DNA of 49,958 nt, taken from positions 1-49,958 of the forward strand of contig JAFQZN010000020.1 of the NCBI GenBank assembly GCA_017405865.1, given 5' to 3'. Below the pieces are notes generated by a model that saw only the letters and a list, made by a program, of their open reading frames with translations, was not told the origin of the DNA and did no database searches. Every line of letters starts with the position of its first letter. Position 1 is the stretch's first letter. This document shows positions 1 to 49,958 of this stretch, one piece after another. This stretch comes from Oscillospiraceae bacterium. Its GTDB lineage: Bacteria; Bacillota; Clostridia; Oscillospirales; Oscillospiraceae. The position numbers and the translations under genes were made by a program.

Positions 1-133
1 ATTCTTGCGAAGCAAGCTTTTTGCAACCTAAATTGTTAGAAAAACCTGAATAAAACAGAAAAACGTTTAAACAGGGAATAATCCAAAAATTGTTTTAATA
101 ATTTTGACGGTTACGGACTTTTTTGACAGTCTG
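1..133 (+). repeat. 134-bp dispersed repeat, copy 1
   Basis: This AT-rich stretch returns almost unchanged, in inverted orientation, at 20803-20934. Shared blocks include AAACGTTTAAACAGGGAATA and the end TTTTTTGACAGTCTG. No reading frame is convincing. The left end may continue outside the window. It is an intergenic repeat of unknown function. Confidence 0.85.
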
Positions 134-169
134 AAAAGCCGGACTCACCAAAAGATGAGTCCGGCTTTT
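134..169. terminator. hairpin terminator
   Basis: A near-perfect stem, AAAAGCCGGACTCA paired with TGAGTCCGGCTTTT around a short loop, ends in a T-run on either strand. It lies between the repeat at 1-133 and the GTCATTGCCC repeat at 199-313, so it probably ends transcription from outside the window or acts in both directions. Confidence 0.7.
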
Positions 170-198
170 CTACAGCGTGTCGAAAAAACTCCGTATCT

Positions 199-313
199 GT
201 CATTGCCCGACTTGCTCGGGCAATCTGGCCGTCCCGATGCGCGGAGCTTTATCGTAAGACGACGCAGATGGCATATCTTGCCCGGACGGATTGCCCCATG
301 CGGGGCAATGACA
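199..313. repeat. GTCATTGCCC/GGGCAATGAC palindromic intergenic repeat
   Basis: The unit starts with GTCATTGCCCGACTTGCTCG and ends with GGATTGCCCC...GGGGCAATGAC, so its ends are inverted copies of each other and each end is a hairpin. The same family is found many times at 48845-49545. It lies between a terminator and the stop of the leftward gene at 327. It is MITE-like in shape, but no transposase is visible. Confidence 0.7.
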
Positions 314-326
314 TGATTAAAATGTA

Positions 327-1001
327 CTATGTTGCGCTCCCAATTTTGTTTGCCGGCTGCTTGTCGAATTTGTTGTGTACCGCGCGCAGGCCGAGCGCAA
401 ACAGATAGTTGACGGCGGGAATGGCGACGATCGTGACATACCACAGACCGCCGACGTTGAAGGCATAAAAGTCCTCCCAGTTTTCGAGAAAGACGACCTG
501 AACCAAATACACGATGCCGTAGAGCACCGCCGGCACGATGCCGAGCAGCATCTGCCGCTTTGTAAAGAACAGTCCGCGCTCAAAGAAGCAGAACGACGCG
601 ATGGCGAGCAGGGGACACAGCAGGTGCAGCGGCAGGTTTGCGCCGGTGAGCACCATGGAAGGACCGACCAGCGGGACGAAATACAGCATTACGACCGCAA
701 AGGTCAGCGTCACCGCGACCGTGCCGATCATTTTCAGCAGCAGCGCCCAGCGCGGGAGCATGTCCTCGCCCCGGCGGATCGACTTCAGATTGAATGGGAT
801 GAGCAGCAGGCACGCCAGCGCGGCGAGAATGTTGGAATCGACCGTGAAGTAAATGAGAACGCGCACTCCACCGCGATTCATGTTGCCGACGCCCTGCGCG
901 CCGTCGGGCAGGAAAAACCATGCCAATGAGAGCAGGACCAGGATAAAGAGCAGAAGATTCATCGCAAGGGAAATGCTGTTGCGGAGACGAACCTGTTTCA
1001 T
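327..1001 (-). CDS. six-TM integral membrane protein (Pr6Pr-like)
   Basis: 224 residues made mostly of hydrophobic segments: about six helices with short loops, and a basic C-terminal tail (VHNKFDKQPANK). The FTVDSNILAALACLL segment near residue 52 resembles the FT..SN signature I associate with Pr6Pr-type membrane proteins; this rests on memory. The start at 1001 was chosen because AAAGGAGG lies just upstream; the longer open frame running to 1610 lies under the rightward gene at 1131 and is not used. The divergent neighbour is an acyltransferase-like protein. No substrate can be proposed; transport or envelope function is possible. Confidence 0.7.
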   Translation of the reverse strand: MKQVRLRNSISLAMNLLLFILVLLSLAWFFLPDGAQGVGNMNRGGVRVLIYFTVDSNILAALACLLLIPFNLKSIRRGEDMLPRWALLLKMIGTVAVTLTFAVVMLYFVPLVGPSMVLTGANLPLHLLCPLLAIASFCFFERGLFFTKRQMLLGIVPAVLYGIVYLVQVVFLENWEDFYAFNVGGLWYVTIVAIPAVNYLFALGLRAVHNKFDKQPANKIGSAT

Positions 1002-1130
1002 CTGTATACCTCCTTTGTTTTTTTTGATTATACACCATTTTGCTATAAAATGGAATTTATTTTTTAATCGCGGTATGATATACTGAACGAAAGCAAAGCA
1101 CAACGCTTGAAAAAGAGAGAGGACAAAGCT

Positions 1131-2003
1131 ATGGCAAAAAGAAGATTCGGCGACCGGAAGGACGCAGCTCTGATCCGCGATATGGACGCCATGCATGTGT
1201 GCATGGCGCATCTGTACCGCGATCGGACGGACAATGAGGCATATATCTCCGAGACGATCGACCTTGCGCCGATGCAGAGCTGGATCGCGGCGCACAAGGA
1301 CGAGGAATTCAAGTATACCTATTTCCATATCATCGTCGCCACAATTCTGAAGCTGCTGGTGCAGCGGCCGCATCTGAACCGCTTTATTTCCGACCGCAAA
1401 TTCTATCAGCGAAACGAAAACATCGTCTCTTTCGTCGTGAAGCGGCAGTTCACCGAAGAGGCGGCAGAGGGCATGGCGGTCATCAAGGGAACGGAGGACG
1501 ATACGGTCTTCACAGTACATGAAAAAATGAAGCAGCAGATACTCCCCTGCAAGCAGGGCGAGAACAGCAGCACGGAGGACACGATGGATTTCATCACGAA
1601 GCTGCCGCAATTCCTACAAAGGTGGATCCTGTCGCTGATCCGCCGGATGGCCGTCAAGGGAAGGCTGCCGAAATTCGCCGTCGAGGGAGACTCCAACCAT
1701 TCCTCCGTTTTCGTCACCAATCTCGGCTCGATCGGGCTCAAATGCGGCTATCACCACCTGTCGAACTACGGCACCTGCTCGATCTTCGTCGTCATCGGCG
1801 AGAAGAAGCAGACGCCGACCTTCCACGAGGACGGCACCTTCACCCTGCGTGACACACTGGACGTCGGCCTGACCATCGACGAGCGGATCGCGGACGGCTA
1901 CTACTACGCGAAAACCGTAAAGCTGCTGAAGTACATGTTAGAGTATCCGGAAACGCTCGAAGCACCCTTCAAAGACAAAACGGAGCTGGAAGCAAGGGCG
2001 TGA
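1131..2003 (+). CDS. CAT/E2-type acyltransferase-fold protein, degenerate active site
   Basis: 290 residues resembling the catalytic domain of 2-oxo acid dehydrogenase E2 subunits and chloramphenicol acetyltransferase. The C-terminal signature, normally DHRVxDG with a catalytic histidine, reads DERIADG here, so the histidine is replaced by glutamate. A central segment (SSVFVTNLGSIGLKCGYHHL) matches the E2 pattern that precedes the active site. There is no lipoyl domain, and no E1 or E3 gene nearby, so this is not part of an ordinary dehydrogenase complex. GAGAGGAC precedes the ATG, and a strong hairpin follows the stop. It may have lost acyltransfer activity or use another residue. Confidence 0.65.
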   Translation: MAKRRFGDRKDAALIRDMDAMHVCMAHLYRDRTDNEAYISETIDLAPMQSWIAAHKDEEFKYTYFHIIVATILKLLVQRPHLNRFISDRKFYQRNENIVSFVVKRQFTEEAAEGMAVIKGTEDDTVFTVHEKMKQQILPCKQGENSSTEDTMDFITKLPQFLQRWILSLIRRMAVKGRLPKFAVEGDSNHSSVFVTNLGSIGLKCGYHHLSNYGTCSIFVVIGEKKQTPTFHEDGTFTLRDTLDVGLTIDERIADGYYYAKTVKLLKYMLEYPETLEAPFKDKTELEARA

Positions 2004-2011
2004 AAGAAAAG

Positions 2012-2044
2012 AACCGCCTCCGAGCTTTTGCTCGGAGGCGGTTT
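2012..2044. terminator. hairpin terminator, copy A
   Basis: AACCGCCTCCGAGC-TTTT-GCTCGGAGGCGGTT is a perfect long stem directly after the gene ending at 2003. The same stem, with its loop complemented, recurs at 2207-2239, so the pair forms an inverted duplication around a 160-bp spacer. Confidence 0.8.
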
Positions 2045-2174
2045 CAGACTTTCAAAGAAGCGTAGTGGGTAGGTTTTTCGGAGGGAAAGAAAGTGTGAAA
2101 GAAATCGTCAGGGTTGTCTTTCACGTTCAATCAAACAGGACTTTCAAACTGATTTTAAGTTTGAAAATCCGCAC

Positions 2175-2205
2175 GAGCGTGTCAAAAGACTTTTTTGACA
2201 CGCTC
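2175..2205. repeat. GAGCGTGTCAAAA...TTTTGACACGCTC hairpin
   Basis: A palindrome of about 13 bp per arm. Close relatives (CAGCGTGTCGAAAA) occur at 172-187 and 21025-21056, so this is a dispersed family of GTGTC hairpins found in the intergenic repeats of this genome. Confidence 0.6.
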
Positions 2206-2206
2206 G

Positions 2207-2239
2207 AACCGCCTCCGAGCAAAAGCTCGGAGGCGGTTT
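2207..2239. terminator. hairpin terminator, copy B
   Basis: AACCGCCTCCGAGC-AAAA-GCTCGGAGGCGGTT sits just beyond the stop of the leftward mscS-like gene at 2248 and probably ends its transcript. It is the reverse complement of copy A at 2012-2044. Confidence 0.75.
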
Positions 2240-2247
2240 CGTTGCGC

Positions 2248-3069
2248 TTATTCTCCGTCGTGGACGACCACCTGCGGGAAGGGGATCTCGATGCCGTTGC
2301 GGTCAAAAATCAGCTTGATCTGTCGATTCAGCTCGCGGCGTGCGGGGAAGATCTTCTCCTCGAGCACGGGAGCAATGACCTTGATCAGCATGCCGCTGTC
2401 CTGAAATTCCTCCACGCCGAGATACTTCGGCTCGCCGAGGAAAAGATCCGGATGCGCCGCGTAGACCTGCGGCAGCTCGGCGGTGAGTACCTTTTCCAGC
2501 TCTTCGAGCTTCTGCCCGTAAGTGACGGCGACGGTACTGACGGCGATGGACTGATCCTGCGAACGGTTCTGGAAGTTGCGGATGTCGGAGTTGTTGACGA
2601 TCTTCTTGTTGCCGCCGGCGTCCTCGATGGTCGTGGTGCGCATGCCCATGTCCACGACCTTGCCGCGGAAGTCGTCGATCATGATATAATCGCCGATGTT
2701 GTATTTGCCCTCCGCCGCGATGAAAATGCCGGTGATCAGATCCTCGATCAGGCTCTGCGCGGCAAAGCCGATGATTAGCGCGGTCACGCCGACAGCGGCG
2801 AGCGTCGTCGTCAGATCTGCGCCCGCAAGGTCAAACAGGAAGAAGACCGTTGCGATCCCTGCCGCATAGCCGCAGACGCTGCGGATCAGCGTGGCGACCG
2901 TCGCCGCGCGTCCCTTTTTCTTCGAGAAAAGAGAGGTGACCAGCGCCACCGCGAAGAACGCCGCCCAAACGATGCCGATCCGCATCAGCTGATATGACGT
3001 AAGATAGCCTGCCACGGCGACTGCCGCCGCGAGAACGAAGCCGATGAGATAAATGATCTGTTTCTTCAT
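2248..3069 (-). CDS. small-conductance mechanosensitive channel (MscS family)
   Basis: 273 residues. Three hydrophobic segments fill the first 110 or so residues; the third is the pore-lining type (LTTTLAAVGVTALIIGFAAQ), followed by the conserved beta domain (EDLITGIFIAAEGKYNIGDY, then the IVNNSDIRNFQNRS region). The C-terminal alpha/beta domain ends in the usual IEIPFPQ motif. MscS channels sit in the inner membrane and open under membrane tension to release solutes during osmotic downshock. The start at 3069 fits a GGGGGA Shine-Dalgarno; an upstream ATG at 3084 is possible. It overlaps or abuts the upstream gene ending at 3088, so the two are probably one transcript. Confidence 0.92.
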   Translation of the reverse strand: MKKQIIYLIGFVLAAAVAVAGYLTSYQLMRIGIVWAAFFAVALVTSLFSKKKGRAATVATLIRSVCGYAAGIATVFFLFDLAGADLTTTLAAVGVTALIIGFAAQSLIEDLITGIFIAAEGKYNIGDYIMIDDFRGKVVDMGMRTTTIEDAGGNKKIVNNSDIRNFQNRSQDQSIAVSTVAVTYGQKLEELEKVLTAELPQVYAAHPDLFLGEPKYLGVEEFQDSGMLIKVIAPVLEEKIFPARRELNRQIKLIFDRNGIEIPFPQVVVHDGE

Positions 3070-3087
3070 TTCTGTTTCCCCCATACG

Positions 3088-4071
3088 TTAAAAATCATCT
3101 TCGGTGACGAATTCGATCACTTTGCCGTAGCCTTCGACGTATTTTGTGACGTAGAGCCGGTAGAAGTGCCCTGCGTCTCGCTCCATCCCCTCGGGGATCG
3201 GAATGTGGATGATGGGCATCTGCCCCTCATAGGTGAGGAACACGCCTTCGACCGGCGTGCCGTCGATCTCCGCGCGGACACTGACGGCGCTGTTGTCCGT
3301 GACCAGCTCCGGCTCGCCCAAGAGCACGGTCGGTCGCTCGACCTCGTAATCCATGCTTTCAACCATATAAATGAGCGAAACGCAGTCCGGCTGTGCGACC
3401 GCAGTGCCGTAGAGCTCGTCGTACTCGCTTGCAGACCACAGCCAGTAGAAGACGTTGTCCTCCATTGCCACGGCGGCGTATTCGGCGGTTTGCAGCTCTC
3501 CGTCTCCGCCGTCATAGCGCAGCGCCACGCGCAGCTCCTGCAGGTAGTCGGTGCCTTCGTCGAACATGCTGCCGGTATACTCGTCCGCGTGCTCCATATA
3601 GTCGTCCCAGAAGCTCCACGCCGGCAGCGGGATGCTGCCCGTGCGGTAGATCTCCTCCGGCACCTCCCCTTCGGTGAGAAGGCGCTCCTGTGTCTTCTCC
3701 CAGACGGAAACGGTCACGCCGAGCACGCGCTCCGCCTCCGGCAGGAGGATCACGCCGGTGAATTCGGACGCGATCATGACCGGGTACAGCTCCGCCTCCG
3801 GCGGCTCCACCGTGATGATCGGTTCGGTTGCCTCGGTTGGCGCAGGCGTCAGCTCGGTCAGCTCAGTCGGTTGCACGGGCGGCGAGGCGTTGTCCGGCGG
3901 CGGCAGAGTCCTGCCGACCGGCGTAAGCGCCAGAACGCCCGCCAACAGCGCGGCGGCGAGGAGTGCCTGCTGTCCTTTTTTGAATTTTACGCGCTTTTTA
4001 TGCCGCTTTTCGGGCGGCGGGATAAACTCGTGCCGGGATTCGTGGATTTCGCTGCCGCTTTTCACACCCAT
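3088..4071 (-). CDS. membrane-anchored protein of unknown function
   Basis: 327 residues. A basic cytoplasmic stretch (about 1-34) leads into one transmembrane helix (about 35-52), then a Pro/Thr/Glu-rich linker, then an acidic extracytoplasmic domain with many aromatic residues. It is therefore probably a surface-exposed single-pass protein. I recognise no family. A good promoter lies at 4104-4132, and the mechanosensitive channel gene follows within about 20 bp, so the pair may respond to the same envelope or osmotic condition. That functional link is inference. Confidence 0.7.
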   Translation of the reverse strand: MGVKSGSEIHESRHEFIPPPEKRHKKRVKFKKGQQALLAAALLAGVLALTPVGRTLPPPDNASPPVQPTELTELTPAPTEATEPIITVEPPEAELYPVMIASEFTGVILLPEAERVLGVTVSVWEKTQERLLTEGEVPEEIYRTGSIPLPAWSFWDDYMEHADEYTGSMFDEGTDYLQELRVALRYDGGDGELQTAEYAAVAMEDNVFYWLWSASEYDELYGTAVAQPDCVSLIYMVESMDYEVERPTVLLGEPELVTDNSAVSVRAEIDGTPVEGVFLTYEGQMPIIHIPIPEGMERDAGHFYRLYVTKYVEGYGKVIEFVTEDDF

Positions 4072-4103
4072 GTTATCCCTCCCTCGCGTTTTTTGATATT
4101 ATA

Positions 4104-4132
4104 ATTATACACCTGCCGAGTGTGCGTTGCAA
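4104..4132 (-). promoter_or_regulatory. sigma-A-type promoter for 4071-2248 operon
   Basis: On the minus strand TTGCAA, a 17-bp spacer and TATAAT lie about 35 bp before the ATG at 4071. A GGGAGGG Shine-Dalgarno lies between the promoter and the start codon. Confidence 0.65.
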
Positions 4133-4171
4133 CCGCTTGCGCGCAATTTCCCGCTTTTTTCTCTTAAAAGG

Positions 4172-4202
4172 TTGCAAAACCGCCCTGCAATTTGTCTATA
4201 GT
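4172..4202 (+). promoter_or_regulatory. possible promoter of the 4205-4470 RNA
   Basis: TTGCAA and TATAGT are separated by 19 bp, longer than ideal. The predicted transcript begins near 4208 and could run to the terminator ending near 4470 with no convincing coding region. Confidence 0.4.
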
Positions 4203-4204
4203 AT

Positions 4205-4470
4205 CAGAGAGCAGTCGAAGCCGCCGCAGGAAGTGCAAAGAGGATCGCTGAAAGGGGCGGACATGGCTTGCTTTTTTCAGGTACCTGTGGTAAACTGTTG
4301 ATGCAACACAAACTGAATACGCTGACAACAAGTGTGCTTTTTTCCCTCTCGGTAAAAACGCATGCTCATTTTCGCATACTTGTCGGTAGGCGTTCGTTTG
4401 TGTTGCAGCAATCGGAGCTGTGCGTTTTTTGTGCGCGGCTTCGGCTGCGCACTTTTTATTTTCGAGGAGG
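4205..4470 (+). ncRNA. candidate structured non-coding RNA or leader
   Basis: This 265-base stretch lacks a supported gene. It contains a long-range 11-bp perfect stem, GCAACACAAAC near 4312 with GTTTGTGTTGC near 4408. Nested inside are ACAAGTGTGC/GCATACTTGT and ACGC/GCGT, giving a rod with internal bubbles. It ends in a classic terminator, GTGCGCGGCTTCGGCTGCGCAC followed by TTTTTATTTT. The rod-with-bubble shape recalls 6S-type RNAs, but I cannot match a known consensus; a signal-recognition-particle RNA is unlikely because the GGAAGCAGCC motif is absent. The downstream gene has its own promoter at 4549. Confidence 0.4.
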
Positions 4471-4548
4471 AATGCGGTGAAGAACGGATCGTTTCCCTTT
4501 GCGCCCCTTCGCGCAGCACGATGCGCAATACATTTTTGTTAAGTTGAG

Positions 4549-4576
4549 TTGCAAAAAATATTTATTGTGTTATAAT
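4549..4576 (+). promoter_or_regulatory. promoter of the LRR/SLH gene
   Basis: TTGCAA, a 16-bp AT-rich spacer and TATAAT lie about 65 bp before the ATG at 4642. Confidence 0.6.
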
Positions 4577-4641
4577 ATATACAACATTCCGCGCAGAGCG
4601 CATGAGCGCCTGCGCTGCGAATGGATAACAGGAGGATTTTT

Positions 4642-6822
4642 ATGAAACAGCGATTTGCAGCAATCATGCTTGCCTTTTCGCTTTTATGCGCTCTGCTCCC
4701 GGCAGCAGCGCTGCCTGCAAGCGCAGAACCCTTGTCCGGCGTCTGCGGCGACGATATGACCTATACGCTTGATCTGAACACAAAGACGCTGACGATTACC
4801 GGCACCGGAGCGATGGACGACTTCGGACAGCACGGCGAGTCCTTGCAGCACCCTGCCGGCCCAAACGAATGGTGCAACTATCACGATCAGATCGAAACGA
4901 TCCGCATCGGCGAAGGCGTCACCACCATTGGCTGTATGGCCTTTTACCGATTCTCCGCGCTGACCTGCGTGGAGCTGCCGGAAAGTCTGACGGAGATCGA
5001 GGGCTCGGCTTTTTCCGGCTGCGTCAAGCTGCCGGAGCTCCTGCTTCCTTCCAATCTGCAGCAGGTGGCTACAGGCGCCTTTGATCATTGTGAGAGCCTC
5101 AAAACCTTGACCCTTCCTGCAGCACTGACCGCCTTCTCCCCGCTGTCCGTGTCGGGCTGCATAGGCCTTTCCGCGTTTGACGTGGCGGAGGGAAATCCCG
5201 CTTTCGCCGCTAAAGACGGCGTGTTGTTCAGCAAAGACGGCAGCGTTTTGATATGCTATCCGCAAGGCATGGTCGGCGACAGTTACGCCGTACCGGATGA
5301 AGTCAAAGAGATCGGCGACAGAGCGTTCGAGTTCGCAAAGATTAAGCAGATCTCTCTGCCGGACAGCGTGAACAAGCTGGGAGAAGGCGTGTTCGTCCGC
5401 AGTGGATTGACGGAATTCAGCCTTCCGAGGACGATTTCTACCATTCCTGAAAACCTGCTCGGTGGCTGCGCCGCGCTCGAGAAGGTCGCCCTGCACGAGG
5501 GCGTAACGGCGATCGGCGACGGGGCGTTCTTCGAATGCGCCGCTTTGACGGAGATCGACCTGCCTGCGGGCTTGCAGTGCATCGACAACTACGCATTCTG
5601 TTTCTGCACCGCGCTCCGGGAGGCGACGCTGCCGGAAGGTCTGACGGAATTGGGTTACAACGCCTTTTCCCACACCGCCATTTCCTCGGTCACCATTCCC
5701 AAGGCGATCACCGAGCTGGACAATGGGCTGTTCAGCTTCTGCACAAATCTGTCGGAGGTCAAACTGCACGACGGGATCACCTCCCTCTGCTCCGATTTAT
5801 TCCAAGGCTGCACGGCGCTGGAGCACATTTCGCTCCCGGAGAGCGTGACGAAAATCAAGTCGTGCTGCTTTGCCGACTCAGGGCTCAAGGAGTTCACGTT
5901 CCCGAAGGGCGTGACGCAGGCGGAAGACTACGTGTTTGAAAACTGCGCCGCGCTGAAGACTGTAGACTGCCCCGGCATTGAGCACGTTGGCTTGTATGCC
6001 TTCCGCAACTGCTCGGCGTTGGAGACGGTCACGTTCGGCAGTTCCCTGCAGGAGATCACCGCCGGCGCCTTCGAAGGCTGCGAAGCGCTTCATGACGTCT
6101 ACTACGACGCGGATACGGAACATTGGAACGCCGTTTCAGTCGGCACGTATACCTATAACGATCCGCTCTATCGGGTGGTGATCCATACGACAGACGGCAC
6201 GCTCCAGATCCCGAACGACAAATCTCCGTTTGCCGACGTGGCGACGGATGCCTGGTACATCGACGCGGTCCGATACGTATATGATGAAAAGCTGATGGTC
6301 GGCGTCGGAGAGCGCCGCTTCGCGCCGGAGGACGCCGTGACCAGAGCAATGGTCGTGACCCCGCTGTGGCGCAGAGAGGGTAGCCCGGTCGTCGACAAGA
6401 ATTACGCGCAGCCCTTCTCAGACGTCAGCGGCGCGTGGTACACCGAGCCGGTCACATGGGCGATCAGCAAGGAAATCGTCAAGGGCTACCCGCTTCCGTC
6501 AAAGGAAGTGCCGACGGGTATCTTCTACTACTTCGCGCCGGATCAGAACGTGACGCGCGAGGAGCTTGCCGCGTTCCTCTACCGTTACGCGGCGGCGTTC
6601 GGGATGGACACGTCCGCCCGCGACGATCTGAAGGGATTTGCAGATCAGTCCAAGGTCTCCGACTGGGCAAAAGAGGCAATCTCGTGGTGTGTCGCCGTCA
6701 AGATCATTGACGGTATGCCGGAAAACGGAGCGCAAGTCCTGCAGCCGCAGGGCACGGCGACCCGCGCGCAATTCGCGGCGATGCTGATGCGGCTGTTCCA
6801 AACTGCCCCGCAAACCGACTGA
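4642..6822 (+). CDS. secreted BspA-like leucine-rich repeat protein with SLH domains
   Basis: 726 residues. A signal peptide ends at about residue 28 (ALPASA, then EP). Residues of about 60-500 form roughly twenty LRR_5/BspA-type repeats with the recurring pattern I..GAF..C..L..V.LP..L..I. The C-terminal 190 residues hold three surface-layer homology segments, beginning FADVATDAWYIDAV, FSDVSGAWYTEPV and FADQSKVSDWAKEA. SLH domains bind pyruvylated cell-wall polymers, so the protein is likely displayed on the cell surface, where BspA repeats commonly mediate adhesion. AGGAGG lies six bases before the ATG; an in-frame upstream ATG at 4621 lacks a site. It heads a run of rightward envelope genes. 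Confidence 0.9.
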   Translation: MKQRFAAIMLAFSLLCALLPAAALPASAEPLSGVCGDDMTYTLDLNTKTLTITGTGAMDDFGQHGESLQHPAGPNEWCNYHDQIETIRIGEGVTTIGCMAFYRFSALTCVELPESLTEIEGSAFSGCVKLPELLLPSNLQQVATGAFDHCESLKTLTLPAALTAFSPLSVSGCIGLSAFDVAEGNPAFAAKDGVLFSKDGSVLICYPQGMVGDSYAVPDEVKEIGDRAFEFAKIKQISLPDSVNKLGEGVFVRSGLTEFSLPRTISTIPENLLGGCAALEKVALHEGVTAIGDGAFFECAALTEIDLPAGLQCIDNYAFCFCTALREATLPEGLTELGYNAFSHTAISSVTIPKAITELDNGLFSFCTNLSEVKLHDGITSLCSDLFQGCTALEHISLPESVTKIKSCCFADSGLKEFTFPKGVTQAEDYVFENCAALKTVDCPGIEHVGLYAFRNCSALETVTFGSSLQEITAGAFEGCEALHDVYYDADTEHWNAVSVGTYTYNDPLYRVVIHTTDGTLQIPNDKSPFADVATDAWYIDAVRYVYDEKLMVGVGERRFAPEDAVTRAMVVTPLWRREGSPVVDKNYAQPFSDVSGAWYTEPVTWAISKEIVKGYPLPSKEVPTGIFYYFAPDQNVTREELAAFLYRYAAAFGMDTSARDDLKGFADQSKVSDWAKEAISWCVAVKIIDGMPENGAQVLQPQGTATRAQFAAMLMRLFQTAPQTD

Positions 6823-6859
6823 AAACAGTGAAAACCCTGCGCCGCGCAAGGAGGTCATG

Positions 6860-7300
6860 ATGAAACAAAGGATACTTCTTCTCTACGGCTTTCAGGCGCT
6901 CCGCCTGACCGCCACGGTTCTGACGCTGTGCGGAATCCTCCACAGGTATGCGGCGGGGTTCTCGCTGTTCACTGCGCCGTTTGCGCTCGCGCTTGTGTAT
7001 GTATCACCGCGTACGGCGGGCGCATTCCTGCTCGCCTATTGCACGGTATTCTTGCTTTCGCACATTCTGTTGTTCTTTCCCCGAACGAGGAAGATCGGCG
7101 TCGTCGGCGTCGGCGTGACTGTGTTTGCGGATCTGTGCGCCTGCGTGGCGTCGGGGATCGTCGGGTCGAATCATTTTTATCTGATCGGCGTACCGGTCTG
7201 CCTGCTCGGCCTGTTCCTCTGCGCGATCTGCAGCAACGGACATTTTCGCCAGCAGGAAGACGCGGCGCAGCGCAATGCGCAAACGGAGGAAACACCATGA
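6860..7300 (+). CDS. small membrane protein, four helices
   Basis: 146 residues with about four hydrophobic helices and a polar, Gln/Glu-rich C-terminal tail. I do not recognise the family. Two ATG codons are adjacent (6857 and 6860); the second has the better five-base spacing from AGGAGG. The stop overlaps the ATG of the following lipoprotein gene, so the two are translationally coupled and probably act together at the membrane. Confidence 0.65.
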   Translation: MKQRILLLYGFQALRLTATVLTLCGILHRYAAGFSLFTAPFALALVYVSPRTAGAFLLAYCTVFLLSHILLFFPRTRKIGVVGVGVTVFADLCACVASGIVGSNHFYLIGVPVCLLGLFLCAICSNGHFRQQEDAAQRNAQTEETP

Positions 7301-8475
7301 AGAAAACATTCGTCGCTCTTCTGCTGCTTGCCTGCCTGTTGTGTGCGGCGTGTAAGACCACGCCGGACGTCAGCGACATCGTCGTACAGAAGGAAAGCTC
7401 CTGGTTCAGCGATTTTGAGGTCGTCGGCGACCGGGTGAATTTCTACTGCATTCTCTGCCTGAAAAACACCGGCAAAGCGGACCAGACGATCTCGATCTAC
7501 GGCAATTTTGACGACGACGTGCGCGGCGGACTGGTGACGGAGGACCGCCTCCTTGCCCGCGATACGAGCAATCCGCGCGCAACGGCGTTCTACGTTCCCG
7601 GCGGGACGGAGATCAGCGTCAAGGTCGTCTTCACCGGCACCTTCGCGGGAACTGCGGAAAAGCACGACCGCCTGCTGCCGACGTTGGAGATCGTTCCTTC
7701 GGACGGCAGCGCGATCAAAGCGGATAACTGGGTCTGCAGCGACCCGACGGAGGACAGCGCGGAAGAAAGCGCGCCGCCGCAGACCTCGGAAATCCCGACG
7801 GAAGAAACGACAAAAGCGCTGCTCGCGGAACCGGCTACGGTTTACCTCATCCAAAACGACGAAACCTGTTTTGTCAAGGCTGCCTACCCGCAGTTCCCGT
7901 CGCCGGAATACGACGCGGTCAACGCGCTGATCGAGGATTATCTGCGTGAGCAGGTGCAGCGCATCTGCCGGGATGCAAGTGATCCCGGGACAGCTTCTTT
8001 CGTCACGCCTTCCGATATCGTGTGGGAGGACCTGCCGCAGTATTATTTGGACCTTGACTACCGCCTGACGCTCTGCACCGAGGATACGGTCAGCGTCGTT
8101 TTCGAGGGCCTTTACAACTATAAAACGGCTGCACATCCGCTCCACAAGTTCCTCTCGCTGAACATCGATCCGCAGACCGGCAAGGAAATCGCGCTTTCCG
8201 ATCGCTATGCGGTCGATGACGCGCTCTATGAGACCTTCGCGGCGTACGCGGAAGCAGATCTCACGCAGAAGCTGGACGGCTGGCCGGAAAACTGGAAATC
8301 GTTCTCCGAGACGATCTGCAGCAAGGAGTGGTTTCTGAACGGCGTGACGCAGGGAAATGAGTTTTACGTTTTCTTCACCGAAGAGGGCGTCGGCGTCAGC
8401 TACCCCATCTCCCACGTCATGGGAGATCATATGGAGATCGTTCTTCCGTACGCGGAGCTGACGGAAACGAACTAA
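7297..8475 (+). CDS. lipoprotein with DUF4163/DUF3298-like domain
   Basis: 392 residues. A lipobox (LLCAAC, cysteine at about 19) marks it for lipid anchoring on the outer face of the membrane. The N-terminal half (about 25-150) is a beta-rich domain with the pattern seen in extracellular immunoglobulin-like modules. A Glu/Ser/Thr-rich linker covers about 155-180. The C-terminal half (about 185-390) has the layout of DUF4163 plus DUF3298, as in RsiV and PdaC (GLYNYKTAAHPLHKFLSLNI, then DPQTGKEIALSD). In RsiV this region binds lysozyme; whether it does here is unknown, and no sigma-factor gene is adjacent. The ATG overlaps the previous stop. Confidence 0.75.
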   Translation: MKKTFVALLLLACLLCAACKTTPDVSDIVVQKESSWFSDFEVVGDRVNFYCILCLKNTGKADQTISIYGNFDDDVRGGLVTEDRLLARDTSNPRATAFYVPGGTEISVKVVFTGTFAGTAEKHDRLLPTLEIVPSDGSAIKADNWVCSDPTEDSAEESAPPQTSEIPTEETTKALLAEPATVYLIQNDETCFVKAAYPQFPSPEYDAVNALIEDYLREQVQRICRDASDPGTASFVTPSDIVWEDLPQYYLDLDYRLTLCTEDTVSVVFEGLYNYKTAAHPLHKFLSLNIDPQTGKEIALSDRYAVDDALYETFAAYAEADLTQKLDGWPENWKSFSETICSKEWFLNGVTQGNEFYVFFTEEGVGVSYPISHVMGDHMEIVLPYAELTETN

Positions 8476-8492
8476 AAAAGAAGGATTAAACA

Positions 8493-9017
8493 ATGATGAC
8501 CGTAAAATCGGAGCGGAGCGCTATCGTGCTTGGCATTCTGTGCTATTTGCCGTTTCTCTATCTCGCTTGGCTGTTCTTCCGCATCAATGCGATCGCCGTG
8601 GCGATCGTGACGGCTGTTGCTACGACGTTTCTGTGCTTTCGCTATGTGATCGCGGTGTCTCGCGCCTTCCGTTTCGACGCCGATGGGCTGACGATTCGTC
8701 TGCTTCGCTTCAGCAGGCACTATCGCTGGGACGAGATAACCGTTCGGCAGGAGAGCTTTGCCGATCGCATCACGGTGAGCAAGCCGCAGTATGCCGGGAG
8801 CGTCTGCTTCCTCACACGGAAAATGCACAAGCCACGCGCGCTCAACCCGCTGATCTATTGTATTCTGCTGCATCCGCTCGGCTTTGCGTTCGTGAATTAC
8901 GATTGGCGCTACCGTGCGCCGGAGATCTATCCCGTCAAGCGGGAGGAATTCCTGCAAAAATGCCGCGCATGGCAAAATGGAACGCCCGTCGCGGAGCAAG
9001 GAGGGAAAGATGATTGA
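8493..9017 (+). CDS. membrane protein of unknown function
   Basis: 174 residues. Two hydrophobic helices near the N-terminus (about 10-50) are followed by a compact domain with alternating charged and hydrophobic residues (AFRFDADGLTIRLLRF, then RWDEITVRQESFA) that resembles bacterial PH-like domains following a TM hairpin. A further hydrophobic stretch lies near residue 125. AAGGA sits before a double ATG. It overlaps the next gene by eight bases and belongs to the same envelope operon. Function unknown. Confidence 0.6.
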   Translation: MMTVKSERSAIVLGILCYLPFLYLAWLFFRINAIAVAIVTAVATTFLCFRYVIAVSRAFRFDADGLTIRLLRFSRHYRWDEITVRQESFADRITVSKPQYAGSVCFLTRKMHKPRALNPLIYCILLHPLGFAFVNYDWRYRAPEIYPVKREEFLQKCRAWQNGTPVAEQGGKDD

Positions 9018-9654
9018 ACGCACCTCGGGGGGCATGCGCCAGACCTATCAGAACCCCCTCGTTTGTGAGATCCGCTTGCTCTACAGCGGAGACTGCATGA
9101 TTCGCTTCGCAGACGGAACGATAAAGACCGCGCAAATTCCGAGCGACCCCCTTTACGTTGCACAGTACGGGATCCCGCTTTCCGAAGACGGCAAATTTAT
9201 GGCGATCGGCAGCTGGGAGAACGGCGTTTCGGTCTATTCTACGGAGACCTGCAATCTACTGTGGCGCTGCCGTACGGCGAGAATCCGGCAGGTTTTCATC
9301 TACCGATCCTGCGTGATCGCGGTGAAGCACGGCACAGGTCTTCTGCAGTTTGATCTGGAAACCGGACGAAAGCTCCGCGAAGTACGAAGCACCACCGTGG
9401 AGGCGGCGTATCTTCTCCGGGACGGGATGGCGCTGGTTTGCTCGATCAAGGGGAAATGCGCGCTCGTCCGTTTGGAGGATCTTGCCGTGGAACGGCTGTT
9501 TCCGAAAGCGGCAATCAATCCGAATCACTGCCTCAGCCTCGTGATTACGGGAGCTTCTGCCGAGAAGGATCGCATCATCGTGCAGGGCTTTGAAAGCTGG
9601 TGCAACGGGAACCCGGCAGACAGAGAAAACAGACCCTTTCAGCGGATATTATAA
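9010..9654 (+). CDS. small beta-propeller-like protein
   Basis: 214 residues, no signal peptide or TM helix. Repeats of the form 'GKFMAIGSWENGVSVYSTET', 'GTGLLQFDLETGRKLREV' and 'GKCALVRLEDLAVERLF' look like blades of a WD40/PQQ-type propeller, but only about four are present, fewer than the usual six to eight. It may pair with another chain, form a dimer, or be shortened. Its ATG overlaps the previous gene and has a GGAGGG Shine-Dalgarno inside that gene's end. A terminator follows at once, so it closes the operon. Confidence 0.5.
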   Translation: MIERTSGGMRQTYQNPLVCEIRLLYSGDCMIRFADGTIKTAQIPSDPLYVAQYGIPLSEDGKFMAIGSWENGVSVYSTETCNLLWRCRTARIRQVFIYRSCVIAVKHGTGLLQFDLETGRKLREVRSTTVEAAYLLRDGMALVCSIKGKCALVRLEDLAVERLFPKAAINPNHCLSLVITGASAEKDRIIVQGFESWCNGNPADRENRPFQRIL

Positions 9655-9660
9655 GCAAAC

Positions 9661-9690
9661 GCACCCATCCGGCGGATGGGTGCTTTTTTG
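9661..9690 (+). terminator. rho-independent terminator
   Basis: GCACCCATCCGGCGGATGGGTGC followed by TTTTTTG ends the 6860-9654 operon. Confidence 0.85.
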
Positions 9691-9706
9691 TGCGGAAAGG
9701 AAACGA

Positions 9707-9734
9707 TTGACAATCCGTGTTTTTTCGATAGAAT
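9707..9734 (+). promoter_or_regulatory. promoter of the PlsC-like gene
   Basis: A perfect TTGACA, a 16-bp spacer and TAGAAT lie 30 bp before the ATG at 9765. Confidence 0.7.
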
Positions 9735-9764
9735 GAAAGTATAGCAGCTGCGGGAGGGTACGGT

Positions 9765-11042
9765 ATGGACATCGACAACGTCAAGCGGTTTGATATGAAG
9801 AGAAAGCCTGTGCGGTGCAGATGGTTTTTGAAGCCCGTCGCGTGGGCGCTTGCGTTCCCCAACATCTGGAAGCACAAAACGAAAATCACCAAGGTCGGCA
9901 TGGAGGGCGTGAAGCCGCCCTACGTCCTGTTGGGCAATCACAACGCCTTTTTCGATATGAGCGTTTCCACGCGGGCGACGTTTCCGCAGTTCGGCAACTA
10001 TGTCGTCGCGATCGACGGTTTCATCGGCAGGGAAGGGCTGCTGCGCAACATCGGCTGCATCTGCAAGCGAAAGTTTACGAACGATCCCGGCCTGGTGCGC
10101 CATCTGATCGAGGTGGTCAAGATGAAGGGGATCGTTGCGCTCTATCCCGAGGCGCGCTACTCCCTGTGCGGCACGACCGCGCCGCTGCCGGAGTCTCTGG
10201 GAAAGCTCTGCAAGCTCCTGGAGGTCCCCGTGGTCACGCTCATTTGCCACGGCGACCATATCAACCACCCCTTCTGGAACACGCGCCATGAGCGCGGCGT
10301 CAAGCCGACGGAGGCGGAGATGAAGCTCCTGCTCACAGCCGAGGAGGTCAAAAGTCTCACCGTCGACGAGATCAACGAACGCATCGTGCGGGAGTTCCAA
10401 TACGACGATTTCCGCTGGCAGAAGGAGAAGGGCATCCGCGTCACCTGCAAGGATCGCGCCGTCGGGCTGGAAAAGATCCTCTATCAGTGTCCGCACTGCG
10501 GCAAGGAATTCCAAATGGAGTCCGAGGGGGTCACCCTGCGCTGCAGAGCCTGCGGGAAGGAATGGACGATGACGGAGCTGGGCGAGCTGGAGGCGCGCCG
10601 CGGTGAAACGGAGTTTTCCCATATCCCGGACTGGTATGAGTGGGAGCGCGAAAACGTCAAAAAGGAGGTCGCAGCAGGCACGTATTCTTCCGGTGAGCTT
10701 CCCGTCACGGTGGACAGCCTCCCGAACGCAAAGGGCTATATCCGCCTCGGCGAGGGCAGGATGACGCACGACATGGACGGCTTTCAGGTCTCCGTCACGG
10801 CGGAAAACGGCAAGGTCTACACGATGGAAAAATCCGTCCCGTCGCTCTATTCCTGCCACATCGAGTACGAATACCTCTTCAAGCACGGCGACTGCGTTGA
10901 TCTCAACACCCTGACGGACACGTGGTACGTCTACCCGCACGACTGCGACTTTTCCGTGACGAAGATGGCGCTTGCGACGGAGGAGCTCTACTACGACTAC
11001 CGCCGCAAATCCGGCAAGCCCTGCAAGCCGGGTTTGGCGTAA
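9765..11042 (+). CDS. 1-acyl-glycerol-3-phosphate acyltransferase-like protein with zinc ribbon
   Basis: 425 residues. The N-terminal half is a PlsC-type acyltransferase. It has the HX4D catalytic motif at His59/Asp64 (GNHNAFFD), a substrate-binding-like block YPEARYS in place of the usual FPEGTRS, and a later hydrophobic strand. Such enzymes transfer acyl chains from acyl-ACP or acyl-CoA to lysophosphatidate at the membrane. Near residues 240-265 there is a four-cysteine zinc ribbon (CPHCGKEF, then CRACGKEW), and a further 160-residue domain without a recognised family follows. At 425 residues it is nearly twice the usual PlsC length. It has its own promoter and terminator, next to the proposed fatty-acid operon. 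Confidence 0.8.
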   Translation: MDIDNVKRFDMKRKPVRCRWFLKPVAWALAFPNIWKHKTKITKVGMEGVKPPYVLLGNHNAFFDMSVSTRATFPQFGNYVVAIDGFIGREGLLRNIGCICKRKFTNDPGLVRHLIEVVKMKGIVALYPEARYSLCGTTAPLPESLGKLCKLLEVPVVTLICHGDHINHPFWNTRHERGVKPTEAEMKLLLTAEEVKSLTVDEINERIVREFQYDDFRWQKEKGIRVTCKDRAVGLEKILYQCPHCGKEFQMESEGVTLRCRACGKEWTMTELGELEARRGETEFSHIPDWYEWERENVKKEVAAGTYSSGELPVTVDSLPNAKGYIRLGEGRMTHDMDGFQVSVTAENGKVYTMEKSVPSLYSCHIEYEYLFKHGDCVDLNTLTDTWYVYPHDCDFSVTKMALATEELYYDYRRKSGKPCKPGLA

Positions 11043-11075
11043 ACCGCCGAATAGAAAAATATCTGATATATCAAA

Positions 11076-11103
11076 ACAGCCATCCGTTTGGATGGCTGTT
11101 TTT
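11076..11103 (+). terminator. rho-independent terminator
   Basis: ACAGCCATCCGTTTGGATGGCTGT followed by TTTTTT lies just after the PlsC-like gene. Confidence 0.85.
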
Positions 11104-11116
11104 TATGGCTTTCTCA

Positions 11117-11265
11117 TACTAAAATTCAATTAAAGTATTTAATTGAATTTTACTGTGCTACGCACAGCCATTTCAGCGCGTTGCGCTGAAATGCCGTCTC
11201 ATACAGACTTCGACGCGCCTTCGGCGCTATAAAATGCTTTTTAAGCATTTTATCGAAGTCTAGTA
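11117..11265. repeat. 149-bp four-hairpin repeat, copy 1
   Basis: The element begins TACTAAAATTCAATT and ends GAAGTCTAGTA, so its tips (TACTA/TAGTA) are inverted. Inside are four stems in a row: AAATTCAATTAAA/TTTAATTGAATTT; CTGTGC/GCACAG; TTTCAGCGC/GCGCTGAAA; and a compound stem AGACTTCGA/TCGAAGTCT that encloses two smaller hairpins. TCA flanks it on both sides (11114-11116 and 11266-11268), and the right-hand TCA is the TGA stop codon of the leftward gene. A second copy lies inverted at 25065-25214. Confidence 0.85.
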
Positions 11266-14085
11266 TCATTCCTGCTCGGTCGGGTAGTCCGACTTGCCGG
11301 TGACCTTGCGCTTGACGATCTTGACCATGCGCTTGAGTGCGTAGGGTCCAACGAGCTTCATCATCTCCTCGGCGGTGTGCATATCGCTCGCGGCGGGCAG
11401 ATCGCGACTCAGGTGGATCGCGTCGAATTCGCAGCGGGTCGTGCAAAGACCGCAGCCGATGCACTGGTTTAGGTCGACTGTCGTTGCGCCGCAGCCGAGG
11501 CAGCGGCTTGCCTCGATTTTGACCTGCTCTTCGGTGAGCGGCAGCCGCAGATCGGAGAAGGTTTCTCTCGCCTGCCCCGGTTTGTTGCCGGGACGCTGTC
11601 TGGGAGAGGTGTCAAAGGAATCCGGGCGGATGTCCTCACGGTCGAATTCGATGAAATTGCGGCGATCTCTGCCGATGGTCAGCGACTGACCGGGATGTAC
11701 AAAGCGGTTGATCGACACCATCGCCTCGCGACCGGTTGCGATCGCGTCGATGGCGAAGCGTGCGCCGTGGAAGATGTCGCCGCCGACAAAGACGTCCGGC
11801 TCGGCGGTCTGGAGCGTGACGGGGTCGGCAACGGCGGTGCCGTTCGGTCGCAGCTCGACCTTGCTGCCCTTGAGCAGCTCGCCCCACTCGGCGCTCTGAC
11901 CGATCGCCATCAGCACGGTTTCGCACGGGACAGTAAGCGTGTCCGCCTCGTCATAGACCGGGCGGAAGCGATGCTCCGCGTCAAAGACCTGTGTGCAGCG
12001 CTTGAAAACGACGCCGGTGACCTTGCCGTCGGCACCGCGCAGGATCTCCTTCGGTCCCCAGCCGTTCTCGACGGCGATACCTTCCTCGAGAACCTCTGCG
12101 ATCTCATCCTTCGCAGCGGGCATCTCCTCGCGGGACTCCAGGCACAGCATCGTGACCTTGCCGCCCGTCGTGCGCAGCGCAGTACGCGCTACGTCCGCAG
12201 CGACGTTGCCGCCGCCGACGACCACGACGTCGCCGGACAGCGTTTGTGCATTGTCCTGATTGACGCGCTTGAGGAAGTCGACGCCGGACTCGACGCCGGG
12301 ACCGTCCTCACCGGGAACGCCCGCCTTGCGGCCGCCCTGCAGACCGATCGCTACAAAGAACGCCTTGAAGCCCTGCGCCCGAAGCTCGTCCAGCGTGACG
12401 TCCTTACCGACCTCGACGCCGCAGCGGATCTCCGCGCCCATCTGCTCGATGATCTCGATCTCCCTTTCCAGCACGTCCTTTTCCAGCCGGAAGCCGGGAA
12501 TGCCGTTGAGCAGCATGCCGCCGGGTCGCTGCGCTTTTTCAAATACGGTGACGGGGTAGCCCTCGGTGCGCAGATAATATGCCGCAGACAGACCGGCAGG
12601 ACCCGCGCCGATCACGGCGATGGGGAAGTCGGCCCACTGTTTGCCCTCGCCGTTTTCGCAGATCACGGAGTAGGCGGAGGGGTTCTTCAGCTCCCACTGC
12701 GCGAGGAATTTCTTGATCTCATCAATGGCGACCGGCTGGTCGATCGTGCCGCGGGTGCAGCGATCCTCGCAGCGGCGGTTGCAGACCGCGCCGCAGACTG
12801 CCGGGAAGGGGTTATCCTGACGGATCAGCCTGACTGCCTCCGCGTAACGCCCTTCGGCTGCCATCTTGATGTAGCCCTGCACCGCGATGTGGGCGGGGCA
12901 GGCGGTCTTGCACGGCGATGTGCCGGTATCGTAGCAGTTGGTCTTGTTGGTATCGCGGTAGTTGCGATCCCAGCGCTTTTCTCCCCAGATGTGGTCGTCC
13001 GGCAGGTCGCGCATCGGGTATTTTACCTTCGTGCCGTCTGCCTTGCAGAGCTTTTGCCCGAGCCGTGCTGCGCCGGCAGGACAGACCTCGACACATTTGC
13101 CGCAGGCGACGCACTTGGCTTTATCCACATGGGCGCGGTAAGCCGAGCGCGACATATTCGGCGTGTTGAAGAGCTGGGAGGTGCGCAGACCGTAGCAGCT
13201 GCCCGCCGAGCAGTTGCAGATGCCGACGATGCGGTTCGGACCGTCGAGATTGGTGATCTGATGCACGTAGCCCTTGCGCTCGGCGCGCTCGATGATCTCC
13301 AGCGCCTGCTCGCGGGTAATGTAGCGGGCGTCCTTGCCCGTTTCGACCAGGTATTCGGCGATGTCGCCGACGCCGATGCACATATGCCCCTCGATGTCGC
13401 CGACGCCCTCGCCACGGATGCGCTGCGCCTTGCGGCAGGCGCAGACCATGGAGCAGAATTTGTCGTACTTTTGCAGCCAGTGGGACAGATGCTCGACGCT
13501 GACGCTCTGCGAGCCGACGTCGATCGCCTTCTCCACCGGGATGACGTGCATGCCGATGCCGGCGCCGCCGGGCGGCACCAGCTTTGCCGCAAGCTCCAGC
13601 GGCTCCTGCGGCGCGAGGTTGAACATCGTGGCGACCTCGGGATGCTCGTCCGCCAGCGTGGGATGCTCGACCATGTATTCACCCGAGCCGACGACCCACT
13701 TGGGGATCAGATACTGGATGTGCTGGTCAGCATTGTCGCGGTTTTGCTCCAGAATGCCGATCCACAGCAGGTGGTCGATGATCTTCTGCGCTTCTTCCTC
13801 GCTCATGCTGTTCCTGGCGGCAAGCTCCTTCGTCGTCAGACCGACGCGGCGGACCTTGAAGCTCAGCATGAACTTGATCTCTTCCTTGGTCAGCAGGCGG
13901 TCGAGAATCCAGAAATCCATGTGGTTTTCCTTCATGCCGCCGGGCAGCTTGCGCGGAATATTGTCCGTGATCATCACGGCGAGCTTTTTCACCAGTTTTT
14001 TCTTTTCCGGATCGTCGCATTTGTGCTCTGTGACCGGATAATCCCGCTCGTTGACGTGGATCTTCGGATTGACTTCTTTGACCAT
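11266..14085 (-). CDS. multidomain Fe-S/FAD/NADPH oxidoreductase (GltD-like)
   Basis: 939 residues, a cytoplasmic electron-transfer protein. In order: an N-terminal helical part with a winged-helix-like segment (about 60-115); a cysteine-containing domain (CSMVCACRK near 210, CNCSAGSCYG near 290); a 4Fe-4S motif CVACGKCVEVCP (about 328); a GltD-type N-terminal Fe-S domain (SPCKTACPAH, CGAVCNRRCEDRC); an FAD Rossmann motif (VIGAGPAGLSAAYYL, about 490); an NADPH Rossmann motif (VVVVGGGNVAADVARTAL, about 630); and a C-terminal ferredoxin-like pair (CLGCG, CIGCGLCTTRC). It probably passes electrons from NADPH through FAD to several clusters. It is the last gene of the leftward operon, 24 bp after the ferredoxin reductase gene. 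Confidence 0.88.
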   Translation of the reverse strand: MVKEVNPKIHVNERDYPVTEHKCDDPEKKKLVKKLAVMITDNIPRKLPGGMKENHMDFWILDRLLTKEEIKFMLSFKVRRVGLTTKELAARNSMSEEEAQKIIDHLLWIGILEQNRDNADQHIQYLIPKWVVGSGEYMVEHPTLADEHPEVATMFNLAPQEPLELAAKLVPPGGAGIGMHVIPVEKAIDVGSQSVSVEHLSHWLQKYDKFCSMVCACRKAQRIRGEGVGDIEGHMCIGVGDIAEYLVETGKDARYITREQALEIIERAERKGYVHQITNLDGPNRIVGICNCSAGSCYGLRTSQLFNTPNMSRSAYRAHVDKAKCVACGKCVEVCPAGAARLGQKLCKADGTKVKYPMRDLPDDHIWGEKRWDRNYRDTNKTNCYDTGTSPCKTACPAHIAVQGYIKMAAEGRYAEAVRLIRQDNPFPAVCGAVCNRRCEDRCTRGTIDQPVAIDEIKKFLAQWELKNPSAYSVICENGEGKQWADFPIAVIGAGPAGLSAAYYLRTEGYPVTVFEKAQRPGGMLLNGIPGFRLEKDVLEREIEIIEQMGAEIRCGVEVGKDVTLDELRAQGFKAFFVAIGLQGGRKAGVPGEDGPGVESGVDFLKRVNQDNAQTLSGDVVVVGGGNVAADVARTALRTTGGKVTMLCLESREEMPAAKDEIAEVLEEGIAVENGWGPKEILRGADGKVTGVVFKRCTQVFDAEHRFRPVYDEADTLTVPCETVLMAIGQSAEWGELLKGSKVELRPNGTAVADPVTLQTAEPDVFVGGDIFHGARFAIDAIATGREAMVSINRFVHPGQSLTIGRDRRNFIEFDREDIRPDSFDTSPRQRPGNKPGQARETFSDLRLPLTEEQVKIEASRCLGCGATTVDLNQCIGCGLCTTRCEFDAIHLSRDLPAASDMHTAEEMMKLVGPYALKRMVKIVKRKVTGKSDYPTEQE

Positions 14086-14109
14086 ATCGTTCTCCTTTGT
14101 GATTGCGGA

Positions 14110-15294
14110 TCACACGATCGGAATTTTGATCGTCATGTCCGACAGCGGATAGGTCGCGCAGGCGTGGACGTAATCGAAATCCTTGTCTGCAGCGCGGCGA
14201 CCGTCGTTTTCGGGACTGACGAAATAGCTGCCCTTGAGCACCTTCGTGCGGCAGAAGCCGCACTCGCCGCTGCGGCAGTCGGTCAGCAGGACAATGCCTG
14301 CCCGCTCGCAGGCGGTGACGAGAGACTCATCTGCGCGCGCCGGAATCACGTCTTCCTGCACGCCGCGCACAACGGTCAGCGCAAACGTCTTGTCTTTCAT
14401 CTCCGCGGGATAGCCGGGCAGCGCAGCGACGTCCTTCGCCTGTCCGAAGACCTCAAAGCGGATACGGCGGCGGGGAACGTCGAGCTTTACGATCTCTTCG
14501 CGCAGGAAACGGTACATCACCTGCGGACCGCAGATGAAGTAGGTGTTGTCCTCGCGGGAATACTTCTTGATCAGCTCTGCTGTGAGGAAGCCGCGCTCAC
14601 CCGTCCAGCCGGGCTCGTCGCCGGACAGGACGTGAACGATGCGCACGCGGTCGGAGCGGATGGCGTCCAGCTCATCCTTGAGCACGATGTCGTCGGACGT
14701 GACCGAGCCGTAGAGGATCGTCAAATCCGCGTCGAGCGTCCCGTGCGCGATCTCCTTTGCCATGGAGGCAAAGGGCGTGATGCCCACGCCGCCTGCCAGC
14801 GCGACGATATGCTTCGCGTCGCGCAGGGGTTCAAAGTAGAACTGTCCAAGTCCCATCGTGCCGGTCAGCGTGTCGCCGATCTTCAGCTCGTCGTTGATAT
14901 AGTCTGCGATCAGACCGTCGCCCTTTGAGCGGCGCACGGTGATCTCAACAAAGCTGTCGTCCTGCCGCGCTTCAAACGGCGCCGACGAGATCGAATACGG
15001 TCTGCAGATCAGCTTGCCGTCCAGCAGGAAGCCGAGGGAAATAAACTGCCCTGCGTAGAACGGCGGCAGTTTTTTGCCATCAGTGCGGACGAAACGGACC
15101 GTTTTCGCGGTCTTGCAGGCAGGGCGGATGTCCACGACCTTGAGCTCCATCGAGCCGGGGTGCCAGGTCTGTGCGACCTCGCCGATCGGGTCGCCGGTGA
15201 CAGGCTGCTTCGAGGCGGCGGCAAAGGCGCCCAGCCTTGCCTTGGTGACGCGCGACGCGCCGGTAACGTCCTTCAAAAAGCCCTTGATCTTCAT
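14110..15294 (-). CDS. ferredoxin-NAD(P)H reductase with C-terminal 2Fe-2S domain
   Basis: 394 residues. After a 50-residue leader comes a FAD-binding beta-barrel (CRPYSISSAP is the RxYS flavin motif), an NAD(P)-binding domain (VALAGGVGITPFASMA, YFICGPQVMYRFL), and a C-terminal plant-type 2Fe-2S ferredoxin with CRSGECGFC plus a distal cysteine. This is the layout of class IB-like reductases that deliver electrons from NAD(P)H to a partner oxygenase or reductase. The start at 15294 overlaps the stop of the upstream flavoprotein (ATGA), showing tight coupling. I infer it is an electron donor to one or both flavoproteins encoded upstream. Confidence 0.88.
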   Translation of the reverse strand: MKIKGFLKDVTGASRVTKARLGAFAAASKQPVTGDPIGEVAQTWHPGSMELKVVDIRPACKTAKTVRFVRTDGKKLPPFYAGQFISLGFLLDGKLICRPYSISSAPFEARQDDSFVEITVRRSKGDGLIADYINDELKIGDTLTGTMGLGQFYFEPLRDAKHIVALAGGVGITPFASMAKEIAHGTLDADLTILYGSVTSDDIVLKDELDAIRSDRVRIVHVLSGDEPGWTGERGFLTAELIKKYSREDNTYFICGPQVMYRFLREEIVKLDVPRRRIRFEVFGQAKDVAALPGYPAEMKDKTFALTVVRGVQEDVIPARADESLVTACERAGIVLLTDCRSGECGFCRTKVLKGSYFVSPENDGRRAADKDFDYVHACATYPLSDMTIKIPIV

Positions 15295-16823
15295 TTTGCC
15301 GCCTCCCTCTTCTTCATATCGTCGAGCACGTTTTTCGCTGCTTTTCTGCCGTTGGTGACCGCAGGTCCCATGCCGTCGCCGGAGATCTGATGCGCGCCGG
15401 CGAATTCCAGACCTTCGATGAACTTTTCCTCCTCGGCGGTCTGAAGGCGCGCGACGATGTGATCCTCCATCGTGTGGGCATAGCCGTAGATGCAGCCGTT
15501 CCACATGCCGGTGTAGTGCGCGATCGTCATCGGCGTCTCGATGACGCATTCAAGAATGTGCTCGCGCAGATCGAAGCCGAGGTACTTGTTCATCATGTCG
15601 ATCATCTGGCTTGCGACCTCGTGCTTGACACGGTCATAGTCGTCCGCGCTGACGGTCTGCCAGCCGTCGACGCGCGGCAGCGTGGTGATCGAGAACGAGC
15701 AGGTTCCCTCCGGCGTCGCGTCAGGATTGGCAAGATTGTGGCAGATGCAGGTGAGGTAGCGGTACGGTCCCAGCCCCGCCAGATCCCGGTAGAGAAGGTC
15801 AGTGTCCATCGTGTCGCCGTGGAAGATACTGTAGTCTCGGATGCCGAGCTCCTCGGCGGTCTTGTCGAGGATCATGATGACGGAAAACGCGGCGAGGCTC
15901 AGCCGTCTGCCGTTGACCATCTTGATCGCGCCCTCCGGGACCTCGCTCTTTGGCTCGATCATCGAGGTGTAGACCTTGTTCGGATAGGGCGCGGAAATGA
16001 CGTAATCGGCGTGGATCTCATCGCCGCGCTGTGTTCTGACGCCGTAGACCCTGCCGTTTTTGACGAGGATCTTTTCCACGTGCTGCCGGTATTCGATCTG
16101 CACGCCCATCGCCTCGGCGCGCTCTGCCATCTTGAGGCTCATTTCATGGCTGAATTTGCGCGGGATATAGGAGCCGTAGCCGACGTAATCCGCCATCAGA
16201 ACGGCGAAGATCGTGAAGGGCAGCTCACGGAAGCCGGAGCCGACGTAGATCCAGTACGGCGCAAGCAGATCCTGCGCCTTCTGCGGCAGGTCGAAGCTGT
16301 CGATGACCTCCTGCGTGGAGTAGCCGGCGGTCTTGACGAACGCCTCGTGCTTTAAGAGCATCTTCACCTTGCTCATCGGATGAATCGACAGCTCGTTGAC
16401 GCTGTCGAACACCGTGTGGCATAGATTCAAAAGCTTCAGCACCTTTTCATACGTGCCGGGAACTGCGGCGTCGACCTCTTTTGCGAAGGTTTCCAGTCCC
16501 GGGTGCAGCGTGACCTCCAGACCGGGGATGGAGGCGTGGTACGCCTCCGGCACCTTGAGCCATTCGACGTCGACGCCCATATCTTCCAGAAATTTGCCGA
16601 CCTTGAGGCGGTTGCCCTTCGGACCGATGCTCATCATCTCATGCAGCGAGGCTTCGATCTCGATGCCGCCGCGCACGAAGCTCGTCGCGATGCCGCCGGG
16701 CAGGTTGTGCCGCTCTAAAACCAGCACGTCCTTGCCCTTTTCCGCCAGCATCAGCGCAGACGACAGGCCTGCCAGCGCGCCGCCGATGACGATGACGTCA
16801 TAGTGATCTTTGTAAAATTTCAT
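15291..16823 (-). CDS. CrtI/RetSat-family FAD-dependent oxidoreductase
   Basis: 510 residues with the N-terminal dinucleotide motif VIVIGGALAGLSSALMLAEK and the next-strand acid VLVLERH, then GGIATSF, typical of phytoene desaturase, carotenoid isomerase and retinol saturase relatives. The C-terminal FAD motif appears as LEFAGAHQISGDGMGPAV near residue 470. Family members add, remove or isomerise double bonds in long unsaturated hydrocarbons. No carotenoid genes are nearby; instead the partner gene resembles a fatty-acid isomerase, so an unsaturated fatty acid or its conjugated product is the more likely substrate (inference). It starts 52 bp after the isomerase gene and overlaps the reductase gene. 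Confidence 0.85.
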   Translation of the reverse strand: MKFYKDHYDVIVIGGALAGLSSALMLAEKGKDVLVLERHNLPGGIATSFVRGGIEIEASLHEMMSIGPKGNRLKVGKFLEDMGVDVEWLKVPEAYHASIPGLEVTLHPGLETFAKEVDAAVPGTYEKVLKLLNLCHTVFDSVNELSIHPMSKVKMLLKHEAFVKTAGYSTQEVIDSFDLPQKAQDLLAPYWIYVGSGFRELPFTIFAVLMADYVGYGSYIPRKFSHEMSLKMAERAEAMGVQIEYRQHVEKILVKNGRVYGVRTQRGDEIHADYVISAPYPNKVYTSMIEPKSEVPEGAIKMVNGRRLSLAAFSVIMILDKTAEELGIRDYSIFHGDTMDTDLLYRDLAGLGPYRYLTCICHNLANPDATPEGTCSFSITTLPRVDGWQTVSADDYDRVKHEVASQMIDMMNKYLGFDLREHILECVIETPMTIAHYTGMWNGCIYGYAHTMEDHIVARLQTAEEEKFIEGLEFAGAHQISGDGMGPAVTNGRKAAKNVLDDMKKREAAK

Positions 16824-16875
16824 ATTCTCTCCTTAAAAATGGAGGGAGCGTCGCCGCTCCCTCCGATCTCGACTT

Positions 16876-18264
16876 TTAGAAGAATCGTTCGACCAGCTCG
16901 CGGGAATACTCCGCCGTCTCGTCCATATCGCCGAAGCTCATGATCTCGCCGGCGTAGAAGGTGTCGTACTTGTCCTGCATTGCCTCGACCTTGTCATACC
17001 AGCCGGCGGCGTAGTCCTCGGAGAAGACATGCGGGAAGTAATACACGCTCCACTCGTTGATGACGTTGGACGCGGGGTTGTGCATAATCTTGAGGTCGTT
17101 CAGCACCGTCTTCTTGCATTCCTCGTAGGGGATCTCCTTGCTGTTCTTGTGCTTGCGCAGGGCGTAGGTCGTGATGACCTGATCCTTGGTGTCCTTCCAG
17201 CGGCGATAGTAGACCATCAGATGTCCGAGTGTCTTCGGGGTCATGTTTTCAAAGACATAGTAGGAGATCTCCGGATGATCCTCGGGCTTTGTCTCAACTG
17301 CCAGCACGTCGTAGCGCTCGTAGTCAATCTTGGAGAAGAGCTCCTTCTCGTCCTCGCGGGCGTCGAAGTAGTCGACCATGCCGATCTGTCCGTCGTCGCG
17401 CTTGTTCGGGATATACAGCGGCGCGGTGACGATGATCTTGTCGTATTCCTCGACCTTTCCGTTGACGGTGACGTAGACCTTGCCGTCCTTGCGCTCGACC
17501 TTTTCGATCTTGCTGTTCAGACGCGCAGGGTTCTTCAGATGGTCGTTGAGCTGCTCCCAGATATACTGGGTGCCTTCCTTCCACGTCCAGAGGTTGACCT
17601 TGACGAAGTTCATCGTCGTCTGGAAGTCGAGGTATTTCAGCACGTAGGCTGCCGGGATCTCGTCAAAGTAGCCGTAGCCGAAGGAGGTGAACGGCCCGAT
17701 CCAGATGTCCTGCGTCAGTTCGACGCCGTTCTTTTTGCAGAATTCGCTGAACGGCAGCGCCAGATCCTTCAGATTCGGGTTTTCGCCCTTGATCGGCTCG
17801 CGCTTGGCGTTCGCCTGCGAGAAGCCGTCGTACTTGCCCTGCGCGACGCCGCGGTGACCGTTGACGTCGTAGCCCTTATACTTGGTTTCCAGCAGCTCGC
17901 CGAGCTTCTTGACCTGCTTCTTCATCTTGAGCAGACGCGGGATCTTGAGCAGATTCTTCTTCGGCTCGAACGGCTCGATGACGTCGCCCTTGGCGTTCTT
18001 GTAGTTGCGGTTGAGCTTCGGGCCGTCGTGGGTGATGCCGCAGAACTCCTCGACGTCGTGGACGGCGTAGTAGCTCGGAACGCCCATGATCGCGCCCATT
18101 TCGTAGCGCCTTCCGTTGTAGTGGGGCGACCAGCACTTGCCGCCGACGCGGTCAAGCCGTTCCAGGATCGTGTAGTTGGTGTAGCCCTTCTTTTCCAGGT
18201 ACATGCCTGCGGAAAGACCTGCCGGACCGCCGCCTACGATGCAGATGCGGGTATTCTTGTCCAT
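16876..18264 (-). CDS. polyunsaturated fatty acid (linoleate) isomerase-like flavoprotein
   Basis: 462 residues, FAD-dependent amine-oxidase fold. N-terminal FAD motif CIVGGGPAGLSAGMYLEKKG. Blocks that I remember from the Cutibacterium acnes 10,12-conjugated linoleate isomerase recur in order: GRRYEMGAIMGVPSY, TKYKGYDVNGH, a PFTSFGYGYFD block, PAAYVLKYLDF, LWTWKEGTQ, GHLMVYYRRW, YFPHVFSEDY, AGWYDKVEAMQ and TFYAGEIMSFG. That enzyme shifts a double bond of free linoleate through hydride transfer to and from FAD, with no net redox change. This protein is about 40 residues longer, with an insert near 95-160. AGGAGGC and a good start lie at 18264; the longer frame to 18300 is not needed. It is the first gene of the leftward operon. 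Confidence 0.85.
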   Translation of the reverse strand: MDKNTRICIVGGGPAGLSAGMYLEKKGYTNYTILERLDRVGGKCWSPHYNGRRYEMGAIMGVPSYYAVHDVEEFCGITHDGPKLNRNYKNAKGDVIEPFEPKKNLLKIPRLLKMKKQVKKLGELLETKYKGYDVNGHRGVAQGKYDGFSQANAKREPIKGENPNLKDLALPFSEFCKKNGVELTQDIWIGPFTSFGYGYFDEIPAAYVLKYLDFQTTMNFVKVNLWTWKEGTQYIWEQLNDHLKNPARLNSKIEKVERKDGKVYVTVNGKVEEYDKIIVTAPLYIPNKRDDGQIGMVDYFDAREDEKELFSKIDYERYDVLAVETKPEDHPEISYYVFENMTPKTLGHLMVYYRRWKDTKDQVITTYALRKHKNSKEIPYEECKKTVLNDLKIMHNPASNVINEWSVYYFPHVFSEDYAAGWYDKVEAMQDKYDTFYAGEIMSFGDMDETAEYSRELVERFF

Positions 18265-18449
18265 AAAAAAGCCTCCTATGCTTTCAATATTATATGCCAT
18301 GCTTATTATACATTATCTGTCGGAAAAATGCACGATTATTTTTGGGGATCGACGTATTTTTTATAAAATTCTCACAAAGCCCTTGCCCGACCTGCTTTGA
18401 GATGGTATACTGTAAGGTGAAAAGGACTCGAACGGCTGCGGAGGGCGTT
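18265..18449. promoter_or_regulatory. divergent control region of the fatty-acid operon and acyl-ligase trio
   Basis: Rightward, TTGCCC (18383), a 17-bp spacer and TATACT (18406) make a fair promoter for the acyl ligase operon. Leftward, TATAAT lies at 18289-18294 on the minus strand, 25 bp before the isomerase start, but with a weak -35 (GATAAT). No clear operator palindrome is visible. The shared 185 bp means the two operons could be co-regulated. Confidence 0.55.
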
Positions 18450-19808
18450 ATGTTGAGATTCAGCGGATTTGATGCACTGCTGCGGCATTGGGCAGACGTT
18501 GCGCCCGACGCCGCTGCGATACGCTATGCCGAGGGCGGAGCGCTCTGCCTGTGCTCCCATGCCGAGCTGCTTGCCCGCGTGCAGGCGCGCGCCAAAAGCC
18601 TCCGGCGGGAAACGGCGGCGGCATATGCGCTGTTTATGGACGGCAGCCTCGCGTGCGTGATCGAGACGTTCGCCTCGGTGCTGGCAGGACGCCGCACCGT
18701 TTTGCTCAATGAAAACGCGCCGGACGCCGTGCTTGACGCGCAGCTTCGAGAGGCGGAGGTCGACGCGCTGTGGGGAGCCCCCGATTTGTGCGAGAGCTTT
18801 GCGCCGCTGTGCAGGGCGGGGGCAGAGGCAGGGGAGAGAAAAGTGCTCTTCTTCACCTCCGGCACGACGAGCCGTGCAAAGGCAGTCGTTCTGACCGACG
18901 AAACGCTGTGCGCCAGTGCGTATAACGGCGGCGCGCTGCTGCCGCTGCAGGCGCAGGACGTTCTGCTGAATCTGCTGCCGCTGGATCATGTCTTCGGCTT
19001 CGTCTGCGGATTGCTGTGGGGACTGTCCTGCGGGGCGACTGTCGCGCTTGGCAGAGGCGCAAGATACTACACGGAGGATTGCGGTCTGTTCCGCCCGACG
19101 GCTCTCTCGGCAGTGCCGCTGCTGCTCGGCTTTCTTTTGAAGCAGCGGGCGCTGAACCCGGAGCTGAAGCTCCTGCTGGTCGGAGCGGGCGAGTGTCCGC
19201 CGGCAGTGCTGCAGGCGGCAAAGGCGACCGGCGCGCGCGTCTGCTTCGGCTACGGTCTGACGGAGACAAGCTCGGGCGTTGCCTTGAGTTTGGGCGAGGA
19301 CCCCTATGCGATGACCGTCTGCCCGGACGACCGCATCACGATCGCGCCGGACGGCGAGGTGCTGATCGAGGCGCCGACCTGCATCATGCAGGGCTACTGG
19401 CGGCGCGAGGACGACACGGCGCGCGCCGTGCAAAACGGCGTGCTCCATACCGGCGATCTCGGCAGGCTCGACGAAGCGGGCAAGCTCCGGCTGACCGGCC
19501 GAAAAAAGGAGATCCTGGTGCTCGCCGACGGGACAAAGCTGTTCCTTCCGGAATATGAGGCAGCGGTCGCGGGTGCGCTTGGCGAAACAGACCTTTGCAT
19601 CCTTCTGCGCGGCGGCGCGCCCGTTCTGCTGCTGGGAGGTCCGCCGCGCGATACGAGGCCGCTTTGGGACGCCCTGCGCCCCGTGCTGGAGGAGCGACCG
19701 CGCGGGCAGCAGCTGCGGCGTATTTTATTCTATCACGACCCGCTGCCACGCACGGCAAGCGGAAAAATCATGCGTTGGGCGATTCAACGGGAAAAGGAGA
19801 GCGAATGA
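18450..19808 (+). CDS. AMP-forming acyl-activating enzyme (acyl-ACP/CoA ligase family)
   Basis: 452 residues of the ANL adenylation superfamily. The ATP-binding loop is FFTSGTTSRAKAVVL near 133; the motif GYGLTETSSG lies near 267; TGDLGRLDEAGKLRLTGRKKE spans the hinge aspartate-arginine region; and the C-terminal catalytic lysine sits in PRTASGKIMRW. These enzymes adenylate a carboxylate and pass it to a thiol. The gene overlaps the ACP gene by four bases (ATGA), so the acceptor is probably that carrier protein rather than CoA (inference). Length is short for fatty-acyl-CoA synthetases and closer to stand-alone adenylation enzymes. The start was placed at 18450; the long upstream frame covers the control region. 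Confidence 0.88.
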   Translation: MLRFSGFDALLRHWADVAPDAAAIRYAEGGALCLCSHAELLARVQARAKSLRRETAAAYALFMDGSLACVIETFASVLAGRRTVLLNENAPDAVLDAQLREAEVDALWGAPDLCESFAPLCRAGAEAGERKVLFFTSGTTSRAKAVVLTDETLCASAYNGGALLPLQAQDVLLNLLPLDHVFGFVCGLLWGLSCGATVALGRGARYYTEDCGLFRPTALSAVPLLLGFLLKQRALNPELKLLLVGAGECPPAVLQAAKATGARVCFGYGLTETSSGVALSLGEDPYAMTVCPDDRITIAPDGEVLIEAPTCIMQGYWRREDDTARAVQNGVLHTGDLGRLDEAGKLRLTGRKKEILVLADGTKLFLPEYEAAVAGALGETDLCILLRGGAPVLLLGGPPRDTRPLWDALRPVLEERPRGQQLRRILFYHDPLPRTASGKIMRWAIQREKESE

Positions 19809-20062
19809 TGTACAGCAGAGCGGAGATCCTGAACAAAACAAAGCAGATCATCGCCGAAGCCCTGCCGGAGCTGGAGGGCAAGGAATTTGACGAGAGCACT
19901 GTCATCAACACGGATACCGGCATTGATTCGATGGGCTTCACGCTGATTATCTGCCGGCTGGAGGCGGCGTTTGACGTGCAGATCCCCAACCGACAGTGGC
20001 AGAAGCTGCAGACGATCGGCGACGTGGTGGACGCGATCGAAAAGCGTCTGCCGAAGGCATAA
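19805..20062 (+). CDS. acyl carrier protein
   Basis: 85 residues with the phosphopantetheine attachment site in TGIDSMGF (Ser42) and the usual helical pattern before and after it. It is a specialised ACP: its sequence around the site (DSMG instead of DSLD/E) and its placement between a ligase and a thioesterase set it apart from the housekeeping AcpP. A second ATG at 19808 is equally possible (AGGAG spacing five or eight bases). The ACP would carry an acyl chain loaded by the upstream ligase. Confidence 0.9.
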   Translation: MMYSRAEILNKTKQIIAEALPELEGKEFDESTVINTDTGIDSMGFTLIICRLEAAFDVQIPNRQWQKLQTIGDVVDAIEKRLPKA

Positions 20063-20063
20063 T

Positions 20064-20774
20064 ATGTACGAGCAGACGTACCGCGTGTTGAGCTCGGACG
20101 CCGATCCGATGCGGCGGCTGCGGCTTTCGCGGCTGTTCACCCTGCTGCAGGAGGCGTCGATCGCGCACACGATCGAGCTCGGCATGGGCAGGGAAAAGAC
20201 CCTCGACCGGGGCTTGCTCTGGATCGTTACCCTGCAGCAGGCGAGCATCAGAAGACTTCCTGTCTACGACGAGAAATACCGCCTGCTTTCGTGGCCGGGG
20301 AAGACGATGCATCTGTTTTTCCCGCGTCACTACCGGCTGGAGAATGCAGACGGCGAGCTGCTTGTGGAGGCGAATGCGCTCTGGGCGCTGATGGATGCAG
20401 GCACGCGGCGGATCGTCTTCCCGGAGGAACACGGCATTCAGATCAGCGAAGAAAAGACCGGCTGGGAGACGCCGCTGCCGTCGCCGCCGCAGAGCCCGAA
20501 GGAACCCGACGCGGACGAATTTGCCGTGCCTTACAGCTATGCCGATCTCAACGGACACATGAACAACACGCGCTACTTCGACCTTGCGGAGGATCGCATG
20601 CCGGAGGAGCTGCGTTGCCGCCGAGTGCGCAGCATACGCGCAGAGTATGCCCACGAGATTCGCGCGGGCGAGCGCATAACGCTGCTGTCCGAGACGCAGA
20701 CGGATCAGTTCCTGCTGCTCGGCGAGCGCGACGGACAAAAGCTCTTCAAGCTCAGCCTGACTTATAACAAATAA
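20064..20774 (+). CDS. acyl-ACP thioesterase (FatA/FatB family)
   Basis: 236 residues with two hot-dog folds. The second holds DLNGHMNNTRYFD near residue 160, matching the D..GHVNN..Y signature of acyl-ACP thioesterases. The first half carries the N-terminal fold with SRLFTLLQEASIAHTIELG. The enzyme hydrolyses acyl-ACP to free fatty acid, so with the ligase it could make a load/unload cycle on the ACP. The ATG follows the ACP stop by one base. A terminator follows at 20775. Confidence 0.88.
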   Translation: MYEQTYRVLSSDADPMRRLRLSRLFTLLQEASIAHTIELGMGREKTLDRGLLWIVTLQQASIRRLPVYDEKYRLLSWPGKTMHLFFPRHYRLENADGELLVEANALWALMDAGTRRIVFPEEHGIQISEEKTGWETPLPSPPQSPKEPDADEFAVPYSYADLNGHMNNTRYFDLAEDRMPEELRCRRVRSIRAEYAHEIRAGERITLLSETQTDQFLLLGERDGQKLFKLSLTYNK

Positions 20775-20800
20775 AAATGGACGCCCACAGGCGTCCATTT
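20775..20800 (+). terminator. rho-independent terminator
   Basis: AAATGGACGCCCACAGGCGTCCATTT lies immediately after the thioesterase stop. Confidence 0.8.
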
Positions 20801-20802
20801 TC

Positions 20803-20934
20803 CAGACTGTCAAAAAAGTCCGTAACCGTCAAAATTATTAAAACAATTTTTGGATTATTCCCTGTTTAAACGTTTTTCTGTTTTTTTCAGGTTTTTCTAA
20901 CAATTTAGGCTACAAAAAGCTTGCTTCGCAAGGA
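20803..20934 (-). repeat. 134-bp dispersed repeat, copy 2 (inverted)
   Basis: This is the reverse complement of 1-133, with only a few differences and with the same flanking TTGCGAAGCAAG palindrome. Together the copies flank about 20.7 kb that holds the surface and fatty-acid genes. Confidence 0.85.
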
Positions 20935-20948
20935 TTTTGACTTACTGC

Positions 20949-20996
20949 GCAACTCACGACCTACCGTACCTATGTACGCCGACGGTCGTGAGTTGC
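20949..20996. repeat. long GCAACTCACGACC hairpin
   Basis: GCAACTCACGACC and GGTCGTGAGTTGC form a perfect 13-bp stem around a loop with an inner TAC/GTA pairing. No gene spans it. It lies in a repeat-rich gap (20775-21092) that contains no gene. Confidence 0.65.
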
Positions 20997-21024
20997 TTGT
21001 CTTCCGAACTTTTTGACAGCCTGT

Positions 21025-21078
21025 CAGCGTGTCGAAAAGGGTTTTTCGACACGCTGAACCTCGTCGTTCGACGAGGTT
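21025..21078. terminator. double hairpin after the lipase-like gene
   Basis: CAGCGTGTCGAAAA...TTTTCGACACGCTG is followed by AACCTCGTCGTTCGACGAGGTT. Read leftward, the second hairpin comes first after the stop at 21093 and is a plausible terminator. The first belongs to the GTGTC hairpin family also at 2175. Confidence 0.6.
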
Positions 21079-21092
21079 TTCTGTTTTTCTAA

Positions 21093-22016
21093 TTATAGGT
21101 TGCCTTCGATCCACTGCAGAAGATCCTGATAGACCGTCTTCTTGTCAAGCTCGTTCAGGATCTCGTGGCGGTCATCCGGGTAGAGCTTAAGCGTGACGTT
21201 CTGAATGCCCGTCTTTTTGTAAGATTCGGCGACCAAGCGCGGTCCCTTTCCGTTTTCGCCGACCGGATCGTTTCCGCCCGACACGACCAGGATCGGCAGA
21301 TCCTTCGGGATCTTGTCGAGGTTTTTCTGCTTCTCCGCAAAGCGCAGACCGCGGAAGAGATTGTTGTAGCCGTTGACCGTAAAGACAAACTGATTGAGCG
21401 GGTTTGCCTCATATGCGTCGACGATCGCCTCGTCCTTGCACAGCCAGTCATTCTTTGTGCGCGCCGGCTCAAACGCCTTGTTGTAGGAACCGAGCGCCAT
21501 GTTGTTTATCATGCTGCTGCGGTGATAGTCTCCTTTGATTTTCCGAAGCATGCCGCTCAAGCCGATCGCCGCGATCAGTGTAGCGGCACTCTGATAGCCG
21601 GTACCCATAATGATCGCGCCGGCAAGCCCTTTCCCGTAAATTTCGATGTATTGCCTTGTCAGGAAGGAGCCCATGCTGTGCCCGAGAATGAAATACGGAA
21701 CGCCCGGGTATTTTTTCTGCGTGTCCTCCCGCAGCTGCTGCATATCGCCGATAACACAAGCGTTTCCGTCCTGTTTGGCAAAATAGCCGAGCCGGGATTC
21801 GTCCGTCACGGATTTCCCGTGTCCGAGGTGGTCGTTGCCGACCACGTAAAAGCCGTGTGAGGCCATAAACGATGCGAAGAGATCGTAGCGGTCGATAAAC
21901 TCGACCATGCCGTGCGCGATCTGAAGGACGCCGCGCACTTCCTTCTCCGGAATCCATTCAATGGCGTGAATCTGCGTCAGCCCGTCCTTCGACGGATAGT
22001 AGAATTCCTGCTTCAT
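21093..22016 (-). CDS. alpha/beta-hydrolase, monoacylglycerol lipase/lysophospholipase type
   Basis: 307 residues. The nucleophile elbow GHSMGS lies near residue 110, the acid is in LPILVVSGGNDPVG, and the catalytic histidine is in DDRHEILNE near 285. VLQIAHGMVEFIDRYD is the oxyanion-hole block shared by bacterial monoacylglycerol lipases. No signal peptide is visible, so it acts inside the cell on monoacylglycerols or lysolipids. The start at 22016 has GGAAGGAG upstream. Its position next to fatty-acid activating genes makes a supply of free fatty acids plausible, but it is in the opposite orientation. Confidence 0.85.
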   Translation of the reverse strand: MKQEFYYPSKDGLTQIHAIEWIPEKEVRGVLQIAHGMVEFIDRYDLFASFMASHGFYVVGNDHLGHGKSVTDESRLGYFAKQDGNACVIGDMQQLREDTQKKYPGVPYFILGHSMGSFLTRQYIEIYGKGLAGAIIMGTGYQSAATLIAAIGLSGMLRKIKGDYHRSSMINNMALGSYNKAFEPARTKNDWLCKDEAIVDAYEANPLNQFVFTVNGYNNLFRGLRFAEKQKNLDKIPKDLPILVVSGGNDPVGENGKGPRLVAESYKKTGIQNVTLKLYPDDRHEILNELDKKTVYQDLLQWIEGNL

Positions 22017-22147
22017 TTCTGTGTCTCCTTCCATTCATAGAACCTCCGAGGCGCAGCGCCCCGCCGCTTGCCTGCAAGCAGCGGCGATTCGCCCGGATTC
22101 ATCTTTTTTATTATAAAATGGATCGTGCAAATTATCAAGTATCAGAA

Positions 22148-23296
22148 TCAGAAACCGAACAGCTCCTCTGCCTGCTGCATGTTCTCCCGGATGGCAACGC
22201 CGAAGGGGCAGTGGGTCTCGCAGGCGCCGCACCGGATGCATTCCCCCGCGTGATGCGGCAGGCTTGCGTAGTGCTCCCGCACGGTCTCCGGAATCTGCGC
22301 CTGCGTCTGCGCCAGATGCAGGAACTTCGTCACGTCCGCCACGCTGATTCCCATGGGGCAAGGGGCGCAGTGGCTGCAATACATGCAGTGACCCTCCCAA
22401 TGGATGCGGGGGAAGGAGGCCAGCGCCGCGGCGTAATCTCTGGCTGTTTCATCCGCCTCACAGTAGGCGGCGCTTTCCTCCAGCTGCGCCACGGAATGTG
22501 CGCCCGCCAGCACCACGGACACCGCCGGACGCGACAGGGCGTAGGAAATGCATTGGTGCGCCGTCAGCGCGACGCCTGCCGGGGAGAGCTCCGCGTTCAG
22601 AAGATCTCCGCCGGCAAAGGCTTTCATCACCGTAATGCCGACGCCCAGCCGCTGGCAGGTCTCGTAGAGCCGCTGGCGGTCCGGGTCCATATTGGTAAGC
22701 CGGCCCGCGTAGGCCTCTTCATTCCAGAGCTGCTCCACGTCCTCGTTTGCCGGCTGCAGATCGTAGCAGGGGTTGACCGAGAACATCAAAACCTCGATGC
22801 CGCCCTCAACGACGGCGCGTTCGGCCACCAGCGGATTGTGGCTGGACAGACCGATATGCCGGATGCGGCCTTGCGCCTTGAGTTCTCTGGCATAATCCAG
22901 GATCCCGTTGTTCACGATGGCTTCCCAGTCTGCCATGGCGTCGCAGTAGTGGATCATGCCCACGTCCAGATAGTCCGTACCGAGCAGCGCCATCATTTCC
23001 TCAAAGCCGCGCTTGGTTTCCTCCAAATCGCGCGTACGCAGATACTGCCCGTTTTTCCAAACAGAGCAGAGGTGCGACTGGATCAAGAATTTCTCCCGCC
23101 GTCCTTTGATCGCATCCCCGACCGCCTGACGCAAGGCCGGGTCGGAGGCGTAGAGGTCAAAATAGTTGATGCCGAGCTGCTCGGCAGCGTCAAAGAGCTT
23201 TGCCGTCATGCCGCAGTGCTCTTCATTCATTCCCTCGCAGCCCATGCCGATAACGCTGGCGCGCAGACCGGTGGCTCCAAGCTCCCTGTATTCCAT
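22148..23296 (-). CDS. aldo/keto reductase with C-terminal 4Fe-4S domain
   Basis: 382 residues. The N-terminal two thirds is an aldo-keto reductase barrel (MEYRELGATGLRASVIGMGC, NYFDLYASDP, GRIRHIGLSSHN). The catalytic Asp and Tyr are visible, but the strand that usually carries the catalytic lysine reads FLIQSHL, so the lysine may be absent. The last 100 residues hold cysteine motifs CMYCSHCAPCPMG and CIRCGACETHCPFG, typical of ferredoxin-type electron transfer. Such fused proteins are common in anaerobes, with unknown substrates. The start at 23296 has GAAGGAG; an upstream TTG at 23302 is less likely. Confidence 0.82.
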   Translation of the reverse strand: MEYRELGATGLRASVIGMGCEGMNEEHCGMTAKLFDAAEQLGINYFDLYASDPALRQAVGDAIKGRREKFLIQSHLCSVWKNGQYLRTRDLEETKRGFEEMMALLGTDYLDVGMIHYCDAMADWEAIVNNGILDYARELKAQGRIRHIGLSSHNPLVAERAVVEGGIEVLMFSVNPCYDLQPANEDVEQLWNEEAYAGRLTNMDPDRQRLYETCQRLGVGITVMKAFAGGDLLNAELSPAGVALTAHQCISYALSRPAVSVVLAGAHSVAQLEESAAYCEADETARDYAAALASFPRIHWEGHCMYCSHCAPCPMGISVADVTKFLHLAQTQAQIPETVREHYASLPHHAGECIRCGACETHCPFGVAIRENMQQAEELFGF

Positions 23297-23419
23297 AAGC
23301 AAACTCCTTCGTATTAAGTGCTTTTCCGTTTCCGGTTTGATTTCAGGCCTTGCTCCACGTTCTTCCGGAGGCGCTGCCGCAGTTTCACGGCAGCTTTGCC
23401 GTCTGACGGACGGTATAAT

Positions 23420-23860
23420 TCACAGCTCCGCTGCGCTGCTGACCAGCTTCGCGTCTACCGATCTTGCCCCCTGCACATAGGGTGCCAGCTTCTCCGCAGT
23501 TTTCCCGATGCCGGATCCGCCGGAGGTGGCGAAGGCGTGAACGGTGATCCCGCTCCAATCGTAGTCCTTGCAGAACGTGTTGACGACGTTCGGAGCGCAG
23601 CCGTACCAGATCGGGAAGCCGACGTATACGGTGTCATATTGGGAAAGGTTTTCAACCTTTTCCGCGACCGGCACCTCCTGCTTGCCGAATTTTTCCCGAT
23701 TGCAGCGGGCAAGCGGATTCATCCACCGCAAATCCGCAGGGGTATAGGGCTTTACCGGCTTGATCTCAAACAGCTCCGCGCCGAGCTTTTCTGCAAGCTC
23801 CTTCGCAACCTTCGCGGTTCTGCCGCTTTCCGCGCTGAAATAAGCTACCAACGTACTCAT
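23420..23860 (-). CDS. flavodoxin-like protein
   Basis: 146 residues. The N-terminal FMN-phosphate loop is YFSAESGRTAKVAKEL and a second flavin loop is VYVGFPIWYG, followed by FATSGGSGIGKTAE. These fit short flavodoxins that carry low-potential electrons. GGAGGAT precedes the ATG. The gene follows the C39-like/glutaredoxin pair by about 100 bp and precedes the Fe-S aldo-keto reductase, so it may donate electrons to the latter. Confidence 0.88.
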   Translation of the reverse strand: MSTLVAYFSAESGRTAKVAKELAEKLGAELFEIKPVKPYTPADLRWMNPLARCNREKFGKQEVPVAEKVENLSQYDTVYVGFPIWYGCAPNVVNTFCKDYDWSGITVHAFATSGGSGIGKTAEKLAPYVQGARSVDAKLVSSAAEL

Positions 23861-23959
23861 TATTTATCCTCCATTTCCATCAATTCACCAAAAACGTCCA
23901 ATGATATGCCGCGCTTGATCGCGTCCGCAGACCCTTCCTCCCTGAAAGGGCGGCTCTCC

Positions 23960-24565
23960 TCAATCGACGTGATACAGAACGAATCCGCCGCGTCTTTCGT
24001 GGCCGGTGTCCCAGAGCTTTTTGAGATCCAGCCATTCAAAGCTGCCGTAGGTCACGGCCTTCACCAGAAATGCATCCGCCGAAGCGTCATACCCATTCAG
24101 CAAAAACCAGTGCCAGACGTAGTTCCGAAGCTGACGGTTGCGGTGATTCAGCACGAGCGTCGGGATCGGATAGCCCTGATCGATCTGCCGCACGACGGCG
24201 TCCCTTGCCGCCTCGTACGGCGCAGTGCCGTGCAGCGGCGTCATGGTAAGGCGTGTTTCACCACGGTCGTGAAGGTACTGTGCATAGCCGTCCATATAAA
24301 GCTCGAGCCGGTCGATGCCGCTCGGGCGAGGAGATAAATACGGCTTCATCTCGTAGGCGAAGCGAACGTAGTCTTCTTTCGTTAGCTCCGCCGCGTTGTT
24401 CGGCGCGATGCCCGTCAACCCCCTGTGCAGTGAAAAATAGACGCTGCTGTCGCAGGCGGTCTCGGCGCCGCAGCCCCCGATGCGCATCATAAAGGTCGGA
24501 AACCAGTCCTGATTCCCGCCGTAAGAATCCCCGATCCGAAAATGCGCAAGCTCTGCTCTGCTCAT
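23960..24565 (-). CDS. C39-peptidase-like protein
   Basis: 201 residues. The pattern GGCGAETACDSSVYFS near residue 31 resembles the catalytic-cysteine region of papain-fold C39-like peptidases (GxCGxxxxxM/C), and VWHWFLLNGYD near 160 could supply the histidine and acid. No signal peptide is seen. It overlaps the glutaredoxin gene by four bases (ATGA), so a thiol-related role is possible. I do not recognise a named family; the peptidase call is from motif shape only. Confidence 0.5.
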   Translation of the reverse strand: MSRAELAHFRIGDSYGGNQDWFPTFMMRIGGCGAETACDSSVYFSLHRGLTGIAPNNAAELTKEDYVRFAYEMKPYLSPRPSGIDRLELYMDGYAQYLHDRGETRLTMTPLHGTAPYEAARDAVVRQIDQGYPIPTLVLNHRNRQLRNYVWHWFLLNGYDASADAFLVKAVTYGSFEWLDLKKLWDTGHERRGGFVLYHVD

Positions 24566-24849
24566 GGTTTTTCTGCAGCGGCGGTATGCAGCGCCGTTTC
24601 CAGCTGCCGTTTGATCTCGCCGTAGTTATCCCGCGGGCTGCATTCATACAGCTTTTCTTCCCCACAGAAGATGCTGGGAACGTAATAGTAATCGTATTTC
24701 CCTGCGATCTCCGGGGAGCGAGTCTCCTCGATCCACTCGATTCTTACCTTCTCATAAGCAGGGGTTTCGGTTTTCAGCTCCATTAACGCCTCTGCCGCCT
24801 TGCGGCAATAGGGACAGCCTTCCAGATAGAAAATCTTCAGCTCTTTCAT
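24562..24849 (-). CDS. glutaredoxin-like thiol oxidoreductase
   Basis: 95 residues with the redox motif CPYC in FYLEGCPYCRKAAEAL near the N-terminus and a thioredoxin fold, including the cis-proline region (VPSIFCGEEKLYECS). It would reduce disulfides or glutathione-like mixed thiols in the cytoplasm. ATG at 24849 has GGAGG eight bases upstream; a GTG at 24855 would be too close to it. The next gene overlaps it by four bases. Confidence 0.85.
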   Translation of the reverse strand: MKELKIFYLEGCPYCRKAAEALMELKTETPAYEKVRIEWIEETRSPEIAGKYDYYYVPSIFCGEEKLYECSPRDNYGEIKRQLETALHTAAAEKP

Positions 24850-25064
24850 TTTCACATCCTCCGTATATGCTCCCCGGGCGGATTTGAATCGTCCGTCGGC
24901 AAATAAAGACGAACTATTATATCGGGTTCGGTTTCACGCTCCCCCCTTCTTTGCCCGGTCTGCAGAGGGATTGTGTTTCATATAAGGATAGTATATCAGA
25001 TACGGTTATTGGATTCAATATTTTTTCCCGCTTTCCTGATCCACGTTCTTTTGAGGCAAAATCA

Positions 25065-25214
25065 TACTAGACTTCGATAAAATGCTTTAAAAAGCATTTT
25101 ATAGCGCCGAAGGCGCGTCGAAGTCTGCATGAGACGGCTTTTCAGCGCGCTGCGCTGAAAAGGCTGTGCGCAGCACAGCAAAATTCAATTAAATATTTTA
25201 ATTGAATTTTAGTA
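25065..25214. repeat. 149/150-bp four-hairpin repeat, copy 2 (inverted)
   Basis: The inverted copy of 11117-11265, with the same four stems and tips TACTA/TAGTA, again flanked by TCA on both sides (25062-25064 and 25215-25217). It lies in a 460-bp gap (24850-25311) that otherwise shows no gene. Confidence 0.85.
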
Positions 25215-25311
25215 TCAGAGACTGCATCAACCGGAAAGCGGCCAAATATATCCCTTGAAAAAGGCGCGTTGATATGATATGATTCTGCCGAAGGAAACGG
25301 AGGTGTTCTGC

Positions 25312-25521
25312 ATGGAAAAATTCATTCCCTATGAAAAGCGCTCGAAAAAGCAGCAGCGAGAGCTGAACCGAGCCAGACGCGGCTCTTGGGGCGCGGTCAA
25401 TCCCGTGACCCGGAAGCCGGCCAACCCGAAAGCGTACAACAGACAAAAGGCACGTCGATGGAAGTCTGATCATCCATCCGAACGTGCCTTTTGTTTTTTG
25501 TGTATTGCCGCTGCTTTGTAA
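25312..25521 (+). CDS. small basic conserved protein
   Basis: 69 residues; the first 50 are very basic (EKRSKKQQRELNRARRGSW, then PVTRKPANPKAYNRQKARRW). I remember similar 45-60 residue proteins in Clostridia with the NPVTRKPxNPKAYNRxKARxW pattern, function unknown. GGAGG lies eight bases before the ATG. The last 20 codons run through the terminator hairpin at 25448-25489, so the frame may be extended at its end relative to relatives. Possibly RNA- or ribosome-binding, judged only from its charge. Confidence 0.6.
   Translation: MEKFIPYEKRSKKQQRELNRARRGSWGAVNPVTRKPANPKAYNRQKARRWKSDHPSERAFCFLCIAAAL
25448..25489 (+). terminator. terminator overlapping the small ORF end
   Basis: AGGCACGT and ACGTGCCT pair, with an inner GATGG/CCATC stem, followed by TTTTGTTTTTTG. 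It ends the transcript of the small basic protein but lies inside its reading frame. Confidence 0.65.
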
Positions 25522-25661
25522 ATATTTCTTTCATTCCCTCATCAGCACATCGCCTTCACCAGTTCTTGATGTGGGCGACTTCAATGAAATTTCTCGCTAC
25601 GCTCAAGCGCCTATTCTATCTTGCAACCGGATTGCAAGTTTGTTGCAACCCGGTTGTTAGT

Positions 25662-25750
25662 TGGCGGAGTGAGAGCGGCTCGAACGCTCAAGGGCATCGC
25701 TGCCCCGCCTCCTTAGCAGGGAGGTCTCTTACCAATTAGAGTATCACTCC
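25662..25750 (-). tRNA. tRNA-Ser(GCT)
   Basis: Acceptor GGAGTGA/TCACTCC with discriminator G and encoded CCA; anticodon loop CTGCTAA in the stem CCTCC/GGAGG; long variable arm; T arm GAGCG-TTCGAGC-CGCTC. Confidence 0.9.
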
Positions 25751-25756
25751 AAAGAA

Positions 25757-25844
25757 TGGTGGGCCAGGTTGGACTCGAACCAACAATGTCCGTCAGGAAC
25801 CGGATTTACAGTCCGGGGCGATACCAATTACGCTCTACTGACCC
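25757..25844 (-). tRNA. tRNA-Tyr(GTA), atypical copy
   Basis: Acceptor GGGTCAG/CTGGCCC, anticodon loop CTGTAAA in CCGGA/TCCGG, long variable arm, T arm GTTGG-TTCGAGT-CCAAC, and encoded CCA. It differs clearly from the second tRNA-Tyr at 28672, and its D stem is short. Confidence 0.8.
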
Positions 25845-25848
25845 ATAT

Positions 25849-25876
25849 TGGCGGCGAGAGCAGGATTTGAACCTGC
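25849..25876 (-). pseudogene. tRNA 3'-end remnant (T arm and acceptor strand)
   Basis: GCAGG-TTCAAAT-CCTGC is a complete T arm, followed by TCTCGCC, G and CCA. The matching 5' acceptor (GGCGAGA), D arm and anticodon arm are absent from the 90 bases upstream. It lies between tRNA-Tyr and tRNA-Glu(CTC). Confidence 0.6.
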
Positions 25877-25884
25877 GCACGGGG

Positions 25885-25970
25885 AGAAGGAGGAAACCCG
25901 GAGCACAGTCGAAGAAAGGCCGGTGCTTACGAAACCGGCATTTCTGTGCCGTGCGGAGGGATTTCCGACG
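25885..25970. repeat. tRNA-spacer hairpin repeat, unit A
   Basis: GCACAG...CTGTGC encloses GGCCGGTGCTTACGAAACCGGC, with the conserved loop TTACGAAA. A related unit with changed but still paired stem bases lies at 26275-26376. Confidence 0.6.
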
Positions 25971-26046
25971 TGGTGACCCCTGCGGGACTTGAACCCACGT
26001 TTCCAGCTTGAGAGGCTGGCGTCCTGACCGATTAGACGAAGGGGCC
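25971..26046 (-). tRNA. tRNA-Glu(CTC)
   Basis: Acceptor GGCCCCT/AGGGGTC with encoded CCA; anticodon loop CTCTCAA in CCAGC/GCTGG; T arm GTGGG-TTCAAGT-CCCGC. Confidence 0.9.
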
Positions 26047-26167
26047 TTATTCCCCCCCATCGAAGCTCGCATCGATGGGAAAAGGAGCCGCAGCGGAACG
26101 AGTGAGCTTTCGGCACAGCGGCTCAGCCGATGTGCCGGAAGCGAAGGATGTGCAGCTTGCGGCGACG

Positions 26168-26244
26168 TGGTGACCCCTGCGGGATTTGAACCCGGCATTG
26201 CCGCCGTGAAAGGGCGGTGTCCTAACCCGTTAGACGAAAGGGCC
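26168..26244 (-). tRNA. tRNA-Glu(TTC)
   Basis: Acceptor GGCCCTT/AGGGGTC with encoded CCA; anticodon loop CTTTCAC in CCGCC/GGCGG; T arm and body closely match tRNA-Glu(CTC). Confidence 0.9.
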
Positions 26245-26274
26245 ATAGGCCCAATCACAGTCCGGCGAAGCGGG

Positions 26275-26376
26275 TGTGATGGGGAGAGGAGCAGCCCCGA
26301 AGCACAGCGAAGGAAGGCGGGCTCTTACGAAACCCGCATTCCTGAGCCGTGCGCAGGGTGCTGCGGCGAGGGAGCT
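26275..26376. repeat. tRNA-spacer hairpin repeat, unit B
   Basis: GGCGGGCTCTTACGAAACCCGC within GCACAG...CTGAGCCGTGCG. The stem differs from unit A by compensating changes while the loop TTACGAAA is kept. A less similar spacer with TTTCGGCACA/TGTGCCGGAA lies at 26110-26160. Confidence 0.6.
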
Positions 26377-26385
26377 GCTTATTAT

Positions 26386-26640
26386 TTATGCGGTGATCTT
26401 TGCCTGAAAGGGATCGCTGCAGACGATAATGTCGTCGATCCCGACGCCCAGGATCGCCGCCAGGATCACCAGATTGTCGACCGTGGGCATGGAATTGCCC
26501 CGCTGCCACTGGTAGATCGCCTGGGGATTGCTGAAGCCGAAGGCGTCCTGAAGATCCCGCACTGTCAGCCCTGCCTGCTTGCGCAGGCGGACGATGTTTC
26601 TTCCGGTCGCGGTCATGTCAATGACCGGCCACACGTTCAT
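26386..26640 (-). CDS. XRE-family transcriptional regulator
   Basis: 84 residues, almost entirely a helix-turn-helix domain (TVRDLQDAFGFSNPQAIYQWQRGNSMPTVDN region), with no separate sensor domain. It binds DNA as a dimer in most relatives. GGAAAGGAG precedes ATG 26640. It lies 44 bp after rtcB in the same direction, so it may be co-transcribed and autoregulate the rtcB operon; this is inference. Confidence 0.88.
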   Translation of the reverse strand: MNVWPVIDMTATGRNIVRLRKQAGLTVRDLQDAFGFSNPQAIYQWQRGNSMPTVDNLVILAAILGVGIDDIIVCSDPFQAKITA

Positions 26641-26684
26641 TTGATTTACGCTCCTTTCCGGCCGTCGGCCGGATCGGAACCGGC

Positions 26685-27884
26685 TCAATTGGCCTTGAAA
26701 TTGTAGATTGGTTTCAATACTTCGATGACGTCTACGCTCTCGGCGATCACGTCGATAATATCCGCAAGCGACTTGTAGGCCATAGGCGCCTCGTCGAGGG
26801 TCGCTTCATTGACGGAGGTGGAGTAGATACCGGCCATCTCCCGTCTGTATTCCTCCACGTCAAGTCGCTCTTTGGCGACGGTGCGGGACATGATTCTTCC
26901 AGCGCCGTGGGGCGCAGAAAAGTTCCATTCGGGATTGCCCTTGCCCACAGCCAGCACGCTGCCGTCGCGCATATTGATGGGGATCAGCACAAGCTCGCCC
27001 TTGTGGGCGGCGATGGCGCCCTTTCGAAGGATCATTTCCTCCGTATCGATATAGTTGTGGACGGTGTGGAACGCGTCCACGACGGTCAGGCCGCTGCATT
27101 CGAGCAAAATCTTTGCCATGAGCTCGCGATTCTGCCGGGCAAAGCGCTGGCAGAGCTCCACGTCGTGCAGGTAGTCCTCCAGATACTGACCGTAAACAAA
27201 GCAGAGGTCCTCGGGGATGGTCGCCTCGTGGGATTTCCAATGCAGCGCTTTCAGCGCGCCCTCGATCTCCTTACGGCGGCCGGTCGCCTTGTATTCGGCG
27301 ATCAGCGCATCCCGCTTTGCGAAGTACTCCTCCTTGCCCTTGTTCAGATCAACGGCAAGGTTCTGATAGTGCTCCGCTACCTGCTTGCCGAGGTTGCGGG
27401 AACCGGAGTGGATGACGAGATACAGCGTCCCGTCCGCAGCGCGATCCACCTCAATGAAGTGATTGCCGCCGCCCAGTGTGCCGAGACTGCGTTCGAGATA
27501 GCGGGAATCCTTGAGGCTGCGGAAGCAGCGAAGCTCCTGCAAATCGAAGCGAGCCTGCCGCCCTTCCCAAACGCGCATACCGGAGGGAATATAGTGGGCG
27601 GCCTCGTCCAGACGCTCCAGATCGATTTCCTTCTCCGCCAGCTTCACCGTGTACATCCCGCAGCCAATGTCGACGCCGACCACGTTGGGAACGGCCTTGT
27701 CGACGACGGTCATGGTGGTGCCGATGGTGCAGCCCTTCCCGGCGTGGACATCGGGCATGATGCGGATCTGGCTGCAGGCGGTGAATTCGTAATCGCACAT
27801 CCTGCGGATCTGCTCGACCGCTTCGTCCTCAATGACCTTGGCATAGCAGATCGCGGTATTGATTTTTCCTTTGATTTCTAACAT
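26685..27884 (-). CDS. rtcB: RNA-splicing ligase RtcB
   Basis: 399 residues. Metal- and GMP-binding motifs of RtcB are present in order: PDVHAGKGCTIG, GVDIGCGM, GGGNHFIEV, HSGSRNLG, HNYIDTEE, and SAPHGAGR, where the histidine forms the GMP adduct. The enzyme joins 2',3'-cyclic phosphate or 3'-phosphate ends to 5'-OH ends in RNA, repairing cleaved tRNAs and other RNAs. AAGGAGG precedes ATG 27884. A promoter at 28142 implies a leader of about 250 nt. The gene lies between two tRNA clusters on the same strand. Confidence 0.95.
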   Translation of the reverse strand: MLEIKGKINTAICYAKVIEDEAVEQIRRMCDYEFTACSQIRIMPDVHAGKGCTIGTTMTVVDKAVPNVVGVDIGCGMYTVKLAEKEIDLERLDEAAHYIPSGMRVWEGRQARFDLQELRCFRSLKDSRYLERSLGTLGGGNHFIEVDRAADGTLYLVIHSGSRNLGKQVAEHYQNLAVDLNKGKEEYFAKRDALIAEYKATGRRKEIEGALKALHWKSHEATIPEDLCFVYGQYLEDYLHDVELCQRFARQNRELMAKILLECSGLTVVDAFHTVHNYIDTEEMILRKGAIAAHKGELVLIPINMRDGSVLAVGKGNPEWNFSAPHGAGRIMSRTVAKERLDVEEYRREMAGIYSTSVNEATLDEAPMAYKSLADIIDVIAESVDVIEVLKPIYNFKAN

Positions 27885-28135
27885 GGTACTTCCTCCTTGG
27901 AAATATGAAACGGCCGCCTGCCTCATACGAGACAAACGGCCATTCGATCAACCAAAGCGCCCTATGCCGGGCATTCCTCTTGGTCAAAAGCAGTCTCATA
28001 TGGGCGCGACAAAGGACCGTGCAGGTCACGAGCATCACTGCACAGGGAACGTTCCGAATATTCAGGCTTGAAGAAATAAAGCTGAATACGAGTCATTTCT
28101 CTTTGTCCTTTCCGGGCGGTTGCCCTTTTGCTTTC
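27885..28135 (-). promoter_or_regulatory. structured 5' leader of rtcB
   Basis: On the minus strand this leader holds GGGC-AACC-GCCC; a stem GTGCAG/CTGCAC; a long-range pair CATATGAGAC/GTCTCGTATG (one G-U); GACCAA/TTGGTT enclosing GCCC-GGCATA-GGGC; and two near-identical GGCCGTTT boxes just before the ribosome-binding site. No open frame fits. It could be an RNA thermometer, riboswitch-like element or an RtcB substrate. Confidence 0.5.
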
Positions 28136-28141
28136 GGGAGT

Positions 28142-28170
28142 AATATAGCACGTTTTTCTCCGCTTGTAAA
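28142..28170 (-). promoter_or_regulatory. promoter of rtcB
   Basis: On the minus strand TTTACA, a 17-bp spacer and TATATT. The predicted start lies near 28135, giving a leader of about 250 nt. Confidence 0.55.
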
Positions 28171-28214
28171 GAAACCGGTGCTTTAATTTTTCTTTTTGCT
28201 GCTAATACTTCACG

Positions 28215-28412
28215 TTAGTTTGCATCGGAATCCTGTTTCTGACGCAGCAGGATCGTGTCGCAGACGCGGCCCGTGATCAGTCCGCGGTCGCGGGACGGAT
28301 AGTATTCCAACCGCGGCCGCAGTTCCTGTATCAGTTCGTCTCTTGTATACTTGGGCAAAAGCGTACCGGATCGTCCATAAGGGTCAGCTGACCCTGATCG
28401 TGTCAGCCGCAT
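28215..28412 (-). CDS. small protein of unknown function
   Basis: 65 residues. The C-terminal 45 residues (from PKYTRDELIQELRPRLEYYP onward) look protein-like, with an amphipathic helix and basic residues. The first 15 residues and the ATG lie in a region of GGGTCA repeats and have no Shine-Dalgarno, so a TTG start nearer LPKYTRD is possible. It may be a truncated remnant. I do not recognise it. Confidence 0.3.
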   Translation of the reverse strand: MRLTRSGSADPYGRSGTLLPKYTRDELIQELRPRLEYYPSRDRGLITGRVCDTILLRQKQDSDAN

Positions 28413-28432
28413 AAGGGTCACGCCAAGGGTCA
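28376..28432. repeat. GGGTCA half-site cluster
   Basis: A perfect 16-base palindrome AGGGTCAGCTGACCCT and two further AAGGGTCA direct repeats lie within 57 bp. The arrangement resembles an operator; it overlaps the start of the 65-residue frame. Confidence 0.4.
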
Positions 28433-28502
28433 AACCGTTTTTGAAAACAAAATGCCAGACTTTTTGATATAAAAAGTGCGTATTTCCTCCACAAAACGAG
28501 AA

Positions 28503-28530
28503 AATCCCGGACGTTTTCACGTCCGGGATT
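28503..28530 (-). terminator. terminator directly after the tRNA-like 3' end
   Basis: AATCCCGGACG/CGTCCGGGATT with a following TTTTCTCGTTTT on the minus strand. Its first arm touches the CCA of the tRNA-Tyr-like fragment at 28530. Confidence 0.75.
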
Positions 28531-28634
28531 GGTGGGGGAAGGTGGATTCGCGAGCCGCGGGCTAAAAGACATGCCCCCGGCATGTCTTTTACGGCCTGCG
28601 AACCGCCGCCCTGTTCGAATCCAGCCCCACATGC
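28530..28634 (-). pseudogene. tRNA-Tyr 3'-end duplicate with inserted hairpins
   Basis: The first 21 bases (TGGTGGGGGAAGGTGGATTC and the next base) repeat exactly the 3' end of the tRNA-Tyr gene at 28672. Beyond them the sequence diverges and holds a perfect stem AAAAGACATGCC/GGCATGTCTTTT. The far end has CTGTTCGAATCCAGCCCCAC, which resembles a T arm and 3' acceptor in the opposite orientation. Confidence 0.6.
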
Positions 28635-28672
28635 AGAAATCGCCATCGCCCACACGGGCGACGGCGATTTCT
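28635..28672 (-). terminator. hairpin directly after tRNA-Tyr
   Basis: AGAAATCGCC(A)TCGCCC/GGGCGA(C)GGCGATTTCT begins at the last base of the tRNA CCA. It has no T-run, so processing rather than termination may be its role. Confidence 0.5.
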
Positions 28673-28756
28673 GGTGGGGGAAGGTGGATTCGAACCACCG
28701 AAAGCACTGCTAACAGATTTACAGTCTGCCCCCTTTGGCCACTCGGGAATTCCCCC
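28672..28756 (-). tRNA. tRNA-Tyr(GTA)
   Basis: Acceptor GGGGGAA/TTCCCCC with encoded CCA; D arm TTCCCGAGTGGCCAAAGGG; anticodon loop CTGTAAA; long variable arm; T arm GGTGG-TTCGAAT-CCACC. This is the canonical bacterial tRNA-Tyr form. Confidence 0.95.
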
Positions 28757-28769
28757 ATATTAAACTACG

Positions 28770-28845
28770 TGGAGCCGGTAGACGGACTCGAACCCCCGAC
28801 CTGCTGATTACAAATCAGCTGCTCTACCAACTGAGCTATACCGGC
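28770..28845 (-). tRNA. tRNA-Thr(TGT)
   Basis: Acceptor GCCGGTA/TACCGGC with encoded CCA; D arm AGCTCAGTTGGTAGAGC; anticodon loop TTTGTAA in GCTGA/TCAGC; T arm TCGGGGG-TTCGAGTCC region. Confidence 0.95.
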
Positions 28846-29038
28846 ATGGTCGCTGATTCAGACCTTCTTGGCTCGACAGCATGCGTATTATATCAACCGC
28901 AACTTCATTTGTCAACATCTTTTTTTGCTTTTTTGAAAAACTGCCTGCTCCATGCCGCGTTGGCAGGAACGGCTCTTTCTTTTTAGGAAAAAATGCGGTA
29001 TAATTGCAGAGAACTTGAAGCGAAACAGGAGGATCATC

Positions 29039-30361
29039 ATGCTGCCTGCTGCTTTTCTGGCGCGAATGAAGCGCCTGCTGGGCGACGAATACGGCGATTT
29101 TCTTGCGTCCTACGACCGGCCGCGCAATACGGGGCTGCGGCTCAATCCGCGCAAGGGTGCAGAGAACCTGCCGTTCTGCGGCGAGCGGATTCCGTGGGAG
29201 CCGAACGGCTATTATCTGCTGCCGGACACACGCCCGGGGCTGCACCCCTATCACGACGCAGGAGTGTACTATCTGCAGGAGCCGAGCGCGATGGCGCCGG
29301 CGCGCCTGCTGGACGCGCAGCCGGGAGAGGTTGTGCTGGATCTGTGCGCCGCGCCGGGCGGCAAAACGACGCAGCTCGCCGCCGCCATGCAGGGGCAGGG
29401 CCTTTTGGTCTGCAATGAGATCCAACCGAAGCGGGCAAGGATCCTGTCGTCCAACGTGGAGCGGCTGGGCGTGACGAACGCGCTTGTCCTGAACGAGCAT
29501 CCGGCGAAGCTCGCCGAGCGCTTCCCTGCATTTTTTGACCGAATTTTGGTGGACGCGCCCTGCTCCGGAGAAGGAATGTTCCGCAAGGAGGACGCTGCGG
29601 TAACGGACTGGAGCGAGGAGACGGTCTCCATGTGCGCTGACCGGCAGAGCGAGATTCTGAACTCCGCTGCGGAAATGCTCCGTCCGGGCGGGCGGCTGGT
29701 CTATTCCACCTGCACCTTCGCACCGGAGGAAAACGAGGGCGTCGTCAGCCGCTTCCTGCATTCCCATCCGGACTACGATGCCGAGGCGGTCGACGCGCCG
29801 TGGTTCGATCGCGGTCACCCGGATTGGATCGACGATCCGGCCGATGGGGCGGAGCATACGTTCCGTCTCTGGCCGCATAAGCTGCGCGGCGAGGGGCATT
29901 TTGCCGCCGTACTGCGCCGCTGCGGTGAAGAGGCGCGGACGGTCGGCGCGCTGCAGAAAACCGAGGCGCTGCCGGACTGTGTGAAGGACTTTCTATCGGA
30001 AAACAGGCTTTCTCTATCGGGTAACGCCGTTTCCTTCGGCGAAACCGTGTACCTTGCGCCGGAGGGACTGCCGGACCTGCGCGGGCTTCACGTCCTGCGT
30101 GCAGGACTGGAGCTCGGCGAGGTGCGCAAGGGACGTTTTGTCCCCGCCCACGCGCTCGCACTTACACTCACAGATTTCCCCGCGGTCGCGGATTACCCCG
30201 CCGACAGCTCGGAGATTGACGCGTATCTGCACGGGCAGACCCTGTTCGCGCCGCAACGCGGCTGGGTGCTCGTCTGCGTGGACGGATACCCGCTGGGCTG
30301 GTCGAAGGGCGCGGACGGTGTGCTCAAAAATCACTACCCAAAGGGACTGCGAAGACTGTAA
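29039..30361 (+). CDS. 16S rRNA m5C methyltransferase, RsmF/RsmB (NOL1/NOP2/Sun) family
   Basis: 440 residues. The SAM-binding motif is LDLCAAPGGKTTQLAA near 105; the catalytic cysteine motifs are DAPCSGEGMFRK and STCTFAPEENE. The C-terminal 150 residues form the RNA-binding extension of RsmF-type enzymes (ending in a PUA-like part, GYPLGWSKG). It methylates a cytosine in 16S rRNA at C5. Length and layout fit RsmF better than RsmB, which has an N-terminal NusB-like domain. AGGAGG lies before ATG 29039, and TATAAT lies at 28999. Confidence 0.9.
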   Translation: MLPAAFLARMKRLLGDEYGDFLASYDRPRNTGLRLNPRKGAENLPFCGERIPWEPNGYYLLPDTRPGLHPYHDAGVYYLQEPSAMAPARLLDAQPGEVVLDLCAAPGGKTTQLAAAMQGQGLLVCNEIQPKRARILSSNVERLGVTNALVLNEHPAKLAERFPAFFDRILVDAPCSGEGMFRKEDAAVTDWSEETVSMCADRQSEILNSAAEMLRPGGRLVYSTCTFAPEENEGVVSRFLHSHPDYDAEAVDAPWFDRGHPDWIDDPADGAEHTFRLWPHKLRGEGHFAAVLRRCGEEARTVGALQKTEALPDCVKDFLSENRLSLSGNAVSFGETVYLAPEGLPDLRGLHVLRAGLELGEVRKGRFVPAHALALTLTDFPAVADYPADSSEIDAYLHGQTLFAPQRGWVLVCVDGYPLGWSKGADGVLKNHYPKGLRRL

Positions 30362-30591
30362 CGAAGAATCGTTCGCCTGCCTGCGCGCCGATTCTCTCTG
30401 CAGCCCGTAAAGGGACGGAGATTCATGAAAAACACACAAAGAACGCCGCTTCTGATTTGACATTTTCTGCAATCGTTTTGTTATTTTTCTCTTTACTTTC
30501 AAAGCGCAGTATGTTATACTTATCTTTGCCTGTTTTTGGGTTGATAATTCGCCGCATACGGGAGTTGCTCCTGATATGAGAGGATAATGAT

Positions 30592-31875
30592 ATGACGAAA
30601 TATGTGATTGAAGGCGGAACGCCTTTGAACGGAACCGTAACGATCAGCGGCGCAAAAAATGCTGCTGTTGCCATCCTGCCGGCCACTCTGCTTGTCAACG
30701 GCACCTGTCGTATTGAAAACGTTCCCAACATTTCCGACGTCCGGCTGCTGCTACGGATTCTTGAAAGCATGGGCGCGGAGATCCGCCGTCTCAGCCCGAA
30801 TACGATCGAGATCTGCTGCCGCAATGTCCGCGAGAGCGAAGCCTCGGACGCGCTGGTTCGCAAGATCCGCGCCTCGTACTACCTGATTGGCGCGCAGCTC
30901 GGTCGATTCGGTCACGCGAAGGTCGCGCTGCCCGGCGGCTGCAACTTCGGCCCCCGACCGATTGACCAGCATGTCAAGGGCTTTGAGGCGATCGGCGCAG
31001 AGGTTGAGCAGCTGGAAGGTTACGTCTGTGCGCGCGCGGGAGAAGGCGGTTTGACCGGCGGCCGCGTCAATCTGGACGTCGTTTCGGTCGGCGCGACCAT
31101 CAATATCATGATCGGCGCGACCCTTGCCGAAGGCACGACCGTCATAGAAAACGCGGCAAAGGAGCCGCACATCGTTGACGTTGCAAACTTCCTCAACTCC
31201 ATGGGCGCGAAGATCTCCGGCGCCGGTACCGACGTCATCAAGATCCGCGGCGTCAAGGCGCTGCGCGGCGGAATGTATACCATCATTCCCGATCAGATTG
31301 AGGCAGGCACCTATATGGCGGCGGCGGTCGCCGTGGGCGGCGACGTACTCGTGCAGAACGTCATTCCGAAGCACATGGACACGATCAGTGCAAAGCTGCG
31401 CGAAATGGGCGCAAAGGTGACGGAATACGACGACGCCATCCACGTCCAGCGCGCCGGGATGCTGCGCCGTGCCAATGTGAAGACTCTTCCCTATCCCGGT
31501 TTTCCGACCGATATGCAGCCGCAGATCGCTGTCTGTATGGCGCTGGCCTCCGGCGTGAGCACGATCCGCGAGAGCATCTATGAAACCCGTTTCGGCTACT
31601 GTGCCGAGCTCGACCGGATGGGCGCAATGATCAAGGTAGAATCCAAGATGGCCACGATCACAGGCGTCGATCAGCTACACGGCTGCACCGTCCACGCGTG
31701 CGATTTGCGCGCAGGCGCCGCGATGGTCATTGCGGGCCTTGCCGCTGACGGCACGACCGTGATCGAAGAAGCAGAGTTTATCGAGCGCGGCTACGAGGAT
31801 CTGATCAGCAAGCTGCAGGGACTCGGCGCGTCGATCAAGCGCATCGAAACCTCCGGCAGCGAGAAAGCAGGATAA
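30592..31875 (+). CDS. murA: UDP-N-acetylglucosamine 1-carboxyvinyltransferase (MurA)
   Basis: 427 residues, the usual length. It adds enolpyruvate from PEP to UDP-GlcNAc, the first committed step of peptidoglycan synthesis. The N-terminal GTVTISGAKNAAVAILPATL block and the active-site loop LPGGCNFGPRPID are clear; Cys117 is the residue bound by fosfomycin in the family. The C-terminal part has YPGFPTDMQPQ. Firmicutes often have two copies (murA, murZ); which this is cannot be told here. A terminator follows at 31892. Confidence 0.95.
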   Translation: MTKYVIEGGTPLNGTVTISGAKNAAVAILPATLLVNGTCRIENVPNISDVRLLLRILESMGAEIRRLSPNTIEICCRNVRESEASDALVRKIRASYYLIGAQLGRFGHAKVALPGGCNFGPRPIDQHVKGFEAIGAEVEQLEGYVCARAGEGGLTGGRVNLDVVSVGATINIMIGATLAEGTTVIENAAKEPHIVDVANFLNSMGAKISGAGTDVIKIRGVKALRGGMYTIIPDQIEAGTYMAAAVAVGGDVLVQNVIPKHMDTISAKLREMGAKVTEYDDAIHVQRAGMLRRANVKTLPYPGFPTDMQPQIAVCMALASGVSTIRESIYETRFGYCAELDRMGAMIKVESKMATITGVDQLHGCTVHACDLRAGAAMVIAGLAADGTTVIEEAEFIERGYEDLISKLQGLGASIKRIETSGSEKAG

Positions 31876-31891
31876 CGACGAAAATGTAATG

Positions 31892-31919
31892 AAATGCACA
31901 TCCTTTAGGATGTGCATTT
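31892..31919 (+). terminator. murA terminator
   Basis: AAATGCACATCC-TTTA-GGATGTGCATTT followed by more T residues. Confidence 0.85.
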
Positions 31920-31935
31920 TTTGAGGGACTTGATT

Positions 31936-32571
31936 ATGGAAGCATTTGTCAGAGTATTAGAGTTGATCGGCACGGTTGCCTTTTCCGCGTCCGGTGCGCT
32001 GATCGCAATGAAAAAGCGCATGGACCTGCTCGGCGTGATCGTGCTCGGCGTCATCACCGCCGTCGGCGGCGGCATTTTGCGAGATCTGATTCTCGGTATC
32101 ACGCCGCCGCTCGCCTTCCGCGATCCGCTGTGCGTCATCGTCGCCACCGCAACGTCCGTTTTGCTGTTTATTCCGTGGCTGCGGCATCACCTGATGCATA
32201 ATCAGCAGCTGTTCGATACGGTGCTTTTGGTCATGGACTCCATCGGTCTGGGCGTCTTCACGGTGATGGGCATCTGGAACGCGCTGGCGTTCGATCCGGA
32301 GCGCAGCACCTTCCTTCTGGTCTTCGTCGGCGTCCTGACAGGCGTTGGCGGCGGCGTGATCCGCGACGTGCTGGCGGGCAATCTGCCGTTCATTCTGGTC
32401 AAGTACGTCTACGCCTGCGCCTCTCTGATCGGTGCGCTGACCTGCGCGCTGCTGTGGAGGGTCCTGCCGAGCTATGCGGCCATGCTGATCGGCATGCTGC
32501 TCGTGCTTGTCATTCGCCTTTTGGCAGCGCACTACCATTGGAACCTTCCCCATGTGGACGACGTAGAATAA
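31936..32571 (+). CDS. TRIC/UPF0126-family membrane protein
   Basis: 211 residues with seven hydrophobic helices. Two halves repeat the same motif: GVITAVGGGILRDLILG and GVLTGVGGGVIRDVLAG, each with the GGGxxRD signature. Relatives (YicG, TRIC-like channels) are membrane proteins proposed to conduct cations; glycine transport has been suggested for some. The ATG at 31936 has GAGGGA upstream; an earlier ATG lies inside the murA terminator and is not used. Confidence 0.88.
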   Translation: MEAFVRVLELIGTVAFSASGALIAMKKRMDLLGVIVLGVITAVGGGILRDLILGITPPLAFRDPLCVIVATATSVLLFIPWLRHHLMHNQQLFDTVLLVMDSIGLGVFTVMGIWNALAFDPERSTFLLVFVGVLTGVGGGVIRDVLAGNLPFILVKYVYACASLIGALTCALLWRVLPSYAAMLIGMLLVLVIRLLAAHYHWNLPHVDDVE

Positions 32572-32621
32572 AACGCTTTTTCGGACGCCCAATGGGCGCC
32601 TGCTTTGTAGTTGTCAAATAT

Positions 32622-33287
32622 CTATATCTTCCAGTCGATCGGGCGTTCGCCATTTTCCTCCAAGAAACGGTTAATCTGCGAGAACGGGCGGCTGCCGAAA
32701 AAGCCGCGGTAGGACGACAGTGGGCTCGGATGCGGTGCGGACAATATCAAACGCGGTGCGGCGCTTTGGATCAGCGCCGCTTTTTTCTGTGCCTGCGCCC
32801 CCCAGAGGACGAAGGCAATCGGCTGCGGCAGCCCGTTCGTCGCGGCGATCACCGCGTCGGTCAAGGTCTGCCAGCCCCACGCAGCATGGCTGTTCGCCTT
32901 GCCCTTCTCCACAGTCAGAACGGTGTTCAAAAGCAGCACGCCGCGCTCCGCCCAGGCGGTCAGGTCGCCGTGCTTTGGCTGGGTCATGCCGAGATCGGAC
33001 TGCAATTCCGTATAGATGTTCCGCAGCGACGGCGGCAGGGGCGTCCCTTTCCGTACCGCAAACGACAGACCGAACGCCTGTCCCGGCTCATGGTAGGGAT
33101 CCTGCCCCAAAATCACCGCGCGCACGGCTTCCGGCTGCGTCAGGCGCAGCGCAGTCAGTTCCGCCCCGTCGGGCGGATAGACCTCCGCCGCCGTCCGCGC
33201 GAGATCCAGACGTTCGCAAAGCGCGGACATCAAGTCTTTCTGATCCGCAAGGAGATTCCTCCATGCGCCCAAATCATTCCAATTCAT
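32622..33287 (-). CDS. ung: uracil-DNA glycosylase
   Basis: 221 residues of family 1 UDG. Motifs: GQDPYHEPGQAFGLSF (the catalytic Asp in GQDPYH) and HPSPLSSYRGFFGS (the leucine loop). It removes uracil from DNA at the start of base-excision repair. The next gene to the right, divergently oriented, is endonuclease III, another base-excision enzyme. The Shine-Dalgarno is weak (GGTGAT). Confidence 0.95.
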   Translation of the reverse strand: MNWNDLGAWRNLLADQKDLMSALCERLDLARTAAEVYPPDGAELTALRLTQPEAVRAVILGQDPYHEPGQAFGLSFAVRKGTPLPPSLRNIYTELQSDLGMTQPKHGDLTAWAERGVLLLNTVLTVEKGKANSHAAWGWQTLTDAVIAATNGLPQPIAFVLWGAQAQKKAALIQSAAPRLILSAPHPSPLSSYRGFFGSRPFSQINRFLEENGERPIDWKI

Positions 33288-33379
33288 AGTATCACCGCTG
33301 AAATTATACCGCATCGGAGGAAAAAAGGCAACGCATCTTGTCAAATCTGTGATATAATGGTCGAAAAGGCGGTGTTTTT

Positions 33380-34003
33380 ATGAAAAAGATCGACGAGATC
33401 ATTTCCATTTTGAAGGAGCGCTACCCGGACGCGCTGTGCGCCCTGCAATACGACAAGGATTACGAGCTGATGATCGCCGTGCGGCTGTCGGCGCAGTGCA
33501 CCGACGCGCGGGTCAACCTCGTCACCCCGGCGCTGTTTGCGCGCTTCCCCACCCTCGACAGCTTCGCGGACGCGGACGTGGCGGAGGTCGAAGCGCTCGT
33601 CCACTCCTGCGGCTTTTACAAGCACAAGGCGCGCGACATCGTGCTCGCGTGCCAGATGCTCCGCGAGAAATACGACCGCAGAGTACCGGACAGCATGGAG
33701 GAGCTTCTGACGCTGCCCGGGGTGGGCAGAAAGACTGCGAACCTCCTGCTCGGCGACATTTACGGGCAGCCCGCCGTCGTCTGCGACACGCACTGCATCC
33801 GCATTGCCAACCGTCTCGGACTTGCGCAGGGCAAAGAGCCGGAAAAGGTCGAAACGCAGCTTCGCGCCATCCTGCCGCCGGAGGAAAGCTCCAACTTCTG
33901 CCACCGGATCGTCCTGTTCGGCAGAGACGTCTGCACGGCACGCAGTCCGAAGTGCGAACAGTGCCCGCTGCGACCGTTCTGCAAGGAGTTTTCGCAGGCA
34001 TAA
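33380..34003 (+). CDS. nth: endonuclease III
   Basis: 207 residues. The helix-hairpin-helix LPGVGRKTANLLL contains the catalytic lysine, and VCDTHCIRIANRLGL holds the aspartate. The C-terminal 4Fe-4S cluster is C-x6-C-x2-C-x5-C (CTARSPKCEQCPLRPFC). It removes oxidised pyrimidines and nicks the abasic site. It lies divergent to ung, a simple base-excision-repair pair. Confidence 0.95.
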   Translation: MKKIDEIISILKERYPDALCALQYDKDYELMIAVRLSAQCTDARVNLVTPALFARFPTLDSFADADVAEVEALVHSCGFYKHKARDIVLACQMLREKYDRRVPDSMEELLTLPGVGRKTANLLLGDIYGQPAVVCDTHCIRIANRLGLAQGKEPEKVETQLRAILPPEESSNFCHRIVLFGRDVCTARSPKCEQCPLRPFCKEFSQA

Positions 34004-34045
34004 AACGCAATGCAGCTGCATAGTCTGTTCCGAAAGGAGCGGGCT

Positions 34046-34822
34046 ATGGAGCTGCATACTTGTTTCTTCACGAACAATCCCTGCTATCTGCGGGGAGAGA
34101 AGATCGCGCCGAAGGGCGTCATGGTGCATTCCACGGGCGCAAACAACCCGTGGCTGAAGCGGTACGTGCAGCCCGATGACGGTCTGCTGGGAAAAAACGC
34201 CAACGGCAACGACTGGAACCGCGCAGGGCTGGACGTGTGCGTGCACGCCTTCATCGGGAAAAAGCAGGACGGCGGGATCGCGACCTATCAGGTGCTGCCG
34301 TGGGCGCACCGGGGCTGGCATGCCGGCGGCGCGGCAAACAATACACATATCTCCTTTGAGATCTGCGAGGACGGTCTGAACGACCGCAGCTATTTTGAGG
34401 CGGTCTACCGCGAGGCGGTGGAGCTGACCGCCTATCTTTGCAGGCAGTACCGCCTCGACCCCCTGCGCGACGGCGTGGTGATCGACCATGCGGAGGGCTA
34501 CCGACGCGGCATTGCCGGCAATCACGGCGACGTGAGCCACTGGTTTCCGAAATTCGGGAAAACGATGGACGATTTCAGAGATTATGTAAACCTGTTGATG
34601 GGAGTGGAGAATATGACGACGGACGCATTGGAGCGGCTGATCGACGAGCGGATCAAAGCGGCGCTGACCGGCGCGGAAAGCAAAGTCAGCCCGTGGGCGG
34701 AGGAAGAGCTGCAAAGCGCGGTGGAGAACGGCATCACGGACGGCTCGCGTCCGCGCGGTTACGCCACGCGCGAGGGGGCGGCGATCCTGGTCGAGCGTCT
34801 GCGAAAGAAGCCGCAGGAATAA
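34046..34822 (+). CDS. N-acetylmuramoyl-L-alanine amidase with SLH-like C-terminus
   Basis: 258 residues. The amidase_2/PGRP-like domain covers about 1-180: GVMVHSTGANNP supplies one zinc histidine, HRGWHAGGAANNTHISFEI others, and IDHAEGYRRGIAGNHGDVSHWFP the last. It cleaves between muramic acid and L-alanine in peptidoglycan. The tail (VSPWAEEELQSAVENGITDG, then GYATREGAAILVERL) resembles a single SLH-type cell-wall-binding repeat, common in phage endolysins of Clostridia. No signal peptide, as in endolysins, but no other phage gene is nearby. AAAGGAG precedes ATG 34046. Confidence 0.88.
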   Translation: MELHTCFFTNNPCYLRGEKIAPKGVMVHSTGANNPWLKRYVQPDDGLLGKNANGNDWNRAGLDVCVHAFIGKKQDGGIATYQVLPWAHRGWHAGGAANNTHISFEICEDGLNDRSYFEAVYREAVELTAYLCRQYRLDPLRDGVVIDHAEGYRRGIAGNHGDVSHWFPKFGKTMDDFRDYVNLLMGVENMTTDALERLIDERIKAALTGAESKVSPWAEEELQSAVENGITDGSRPRGYATREGAAILVERLRKKPQE

Positions 34823-34827
34823 AGAAG

Positions 34828-34860
34828 TCCCCTCTTGCTTTCAAAAGGCAAGAGGGGATT
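34828..34860. terminator. bidirectional terminator
   Basis: TCCCCTCTTGC/GCAAGAGGGGA with T-runs on both sides, shared by the amidase gene and the leftward DUF937 gene. Confidence 0.8.
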
Positions 34861-34867
34861 TTATTGC

Positions 34868-35500
34868 TTATCTAAAAATATTGAGGATGGTGTTCAGCAG
34901 GCCGCCGCTGTTGGATTCTTCCTGCTGCTCTTGCTGGCTGCTGCCGCCGAAGAGGCCGGTCAGACCGCCGAGCCCGCCGAGGGAATCCAGCAGACCGCCG
35001 CCGGAAGACTGCTGCGTATTCTCCTGCTGCTGACCGCCGCCGAGCAGTCCGCCCAGCATACCGAGCAGATTGAAGCCACTCCCCTGCTGATTCTGCTGTC
35101 CGCCCAGAAGCGACAGAAGCAGCGGGGCGATCATTGCGAGGATCGACGTGGTCTTCCCCTTGGTGACGCCGCTTGCCTCGGAGACGCGCTCCACGATGGA
35201 CTTCTGATCGCTGCCGAGCACGTGACCGAGGATCTTCTTGCCGTCCTTAATATCGGCGGTTTTCAGAAAGGCAGCGGGATCGGACACGTCGGCCGCCGCG
35301 TGATCTGCCAGCGCGCCGCGCAGAGATTTTTCCCCGGATTCGGTGCCGGCGTTGCGCTGCATGCCGGTCAAGAGGATCGGCACGCCGGCGGAAAGCACGT
35401 TGGTAACGTCGCTTTGGCTCACCTTCGTGCGCTTGCTGATCGCCGACGTTCCGCCGCCGGAGAGCAGAGACATGATCGAATTCAGATTGAGATCAGACAT
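34868..35500 (-). CDS. DUF937-domain protein
   Basis: 210 residues. About 1-130 match the helical DUF937 (YidB-like) pattern: VTNVLSAGVPILLTGMQRNA, GHVLGSDQKSIVERVSEASG, SILAMIAPLLLSLLGG. The last 80 residues are low complexity, rich in Gly, Gln and Ser with repeated LLGG motifs, and look disordered. Function unknown in the family. GGAGGC precedes the ATG. It is followed, in the same direction, by nothing: the terminator lies just beyond. Confidence 0.8.
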   Translation of the reverse strand: MSDLNLNSIMSLLSGGGTSAISKRTKVSQSDVTNVLSAGVPILLTGMQRNAGTESGEKSLRGALADHAAADVSDPAAFLKTADIKDGKKILGHVLGSDQKSIVERVSEASGVTKGKTTSILAMIAPLLLSLLGGQQNQQGSGFNLLGMLGGLLGGGQQQENTQQSSGGGLLDSLGGLGGLTGLFGGSSQQEQQEESNSGGLLNTILNIFR

Positions 35501-35550
35501 AGAAGCCTCCTTATGTTTTTTCAGAGGATCGTCGATCCTCTCGTTTTCAT

Positions 35551-36471
35551 TTATTCCTCTTTCCCGCAGGTGTCCGCGATGATGAAGCGCGGACGGTCCT
35601 TGATCTCCTCGTAGATATTGCCGACATAATAGCCGATGATGCCGAGGCTGATCATGATCAGGCTGCCGATGAACAGCAGCAGGATGATGACGGTCGTGAA
35701 GCCGCCAAGGGCGGTGCCGCTGATCTTCTGCACCAGCGCGATGATCCCCATAACAACGGACACAATCAGCGTGATAAAGCCGAAGACCGTCACCAAATGC
35801 AGCGGCACGGCGGTAAACGCCGTGATATTAGAAAGGGCGTACTTGACGAGCGACCACGTCGACCATTTGGACTCGCCCGCCGTGCGCTCTCGCACCTCGT
35901 AGGAAACCTCGGTCGTTTGGAAGCCGACCCACGACGACAGCGCGCGGAAAAACGCCCGCTTCTCGCGCATGGTGAGGATCACGTTGACCGCCTTGCGGTC
36001 TAATAGCTTAAAGTCGGAGGCGCGGGACATATCCACCTTCGTTGCGCGGCTGATGAGCGCGTAGAAGAGCTTTGCAAACGCGCGGTGCAGAACGCTCTCC
36101 TTGCCCCGGTCGGACTTGACGCCCTCGATGACCTCATAGCCCTGCTCCCAGAGCCGGTACATTTCCACCAGTTTTTCGGGCGGATGCTGCAAATCGCAGT
36201 CGATGACCGCGACGCAGTCGCCCTTCGATTGGCTCAAGCCGGCGAAAATCGCCGCCTCCTTGCCGAAGTTGCGGGAAAAATGCACGCCGCGCACCGTCAA
36301 AAAGTCCGCCGACGCAGCCTGAATTTTCTCCCACGTCGTATCCTTCGAGCCGTCGTCCACAAAGATCAGCTCGTGCGGGATCTCCGCCTCCGTCAGCACC
36401 CGGCCGATTTCGCGCGCCGCGATCGGCACCATCTCCTGCTCGTTGTAGGCAGGCAGAACGACTGACAGCAT
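35551..36471 (-). CDS. GT2 glycosyltransferase, GtrB/dolichol-phosphate type
   Basis: 306 residues. The GT-A domain (VLPAYNEQEMVPIAAREIG, FVDDGSKDTTWEKI, VIDCDLQHPPE with the DxD-like metal site) is followed by two C-terminal transmembrane helices (about 235-295). Such enzymes move a sugar from a nucleotide donor to undecaprenyl phosphate at the inner face of the membrane, for wall or teichoic-acid decoration. No flippase gene is visible next to it. Confidence 0.9.
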   Translation of the reverse strand: MLSVVLPAYNEQEMVPIAAREIGRVLTEAEIPHELIFVDDGSKDTTWEKIQAASADFLTVRGVHFSRNFGKEAAIFAGLSQSKGDCVAVIDCDLQHPPEKLVEMYRLWEQGYEVIEGVKSDRGKESVLHRAFAKLFYALISRATKVDMSRASDFKLLDRKAVNVILTMREKRAFFRALSSWVGFQTTEVSYEVRERTAGESKWSTWSLVKYALSNITAFTAVPLHLVTVFGFITLIVSVVMGIIALVQKISGTALGGFTTVIILLLFIGSLIMISLGIIGYYVGNIYEEIKDRPRFIIADTCGKEE

Positions 36472-36536
36472 TTGACCGCCCCCTTCCCCATTTTCTTCAT
36501 TTTATTGCCTGCGTTTGATTTTGTCAACCATTTGCG

Positions 36537-36565
36537 TTGCTCCTGCGAGGAATTCGTGTTATAAT
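36537..36565 (+). promoter_or_regulatory. promoter of the asparaginase gene
   Basis: TTGCTC, a 17-bp spacer and TATAAT lie about 35 bp before the ATG at 36602. Confidence 0.6.
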
Positions 36566-36601
36566 ACAACTGTAAGATTCCCCGAAAGGAGTCGCTTTAC
36601 G

Positions 36602-37606
36602 ATGAAAAAGGTTTTGATGCTCGGCACCGGCGGGACGATCGCCTCCGGCATGACGGAGAGCGGACTGACGCCCATTCTGACGACCGAACAGCTCATAGAG
36701 AACGTCCCCGAGGTCACCGAGCTGTGCGAGGTGACCTGCAGGCAGTTATTCTGTCTGGATTCGACCAATATCACGCCCGACCACTGGCTGACGATCGCGA
36801 ACGCCGTCCGTGAAAACTACGGAAAATTCGACGGCTTTGTCATCGTCCACGGCACGGACACGATGGCCTACACCGCCGCCGCGCTTTCCTATCTGATCCA
36901 GTATTCCCCGAAGCCGATCGTTCTGACCGGTGCGCAGAAGCCGATCCTGTTTGAAAACACGGACTCCAAGACGAATCTCGTCGACGCCTTCCGCGTGGCG
37001 GTGTCCGACCTGTGCGGCGTGGTGATCGTCTTCAACGGGCGCGTCATCCTCGGCACGCGCGCGAGGAAGACCCACACGACCAGCCTGCAGGCGTTTTCCA
37101 GCATCAACTATCCGTCGCTCGCCGTCCTGCAAAACGGCTTTCTGATGGAGTATATCCGCCCGACCAGCCTGCCTGCGCCGATCTTCTACAACAAGCTCAA
37201 TTCCCGCGTCGGGCTTATGAAGATGATCCCCGGCGCGGACTGCATGCTGCTTTCCTACCTTTTGGAGCACAACGACGCAGTGATCGTGGAGAGCTACGGC
37301 GTGGGCGGACTTCCCTCCTATCAGGGCAGCGGCTTCTTTGACGTCATCCGCTCCGCCATCGCGCGCGGAAAAACCATCGTAATGACCACGCAGGTGCAGA
37401 ATGAGGGCAGCAATCTGGCAGTCTACGACGTCGGCTTCCACCTGAAAAACGACCTGCATCTGTTGGAGGCCTACGACATGACGACGGAGGCCGCGCTGGC
37501 AAAGCTCATGTGGATCCTCGGGCAGACGGACGACCCCGCCGAGGTGCGCAGGCTCTTCTGCACCCCGATCTCGCACGACCTGCTGTATCTGAAGGAAGAC
37601 GCATAA
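36602..37606 (+). CDS. L-asparaginase, type I (cytoplasmic)
   Basis: 334 residues. The two catalytic threonine motifs are LGTGGTIASG near the N-terminus and VHGTDTMAYTAAAL near residue 85. It hydrolyses asparagine to aspartate and ammonia; the absence of a signal peptide indicates the cytoplasmic type. AAAGGAG precedes the ATG at 36602. Confidence 0.92.
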   Translation: MKKVLMLGTGGTIASGMTESGLTPILTTEQLIENVPEVTELCEVTCRQLFCLDSTNITPDHWLTIANAVRENYGKFDGFVIVHGTDTMAYTAAALSYLIQYSPKPIVLTGAQKPILFENTDSKTNLVDAFRVAVSDLCGVVIVFNGRVILGTRARKTHTTSLQAFSSINYPSLAVLQNGFLMEYIRPTSLPAPIFYNKLNSRVGLMKMIPGADCMLLSYLLEHNDAVIVESYGVGGLPSYQGSGFFDVIRSAIARGKTIVMTTQVQNEGSNLAVYDVGFHLKNDLHLLEAYDMTTEAALAKLMWILGQTDDPAEVRRLFCTPISHDLLYLKEDA

Positions 37607-37610
37607 AATA

Positions 37611-37652
37611 ACGCAGGACTGTCTCATTTGACAGCCCTGCGTCGTTTTTTTT
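37611..37652 (+). terminator. asparaginase terminator
   Basis: ACGCAGG(A)CTGTC-TCATTT-GACAG(C)CCTGCGT followed by nine T residues. Confidence 0.9.
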
Positions 37653-37655
37653 TGC

Positions 37656-39782
37656 TTATTCTTCGTTTTCCGCCATTTCCTTCAGCGCGTCCTTGCGGCT
37701 GAAGTTGGCGCGCCCCTTCTCGTCAAAGCCCATGAACTTGACCCAGGTCATGTCGCCGACGTTCAGAACGTCCTCGACCTTTTCCACGCGGCGGTTCTCC
37801 AGCTTGGAGATATGCACCATGCCGTCGTGACCCGGAGCGATCTCGACGAACGCGCCGATCGGGAGGATGCGGACGACCTTGCCGTAGTACAGCGCGCCGA
37901 CCTCGGGAACGAAGCAGATGTCGTCGATCATCTTCTTGGCAGCGTAGCCCGCTGCACTGTCGACCGCAGCGATGAAGACGTTGCCGTCGTCGTCGATGTC
38001 GATCTTTGCGCCGGTATCGGCGCAGATCTTCTGGATGGTCTTGCCGCCGGAGCCGATGACCTCGCGGATCTTGTCGACGGGGATGACCATGGAGATCATC
38101 TTGGGCGCGTACTCGGAGACCTCGGGACGCGGCTCTGCGATGCAGGGCAGCATGACCTGCTCGAGGATCTCAAGGCGCGCCTTGCGGCAGCGCTCGAGCG
38201 CATCGGCGATGATTTCCATCGTCAGGCCCTTGTTCTTGAGGTCCATCTGGATCGCGGTAACGCCCTCGGTGGTACCGGCAACCTTGAAGTCCATCTCGCC
38301 GTGGAAGTCCTCAACGCCCTGAATGTCGGTGAAGGTTCTCCACTCGCCGGTCTCCTGATCGGAGATCAGGCCGCAGGAGATGCCTGCGACCGGGCGCTTG
38401 ATGGGAACGCCCGCGTCCATCAGCGCCAGCGTAGAGCCGCAGATGGAGCCCTGCGAGGTAGAGCCGTTGGAGGACAGGACCTCGGAGACGACGCGGATGG
38501 CGTACGGGAACTCCTCCACGCTCGGAATGACGGGCAGGAGCGCCTTTTCCGCCAGAGAGCCGTGGCCGATCTCACGACGGGAGGTCGAACGGGCGGCACG
38601 GGCCTCGCCGGTGGAGAAGGACGGGAAATTGTAGTGGTGGATATAGCGCTTGGTCTCCTCGGAGTAGATGGTGTCCAGCTTCTGCGCGGCGGACAGGGTG
38701 TTCAGCGTGCAGATGGAGAGCACCTGCGTCTGGCCTCTGGAGAACAGGCCGGAGCCGTGGACTCTGGGCAGGACGCCGACCTCGGCGTCGAGCGGACGAA
38801 TCTCGTCCATCTGGCGGCCGTCGACGCGCTTGCCGGCGAGCAGCCACTTCTTGACGACCTTCTTCTGCATCTTGTACAGACAGACCTCGATATGCACGTC
38901 GAAGTCCTCGTACTTGTCGGCAAACTTCTCTGCGAAATCGCGGCGGGCAGCGGTCAGGCGCTCCTCGCGGATGTTCTTGTCGTCGGTATCCAGCGCGTAT
39001 TCGATCTGATCCATGCCATAGGCGCACAGATCGTCGAGCAGCTCATGGTTGACGGCAGCCTTCTCGAAGGTGAACTTCGGCTTGCCGATGACGGAGACGA
39101 TCTCGTTGATGAACTTGACGACCTCCATATTGGTCTCGTGCGCCTGACGGATGCACTCGAGGACGACCACCTCGGGAGCTTCCTTCGCCTCCGTCTCGAT
39201 CTGCACGACCTTCTCAAAGGTGGAGGACACGCAGACGAAGCACTCGGCAGCGTCGCGCTGCTCGGAGGAGGGGTTGATCACGTACTGACCGCCGACAAAG
39301 GCGCAGTTCGTGGTGGAGATCGGTCCGTTCCAGGGAACGTCGGAACAGGCGACGGAAATGGACGCGCCGATCGCGCCGACGATTTCCACGGGGTTTTCGT
39401 AGTCATTGGCAAGGACGGTGCAGGTCACGACCACGTCGTTGCGCAGCTCGTCGTCAAAGAGCGGGCGCATCGGGCGGTCGATGATACGGCTGTTGAGGAT
39501 GCCGCGCTCGGAGGGCTTGCCCTCGCGGCGGTTGAAGCTGCCGGGGATCCTGCCGACGGAGTACATTCTCTCCTCAAACTCGATGGTCAGGGGGAAGTAG
39601 TCGATGCCGGGCTTGGGATCGGGGGAGCACGTCACGGTGGTCAGGACGGTGGTGTCGCCGTAGCGGCAGATGCACTCGGCGTCCGCCAGTTCTGCGACCT
39701 TGCCGGTCTCCACGGTAAAGGCGCGACCGCCGATCATGGTCTCAAATACGTGATGGTTGGGGTACTGTTTTCTGGTGATCAT
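37656..39782 (-). CDS. pnp: polyribonucleotide nucleotidyltransferase (PNPase)
   Basis: 708 residues, full length. Two RNase PH-like domains (first about 10-230, second about 330-560 with SSNGSTSQGSICGSTLALMD), an alpha-helical linker, a KH domain (REVIGSGGKTIQKI), and an S1 domain at the C-terminus (GAFVEIAPGHDGMVHISKLE). It degrades RNA from the 3' end with phosphate. It follows rpsO, the conserved order. A long hairpin lies just before its start at 39811-39885. Confidence 0.97.
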   Translation of the reverse strand: MITRKQYPNHHVFETMIGGRAFTVETGKVAELADAECICRYGDTTVLTTVTCSPDPKPGIDYFPLTIEFEERMYSVGRIPGSFNRREGKPSERGILNSRIIDRPMRPLFDDELRNDVVVTCTVLANDYENPVEIVGAIGASISVACSDVPWNGPISTTNCAFVGGQYVINPSSEQRDAAECFVCVSSTFEKVVQIETEAKEAPEVVVLECIRQAHETNMEVVKFINEIVSVIGKPKFTFEKAAVNHELLDDLCAYGMDQIEYALDTDDKNIREERLTAARRDFAEKFADKYEDFDVHIEVCLYKMQKKVVKKWLLAGKRVDGRQMDEIRPLDAEVGVLPRVHGSGLFSRGQTQVLSICTLNTLSAAQKLDTIYSEETKRYIHHYNFPSFSTGEARAARSTSRREIGHGSLAEKALLPVIPSVEEFPYAIRVVSEVLSSNGSTSQGSICGSTLALMDAGVPIKRPVAGISCGLISDQETGEWRTFTDIQGVEDFHGEMDFKVAGTTEGVTAIQMDLKNKGLTMEIIADALERCRKARLEILEQVMLPCIAEPRPEVSEYAPKMISMVIPVDKIREVIGSGGKTIQKICADTGAKIDIDDDGNVFIAAVDSAAGYAAKKMIDDICFVPEVGALYYGKVVRILPIGAFVEIAPGHDGMVHISKLENRRVEKVEDVLNVGDMTWVKFMGFDEKGRANFSRKDALKEMAENEE

Positions 39783-39810
39783 TTTTTAACCTCCTGTAAA
39801 GTTTGTTTTT

Positions 39811-39885
39811 CACGGGAGGTTTAGCACTTGAAGCCAAAGCCGAAGCGTTCGGCTTCCCCTTCAACTGCTAAACGGCGCTCCCGTG
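39811..39885 (-). promoter_or_regulatory. long stem-loop leader of pnp
   Basis: CACGGGAG/CTCCCGTG, then GTTTAGCA-TTGAAG/CTTCAA-TGCTAAAC, then AGCCGAA/TTCGGCT form one extended hairpin of about 75 nt between rpsO and pnp. Its position matches the RNase III-processed pnp leader of other bacteria, where PNPase controls its own mRNA; that role is inference here. Confidence 0.6.
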
Positions 39886-39901
39886 CGCGGGACTGTGAAA
39901 A

Positions 39902-39926
39902 ATGGGCGACCGCTCGGGCCGCCCAT
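39902..39926 (-). terminator. hairpin after rpsO
   Basis: ATGGGCG(G)C...G(T)CGCCCAT followed by TTTTTCAC on the minus strand, just after the rpsO stop. It may give partial termination before pnp. Confidence 0.6.
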
Positions 39927-39936
39927 AGTTCGGTTA

Positions 39937-40203
39937 TTACTTACGGATGCCGAGCTTTGCGATGATCGCACGATAGCGGTTGATGTCCTTCTTTGCAAGA
40001 TAGTCAAGCAGGCTGCGGCGCTTGCCGACCATCATCAGAAGGCCGCGGCGGGAGTGGTTGTCGTGCTTGTGCTCACGCAGATGCTCGGTCAGCTCGTTGA
40101 TGCGAGCGGTGAGGATGGCGATCTGGACCTCGGGGGAGCCGGTGTCGCCTTCGTGGGTCGCGTACTCGTTGATGATAGCAGTTTTCTTTTCCTTGAGGAT
40201 CAT
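39937..40203 (-). CDS. rpsO: 30S ribosomal protein S15
   Basis: 88 residues, the standard length. Motifs [38 protein letters not shown] and [17 protein letters not shown] are those of S15, which binds 16S rRNA in the platform. AGGTGG precedes ATG 40203. The 117-nt leader holds stems CGGCTG-GCGTT-CAGCCG and AGTCC.GGG/CCC.GGACT, and may serve as an S15-binding autoregulatory leader. Confidence 0.97.
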
Positions 40204-40320
40204 GGTTTTTCCACCTTTCAAAAATATTGTCCAGCGGCTAAGTCCGGGGTGGCGGAATGCTGTTCTTCAGCGGTCTCCCGGGACTGAGCGCGCGGATGAT
40301 TGCCGGCTGAACGCCAGCCG

Positions 40321-40833
40321 TCATATAGTATCACGGTTTGCGGGAAAAGTAAAGAAAAATTTTTCAGAAAATGCGGATTTTCCCGAATTTTCTACCTGTT
40401 CAAGGCGCAGCAGCGCCTTTTTTACGGAGATTCCGCCCGTAAACCCACCCAAACCGTTTGACGCGACGACGCGGTGGCACGGAGTAACGATCAGAAGCGG
40501 ATTCCTTCCGACCGCATTTGCGACGGCGCGGCAGGCAGTCGGTCTGCCGATTGCCCGTGCCAGCTCGCCGTAGGTCACGACCTTCCCGAAGGGGATCTGA
40601 ACGAGCTTGCGCCACACGGCAAGCTGAAATGGTGTTCCCTGCGGCGATGCCTCCAACGTAAATTCTTTCCGTTTTCCGTTAAAATATTCCATCAACTGTG
40701 CGGCAGCACGGTCGGTCGCCGGATCGGGCTCCTCCGCTCCCGCCGCATCCGTCAGGGCGACCTCGCAGAGCTTGCCCTCCTTTGCAGTCAGACGCAGCAT
40801 TCCGATCGGGCTCTGCAGATACCGGACGCTCAC
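40321..40833 (-). CDS. ogt: methylated-DNA--protein-cysteine methyltransferase
   Basis: 170 residues. The active-site motif VTPCHRVVASNG and the helix region GTPFQLAVWRKLVQIPFGKV are clear. It takes the methyl group from O6-methylguanine onto its cysteine and is used once. The start is GTG at 40833, overlapping the stop of the deaminase gene (GTGA), so the two are coupled. Confidence 0.93.
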   Translation of the reverse strand: MSVRYLQSPIGMLRLTAKEGKLCEVALTDAAGAEEPDPATDRAAAQLMEYFNGKRKEFTLEASPQGTPFQLAVWRKLVQIPFGKVVTYGELARAIGRPTACRAVANAVGRNPLLIVTPCHRVVASNGLGGFTGGISVKKALLRLEQVENSGKSAFSEKFFFTFPANRDTI

Positions 40834-41315
40834 AGCGACGCGTCGAAGCGCAGGGTCAGCTCCATGAGCTCGGTTTCCAGACGGTGATACCGTACGCCTG
40901 CAGCGTCCAGCATCCGCTTCGAGGCGATATTGCCCTCCGTGCCGCAGTATTTGTCGGAAAGATAGATGATCTCCCGGATGCCGCTCTGAATGATCGCCTT
41001 GGCGCACTCGTTGCACGGGAACAGTCCGACGTAGATCCTCGCGTCTTTGATCCTCCTGCCGCCCGCGTTCAGGATCGCATTCAGCTCTGCGTGGACGACG
41101 TAGGGGTATTTCGTCTCCCCTCCCTCGCGCTCCCAGGGAAATTCGTCGTCGCTGCAGCCGTTCGGGAAGCCGTTGTAGCCGGTGGAGACGATGATGTTCT
41201 CCGGCGAGACGATGCACGCGCCGACCTGCGTGTTCGGGTCCTTGCTGCGGTTGGCAGCCAGCAGGGCGATGCCCATGAAGTATTCATCCCAGGAAATGTA
41301 GCCTTGTCGTTTCAT
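40830..41315 (-). CDS. dCMP deaminase (ComEB-like)
   Basis: 161 residues. Zinc ligands lie in VVHAELNAI and LFPCNECAKAII, typical of the deoxycytidylate deaminase family. It converts dCMP to dUMP for thymidylate synthesis. AAGGAGG lies before ATG 41315. It is tightly coupled to ogt downstream and follows the small membrane protein gene by 11 bp. Confidence 0.92.
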   Translation of the reverse strand: MKRQGYISWDEYFMGIALLAANRSKDPNTQVGACIVSPENIIVSTGYNGFPNGCSDDEFPWEREGGETKYPYVVHAELNAILNAGGRRIKDARIYVGLFPCNECAKAIIQSGIREIIYLSDKYCGTEGNIASKRMLDAAGVRYHRLETELMELTLRFDASL

Positions 41316-41326
41316 ATTCTTCCTCC

Positions 41327-41794
41327 TTATCCGACCAGGAAGTCCAGCGCATGGATGCCCAGCGTCATGATCAGCGTCACGGCAACGCCGGCGATCAGCA
41401 CGCCGACGAAGATCGTCGGCAGGGCGCGCTTGATGCGCATATTCATCAGCGCGGCGACCAGCGCGCCCGTCCACGCGCCCGTGCCGGGCAGCGGGATGGC
41501 GACGAGGAGGCACAGACCAATCGTCTCGGATTTCTTGACCTTGCCACTCTTTTTTGCCGCTCTCGCCTCGAGCTTCTCCGCGATCTTCGCCATCTTCGGA
41601 TAGCGTTTCATCCACGCGAAGATCCGGCGGATAAACAGCAGAATGAACGGGACCGGGAGCATGTTGCCCACGACCGCGAGCGCATAGGTCAGCCACGGGT
41701 TAAGCTCCTGTCCGATGCCGTAGGGGATCGCGCCGCGCAGCTCCACGACCGGAATCATCGATATTAAAAACGTGATCAGCGCCTTTGTCAGCAT
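41327..41794 (-). CDS. small multi-drug export family membrane protein
   Basis: 155 residues with four or five hydrophobic helices. VELRGAIPYGIGQELNPWLTY and the amphipathic middle fit the family of small multi-drug export proteins (PF06695 pattern from memory). The name is historical and transport has rarely been shown. It starts the leftward run with dCMP deaminase and ogt. Confidence 0.8.
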   Translation of the reverse strand: MLTKALITFLISMIPVVELRGAIPYGIGQELNPWLTYALAVVGNMLPVPFILLFIRRIFAWMKRYPKMAKIAEKLEARAAKKSGKVKKSETIGLCLLVAIPLPGTGAWTGALVAALMNMRIKRALPTIFVGVLIAGVAVTLIMTLGIHALDFLVG

Positions 41795-41842
41795 GGCATG
41801 TTCTCACTTTGCTATATCGTATGTTTTAACAGTATATCACAA

Positions 41843-41872
41843 GAAATGCCCGCCGGTCAAGGCGGGCATTTC
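41843..41872. terminator. terminator of the selenium-type operon
   Basis: GAAATGCCCGCC/GGCGGGCATTTC lies just after the leftward DUF3343 gene. Confidence 0.75.
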
Positions 41873-41879
41873 CAAATTG

Positions 41880-42119
41880 TTATTCAAATTGCCGCAGTAA
41901 TTCCGCGTCCTTGTCCTTCAGCAGGTAGACCGCCTCCACGTCGGCGTCCAGCTTGTCGTAGCACGGATTGTCCGCGCTGTAGAACACGCAGGTGCCGCAG
42001 GAGGATGAGATCTTCCGCGGGACGGGCGCCATCCGCGCCTCGATTCCTGCCGCCGCCAGAGCGCGGTGCGTTTTCAGCGAGGCAAGATGGGTGTGGAAGG
42101 TCGCAAGATACTGCATCAT
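41880..42119 (-). CDS. DUF3343 protein
   Basis: 79 residues. The pattern ATFHTHLASLKTHRALAAAG, then SSCGTCVFY, fits DUF3343, a short putative Se/S carrier-like family (the CGTC pair may carry a persulfide or selenide). It overlaps the tusA-like gene by four bases and lies in the YedE operon. Established comparative genomics links DUF3343 to SelD-dependent selenium use; no direct activity is known. Confidence 0.8.
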   Translation of the reverse strand: MMQYLATFHTHLASLKTHRALAAAGIEARMAPVPRKISSSCGTCVFYSADNPCYDKLDADVEAVYLLKDKDAELLRQFE

Positions 42120-42325
42120 CGCTTCGTCAGCACCAGAGAATACTCGTCGTCCTCCAGCTCCTTCACCGCTACGTCATAGCCGTTGTTGTTGGCAAAGCGC
42201 GTCACGTTGCCGACCGCCGTGGTGTTGTCGACCAGCACCTCCAGCGTATCGGGGTTGTTTTTCTTGATCTCATTCTGCGTCTTGATAACGGGCAGCGGGC
42301 AGGACAGCCCCCTTGCATCAACCAT
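42116..42325 (-). CDS. TusA/SirA-family sulfurtransferase-like protein
   Basis: 69 residues with the active-site CPxP in DARGLSCPLPVIKTQNEI. TusA relatives carry sulfur as a persulfide on that cysteine; the selenium-linked YedF has such a domain fused to a second domain, which is absent here. It starts two bases after YedE and overlaps DUF3343. Confidence 0.88.
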   Translation of the reverse strand: MVDARGLSCPLPVIKTQNEIKKNNPDTLEVLVDNTTAVGNVTRFANNNGYDVAVKELEDDEYSLVLTKR

Positions 42326-42327
42326 GA

Positions 42328-43395
42328 TTACTGCTCCTTCTTCAGGTGAGTGACGGAGATAACGAGAATGAAGAGCAGGCAGACGATCGTTGCGATCGGG
42401 CCGTTGGCGCCGGTGCCGTCTGCGGAGGAAGCGGTCTTGAGGGTGTGGGCAGCGGCAGCGCCGGCGATCATGCCGAGGACGGTGATCGCGCTGTCAGCGT
42501 TGCCCTCGCCTGCCAGAACAAGCTGACGCAGCGGGCAGCCGCCGAGCAGGGCGCAGCCCCAGCCGACGACGGTCATGCCGAGCAGGTTCCACAGCCATTC
42601 GGTATGTGCGATGGGCTGGCCTTCAAAGCCCCAGTTCAGCGTACCGCGGATGGCGTTGCCAACCAGAACGGCGACGATGATGCAGCCGAACGCGGCCAGC
42701 AAACCGAATTCCTTGAACATGACGGCGTCACGAACGCCGCCGACCATGCAGAGGCGGCTCTTCTGCGCCAGCGCGCCGACGACCAGACCGATGCCGAGCG
42801 CGAGCAGGATGGGAGCGTGCATGGAGCCGGGGCCTTCCTCGGAGAATGCGAAGAGGCTGCCGGCGATCAGGGTGAGAACGAAGCCGCCGATGAGCAGGAT
42901 CGGGAAGAGCAGGCCTTCCACGGGGCCCTGTTTATAGGCTCTGCCGAGGCTGAAGTTGTGCTTCAGGAAGAAGACGCCGATCAGGATGCCGAGGACGAAG
43001 CCCACCAGGCCGACGATCGCGTTCAGGTCGCCGCCGCCGATACGGATGACCATACGCAGTGGGCAGCCAAGGAAGACCAGCGCGCCGATCATGACCGCTG
43101 CGCCGAGCGCAAAGCGGATGAAGGGGGAGCTGCCGGCCTTCGGCTTGAATTCCTTGCCGATGAGTGCCATGATGCAGGCGCCGGCGACGATACCGACGAT
43201 CTCTGGGCGGAAGTACTGGACGGGCGCTGCGCCGTGGAGCTTCAGGGCGCCGGCGATGTCACGCAGGAAGCAGGCGATGCAGAAGCCCATGTTCTTGGGG
43301 TTGCCGAACGCCGTCAGCACGACCGCCGCTGCGCCGATCAGAAGACCGGTCAGCATGACGAGCCAGTTTTTCTTGAAAAAGTTTTCTTTCTTCAA
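42328..43395 (-). CDS. YedE-family selenium/sulfur transporter
   Basis: 355 residues with about nine to ten hydrophobic helices and repeated YeeE/YedE motifs: NMGFCIACFLRDIAG, GCPLRMVIRIGGGD, KSRLCMVGGVRDAVMF and LGGCPLRQLVLAGEG, each with a conserved cysteine. The family imports thiosulfate or selenium compounds at the inner membrane. No ATG fits; a TTG at 43395 after GAGGGA gives the best start, but this choice is uncertain. Divergent from the cysteine-desulfurase-like gene. Confidence 0.88.
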   Translation of the reverse strand: MKKENFFKKNWLVMLTGLLIGAAAVVLTAFGNPKNMGFCIACFLRDIAGALKLHGAAPVQYFRPEIVGIVAGACIMALIGKEFKPKAGSSPFIRFALGAAVMIGALVFLGCPLRMVIRIGGGDLNAIVGLVGFVLGILIGVFFLKHNFSLGRAYKQGPVEGLLFPILLIGGFVLTLIAGSLFAFSEEGPGSMHAPILLALGIGLVVGALAQKSRLCMVGGVRDAVMFKEFGLLAAFGCIIVAVLVGNAIRGTLNWGFEGQPIAHTEWLWNLLGMTVVGWGCALLGGCPLRQLVLAGEGNADSAITVLGMIAGAAAAHTLKTASSADGTGANGPIATIVCLLFILVISVTHLKKEQ

Positions 43396-43501
43396 TGTGA
43401 TCCCTCTTTCTAAATAATATGTGCCTGGGTATGTTTTCAGTATAGCGCGCACGTTATTTTTTGTCAAGTATCACGAATTCTTTTTTGCGGCGCCGTTTTT
43501 C

Positions 43502-43529
43502 TTGCGATTTTTCAAATCCATGTTATAAT
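43502..43529 (+). promoter_or_regulatory. promoter of the desulfurase-like operon
   Basis: TTGCGA, a 16-bp spacer and TATAAT lie about 26 bp before the ATG at 43555. Confidence 0.55.
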
Positions 43530-43554
43530 GAAGAAAAAAGCAACGGAGGCAGCT

Positions 43555-44703
43555 ATGATCTATCTGGACAACGCCGCAACCTCATGGCCGAAGGCGCCCG
43601 GCGTCAGCGATCAGATGAAATACTATCTTGACTCTGTCGGCGCGAGCCTCAATCGCGGCGTATACGCCCCGGCGCAGGAGGTCGGGCTGAAAACGCTGAC
43701 CCTGCGCGAGCAGCTTGCCGCGTTTTTTCATCATCCCGATCCGAATTGCGTCCTTCTGACCTCCGGCAACACCGCCGCCCTGAATCTGGCGATCAAGGGA
43801 CTGCTGCACACGGGCGATCACGTGCTTGTCAGCTCGCTGGAGCATAACGCAGTCATGCGGCCGCTCGTGCAGCTCGGCGTCGCCTTCGACCGTGTTCCCT
43901 GTGACGCAGAGGGCTTTCTGCGGTGCGATCTTATAGAGCCGCTGCTCCGTCCGAACACGAAGCTGTTTGTCCTGAACCACGCCTCCAACGTTTGCGGCAC
44001 GGTGCAGAACGTCGAGGCGGTCGGAAAATTATGTAAACTTCATGGCATTCCCCTGCTGCTCGACGCAGCGCAGAGCGCAGGTCACGTCGCGGTGGATTTT
44101 GAGGCCTTCGGCTTGAGCGCGCTCGCCGTTCCCGCGCACAAGGGCCTGCTCGGGCCGCAGGGCGTCGGTGCGCTGCTTGTCACGCCGGAGTTCGCCGCGC
44201 GGCTCGACCCTCTGCTTGCCGGCGGCACGGGAAGCGTCTCCGACTCCGAGGATATCCCGCCCTACATGCCCGACCGCTTCGAGCCTGGTACACCGAACCT
44301 GCCGGGGATTTTCGGCTGGTCTGCGGCGATGGATTATGTAAACCAAGTCGGATTGGACGCGCTCCGCCGTCACGAGGCGGCGCTGACGGAGCATTTCCTG
44401 CGCGGTCTGGCAAAAATCGACCGTATCCGCCTGATCGGAACGACGGACATGACCCGCCGCGTCGGCGTGATCGGCGTAGATTTTGCGCAAATCGACAACG
44501 CCGAAGCGGCAGACCGTCTGGAGCAGGACTACGGCATCCTGACGCGCTGCGGCATGCACTGCGCCCCGGCGGCGCATAAGGCGCTCGGCACCTTCCCGCA
44601 GGGAGTTGTCCGCTTCTCGGTCGGCGCCTTCACAACGGAAACAGAAATCAATGCGGCGATAAACGCCGTCCGCGCACTGGCGGAGGAAGGAGAAATCATA
44701 TGA
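43555..44703 (+). CDS. class V aminotransferase, cysteine desulfurase/selenocysteine lyase-like
   Basis: 382 residues, PLP-dependent. It opens with MIYLDNAATSWPKAP; the PLP lysine is in ALAVPAHKGLLGPQG; the C-terminal cysteine motif is RCGMHCAPAAHKALG. These match the subfamily of NifS-like enzymes that comparative genomics ties to selenium use and YedE, and it lies divergent from that operon. It would release sulfur or selenium from (seleno)cysteine. ACGGAGG lies before the ATG. Confidence 0.9.
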   Translation: MIYLDNAATSWPKAPGVSDQMKYYLDSVGASLNRGVYAPAQEVGLKTLTLREQLAAFFHHPDPNCVLLTSGNTAALNLAIKGLLHTGDHVLVSSLEHNAVMRPLVQLGVAFDRVPCDAEGFLRCDLIEPLLRPNTKLFVLNHASNVCGTVQNVEAVGKLCKLHGIPLLLDAAQSAGHVAVDFEAFGLSALAVPAHKGLLGPQGVGALLVTPEFAARLDPLLAGGTGSVSDSEDIPPYMPDRFEPGTPNLPGIFGWSAAMDYVNQVGLDALRRHEAALTEHFLRGLAKIDRIRLIGTTDMTRRVGVIGVDFAQIDNAEAADRLEQDYGILTRCGMHCAPAAHKALGTFPQGVVRFSVGAFTTETEINAAINAVRALAEEGEII

Positions 44704-45488
44704 GAATCGCGATCGTTACCGGCGCAAGCTCCGGCATGGGGCGTGAATTCGTTCTGCAGCTTCCCAGCTGGGAGCAGTTTGACGAGCTTTGGGTTATCGC
44801 GCGGCGCGCGGACCGTCTGGAGGCGCTGAAAGAGGGCTATCCCTTCCCGATCCGCCCGATCAGCCTCGATTTGACCGCGCAGGAATCGCTGGAGCATTAC
44901 CGCGCCCTGTTAGATGCGGCGAAACCGGAGGTCGCGCTGCTGGCAAACGTCTCCGGCTTCGGCAAATTCGGCAGATACGATCAGATCCCATTGGAAGACT
45001 CGCTGAATATGATCGACCTCAACTGCAAGGCGCTCGTCGCCGTGACCGAGCTGACCCTGCCCTACATGAAGCGCGGCGCGCACATTCTCATGCTTGATTC
45101 GCTCTCCGCTTTCCAGCCCGTGCCCTACCTCAACATCTACGCTTCGACCAAGGCATTCGTGTTGAGCTATTCCCGCTCTCTGAACCGTGAGCTCAAACCG
45201 CGCGGCATCCGCGTGATGGCGGTCAGCCCCGGCTGGGTCAAAACGGAGTTCTTCGATCGCGCCACCGTGACGAGCAACGACGCCGTCACCTATTACAACC
45301 GCTGGTACGAACCAAAGGACGTCATGAAAACCGCCCTGCGCGACCTGTACCGCAGCAGGAAGGACGTATCTATCCACGGCTTCCCGGTGCGGATGCAGGT
45401 GCGCATGGTCAAGCTGCTGCCCCATTCTCTCATTATGAACATCTGGATGAAGCAGCAGAAGCACAATAAGCTGCCGCCCGAGGACTAA
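44700..45488 (+). CDS. short-chain dehydrogenase/reductase
   Basis: 262 residues. The NAD(P) motif VTGASSGMGREF and the catalytic YASTK (Tyr near 148) are present; NVSGFGKFG occupies the usual NAG region. A basic C-terminal extension follows. The ATG overlaps the previous stop (ATGA), so it is coupled to the desulfurase-like gene. Substrate unknown. Confidence 0.9.
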   Translation: MRIAIVTGASSGMGREFVLQLPSWEQFDELWVIARRADRLEALKEGYPFPIRPISLDLTAQESLEHYRALLDAAKPEVALLANVSGFGKFGRYDQIPLEDSLNMIDLNCKALVAVTELTLPYMKRGAHILMLDSLSAFQPVPYLNIYASTKAFVLSYSRSLNRELKPRGIRVMAVSPGWVKTEFFDRATVTSNDAVTYYNRWYEPKDVMKTALRDLYRSRKDVSIHGFPVRMQVRMVKLLPHSLIMNIWMKQQKHNKLPPED

Positions 45489-45622
45489 AGATCGTCAGCG
45501 TCCTGCACGGGAACGTCGTCTTCGTCAACGGGTCTTCCCGTCCAGCTCCCCTGCGGATCGGTCTTACTCGGCGGCGTGTCAAACCGCGTGTTATTCTTTT
45601 TTCTCGGCTCCCAGATTTTCAT
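45485..45622 (-). CDS. 45-residue conserved small protein
   Basis: This short frame reads MKIWEPRKKNNTRFDTPPSK and continues TDPQGSWTGRPVDEDDVPVQ to a DADDL C-terminus. I recall small Clostridia proteins with the same PPxKTDPxGSxTGxPxD...PVQDADDL layout, of unknown function. The ribosome-binding GGAGGG lies eight bases before the ATG, inside the 3' arm of the terminator hairpin at 45631. The stop overlaps the SDR stop tail to tail. The acidic C-terminus and basic N-terminus are striking. Confidence 0.7.
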   Translation of the reverse strand: MKIWEPRKKNNTRFDTPPSKTDPQGSWTGRPVDEDDVPVQDADDL

Positions 45623-45630
45623 AAAAGCAT

Positions 45631-45659
45631 CCCTCCGGCAATAGCTTTTGCCGGAGGGA
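45631..45659. terminator. bidirectional terminator covering a ribosome-binding site
   Basis: CCCTCCGGCAA-TAGCTT-TTGCCGGAGGG with T residues to the right and an A-run to the left of the opposite strand. It can end the rightward SDR operon and the leftward rqcH operon, and its minus-strand 3' arm contains the Shine-Dalgarno of the 45-residue gene. Confidence 0.75.
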
Positions 45660-45664
45660 CGTTT

Positions 45665-47410
45665 TTATTCTGCATTTTGCAGGCGTTCGGAAAGCGACGC
45701 GTCCGGTGTGACGAAGACGGTGCGGTAGCGGTCATAGATCACCATGCCCGGCTTTGCGCCGTTCGGCTTTTTCAAATTGCGCACCTGCGTCACGTCCACG
45801 GGGACGTTCTGTCCCTCGCGCACCTCGGAATAGTACGCAGCGAGCATTGCCGCCTCGGTGATCGTGCCATCCGGCACCTCCGCGCCGGCGCACTCGATAA
45901 TGACGTGCGCGCCGTGGAACTTCTGCACGTGCAGCCAAATGTCGTTTTTATGAGCGCTTTTCAGCGAAAGTTGATCGTTTTGCCGGTTATTTTTCCCGAC
46001 GAGAATTCTCAAGCCGTCCGAAGAGCGAAACGCCAGAGGCTTCGAGGGCGCCTGCTTCATCTGTTTCGCTCCTTTGCGCCGGTCGGCGCGGATGTAGCCG
46101 CCGTCTTCCAATTCTGCTCGGATTTCGCTCAAATCACGCTCATTTTCTGCTCTTGACAGCGTTTCCAGCACACCGCCGAGATATTCCGCCTCGGTCTCGC
46201 CCGCTGCGATCTGTTCGGTCAGGATCTTCTCTGCGTGCTTTGCCTTCGCGTAGTCCTTATAATACTTTGCCGCATTCTGCTGCGGGGACAGGTTGGGCTT
46301 GAGCGGTATTTCAATTTCGCGCAGTTCCGCGTCATAGAAGTTCTCGGCGCGCAGCAGCGTCTGCCCGCGCTCGATCACATGCAGATTTGCCGTTACGAGG
46401 TCGCCCATCTGCCGCAGCCGCTCTCGGTCGAGCGTTTCTTCCCGCTCTTTGCGCTGAATCTCCAGCTTGCGCAGCGTACGCTCATAGAGGGTCGTCAATG
46501 TTTTGCGCAGCGTCTGCGACTTCTGCCGCATGCGGTCTGCGCGGTCGGTTTCGGTATAGTATTCGTCCAGCAGCGCAGAGAAGCTCTCGCAGCGCTTCTG
46601 CGTCAGAAAATCTCCGTACTGCGCGATCTCTCGGTAGGAAAAGTCTTTTCCCCTGCCCTCTTGCAGCAGCAGAATCGGCGTCGGCTCGCCGGTCATGGCC
46701 AGCTCGCGCGTTAAATAGCACGCCAGACTGTCTCTGTCCAGTGTCAGAATATCCGCGTCGATTTCTCCGCAGAAGCGGAAAACAAGCTCTCTCGTGATCA
46801 GCGGCGACAGACCCGCGAAGGTGTCCTGCAGCCACTTGTCCAGCCGCTTCGGGCTGTCCACTGCCTGCAAAAGAGCAGCGATTTCCCGTTCGTCCGCCTC
46901 CTGCGGGATACGCTTGTCCTGTCGCGGCGGCTCGCGGTAAAACAGCCCCGGCAGCACCTGCCGCGCCTCGGACATCTCAAAATCCACGCGCCGCAGGCAG
47001 TCGAGGATTCTGCCGTCCGCGCCGGTCAGGATCAGATTGGAGTTGCGCCCCATGAGCTCCAGAATCAGCTGCTTGCGGCAGGGGCTTCCCATCTCATCGG
47101 TGCAGTCAAAGGCGATGCAAACGCTGCGCTCTGCAGGCGGCTGGGTCAGCGCAGCGACCCTGCCGCCGGAAAGGTGCTTGCGCAGGAGCATGCAGAACAT
47201 CGGCGGCTGCGCAGGATTGTCGAACGCCGCCTGCGTCAGATGGATGCGCGGGCGGTTGACGTTCGCCGACAGCAGCAACCGTTCTCTGCCGCGCAGCTGG
47301 AGCAGCACGGTGTCGCGCGACGGCTGCTGAATTTTATCGACCCGCGAGCCGACGATCACCGGCTCCAATTCGCGGATGACCGCGCGCAGGAAATAAGCGT
47401 CAAAGGGCAT
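45665..47410 (-). CDS. rqcH: RqcH, ribosome quality-control NFACT protein
   Basis: 581 residues. N-terminal NFACT-N (PFDAYFLRAVIRELEPVIVG, LLLSANVNRPRIHLTQ), a long coiled-coil middle (about 270-420), then the NFACT-R domain with LVGKNNRQNDQLSLKSAHKN and DIWLH. RqcH binds stalled 50S subunits with peptidyl-tRNA and recruits alanyl-tRNA to make C-terminal alanine tails. It was formerly called fibronectin-binding protein. It overlaps mrnC by 11 bases. Confidence 0.93.
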   Translation of the reverse strand: MPFDAYFLRAVIRELEPVIVGSRVDKIQQPSRDTVLLQLRGRERLLLSANVNRPRIHLTQAAFDNPAQPPMFCMLLRKHLSGGRVAALTQPPAERSVCIAFDCTDEMGSPCRKQLILELMGRNSNLILTGADGRILDCLRRVDFEMSEARQVLPGLFYREPPRQDKRIPQEADEREIAALLQAVDSPKRLDKWLQDTFAGLSPLITRELVFRFCGEIDADILTLDRDSLACYLTRELAMTGEPTPILLLQEGRGKDFSYREIAQYGDFLTQKRCESFSALLDEYYTETDRADRMRQKSQTLRKTLTTLYERTLRKLEIQRKEREETLDRERLRQMGDLVTANLHVIERGQTLLRAENFYDAELREIEIPLKPNLSPQQNAAKYYKDYAKAKHAEKILTEQIAAGETEAEYLGGVLETLSRAENERDLSEIRAELEDGGYIRADRRKGAKQMKQAPSKPLAFRSSDGLRILVGKNNRQNDQLSLKSAHKNDIWLHVQKFHGAHVIIECAGAEVPDGTITEAAMLAAYYSEVREGQNVPVDVTQVRNLKKPNGAKPGMVIYDRYRTVFVTPDASLSERLQNAE

Positions 47411-47813
47411 CGTTCTCCTCCGTTACCGCCGAAAAAAGCTCCATGATCCGTACCTGCTCACCGTGCAGGTACAGCGCGCCGAACAGCGCCTCCACCCCCG
47501 TCGCCTTCGCATACTGCGCCGGGGTAGCGTTCTTCGGGATCGCGTGCGGATGGGCGTTGCGCCCACGGTGATACCACGCGTTCTCCTGCTCGGTCAAAAG
47601 CGGCTGCAGGCGTTCAGCCAGCTGCGCCTGCGCACTCGCGCAGACCCGTGCGACCGTTTCCTGATGCAAACGGCCGTTGGTCGTGCCGCCGGACAGGCAG
47701 AGCTTCGTGCGCACGAGCAGCTCAAACACGGCGTCGCCGATATGCGCCAGCGCAAGGGCGGACATGGCGCCGATCTGTTTTTCCGTCATGGACGGGTGCA
47801 GCAGGTCGTTCAT
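47400..47813 (-). CDS. mrnC: Mini-ribonuclease III
   Basis: 137 residues, an RNase III catalytic fold without the dsRNA-binding domain. LALAHIGDAVFELLVR is the signature, and ATGVEALFGALYLHG supplies the second acidic cluster. It matures 23S rRNA in Firmicutes. It lies between the glucokinase gene (ATGA overlap) and rqcH. Confidence 0.93.
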   Translation of the reverse strand: MNDLLHPSMTEKQIGAMSALALAHIGDAVFELLVRTKLCLSGGTTNGRLHQETVARVCASAQAQLAERLQPLLTEQENAWYHRGRNAHPHAIPKNATPAQYAKATGVEALFGALYLHGEQVRIMELFSAVTEENDAL

Positions 47814-48757
47814 TCGTTTTCCTCCGTCGTCAGCAGGCGGTACGCGCCGTACATGCCCGCGTCGTTTCCCAGCGCGGCAAGGGAGAACTCTGTCCCCTTG
47901 CAGGCGTGGAACATGTACTTTTTGAAATGGCGCTCCACGCGCTCGAGCAGGTAGCCGCCCGCGCGCGACATGCCGCCGCCGAGGATGATCCGCTCCGGGT
48001 CAGCCACGCAGCAGGCGGACGCCAGCGCCTCGCCGAGGTAGTCGAAGGCCTGCTCCAACACGGCTTCGGCAAGGCGGTCGCCGCCCTTTGCAGCTTCAAA
48101 CACGTCCTTGCAGGTCAGATTCTCTTTCCCGCGAAGCGCAGTTTCTTCTTCCGATTCTGCAAGCCGCTCCTTCGTCATGCGGACGATGGCGTTTGCAGAG
48201 GCGTATTGCTCGACGCAGCCGCGCTTGCCGCAGGTGCAGGGATAGGGGTCGGGCGCGTTGACTGTGATATGCCCGATCTCCCCGCCGACGCCGTGCGCGC
48301 CGCCCAGGATTTTGCCGTCCAAAATCACGCCGCCGCCGATGCCGGTGCCGAGCGTGACGAACACCGTGCTGCGGCAGCCCATGCCGCCGCCCTTCCAGTG
48401 CTCGCCGAGTGCGGCGCAGTTGGCGTCGTTGCCCGCCTTCACGCGCAGCCCGGTCAGGGCATGCAGCGCTTTGTGCAGATTGAATACGCCCCAATTCAGA
48501 TTGACGCAGCGGTTGACGGTCCCGTCTGGTGCAACAGGTCCGGGCACGCCGATGCCGATGCCCTCGACGTCCTCGCATGGGATCTTCCGCCTCGCAAGTA
48601 CGACGGATATTGCGTCGGCGATCTCCGGCAGGATCCGCGCGCCGCCGTTTTCCGTATGGGTCGGGATCTCAAAGCCCTCCAGCAGCGTCCCCTCCTGCCC
48701 GAACAAGCCGATCTTCACCGTCGTTCCGCCGACGTCCACGCCAAAGCCGTATTTCAT
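47810..48757 (-). CDS. ROK-family glucokinase
   Basis: 315 residues. ATP-binding GVDVGGTTVKIGLFG, sugar-binding NDANCAALGEHWKGGG, phosphate loop TLGTGIGGGVI, and the ROK zinc motif CTCGKRGCVEQYAS. It phosphorylates glucose, or another hexose, in the cytoplasm. It is the first gene of the glucokinase-mrnC-rqcH operon. Confidence 0.92.
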   Translation of the reverse strand: MKYGFGVDVGGTTVKIGLFGQEGTLLEGFEIPTHTENGGARILPEIADAISVVLARRKIPCEDVEGIGIGVPGPVAPDGTVNRCVNLNWGVFNLHKALHALTGLRVKAGNDANCAALGEHWKGGGMGCRSTVFVTLGTGIGGGVILDGKILGGAHGVGGEIGHITVNAPDPYPCTCGKRGCVEQYASANAIVRMTKERLAESEEETALRGKENLTCKDVFEAAKGGDRLAEAVLEQAFDYLGEALASACCVADPERIILGGGMSRAGGYLLERVERHFKKYMFHACKGTEFSLAALGNDAGMYGAYRLLTTEENE

Positions 48758-48844
48758 AGCCGCACTTCCTTTGTTTCTTTCCTGCCGCTATTATACACAA
48801 TCTGATTTCATATTTCCACCATAAACTTTTGTACGCACCCTCGT

Positions 48845-49545
48845 TTTGTCATTGCCTGACTTGTTCGGGCAATCCGTGCGTTTCGACGCGGGACACTTTA
48901 CCGTGATATGATATAGAATTCATGTTTGCTACGGACAGATTCCCTTGGCTGACTGCGTCAGCCGGGAATGACAAACTTGAGAGACTTTCCTTCTTCCTGT
49001 CATTGCCCGCTTGTCGGGCAATCTGTGCGTCCCGACGCGGGGCACTTTACCGAATAACGGTGGCGCGCATTGCGCGCCCGCCGTTGTCGAACGCGTTTCG
49101 GTATTCGCGGCGGCATGTGGGCATGCCGCCCTACGCGGCTCCCATTTTCCGGTAATTTCCCATCCGTGTCATTGCGAGACCGACGGAGTCGGTCGTGGCA
49201 ATCCGTCCCTGTCGACGCGGGACACTTTCCCGTGATATGATACAAAGTTCATGTTTGCTACGGACAGATTCCCTTGGCTGACTGCGTCAGCCGGGAATGA
49301 CAAACTTGAAAGACTTTCCTTCTTCCTGTCATTGCCCGCTTGTCGGGCAATCTGTCCGTCCCGACACGGGGCACTTTACCGAAATACGCTGCACGTGCCA
49401 CACCAGCAAGGGACAGATTCCCTCGCCGATTTTATCGGCGGGGAATGACACGGTTGGTGGGTTTGTCGTAAAATATGACGTAGTTCTCATGCTTGCAACG
49501 GACAGATTGCCACGGTTTGCTGCGCAAACCTCGCAATGACGTGGA
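48845..49545. repeat. cluster of GTCATTGCC..GGCAATCC intergenic repeats
   Basis: At least four units of the form TGTCATTGCC(C)GA..TTG/CTCGGGCAATC plus several of CAGATTCCCTTGGCTGACTG...GCCGGGAATGAC lie in 700 bp. A unit of about 150 bp is repeated in direct orientation at 48906-49056 and 49235-49385 with few changes. One unit includes TCATTGCGAGACCGACGGAG...GGCAATCCG, a form known from gut Clostridia. No gene is supported here. Confidence 0.75.
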
Positions 49546-49577
49546 GAGATGTTTCCGCTTTATATTCTGGAATTCTC

Positions 49578-49703
49578 CTATAAACAGCACAAAACGGCGA
49601 TGCCTTGTCGTTCCTCAAGGTATCGCCGTTGCTTCTGCTCCGCTGCCGTACAGCCGGGACGCATATTCGTTTTTATAGTGTGCATGGCTTCCTCCGCCGT
49701 CAT
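49578..49703 (-). CDS. possible 41-residue protein
   Basis: A short frame starting MTAEEAMHTIKTNMRP (Lys/Arg-rich, one TAAEQKQRRYLEER helix) follows the XRE gene by 17 bp. GAGGGG lies very close to the ATG. Its second half runs through the terminator hairpin at 49595, so it may not be real. Confidence 0.25.
   Translation of the reverse strand: MTAEEAMHTIKTNMRPGCTAAEQKQRRYLEERQGIAVLCCL
49595..49629 (-). terminator. terminator after the XRE gene
   Basis: CGGCGATACCTTG/CAAGGCATCGCCG followed by TTTTG on the minus strand; one G-U pair. Confidence 0.7.
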
Positions 49704-49720
49704 ATCCCCTCGTGTGGGTT

Positions 49721-49951
49721 TCAGTCAAACAGCAGCAGCTTATACGGCGGCTGCTCCAGCGCCTTGCTGAGGCGAAACAGGGTATCCATGGAGATCGGCT
49801 TGTAGATGTTCACGGCTTCAATCTGCCCGATGAAGGAGGTGTCGACGCCCATTTTCTCCGCCAGCTGCGCCTGCGTCATTTCCTTGATCTTGCGGAAATA
49901 TGCGACCCGCAGCCCGATCAGCTTGTAGTATTCTCTGAATTCATCCTGCAT
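49721..49951 (-). CDS. XRE-family regulator, small
   Basis: 76 residues, a helix-turn-helix domain (LGLRVAYFRKIKEMTQAQLA-like segment, then EKMGVDTSFIGQIEAVN) with no sensor domain. The first residues begin seven bases from the window edge, so a longer upstream start cannot be excluded. Target unknown. Confidence 0.85.
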   Translation of the reverse strand: MQDEFREYYKLIGLRVAYFRKIKEMTQAQLAEKMGVDTSFIGQIEAVNIYKPISMDTLFRLSKALEQPPYKLLLFD

Positions 49952-49958
49952 ACCGCTC

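Follow-up and report, generated by a model that had tools for sequence, protein, structure and literature searches.

A cassette of seven genes in two divergent operons, found in a 49,958-nucleotide stretch of DNA from an Oscillospiraceae bacterium (contig JAFQZN010000020.1, positions 1 to 49,958; the window below), probably enables uncultured ruminant-gut Clostridia to biohydrogenate linoleic acid from the diet, perhaps linolenic acid too, by a route of the trans-10 type. Gene order and strands were verified as a sequence-only reading had given them, as were the gaps of 52, −4 and 24 bp in the leftward operon and the 185-bp divergent region; all frames are open, and the domain assignments are backed by Pfam. 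The features are:

11266–14085, minus strand: G4, Fe-S/FAD/NAD(P) protein, open frame
14110–15294, minus strand: G3, ferredoxin-reductase type with 2Fe-2S, open frame
15291–16823, minus strand: G2, CrtI/CrtISO-like, open frame
16876–18264, minus strand: G1, isomerase, open frame
18265–18449, no strand: divergent control region, 185 bp between G1 and G5
18305–18333, minus strand: promoter-like element of the G1 operon, GTGCAT-N17-TATAAT
18450–19808, plus strand: G5, AMP-dependent acyl ligase, open frame
19808–20062, plus strand: G6, acyl carrier protein (ACP), open frame, with a second in-frame ATG at 19805
20064–20774, plus strand: G7, acyl-ACP thioesterase, open frame

The set is inherited together. 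Homologues of the seven genes do co-occur in other genomes, and among 80 named G1 loci (each denominator counting the loci whose contig reaches far enough) G2, whether type A or type B, follows G1 in 75/75, G3 follows G2 in 67/67, the ligase-ACP-thioesterase trio is divergent from G1 in 66/69 and G4 is adjacent in 28/50, so that the arrangement is beyond chance, with G4 attached less tightly than the other six genes. By hand count 64 of the 80 locus titles are ruminant, 31 naming a ruminant host and 33 more carrying the RUG label, which we take to mean a rumen genome. A genome of another family (G449) has six cassette genes in the same layout, at 39–61% protein identity. The family itself was sampled with 200 genomes, 12 G1-positive and 188 G1-negative, and the ligase (E 1e-60) is in 11/12 of the former versus 0/188 of the latter, counts that ignore relatedness. 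The ligase co-occurs with G1 even where the operons are unlinked: in G109 both are intact, on separate contigs and at least about 105 kb apart. Three loci (L031, L074 and L087) have no trio beside G1 and the ligase elsewhere in the genome; for L021 and L024, where the contig ends upstream of G1, there is no ligase at E 1e-40.

The monoacylglycerol-lipase-like and PlsC-like genes on either side, which had been noted along with the cassette, turned out to be unrelated to it and were rejected as members, because among the 80 G1 loci the PlsC-like gene has one weak match (28%) and the lipase-like gene none. A search of 72,556 plasmid records at E 1e-30 left P0002 and P0008 (G1) unmatched and thus gave no hint that plasmids carry the cassette.

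The part of the pathway that is well supported is isomerisation, since by homology G1 is predicted to isomerise linoleate. Its match to PAI, the polyunsaturated fatty acid isomerase of Propionibacterium (Cutibacterium) acnes (2b9w; phmmer E 1.4e-135), has 224 of 416 aligned residues identical (54%), in two stretches that take in G1 residues 2–138 and 166–462, and bears out the linoleate-isomerase-like identity first given to it. R88, F168 and F193 of PAI, which we take to be active-site residues, have their equivalents in R86, F195 and F220 of G1 (P0008), and these are invariant in 81/81 aligned homologues.

Domains and conserved catalytic residues likewise support the fatty-acid-handling trio proposed before. 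G5 (PF00501) has the AMP-ligase motifs that we take to be A3, A7, A8 and A10, with the A3 motif TSGTT in 69/70 and Lys439 in 70/70. Its nearest solved relatives are CoA ligases, and the ACP gene adjoining it is only suggestive of ACP as its acyl acceptor. G6 (PF00550, phosphopantetheine Ser41 in 69/69) is a dedicated acyl carrier protein that would carry the chain. G7 (PF01643 and PF20791) is of the FatA/FatB type, with N163 and H165 in 70/70, and its nearest solved chain is 2own, a putative oleoyl-ACP thioesterase. G1 and the ACP co-diverge (partial Mantel 0.45, uncorrected for shared ancestry), which is kept as only a hint of an acyl-ACP substrate for G1 because the Mantel test ignores shared ancestry.

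G2 has Amino_oxidase / NAD_binding_8 domains in Pfam. Its best NCBIfam profile, carotenoid isomerase TIGR02730, gives 117.5 bits against a curated cut-off of 586.9 and crtI_fam TIGR02734 gives 103.9 against 238.1, so far under the cut-offs that G2 can be placed only as a relative in the CrtISO/CrtI superfamily. With a kinship to RetSat that we presume, it is a candidate saturase among the CrtI/CrtISO/RetSat-superfamily flavoproteins. G3 (NAD_binding_1, Fer2 and FAD_binding_6 in Pfam), an FAD/NAD(P) reductase with a C-terminal 2Fe-2S domain whose cysteines are kept in 74/74 (Cys340, 345 and 348) and 73/74 (Cys379), is its probable electron donor. The two are coupled: they co-diverge (partial Mantel 0.81), and the two types of the pair take one change on the G2 tree versus 10 and 7 on those of G1 and the ligase, so that G2 and G3 appear to have been swapped as one unit. 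G2 need not be fatty-acid specific, because G2-G3 pairs without the isomerase occur in the vicinity of a CoA-transferase, an enoyl-CoA hydratase or a FadR-like regulator, and a G2-like gene at E 1e-60 is present in 7/188 G1-negative family genomes. At 57% identity or more, G2 is in 11/12 G1-positive versus 2/188 G1-negative family genomes.

G4 had been read as an electron-delivery protein. That has to be corrected, since G4 is built like IsrA, which is a putative reductase of conjugated dienes, and so may itself be a catalyst. Over its 939 aa (Fer4_20, Pyr_redox_2 and Fer4 in Pfam) the order is N-terminus, Fer4, Fer4_20, Pyr_redox_2 and a C-terminal Cys-rich stretch, matching the IsrA type (clade 9 Nfn-like). 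C215, C217, C236, C290, C292 and C297, which include two CxC, are kept in 44–45 of 45 aligned sequences, and from motif and spacing we infer that they are the same six as those of IsrA cluster V. G4 is in consequence a candidate conjugated-diene reductase, an IsrA/NfnB-like multi-cluster protein. With the best four first-look candidates per genome scored, IsrA-like genes at E 1e-150 are in 12/12 G1-positive versus 23/188 G1-negative family genomes; five of the 12 have close G4 copies, and the G4-like genes found in the other seven are distant paralogues with at most 58% identity. A G4-like gene is absent from 1 of 18 other carriers, three of which (G594, G598 and G602) are not new evidence because their contig coordinates are those of G164, G080 and G174 in the family sample.

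HypA is not beside G4 in the window; it occurs on contig C73, close to another G4-like gene. It scores above the cut-off in 13/13 G1-positive versus 1/9 hand-picked G1-negative genomes, often beside G4-like paralogues. In G014 a G4-like gene and HypA follow G1, and that genome has no G2 match and no ligase match; in G003 TetR, DUF5692, G2-like, G3-like, G4-like and HypA genes stand in a row without G1. Of the original interpretation, then, the isomerase, the trio and the co-occurring set stand, the role of G4 may be a different one, and the flanking genes drop out.

A comparison of the control region (18265–18449) with Rfam showed no known RNA element at E values up to 0.1. Of the 66 canonical loci, 62 have 125–341 bp from the aligned end of G1 to that of G5, and the other four have 866–1505 bp. 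An element of the GTGCAT-N17-TATAAT type lies 37–69 bp before G1 in 35/70 control regions as against a mean of 0.08 and a maximum of 1 in 50 shuffles, the motif having been picked after enriched words were seen in those very control regions.

In the proposed pathway G1 would convert free linoleate to the conjugated diene trans-10,cis-12-CLA (the P. acnes PAI mechanism is a hydride shift on FAD). G2, with NAD(P)H electrons supplied via G3, would then reduce the diene to a mono-ene, perhaps further, and the IsrA-like G4 may be an additional or alternative reducer. G5 and G6 would load the chain on the dedicated ACP, a soluble carrier through the reduction steps, and G7 would release it as the end product, a free acid. 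Substrate, isomer, the direction of G2 and G4, the role of the ACP, and reduction and acyl-ACP handling as a whole are inferred. PAI probably binds its substrate by a free carboxylate, for which no ACP is needed, and this counts against the proposed pathway. It is possible, though we lean against it, that the cassette supplies the genes so far missing for the ruminal trans-10 route in a form where uncultured Clostridia have isomerase and reductases side by side, the multi-cluster IsrA-type G4 reduces the diene (a reaction like that proposed for isoprene), G2-G3 is an interchangeable saturase module and the chain is ACP-borne through the reductions.

The cassette might instead stop at isomerisation, G1 detoxifying polyunsaturated fatty acid to CLA, with the trio recycling the product or activating it on ACP as a precursor of phospholipids for uptake into the membrane, and G2, G3 and G4 acting on another substrate or keeping the flavin reduced. 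C. acnes, with an isomerase of the PAI family, does end at t10,c12-CLA (PMC7339423, in its accessible part), and G2-G3 pairs are known in other gene contexts. Yet the constancy of G2 beside G1 and of G3 beside G2, with either G2 type, makes this rather unlikely, and if the chain were simply incorporated, a thioesterase cleaving acyl-ACP again would be hard to account for. It is quite improbable that G2/G3 or G4 are dehydrogenases and that the cassette, instead of taking double bonds away, makes a special conjugated or polyunsaturated ACP-bound chain destined for a lipid or signal. CrtI-type relatives are desaturases and dedicated ligase-ACP-thioesterase sets do occur in small biosynthetic clusters, but none of the seven genes encodes a ketosynthase, a transferase or an exporter, and an NAD(P)H-linked FNR with an IsrA-like partner in anaerobes points to reduction; IsrA, too, is described as a putative reductase (PMC10134865). 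The 54% identity to PAI leaves room for a changed regio- or substrate specificity, so that G1 could act on, for instance, a different polyunsaturated or a terpenoid acid with no C18 biohydrogenation; invariance of the presumed active-site residues, the ruminant titles of most carriers and the fatty-acyl ligase in 11/12 G1-positive family genomes make this highly improbable.

If trans-10-type biohydrogenation is indeed what the cassette does, it could help to explain rumen conversion of plant oils to trans and saturated fat. Ruminal trans-10 fatty acids are tied to milk fat depression, the bacteria behind them have not been unambiguously identified, and C. acnes is unlikely to be their sole or predominant producer (accessible parts of PMC7339423 and PMC11770317). 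As a marker that joins the isomerase to candidate reductases, the cassette points to named MAGs and to genes for expression, and allows primers for quantification; it also offers candidate genes for the CLA-reductase step, and IsrA-type enzymes, whose representative so far is a putative isoprene reductase, would be linked to fatty-acid chemistry. The isomerase is not new in the rumen niche, PAI homologues having been counted in 7/228 rumen MAGs (PMC10019597, as far as its accessible text goes), and it is for the whole cassette that no description was found in openly licensed papers, preprints excluded.

Lactobacillus plantarum CLA-HY/DH/DC/ER, of which CLA-HY, DH and DC are named in the accessible part of PMC9241672, is likewise a multi-enzyme linoleate conversion in gut bacteria; its hydratase, SDR and decarboxylase have no counterpart in the seven-gene cassette. 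Butyrivibrio, with a linoleate isomerase and a CLA reductase, biohydrogenates in the rumen by the same overall chemistry as that proposed, though its route is trans-11. The L. plantarum saturation route passes through hydroxy and oxo acids. For Butyrivibrio the openly licensed literature yielded, on a CLA-reductase gene, mentions of activity only, and no linoleate isomerase gene was found in B. fibrisolvens INBov1 (PMC6249431, accessible part). CrtISO and CrtI provide the best curated profiles for G2 and, unlike them, the cassette G2 is paired with an FNR-2Fe-2S protein (67/67). IsrA of Acetobacterium wieringae, a putative isoprene reductase, resembles G4 in its length of about 900 aa, domain-less N-terminus, two CxC 74–75 residues apart, Fer4, PF14691, PF07992 and C-terminal Fer4, and a G4-like gene at L161 has the HypA, TetR and DUF5692 neighbourhood reported for IsrA relatives (PMC10134865). 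HypA/HypB neighbour 73%/56% of IsrA homologues (PMC10134865); G4 differs in lacking HypA next to it in the window and in standing beside a fatty acid isomerase. The C. acnes PAI (2b9w) is like G1 in homology over nearly the whole length, in FAD fold and in presumed active-site residues, but whereas it leads there to t10,c12-CLA as the end point, G1 stands together with genes of reductase type and with the acyl-ACP trio.

The cassette is real and widely conserved. All seven genes named in the sequence-only reading are intact in the window at the places and on the strands it gave, and its layout holds: G1–G4 run leftward with gaps of 52, −4 and 24 bp, and G5–G7 run rightward from the other side of a 185-bp region, as claimed.

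11266–14085 (−): G4, IsrA-like; Pfam Fer4_20, Pyr_redox_2 and Fer4
14110–15294 (−): G3, 2Fe-2S reductase; Pfam FNR with 2Fe-2S
15291–16823 (−): G2, CrtI/CrtISO-like; Pfam Amino_oxidase/NAD_binding_8
16876–18264 (−): G1, isomerase; Pfam Amino_oxidase/NAD_binding_8
18305–18333: GTGCAT-N17-TATAAT, promoter-like element of the isomerase operon
18450–19808 (+): G5, ligase; Pfam AMP-binding
19808–20062 (+): G6, ACP; Pfam PP-binding
20064–20774 (+): G7, acyl-ACP thioesterase; Pfam Acyl-ACP_TE

A 1077-codon open frame at 11695–14928 (+), antisense to G3 and G4, is probably a shadow ORF thrown up by G+C-rich coding sequence. Six tRNA genes lie in two groups at 25662–28845 (−).

Scanning a single genome from each species gave 449 stretches encoding relatives, of which the best 80 were retained. 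Being the query's closest relatives, they tilt the sample towards the window's niche (by hand count of titles, a ruminant host is named in 31 and 33 are labelled RUG, presumably rumen uncultured genome, while 16 are uninformative). A search for the gene set in other genomes bore out its recurrence as a six-gene core: among those of the best 80 loci with enough contig room, G2 follows G1 within 700 bp in 75/75, G3 follows G2 in 67/67, and the ligase-ACP-thioesterase trio is divergent upstream of G1 in 66/69. G4 directly follows G3 in 28 of 50 and is somewhere in the locus in 39. Where the trio is non-canonical, its genes are present in the opposite direction (L082) or the ligase is elsewhere in the genome (L031, L074 and likewise L087, too short for the count). 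Three carriers are truncated upstream of G1: a ligase is present in L073, and searching L021 and L024 at E 1e-40 gave no match. In a genome of another family (G449) the six-gene layout is kept at identities of 54, 61, 55, 40, 49 and 39%, with a TetR-like gene after G3. Two MAGs titled Sphaerochaetaceae (L042, L066) also yielded cassettes, through either cross-phylum transfer or misbinning.

G1 occurs, the window's own genome included, in 12 of 200 genomes of its family (E 1e-30; 9/106 genera; some of these genomes are also among the 80 loci, e.g. G080 = L085) and in 2 of 391 of the class (E 1e-60), and in 1 of 13 of G449's family. The ligase (E 1e-60) is present in 11/12 G1-positive versus 0/188 G1-negative family genomes (Fisher p 3e-17, kinship ignored), G014 being the sole positive without it. 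G2 at 57% identity or more is in 11/12 versus 2/188 (G041, G153), the latter becoming 7/188 at the looser cut-off of E 1e-60. In genome G109 the two groups are split between contigs, G1-G2-G3 on C3 and G5-G6-G7, intact, on C4, at least about 105 kb apart from distances to contig ends; the two are thus separable operons travelling together. The window's three genus-mates within the family sample lack G1. At the syntenic place in one, G197, between a PlsC-like gene and a 153-bp element, there is a G4-like gene without the other six, so the cassette is either an accessory gain or has since been lost there. The 153-bp stretch (window 20904–21056), possibly a repeat or mobile remnant, is 91.5% identical to its G197 counterpart; other matching pieces of the pair are 69–78% identical.

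Of 70 divergent regions (the window's and those of 69 loci), 35 have a GTGCAT-like and a TATAAT-like hexamer 37–69 bp before G1, spaced by 16 or 17 bp (17 in 33 of the 35). In fifty shuffles the pair appeared in 0.08 regions on average and in at most 1, the motif having been chosen from words enriched in these same regions, of related loci. The GTGCAT −35 departs from the usual TTGACA.

G1 matches 2b9w (E 1.4e-135; 224/416 aligned residues identical), recorded in the PDB as a putative aminooxidase and which we take to be the P. acnes polyunsaturated fatty acid isomerase, PAI. In the alignment G1 R86, F195 and F220 are the equivalents of R88, F168 and F193, presumably active-site residues of PAI, and these positions are invariant in 81/81 aligned sequences (the window and the best 80 of 449 loci). 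The product of the P. acnes enzyme is described as t10,c12-conjugated linoleic acid (CLA; PMC2885616).

There is good evidence, from sequence comparison, that G2 and G3 function jointly. Taking 70% identity to the window's sequence as the dividing line, 52 G2 matches are of type A and 26 of type B (78 of the 80 loci have one), and G3 tracks the type (61–84% identity with type A, 48–53% with type B). On the topologies as given, G2 type changes once on the G2 FastTree tree, at least 10 times on the G1 tree, weakly resolved because G1 is strongly conserved, and 7 times on the ligase tree. Over 60 loci carrying the full six-gene core (rows below 85% coverage of a gene excluded), Spearman correlation of distance matrices is 0.82 for G2-G3 and 0.15–0.55 for the remaining pairs. 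Partial Mantel values are 0.81 for G2-G3, 0.45 for G1-ACP, 0.43 for ligase-thioesterase, 0.25 for G2-ACP, 0.21 for G1-thioesterase, 0.20 for ACP-thioesterase and at most 0.16 for the rest, G1-ligase and G3-ACP being clearly negative; shared ancestry remains in both tests, so the values for pairs other than G2-G3 are only hints of joint function. The G2-G3 pair is a more general module, since related pairs stand without G1 in other contexts, possibly acting on other ene-substrates:

L156 7956–10300: in G041, beside a FadR-like GntR regulator
L157 2305–9814: in G153, with a family III CoA-transferase at a distance of ~3 kb
L171 5375–7785: in G109, beside an enoyl-CoA hydratase

In the proposed mechanism G1 would convert free linoleate to a conjugated product, which G2 with G3 and/or G4 would reduce, the chain being held as acyl-ACP by G5 and G6 and set free by G7. 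Gene identities, invariant residues and co-inheritance are established, and nothing beyond these. Isomerisation by the cassette is probable and the putative reduction likely. G2 as a fatty-acid saturase is weakened by the other contexts of its family. The putative acyl-ACP channelling is plausible; it is weakened because PAI probably binds a free carboxylate and because G5's closest relatives of solved structure are CoA ligases.

The identity of trans-10-forming rumen bacteria has been called not unambiguous; C. acnes, with t10,c12-CLA as end product, was the only trans-10 former among 28 species tested, and its predominance was considered unlikely (PMC7339423). Strains are described as hard to obtain (PMC11770317). 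BLAST found PAI homologues in 7/228 rumen MAGs (Lachnospiraceae, Oscillospiraceae and unclassified bacteria; PMC10019597), so the isomerase was already known in this niche; the words "reductase" and "operon" are absent from that paper's main text. Literature searches returned nothing recognisable as an account of the seven-gene set and, as far as they reach, the cassette as a whole is undescribed.

G4, an NfnB-like protein of 939 residues, parallels IsrA, a putative isoprene reductase of 901, in motif and domain order as published. The N-terminus of IsrA is described as domain-less, ~270 residues long and holding six closely spaced cysteines, C180xC182 and C254xC256 among them; it is followed by Fer4, PF14691, PF07992 and a C-terminal Fer4 (PMC10134865). 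G4 likewise has two CxC motifs (C215xC217, C290xC292), plus C236 and C297, and the six cysteines are kept in 44–45 of 45 aligned homologues. At E 1e-150, and scoring just the best four first-look candidates per genome, G4-like genes are in 12/12 G1-positive versus 23/188 G1-negative family genomes (p 1e-10). Copies of at least 76% identity are in only five of the twelve (the window's own G000, G036, G084, G181, G187); the other seven have paralogues of at most 58%. Among 18 carriers chosen for having no G4 after G3 (three repeating family-sample genomes), 17 carry a G4-like gene somewhere in their genome. Neighbours reported for IsrA relatives are HypA, HypB, TetR and DUF5692, and in A. woodii and A. 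fimetarium an oleate hydratase adjoins the IsrA relative (PMC10134865). HypA is above cut-off in 13/13 G1-positive versus 1/9 hand-picked G1-negative genomes; that one, G197, has a G4-like gene, and HypA may therefore go with G4 and not with G1. Another G4-like gene, 63–64% identical and with HypA nearby, is present in the window's genome (L163, G000:C73:5183-9687). In G014 (L155 = G014:C22:33000-49578; 5972–10212) a 53–57% identical isomerase is directly followed by a G4-like gene, then HypA, and the genome gave no G2 or ligase match at E 1e-60. In G003 TetR, DUF5692, G2-like, G3-like, G4-like and HypA genes are consecutive, with no isomerase among them (L161 = G003:C13:58000-72000; 1620–9027), by gene content an IsrA-type cluster containing a G2-G3 pair. 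Because CLA, like isoprene, is a conjugated diene, there is reason to think of G4, by analogy with IsrA, as a candidate CLA reductase.
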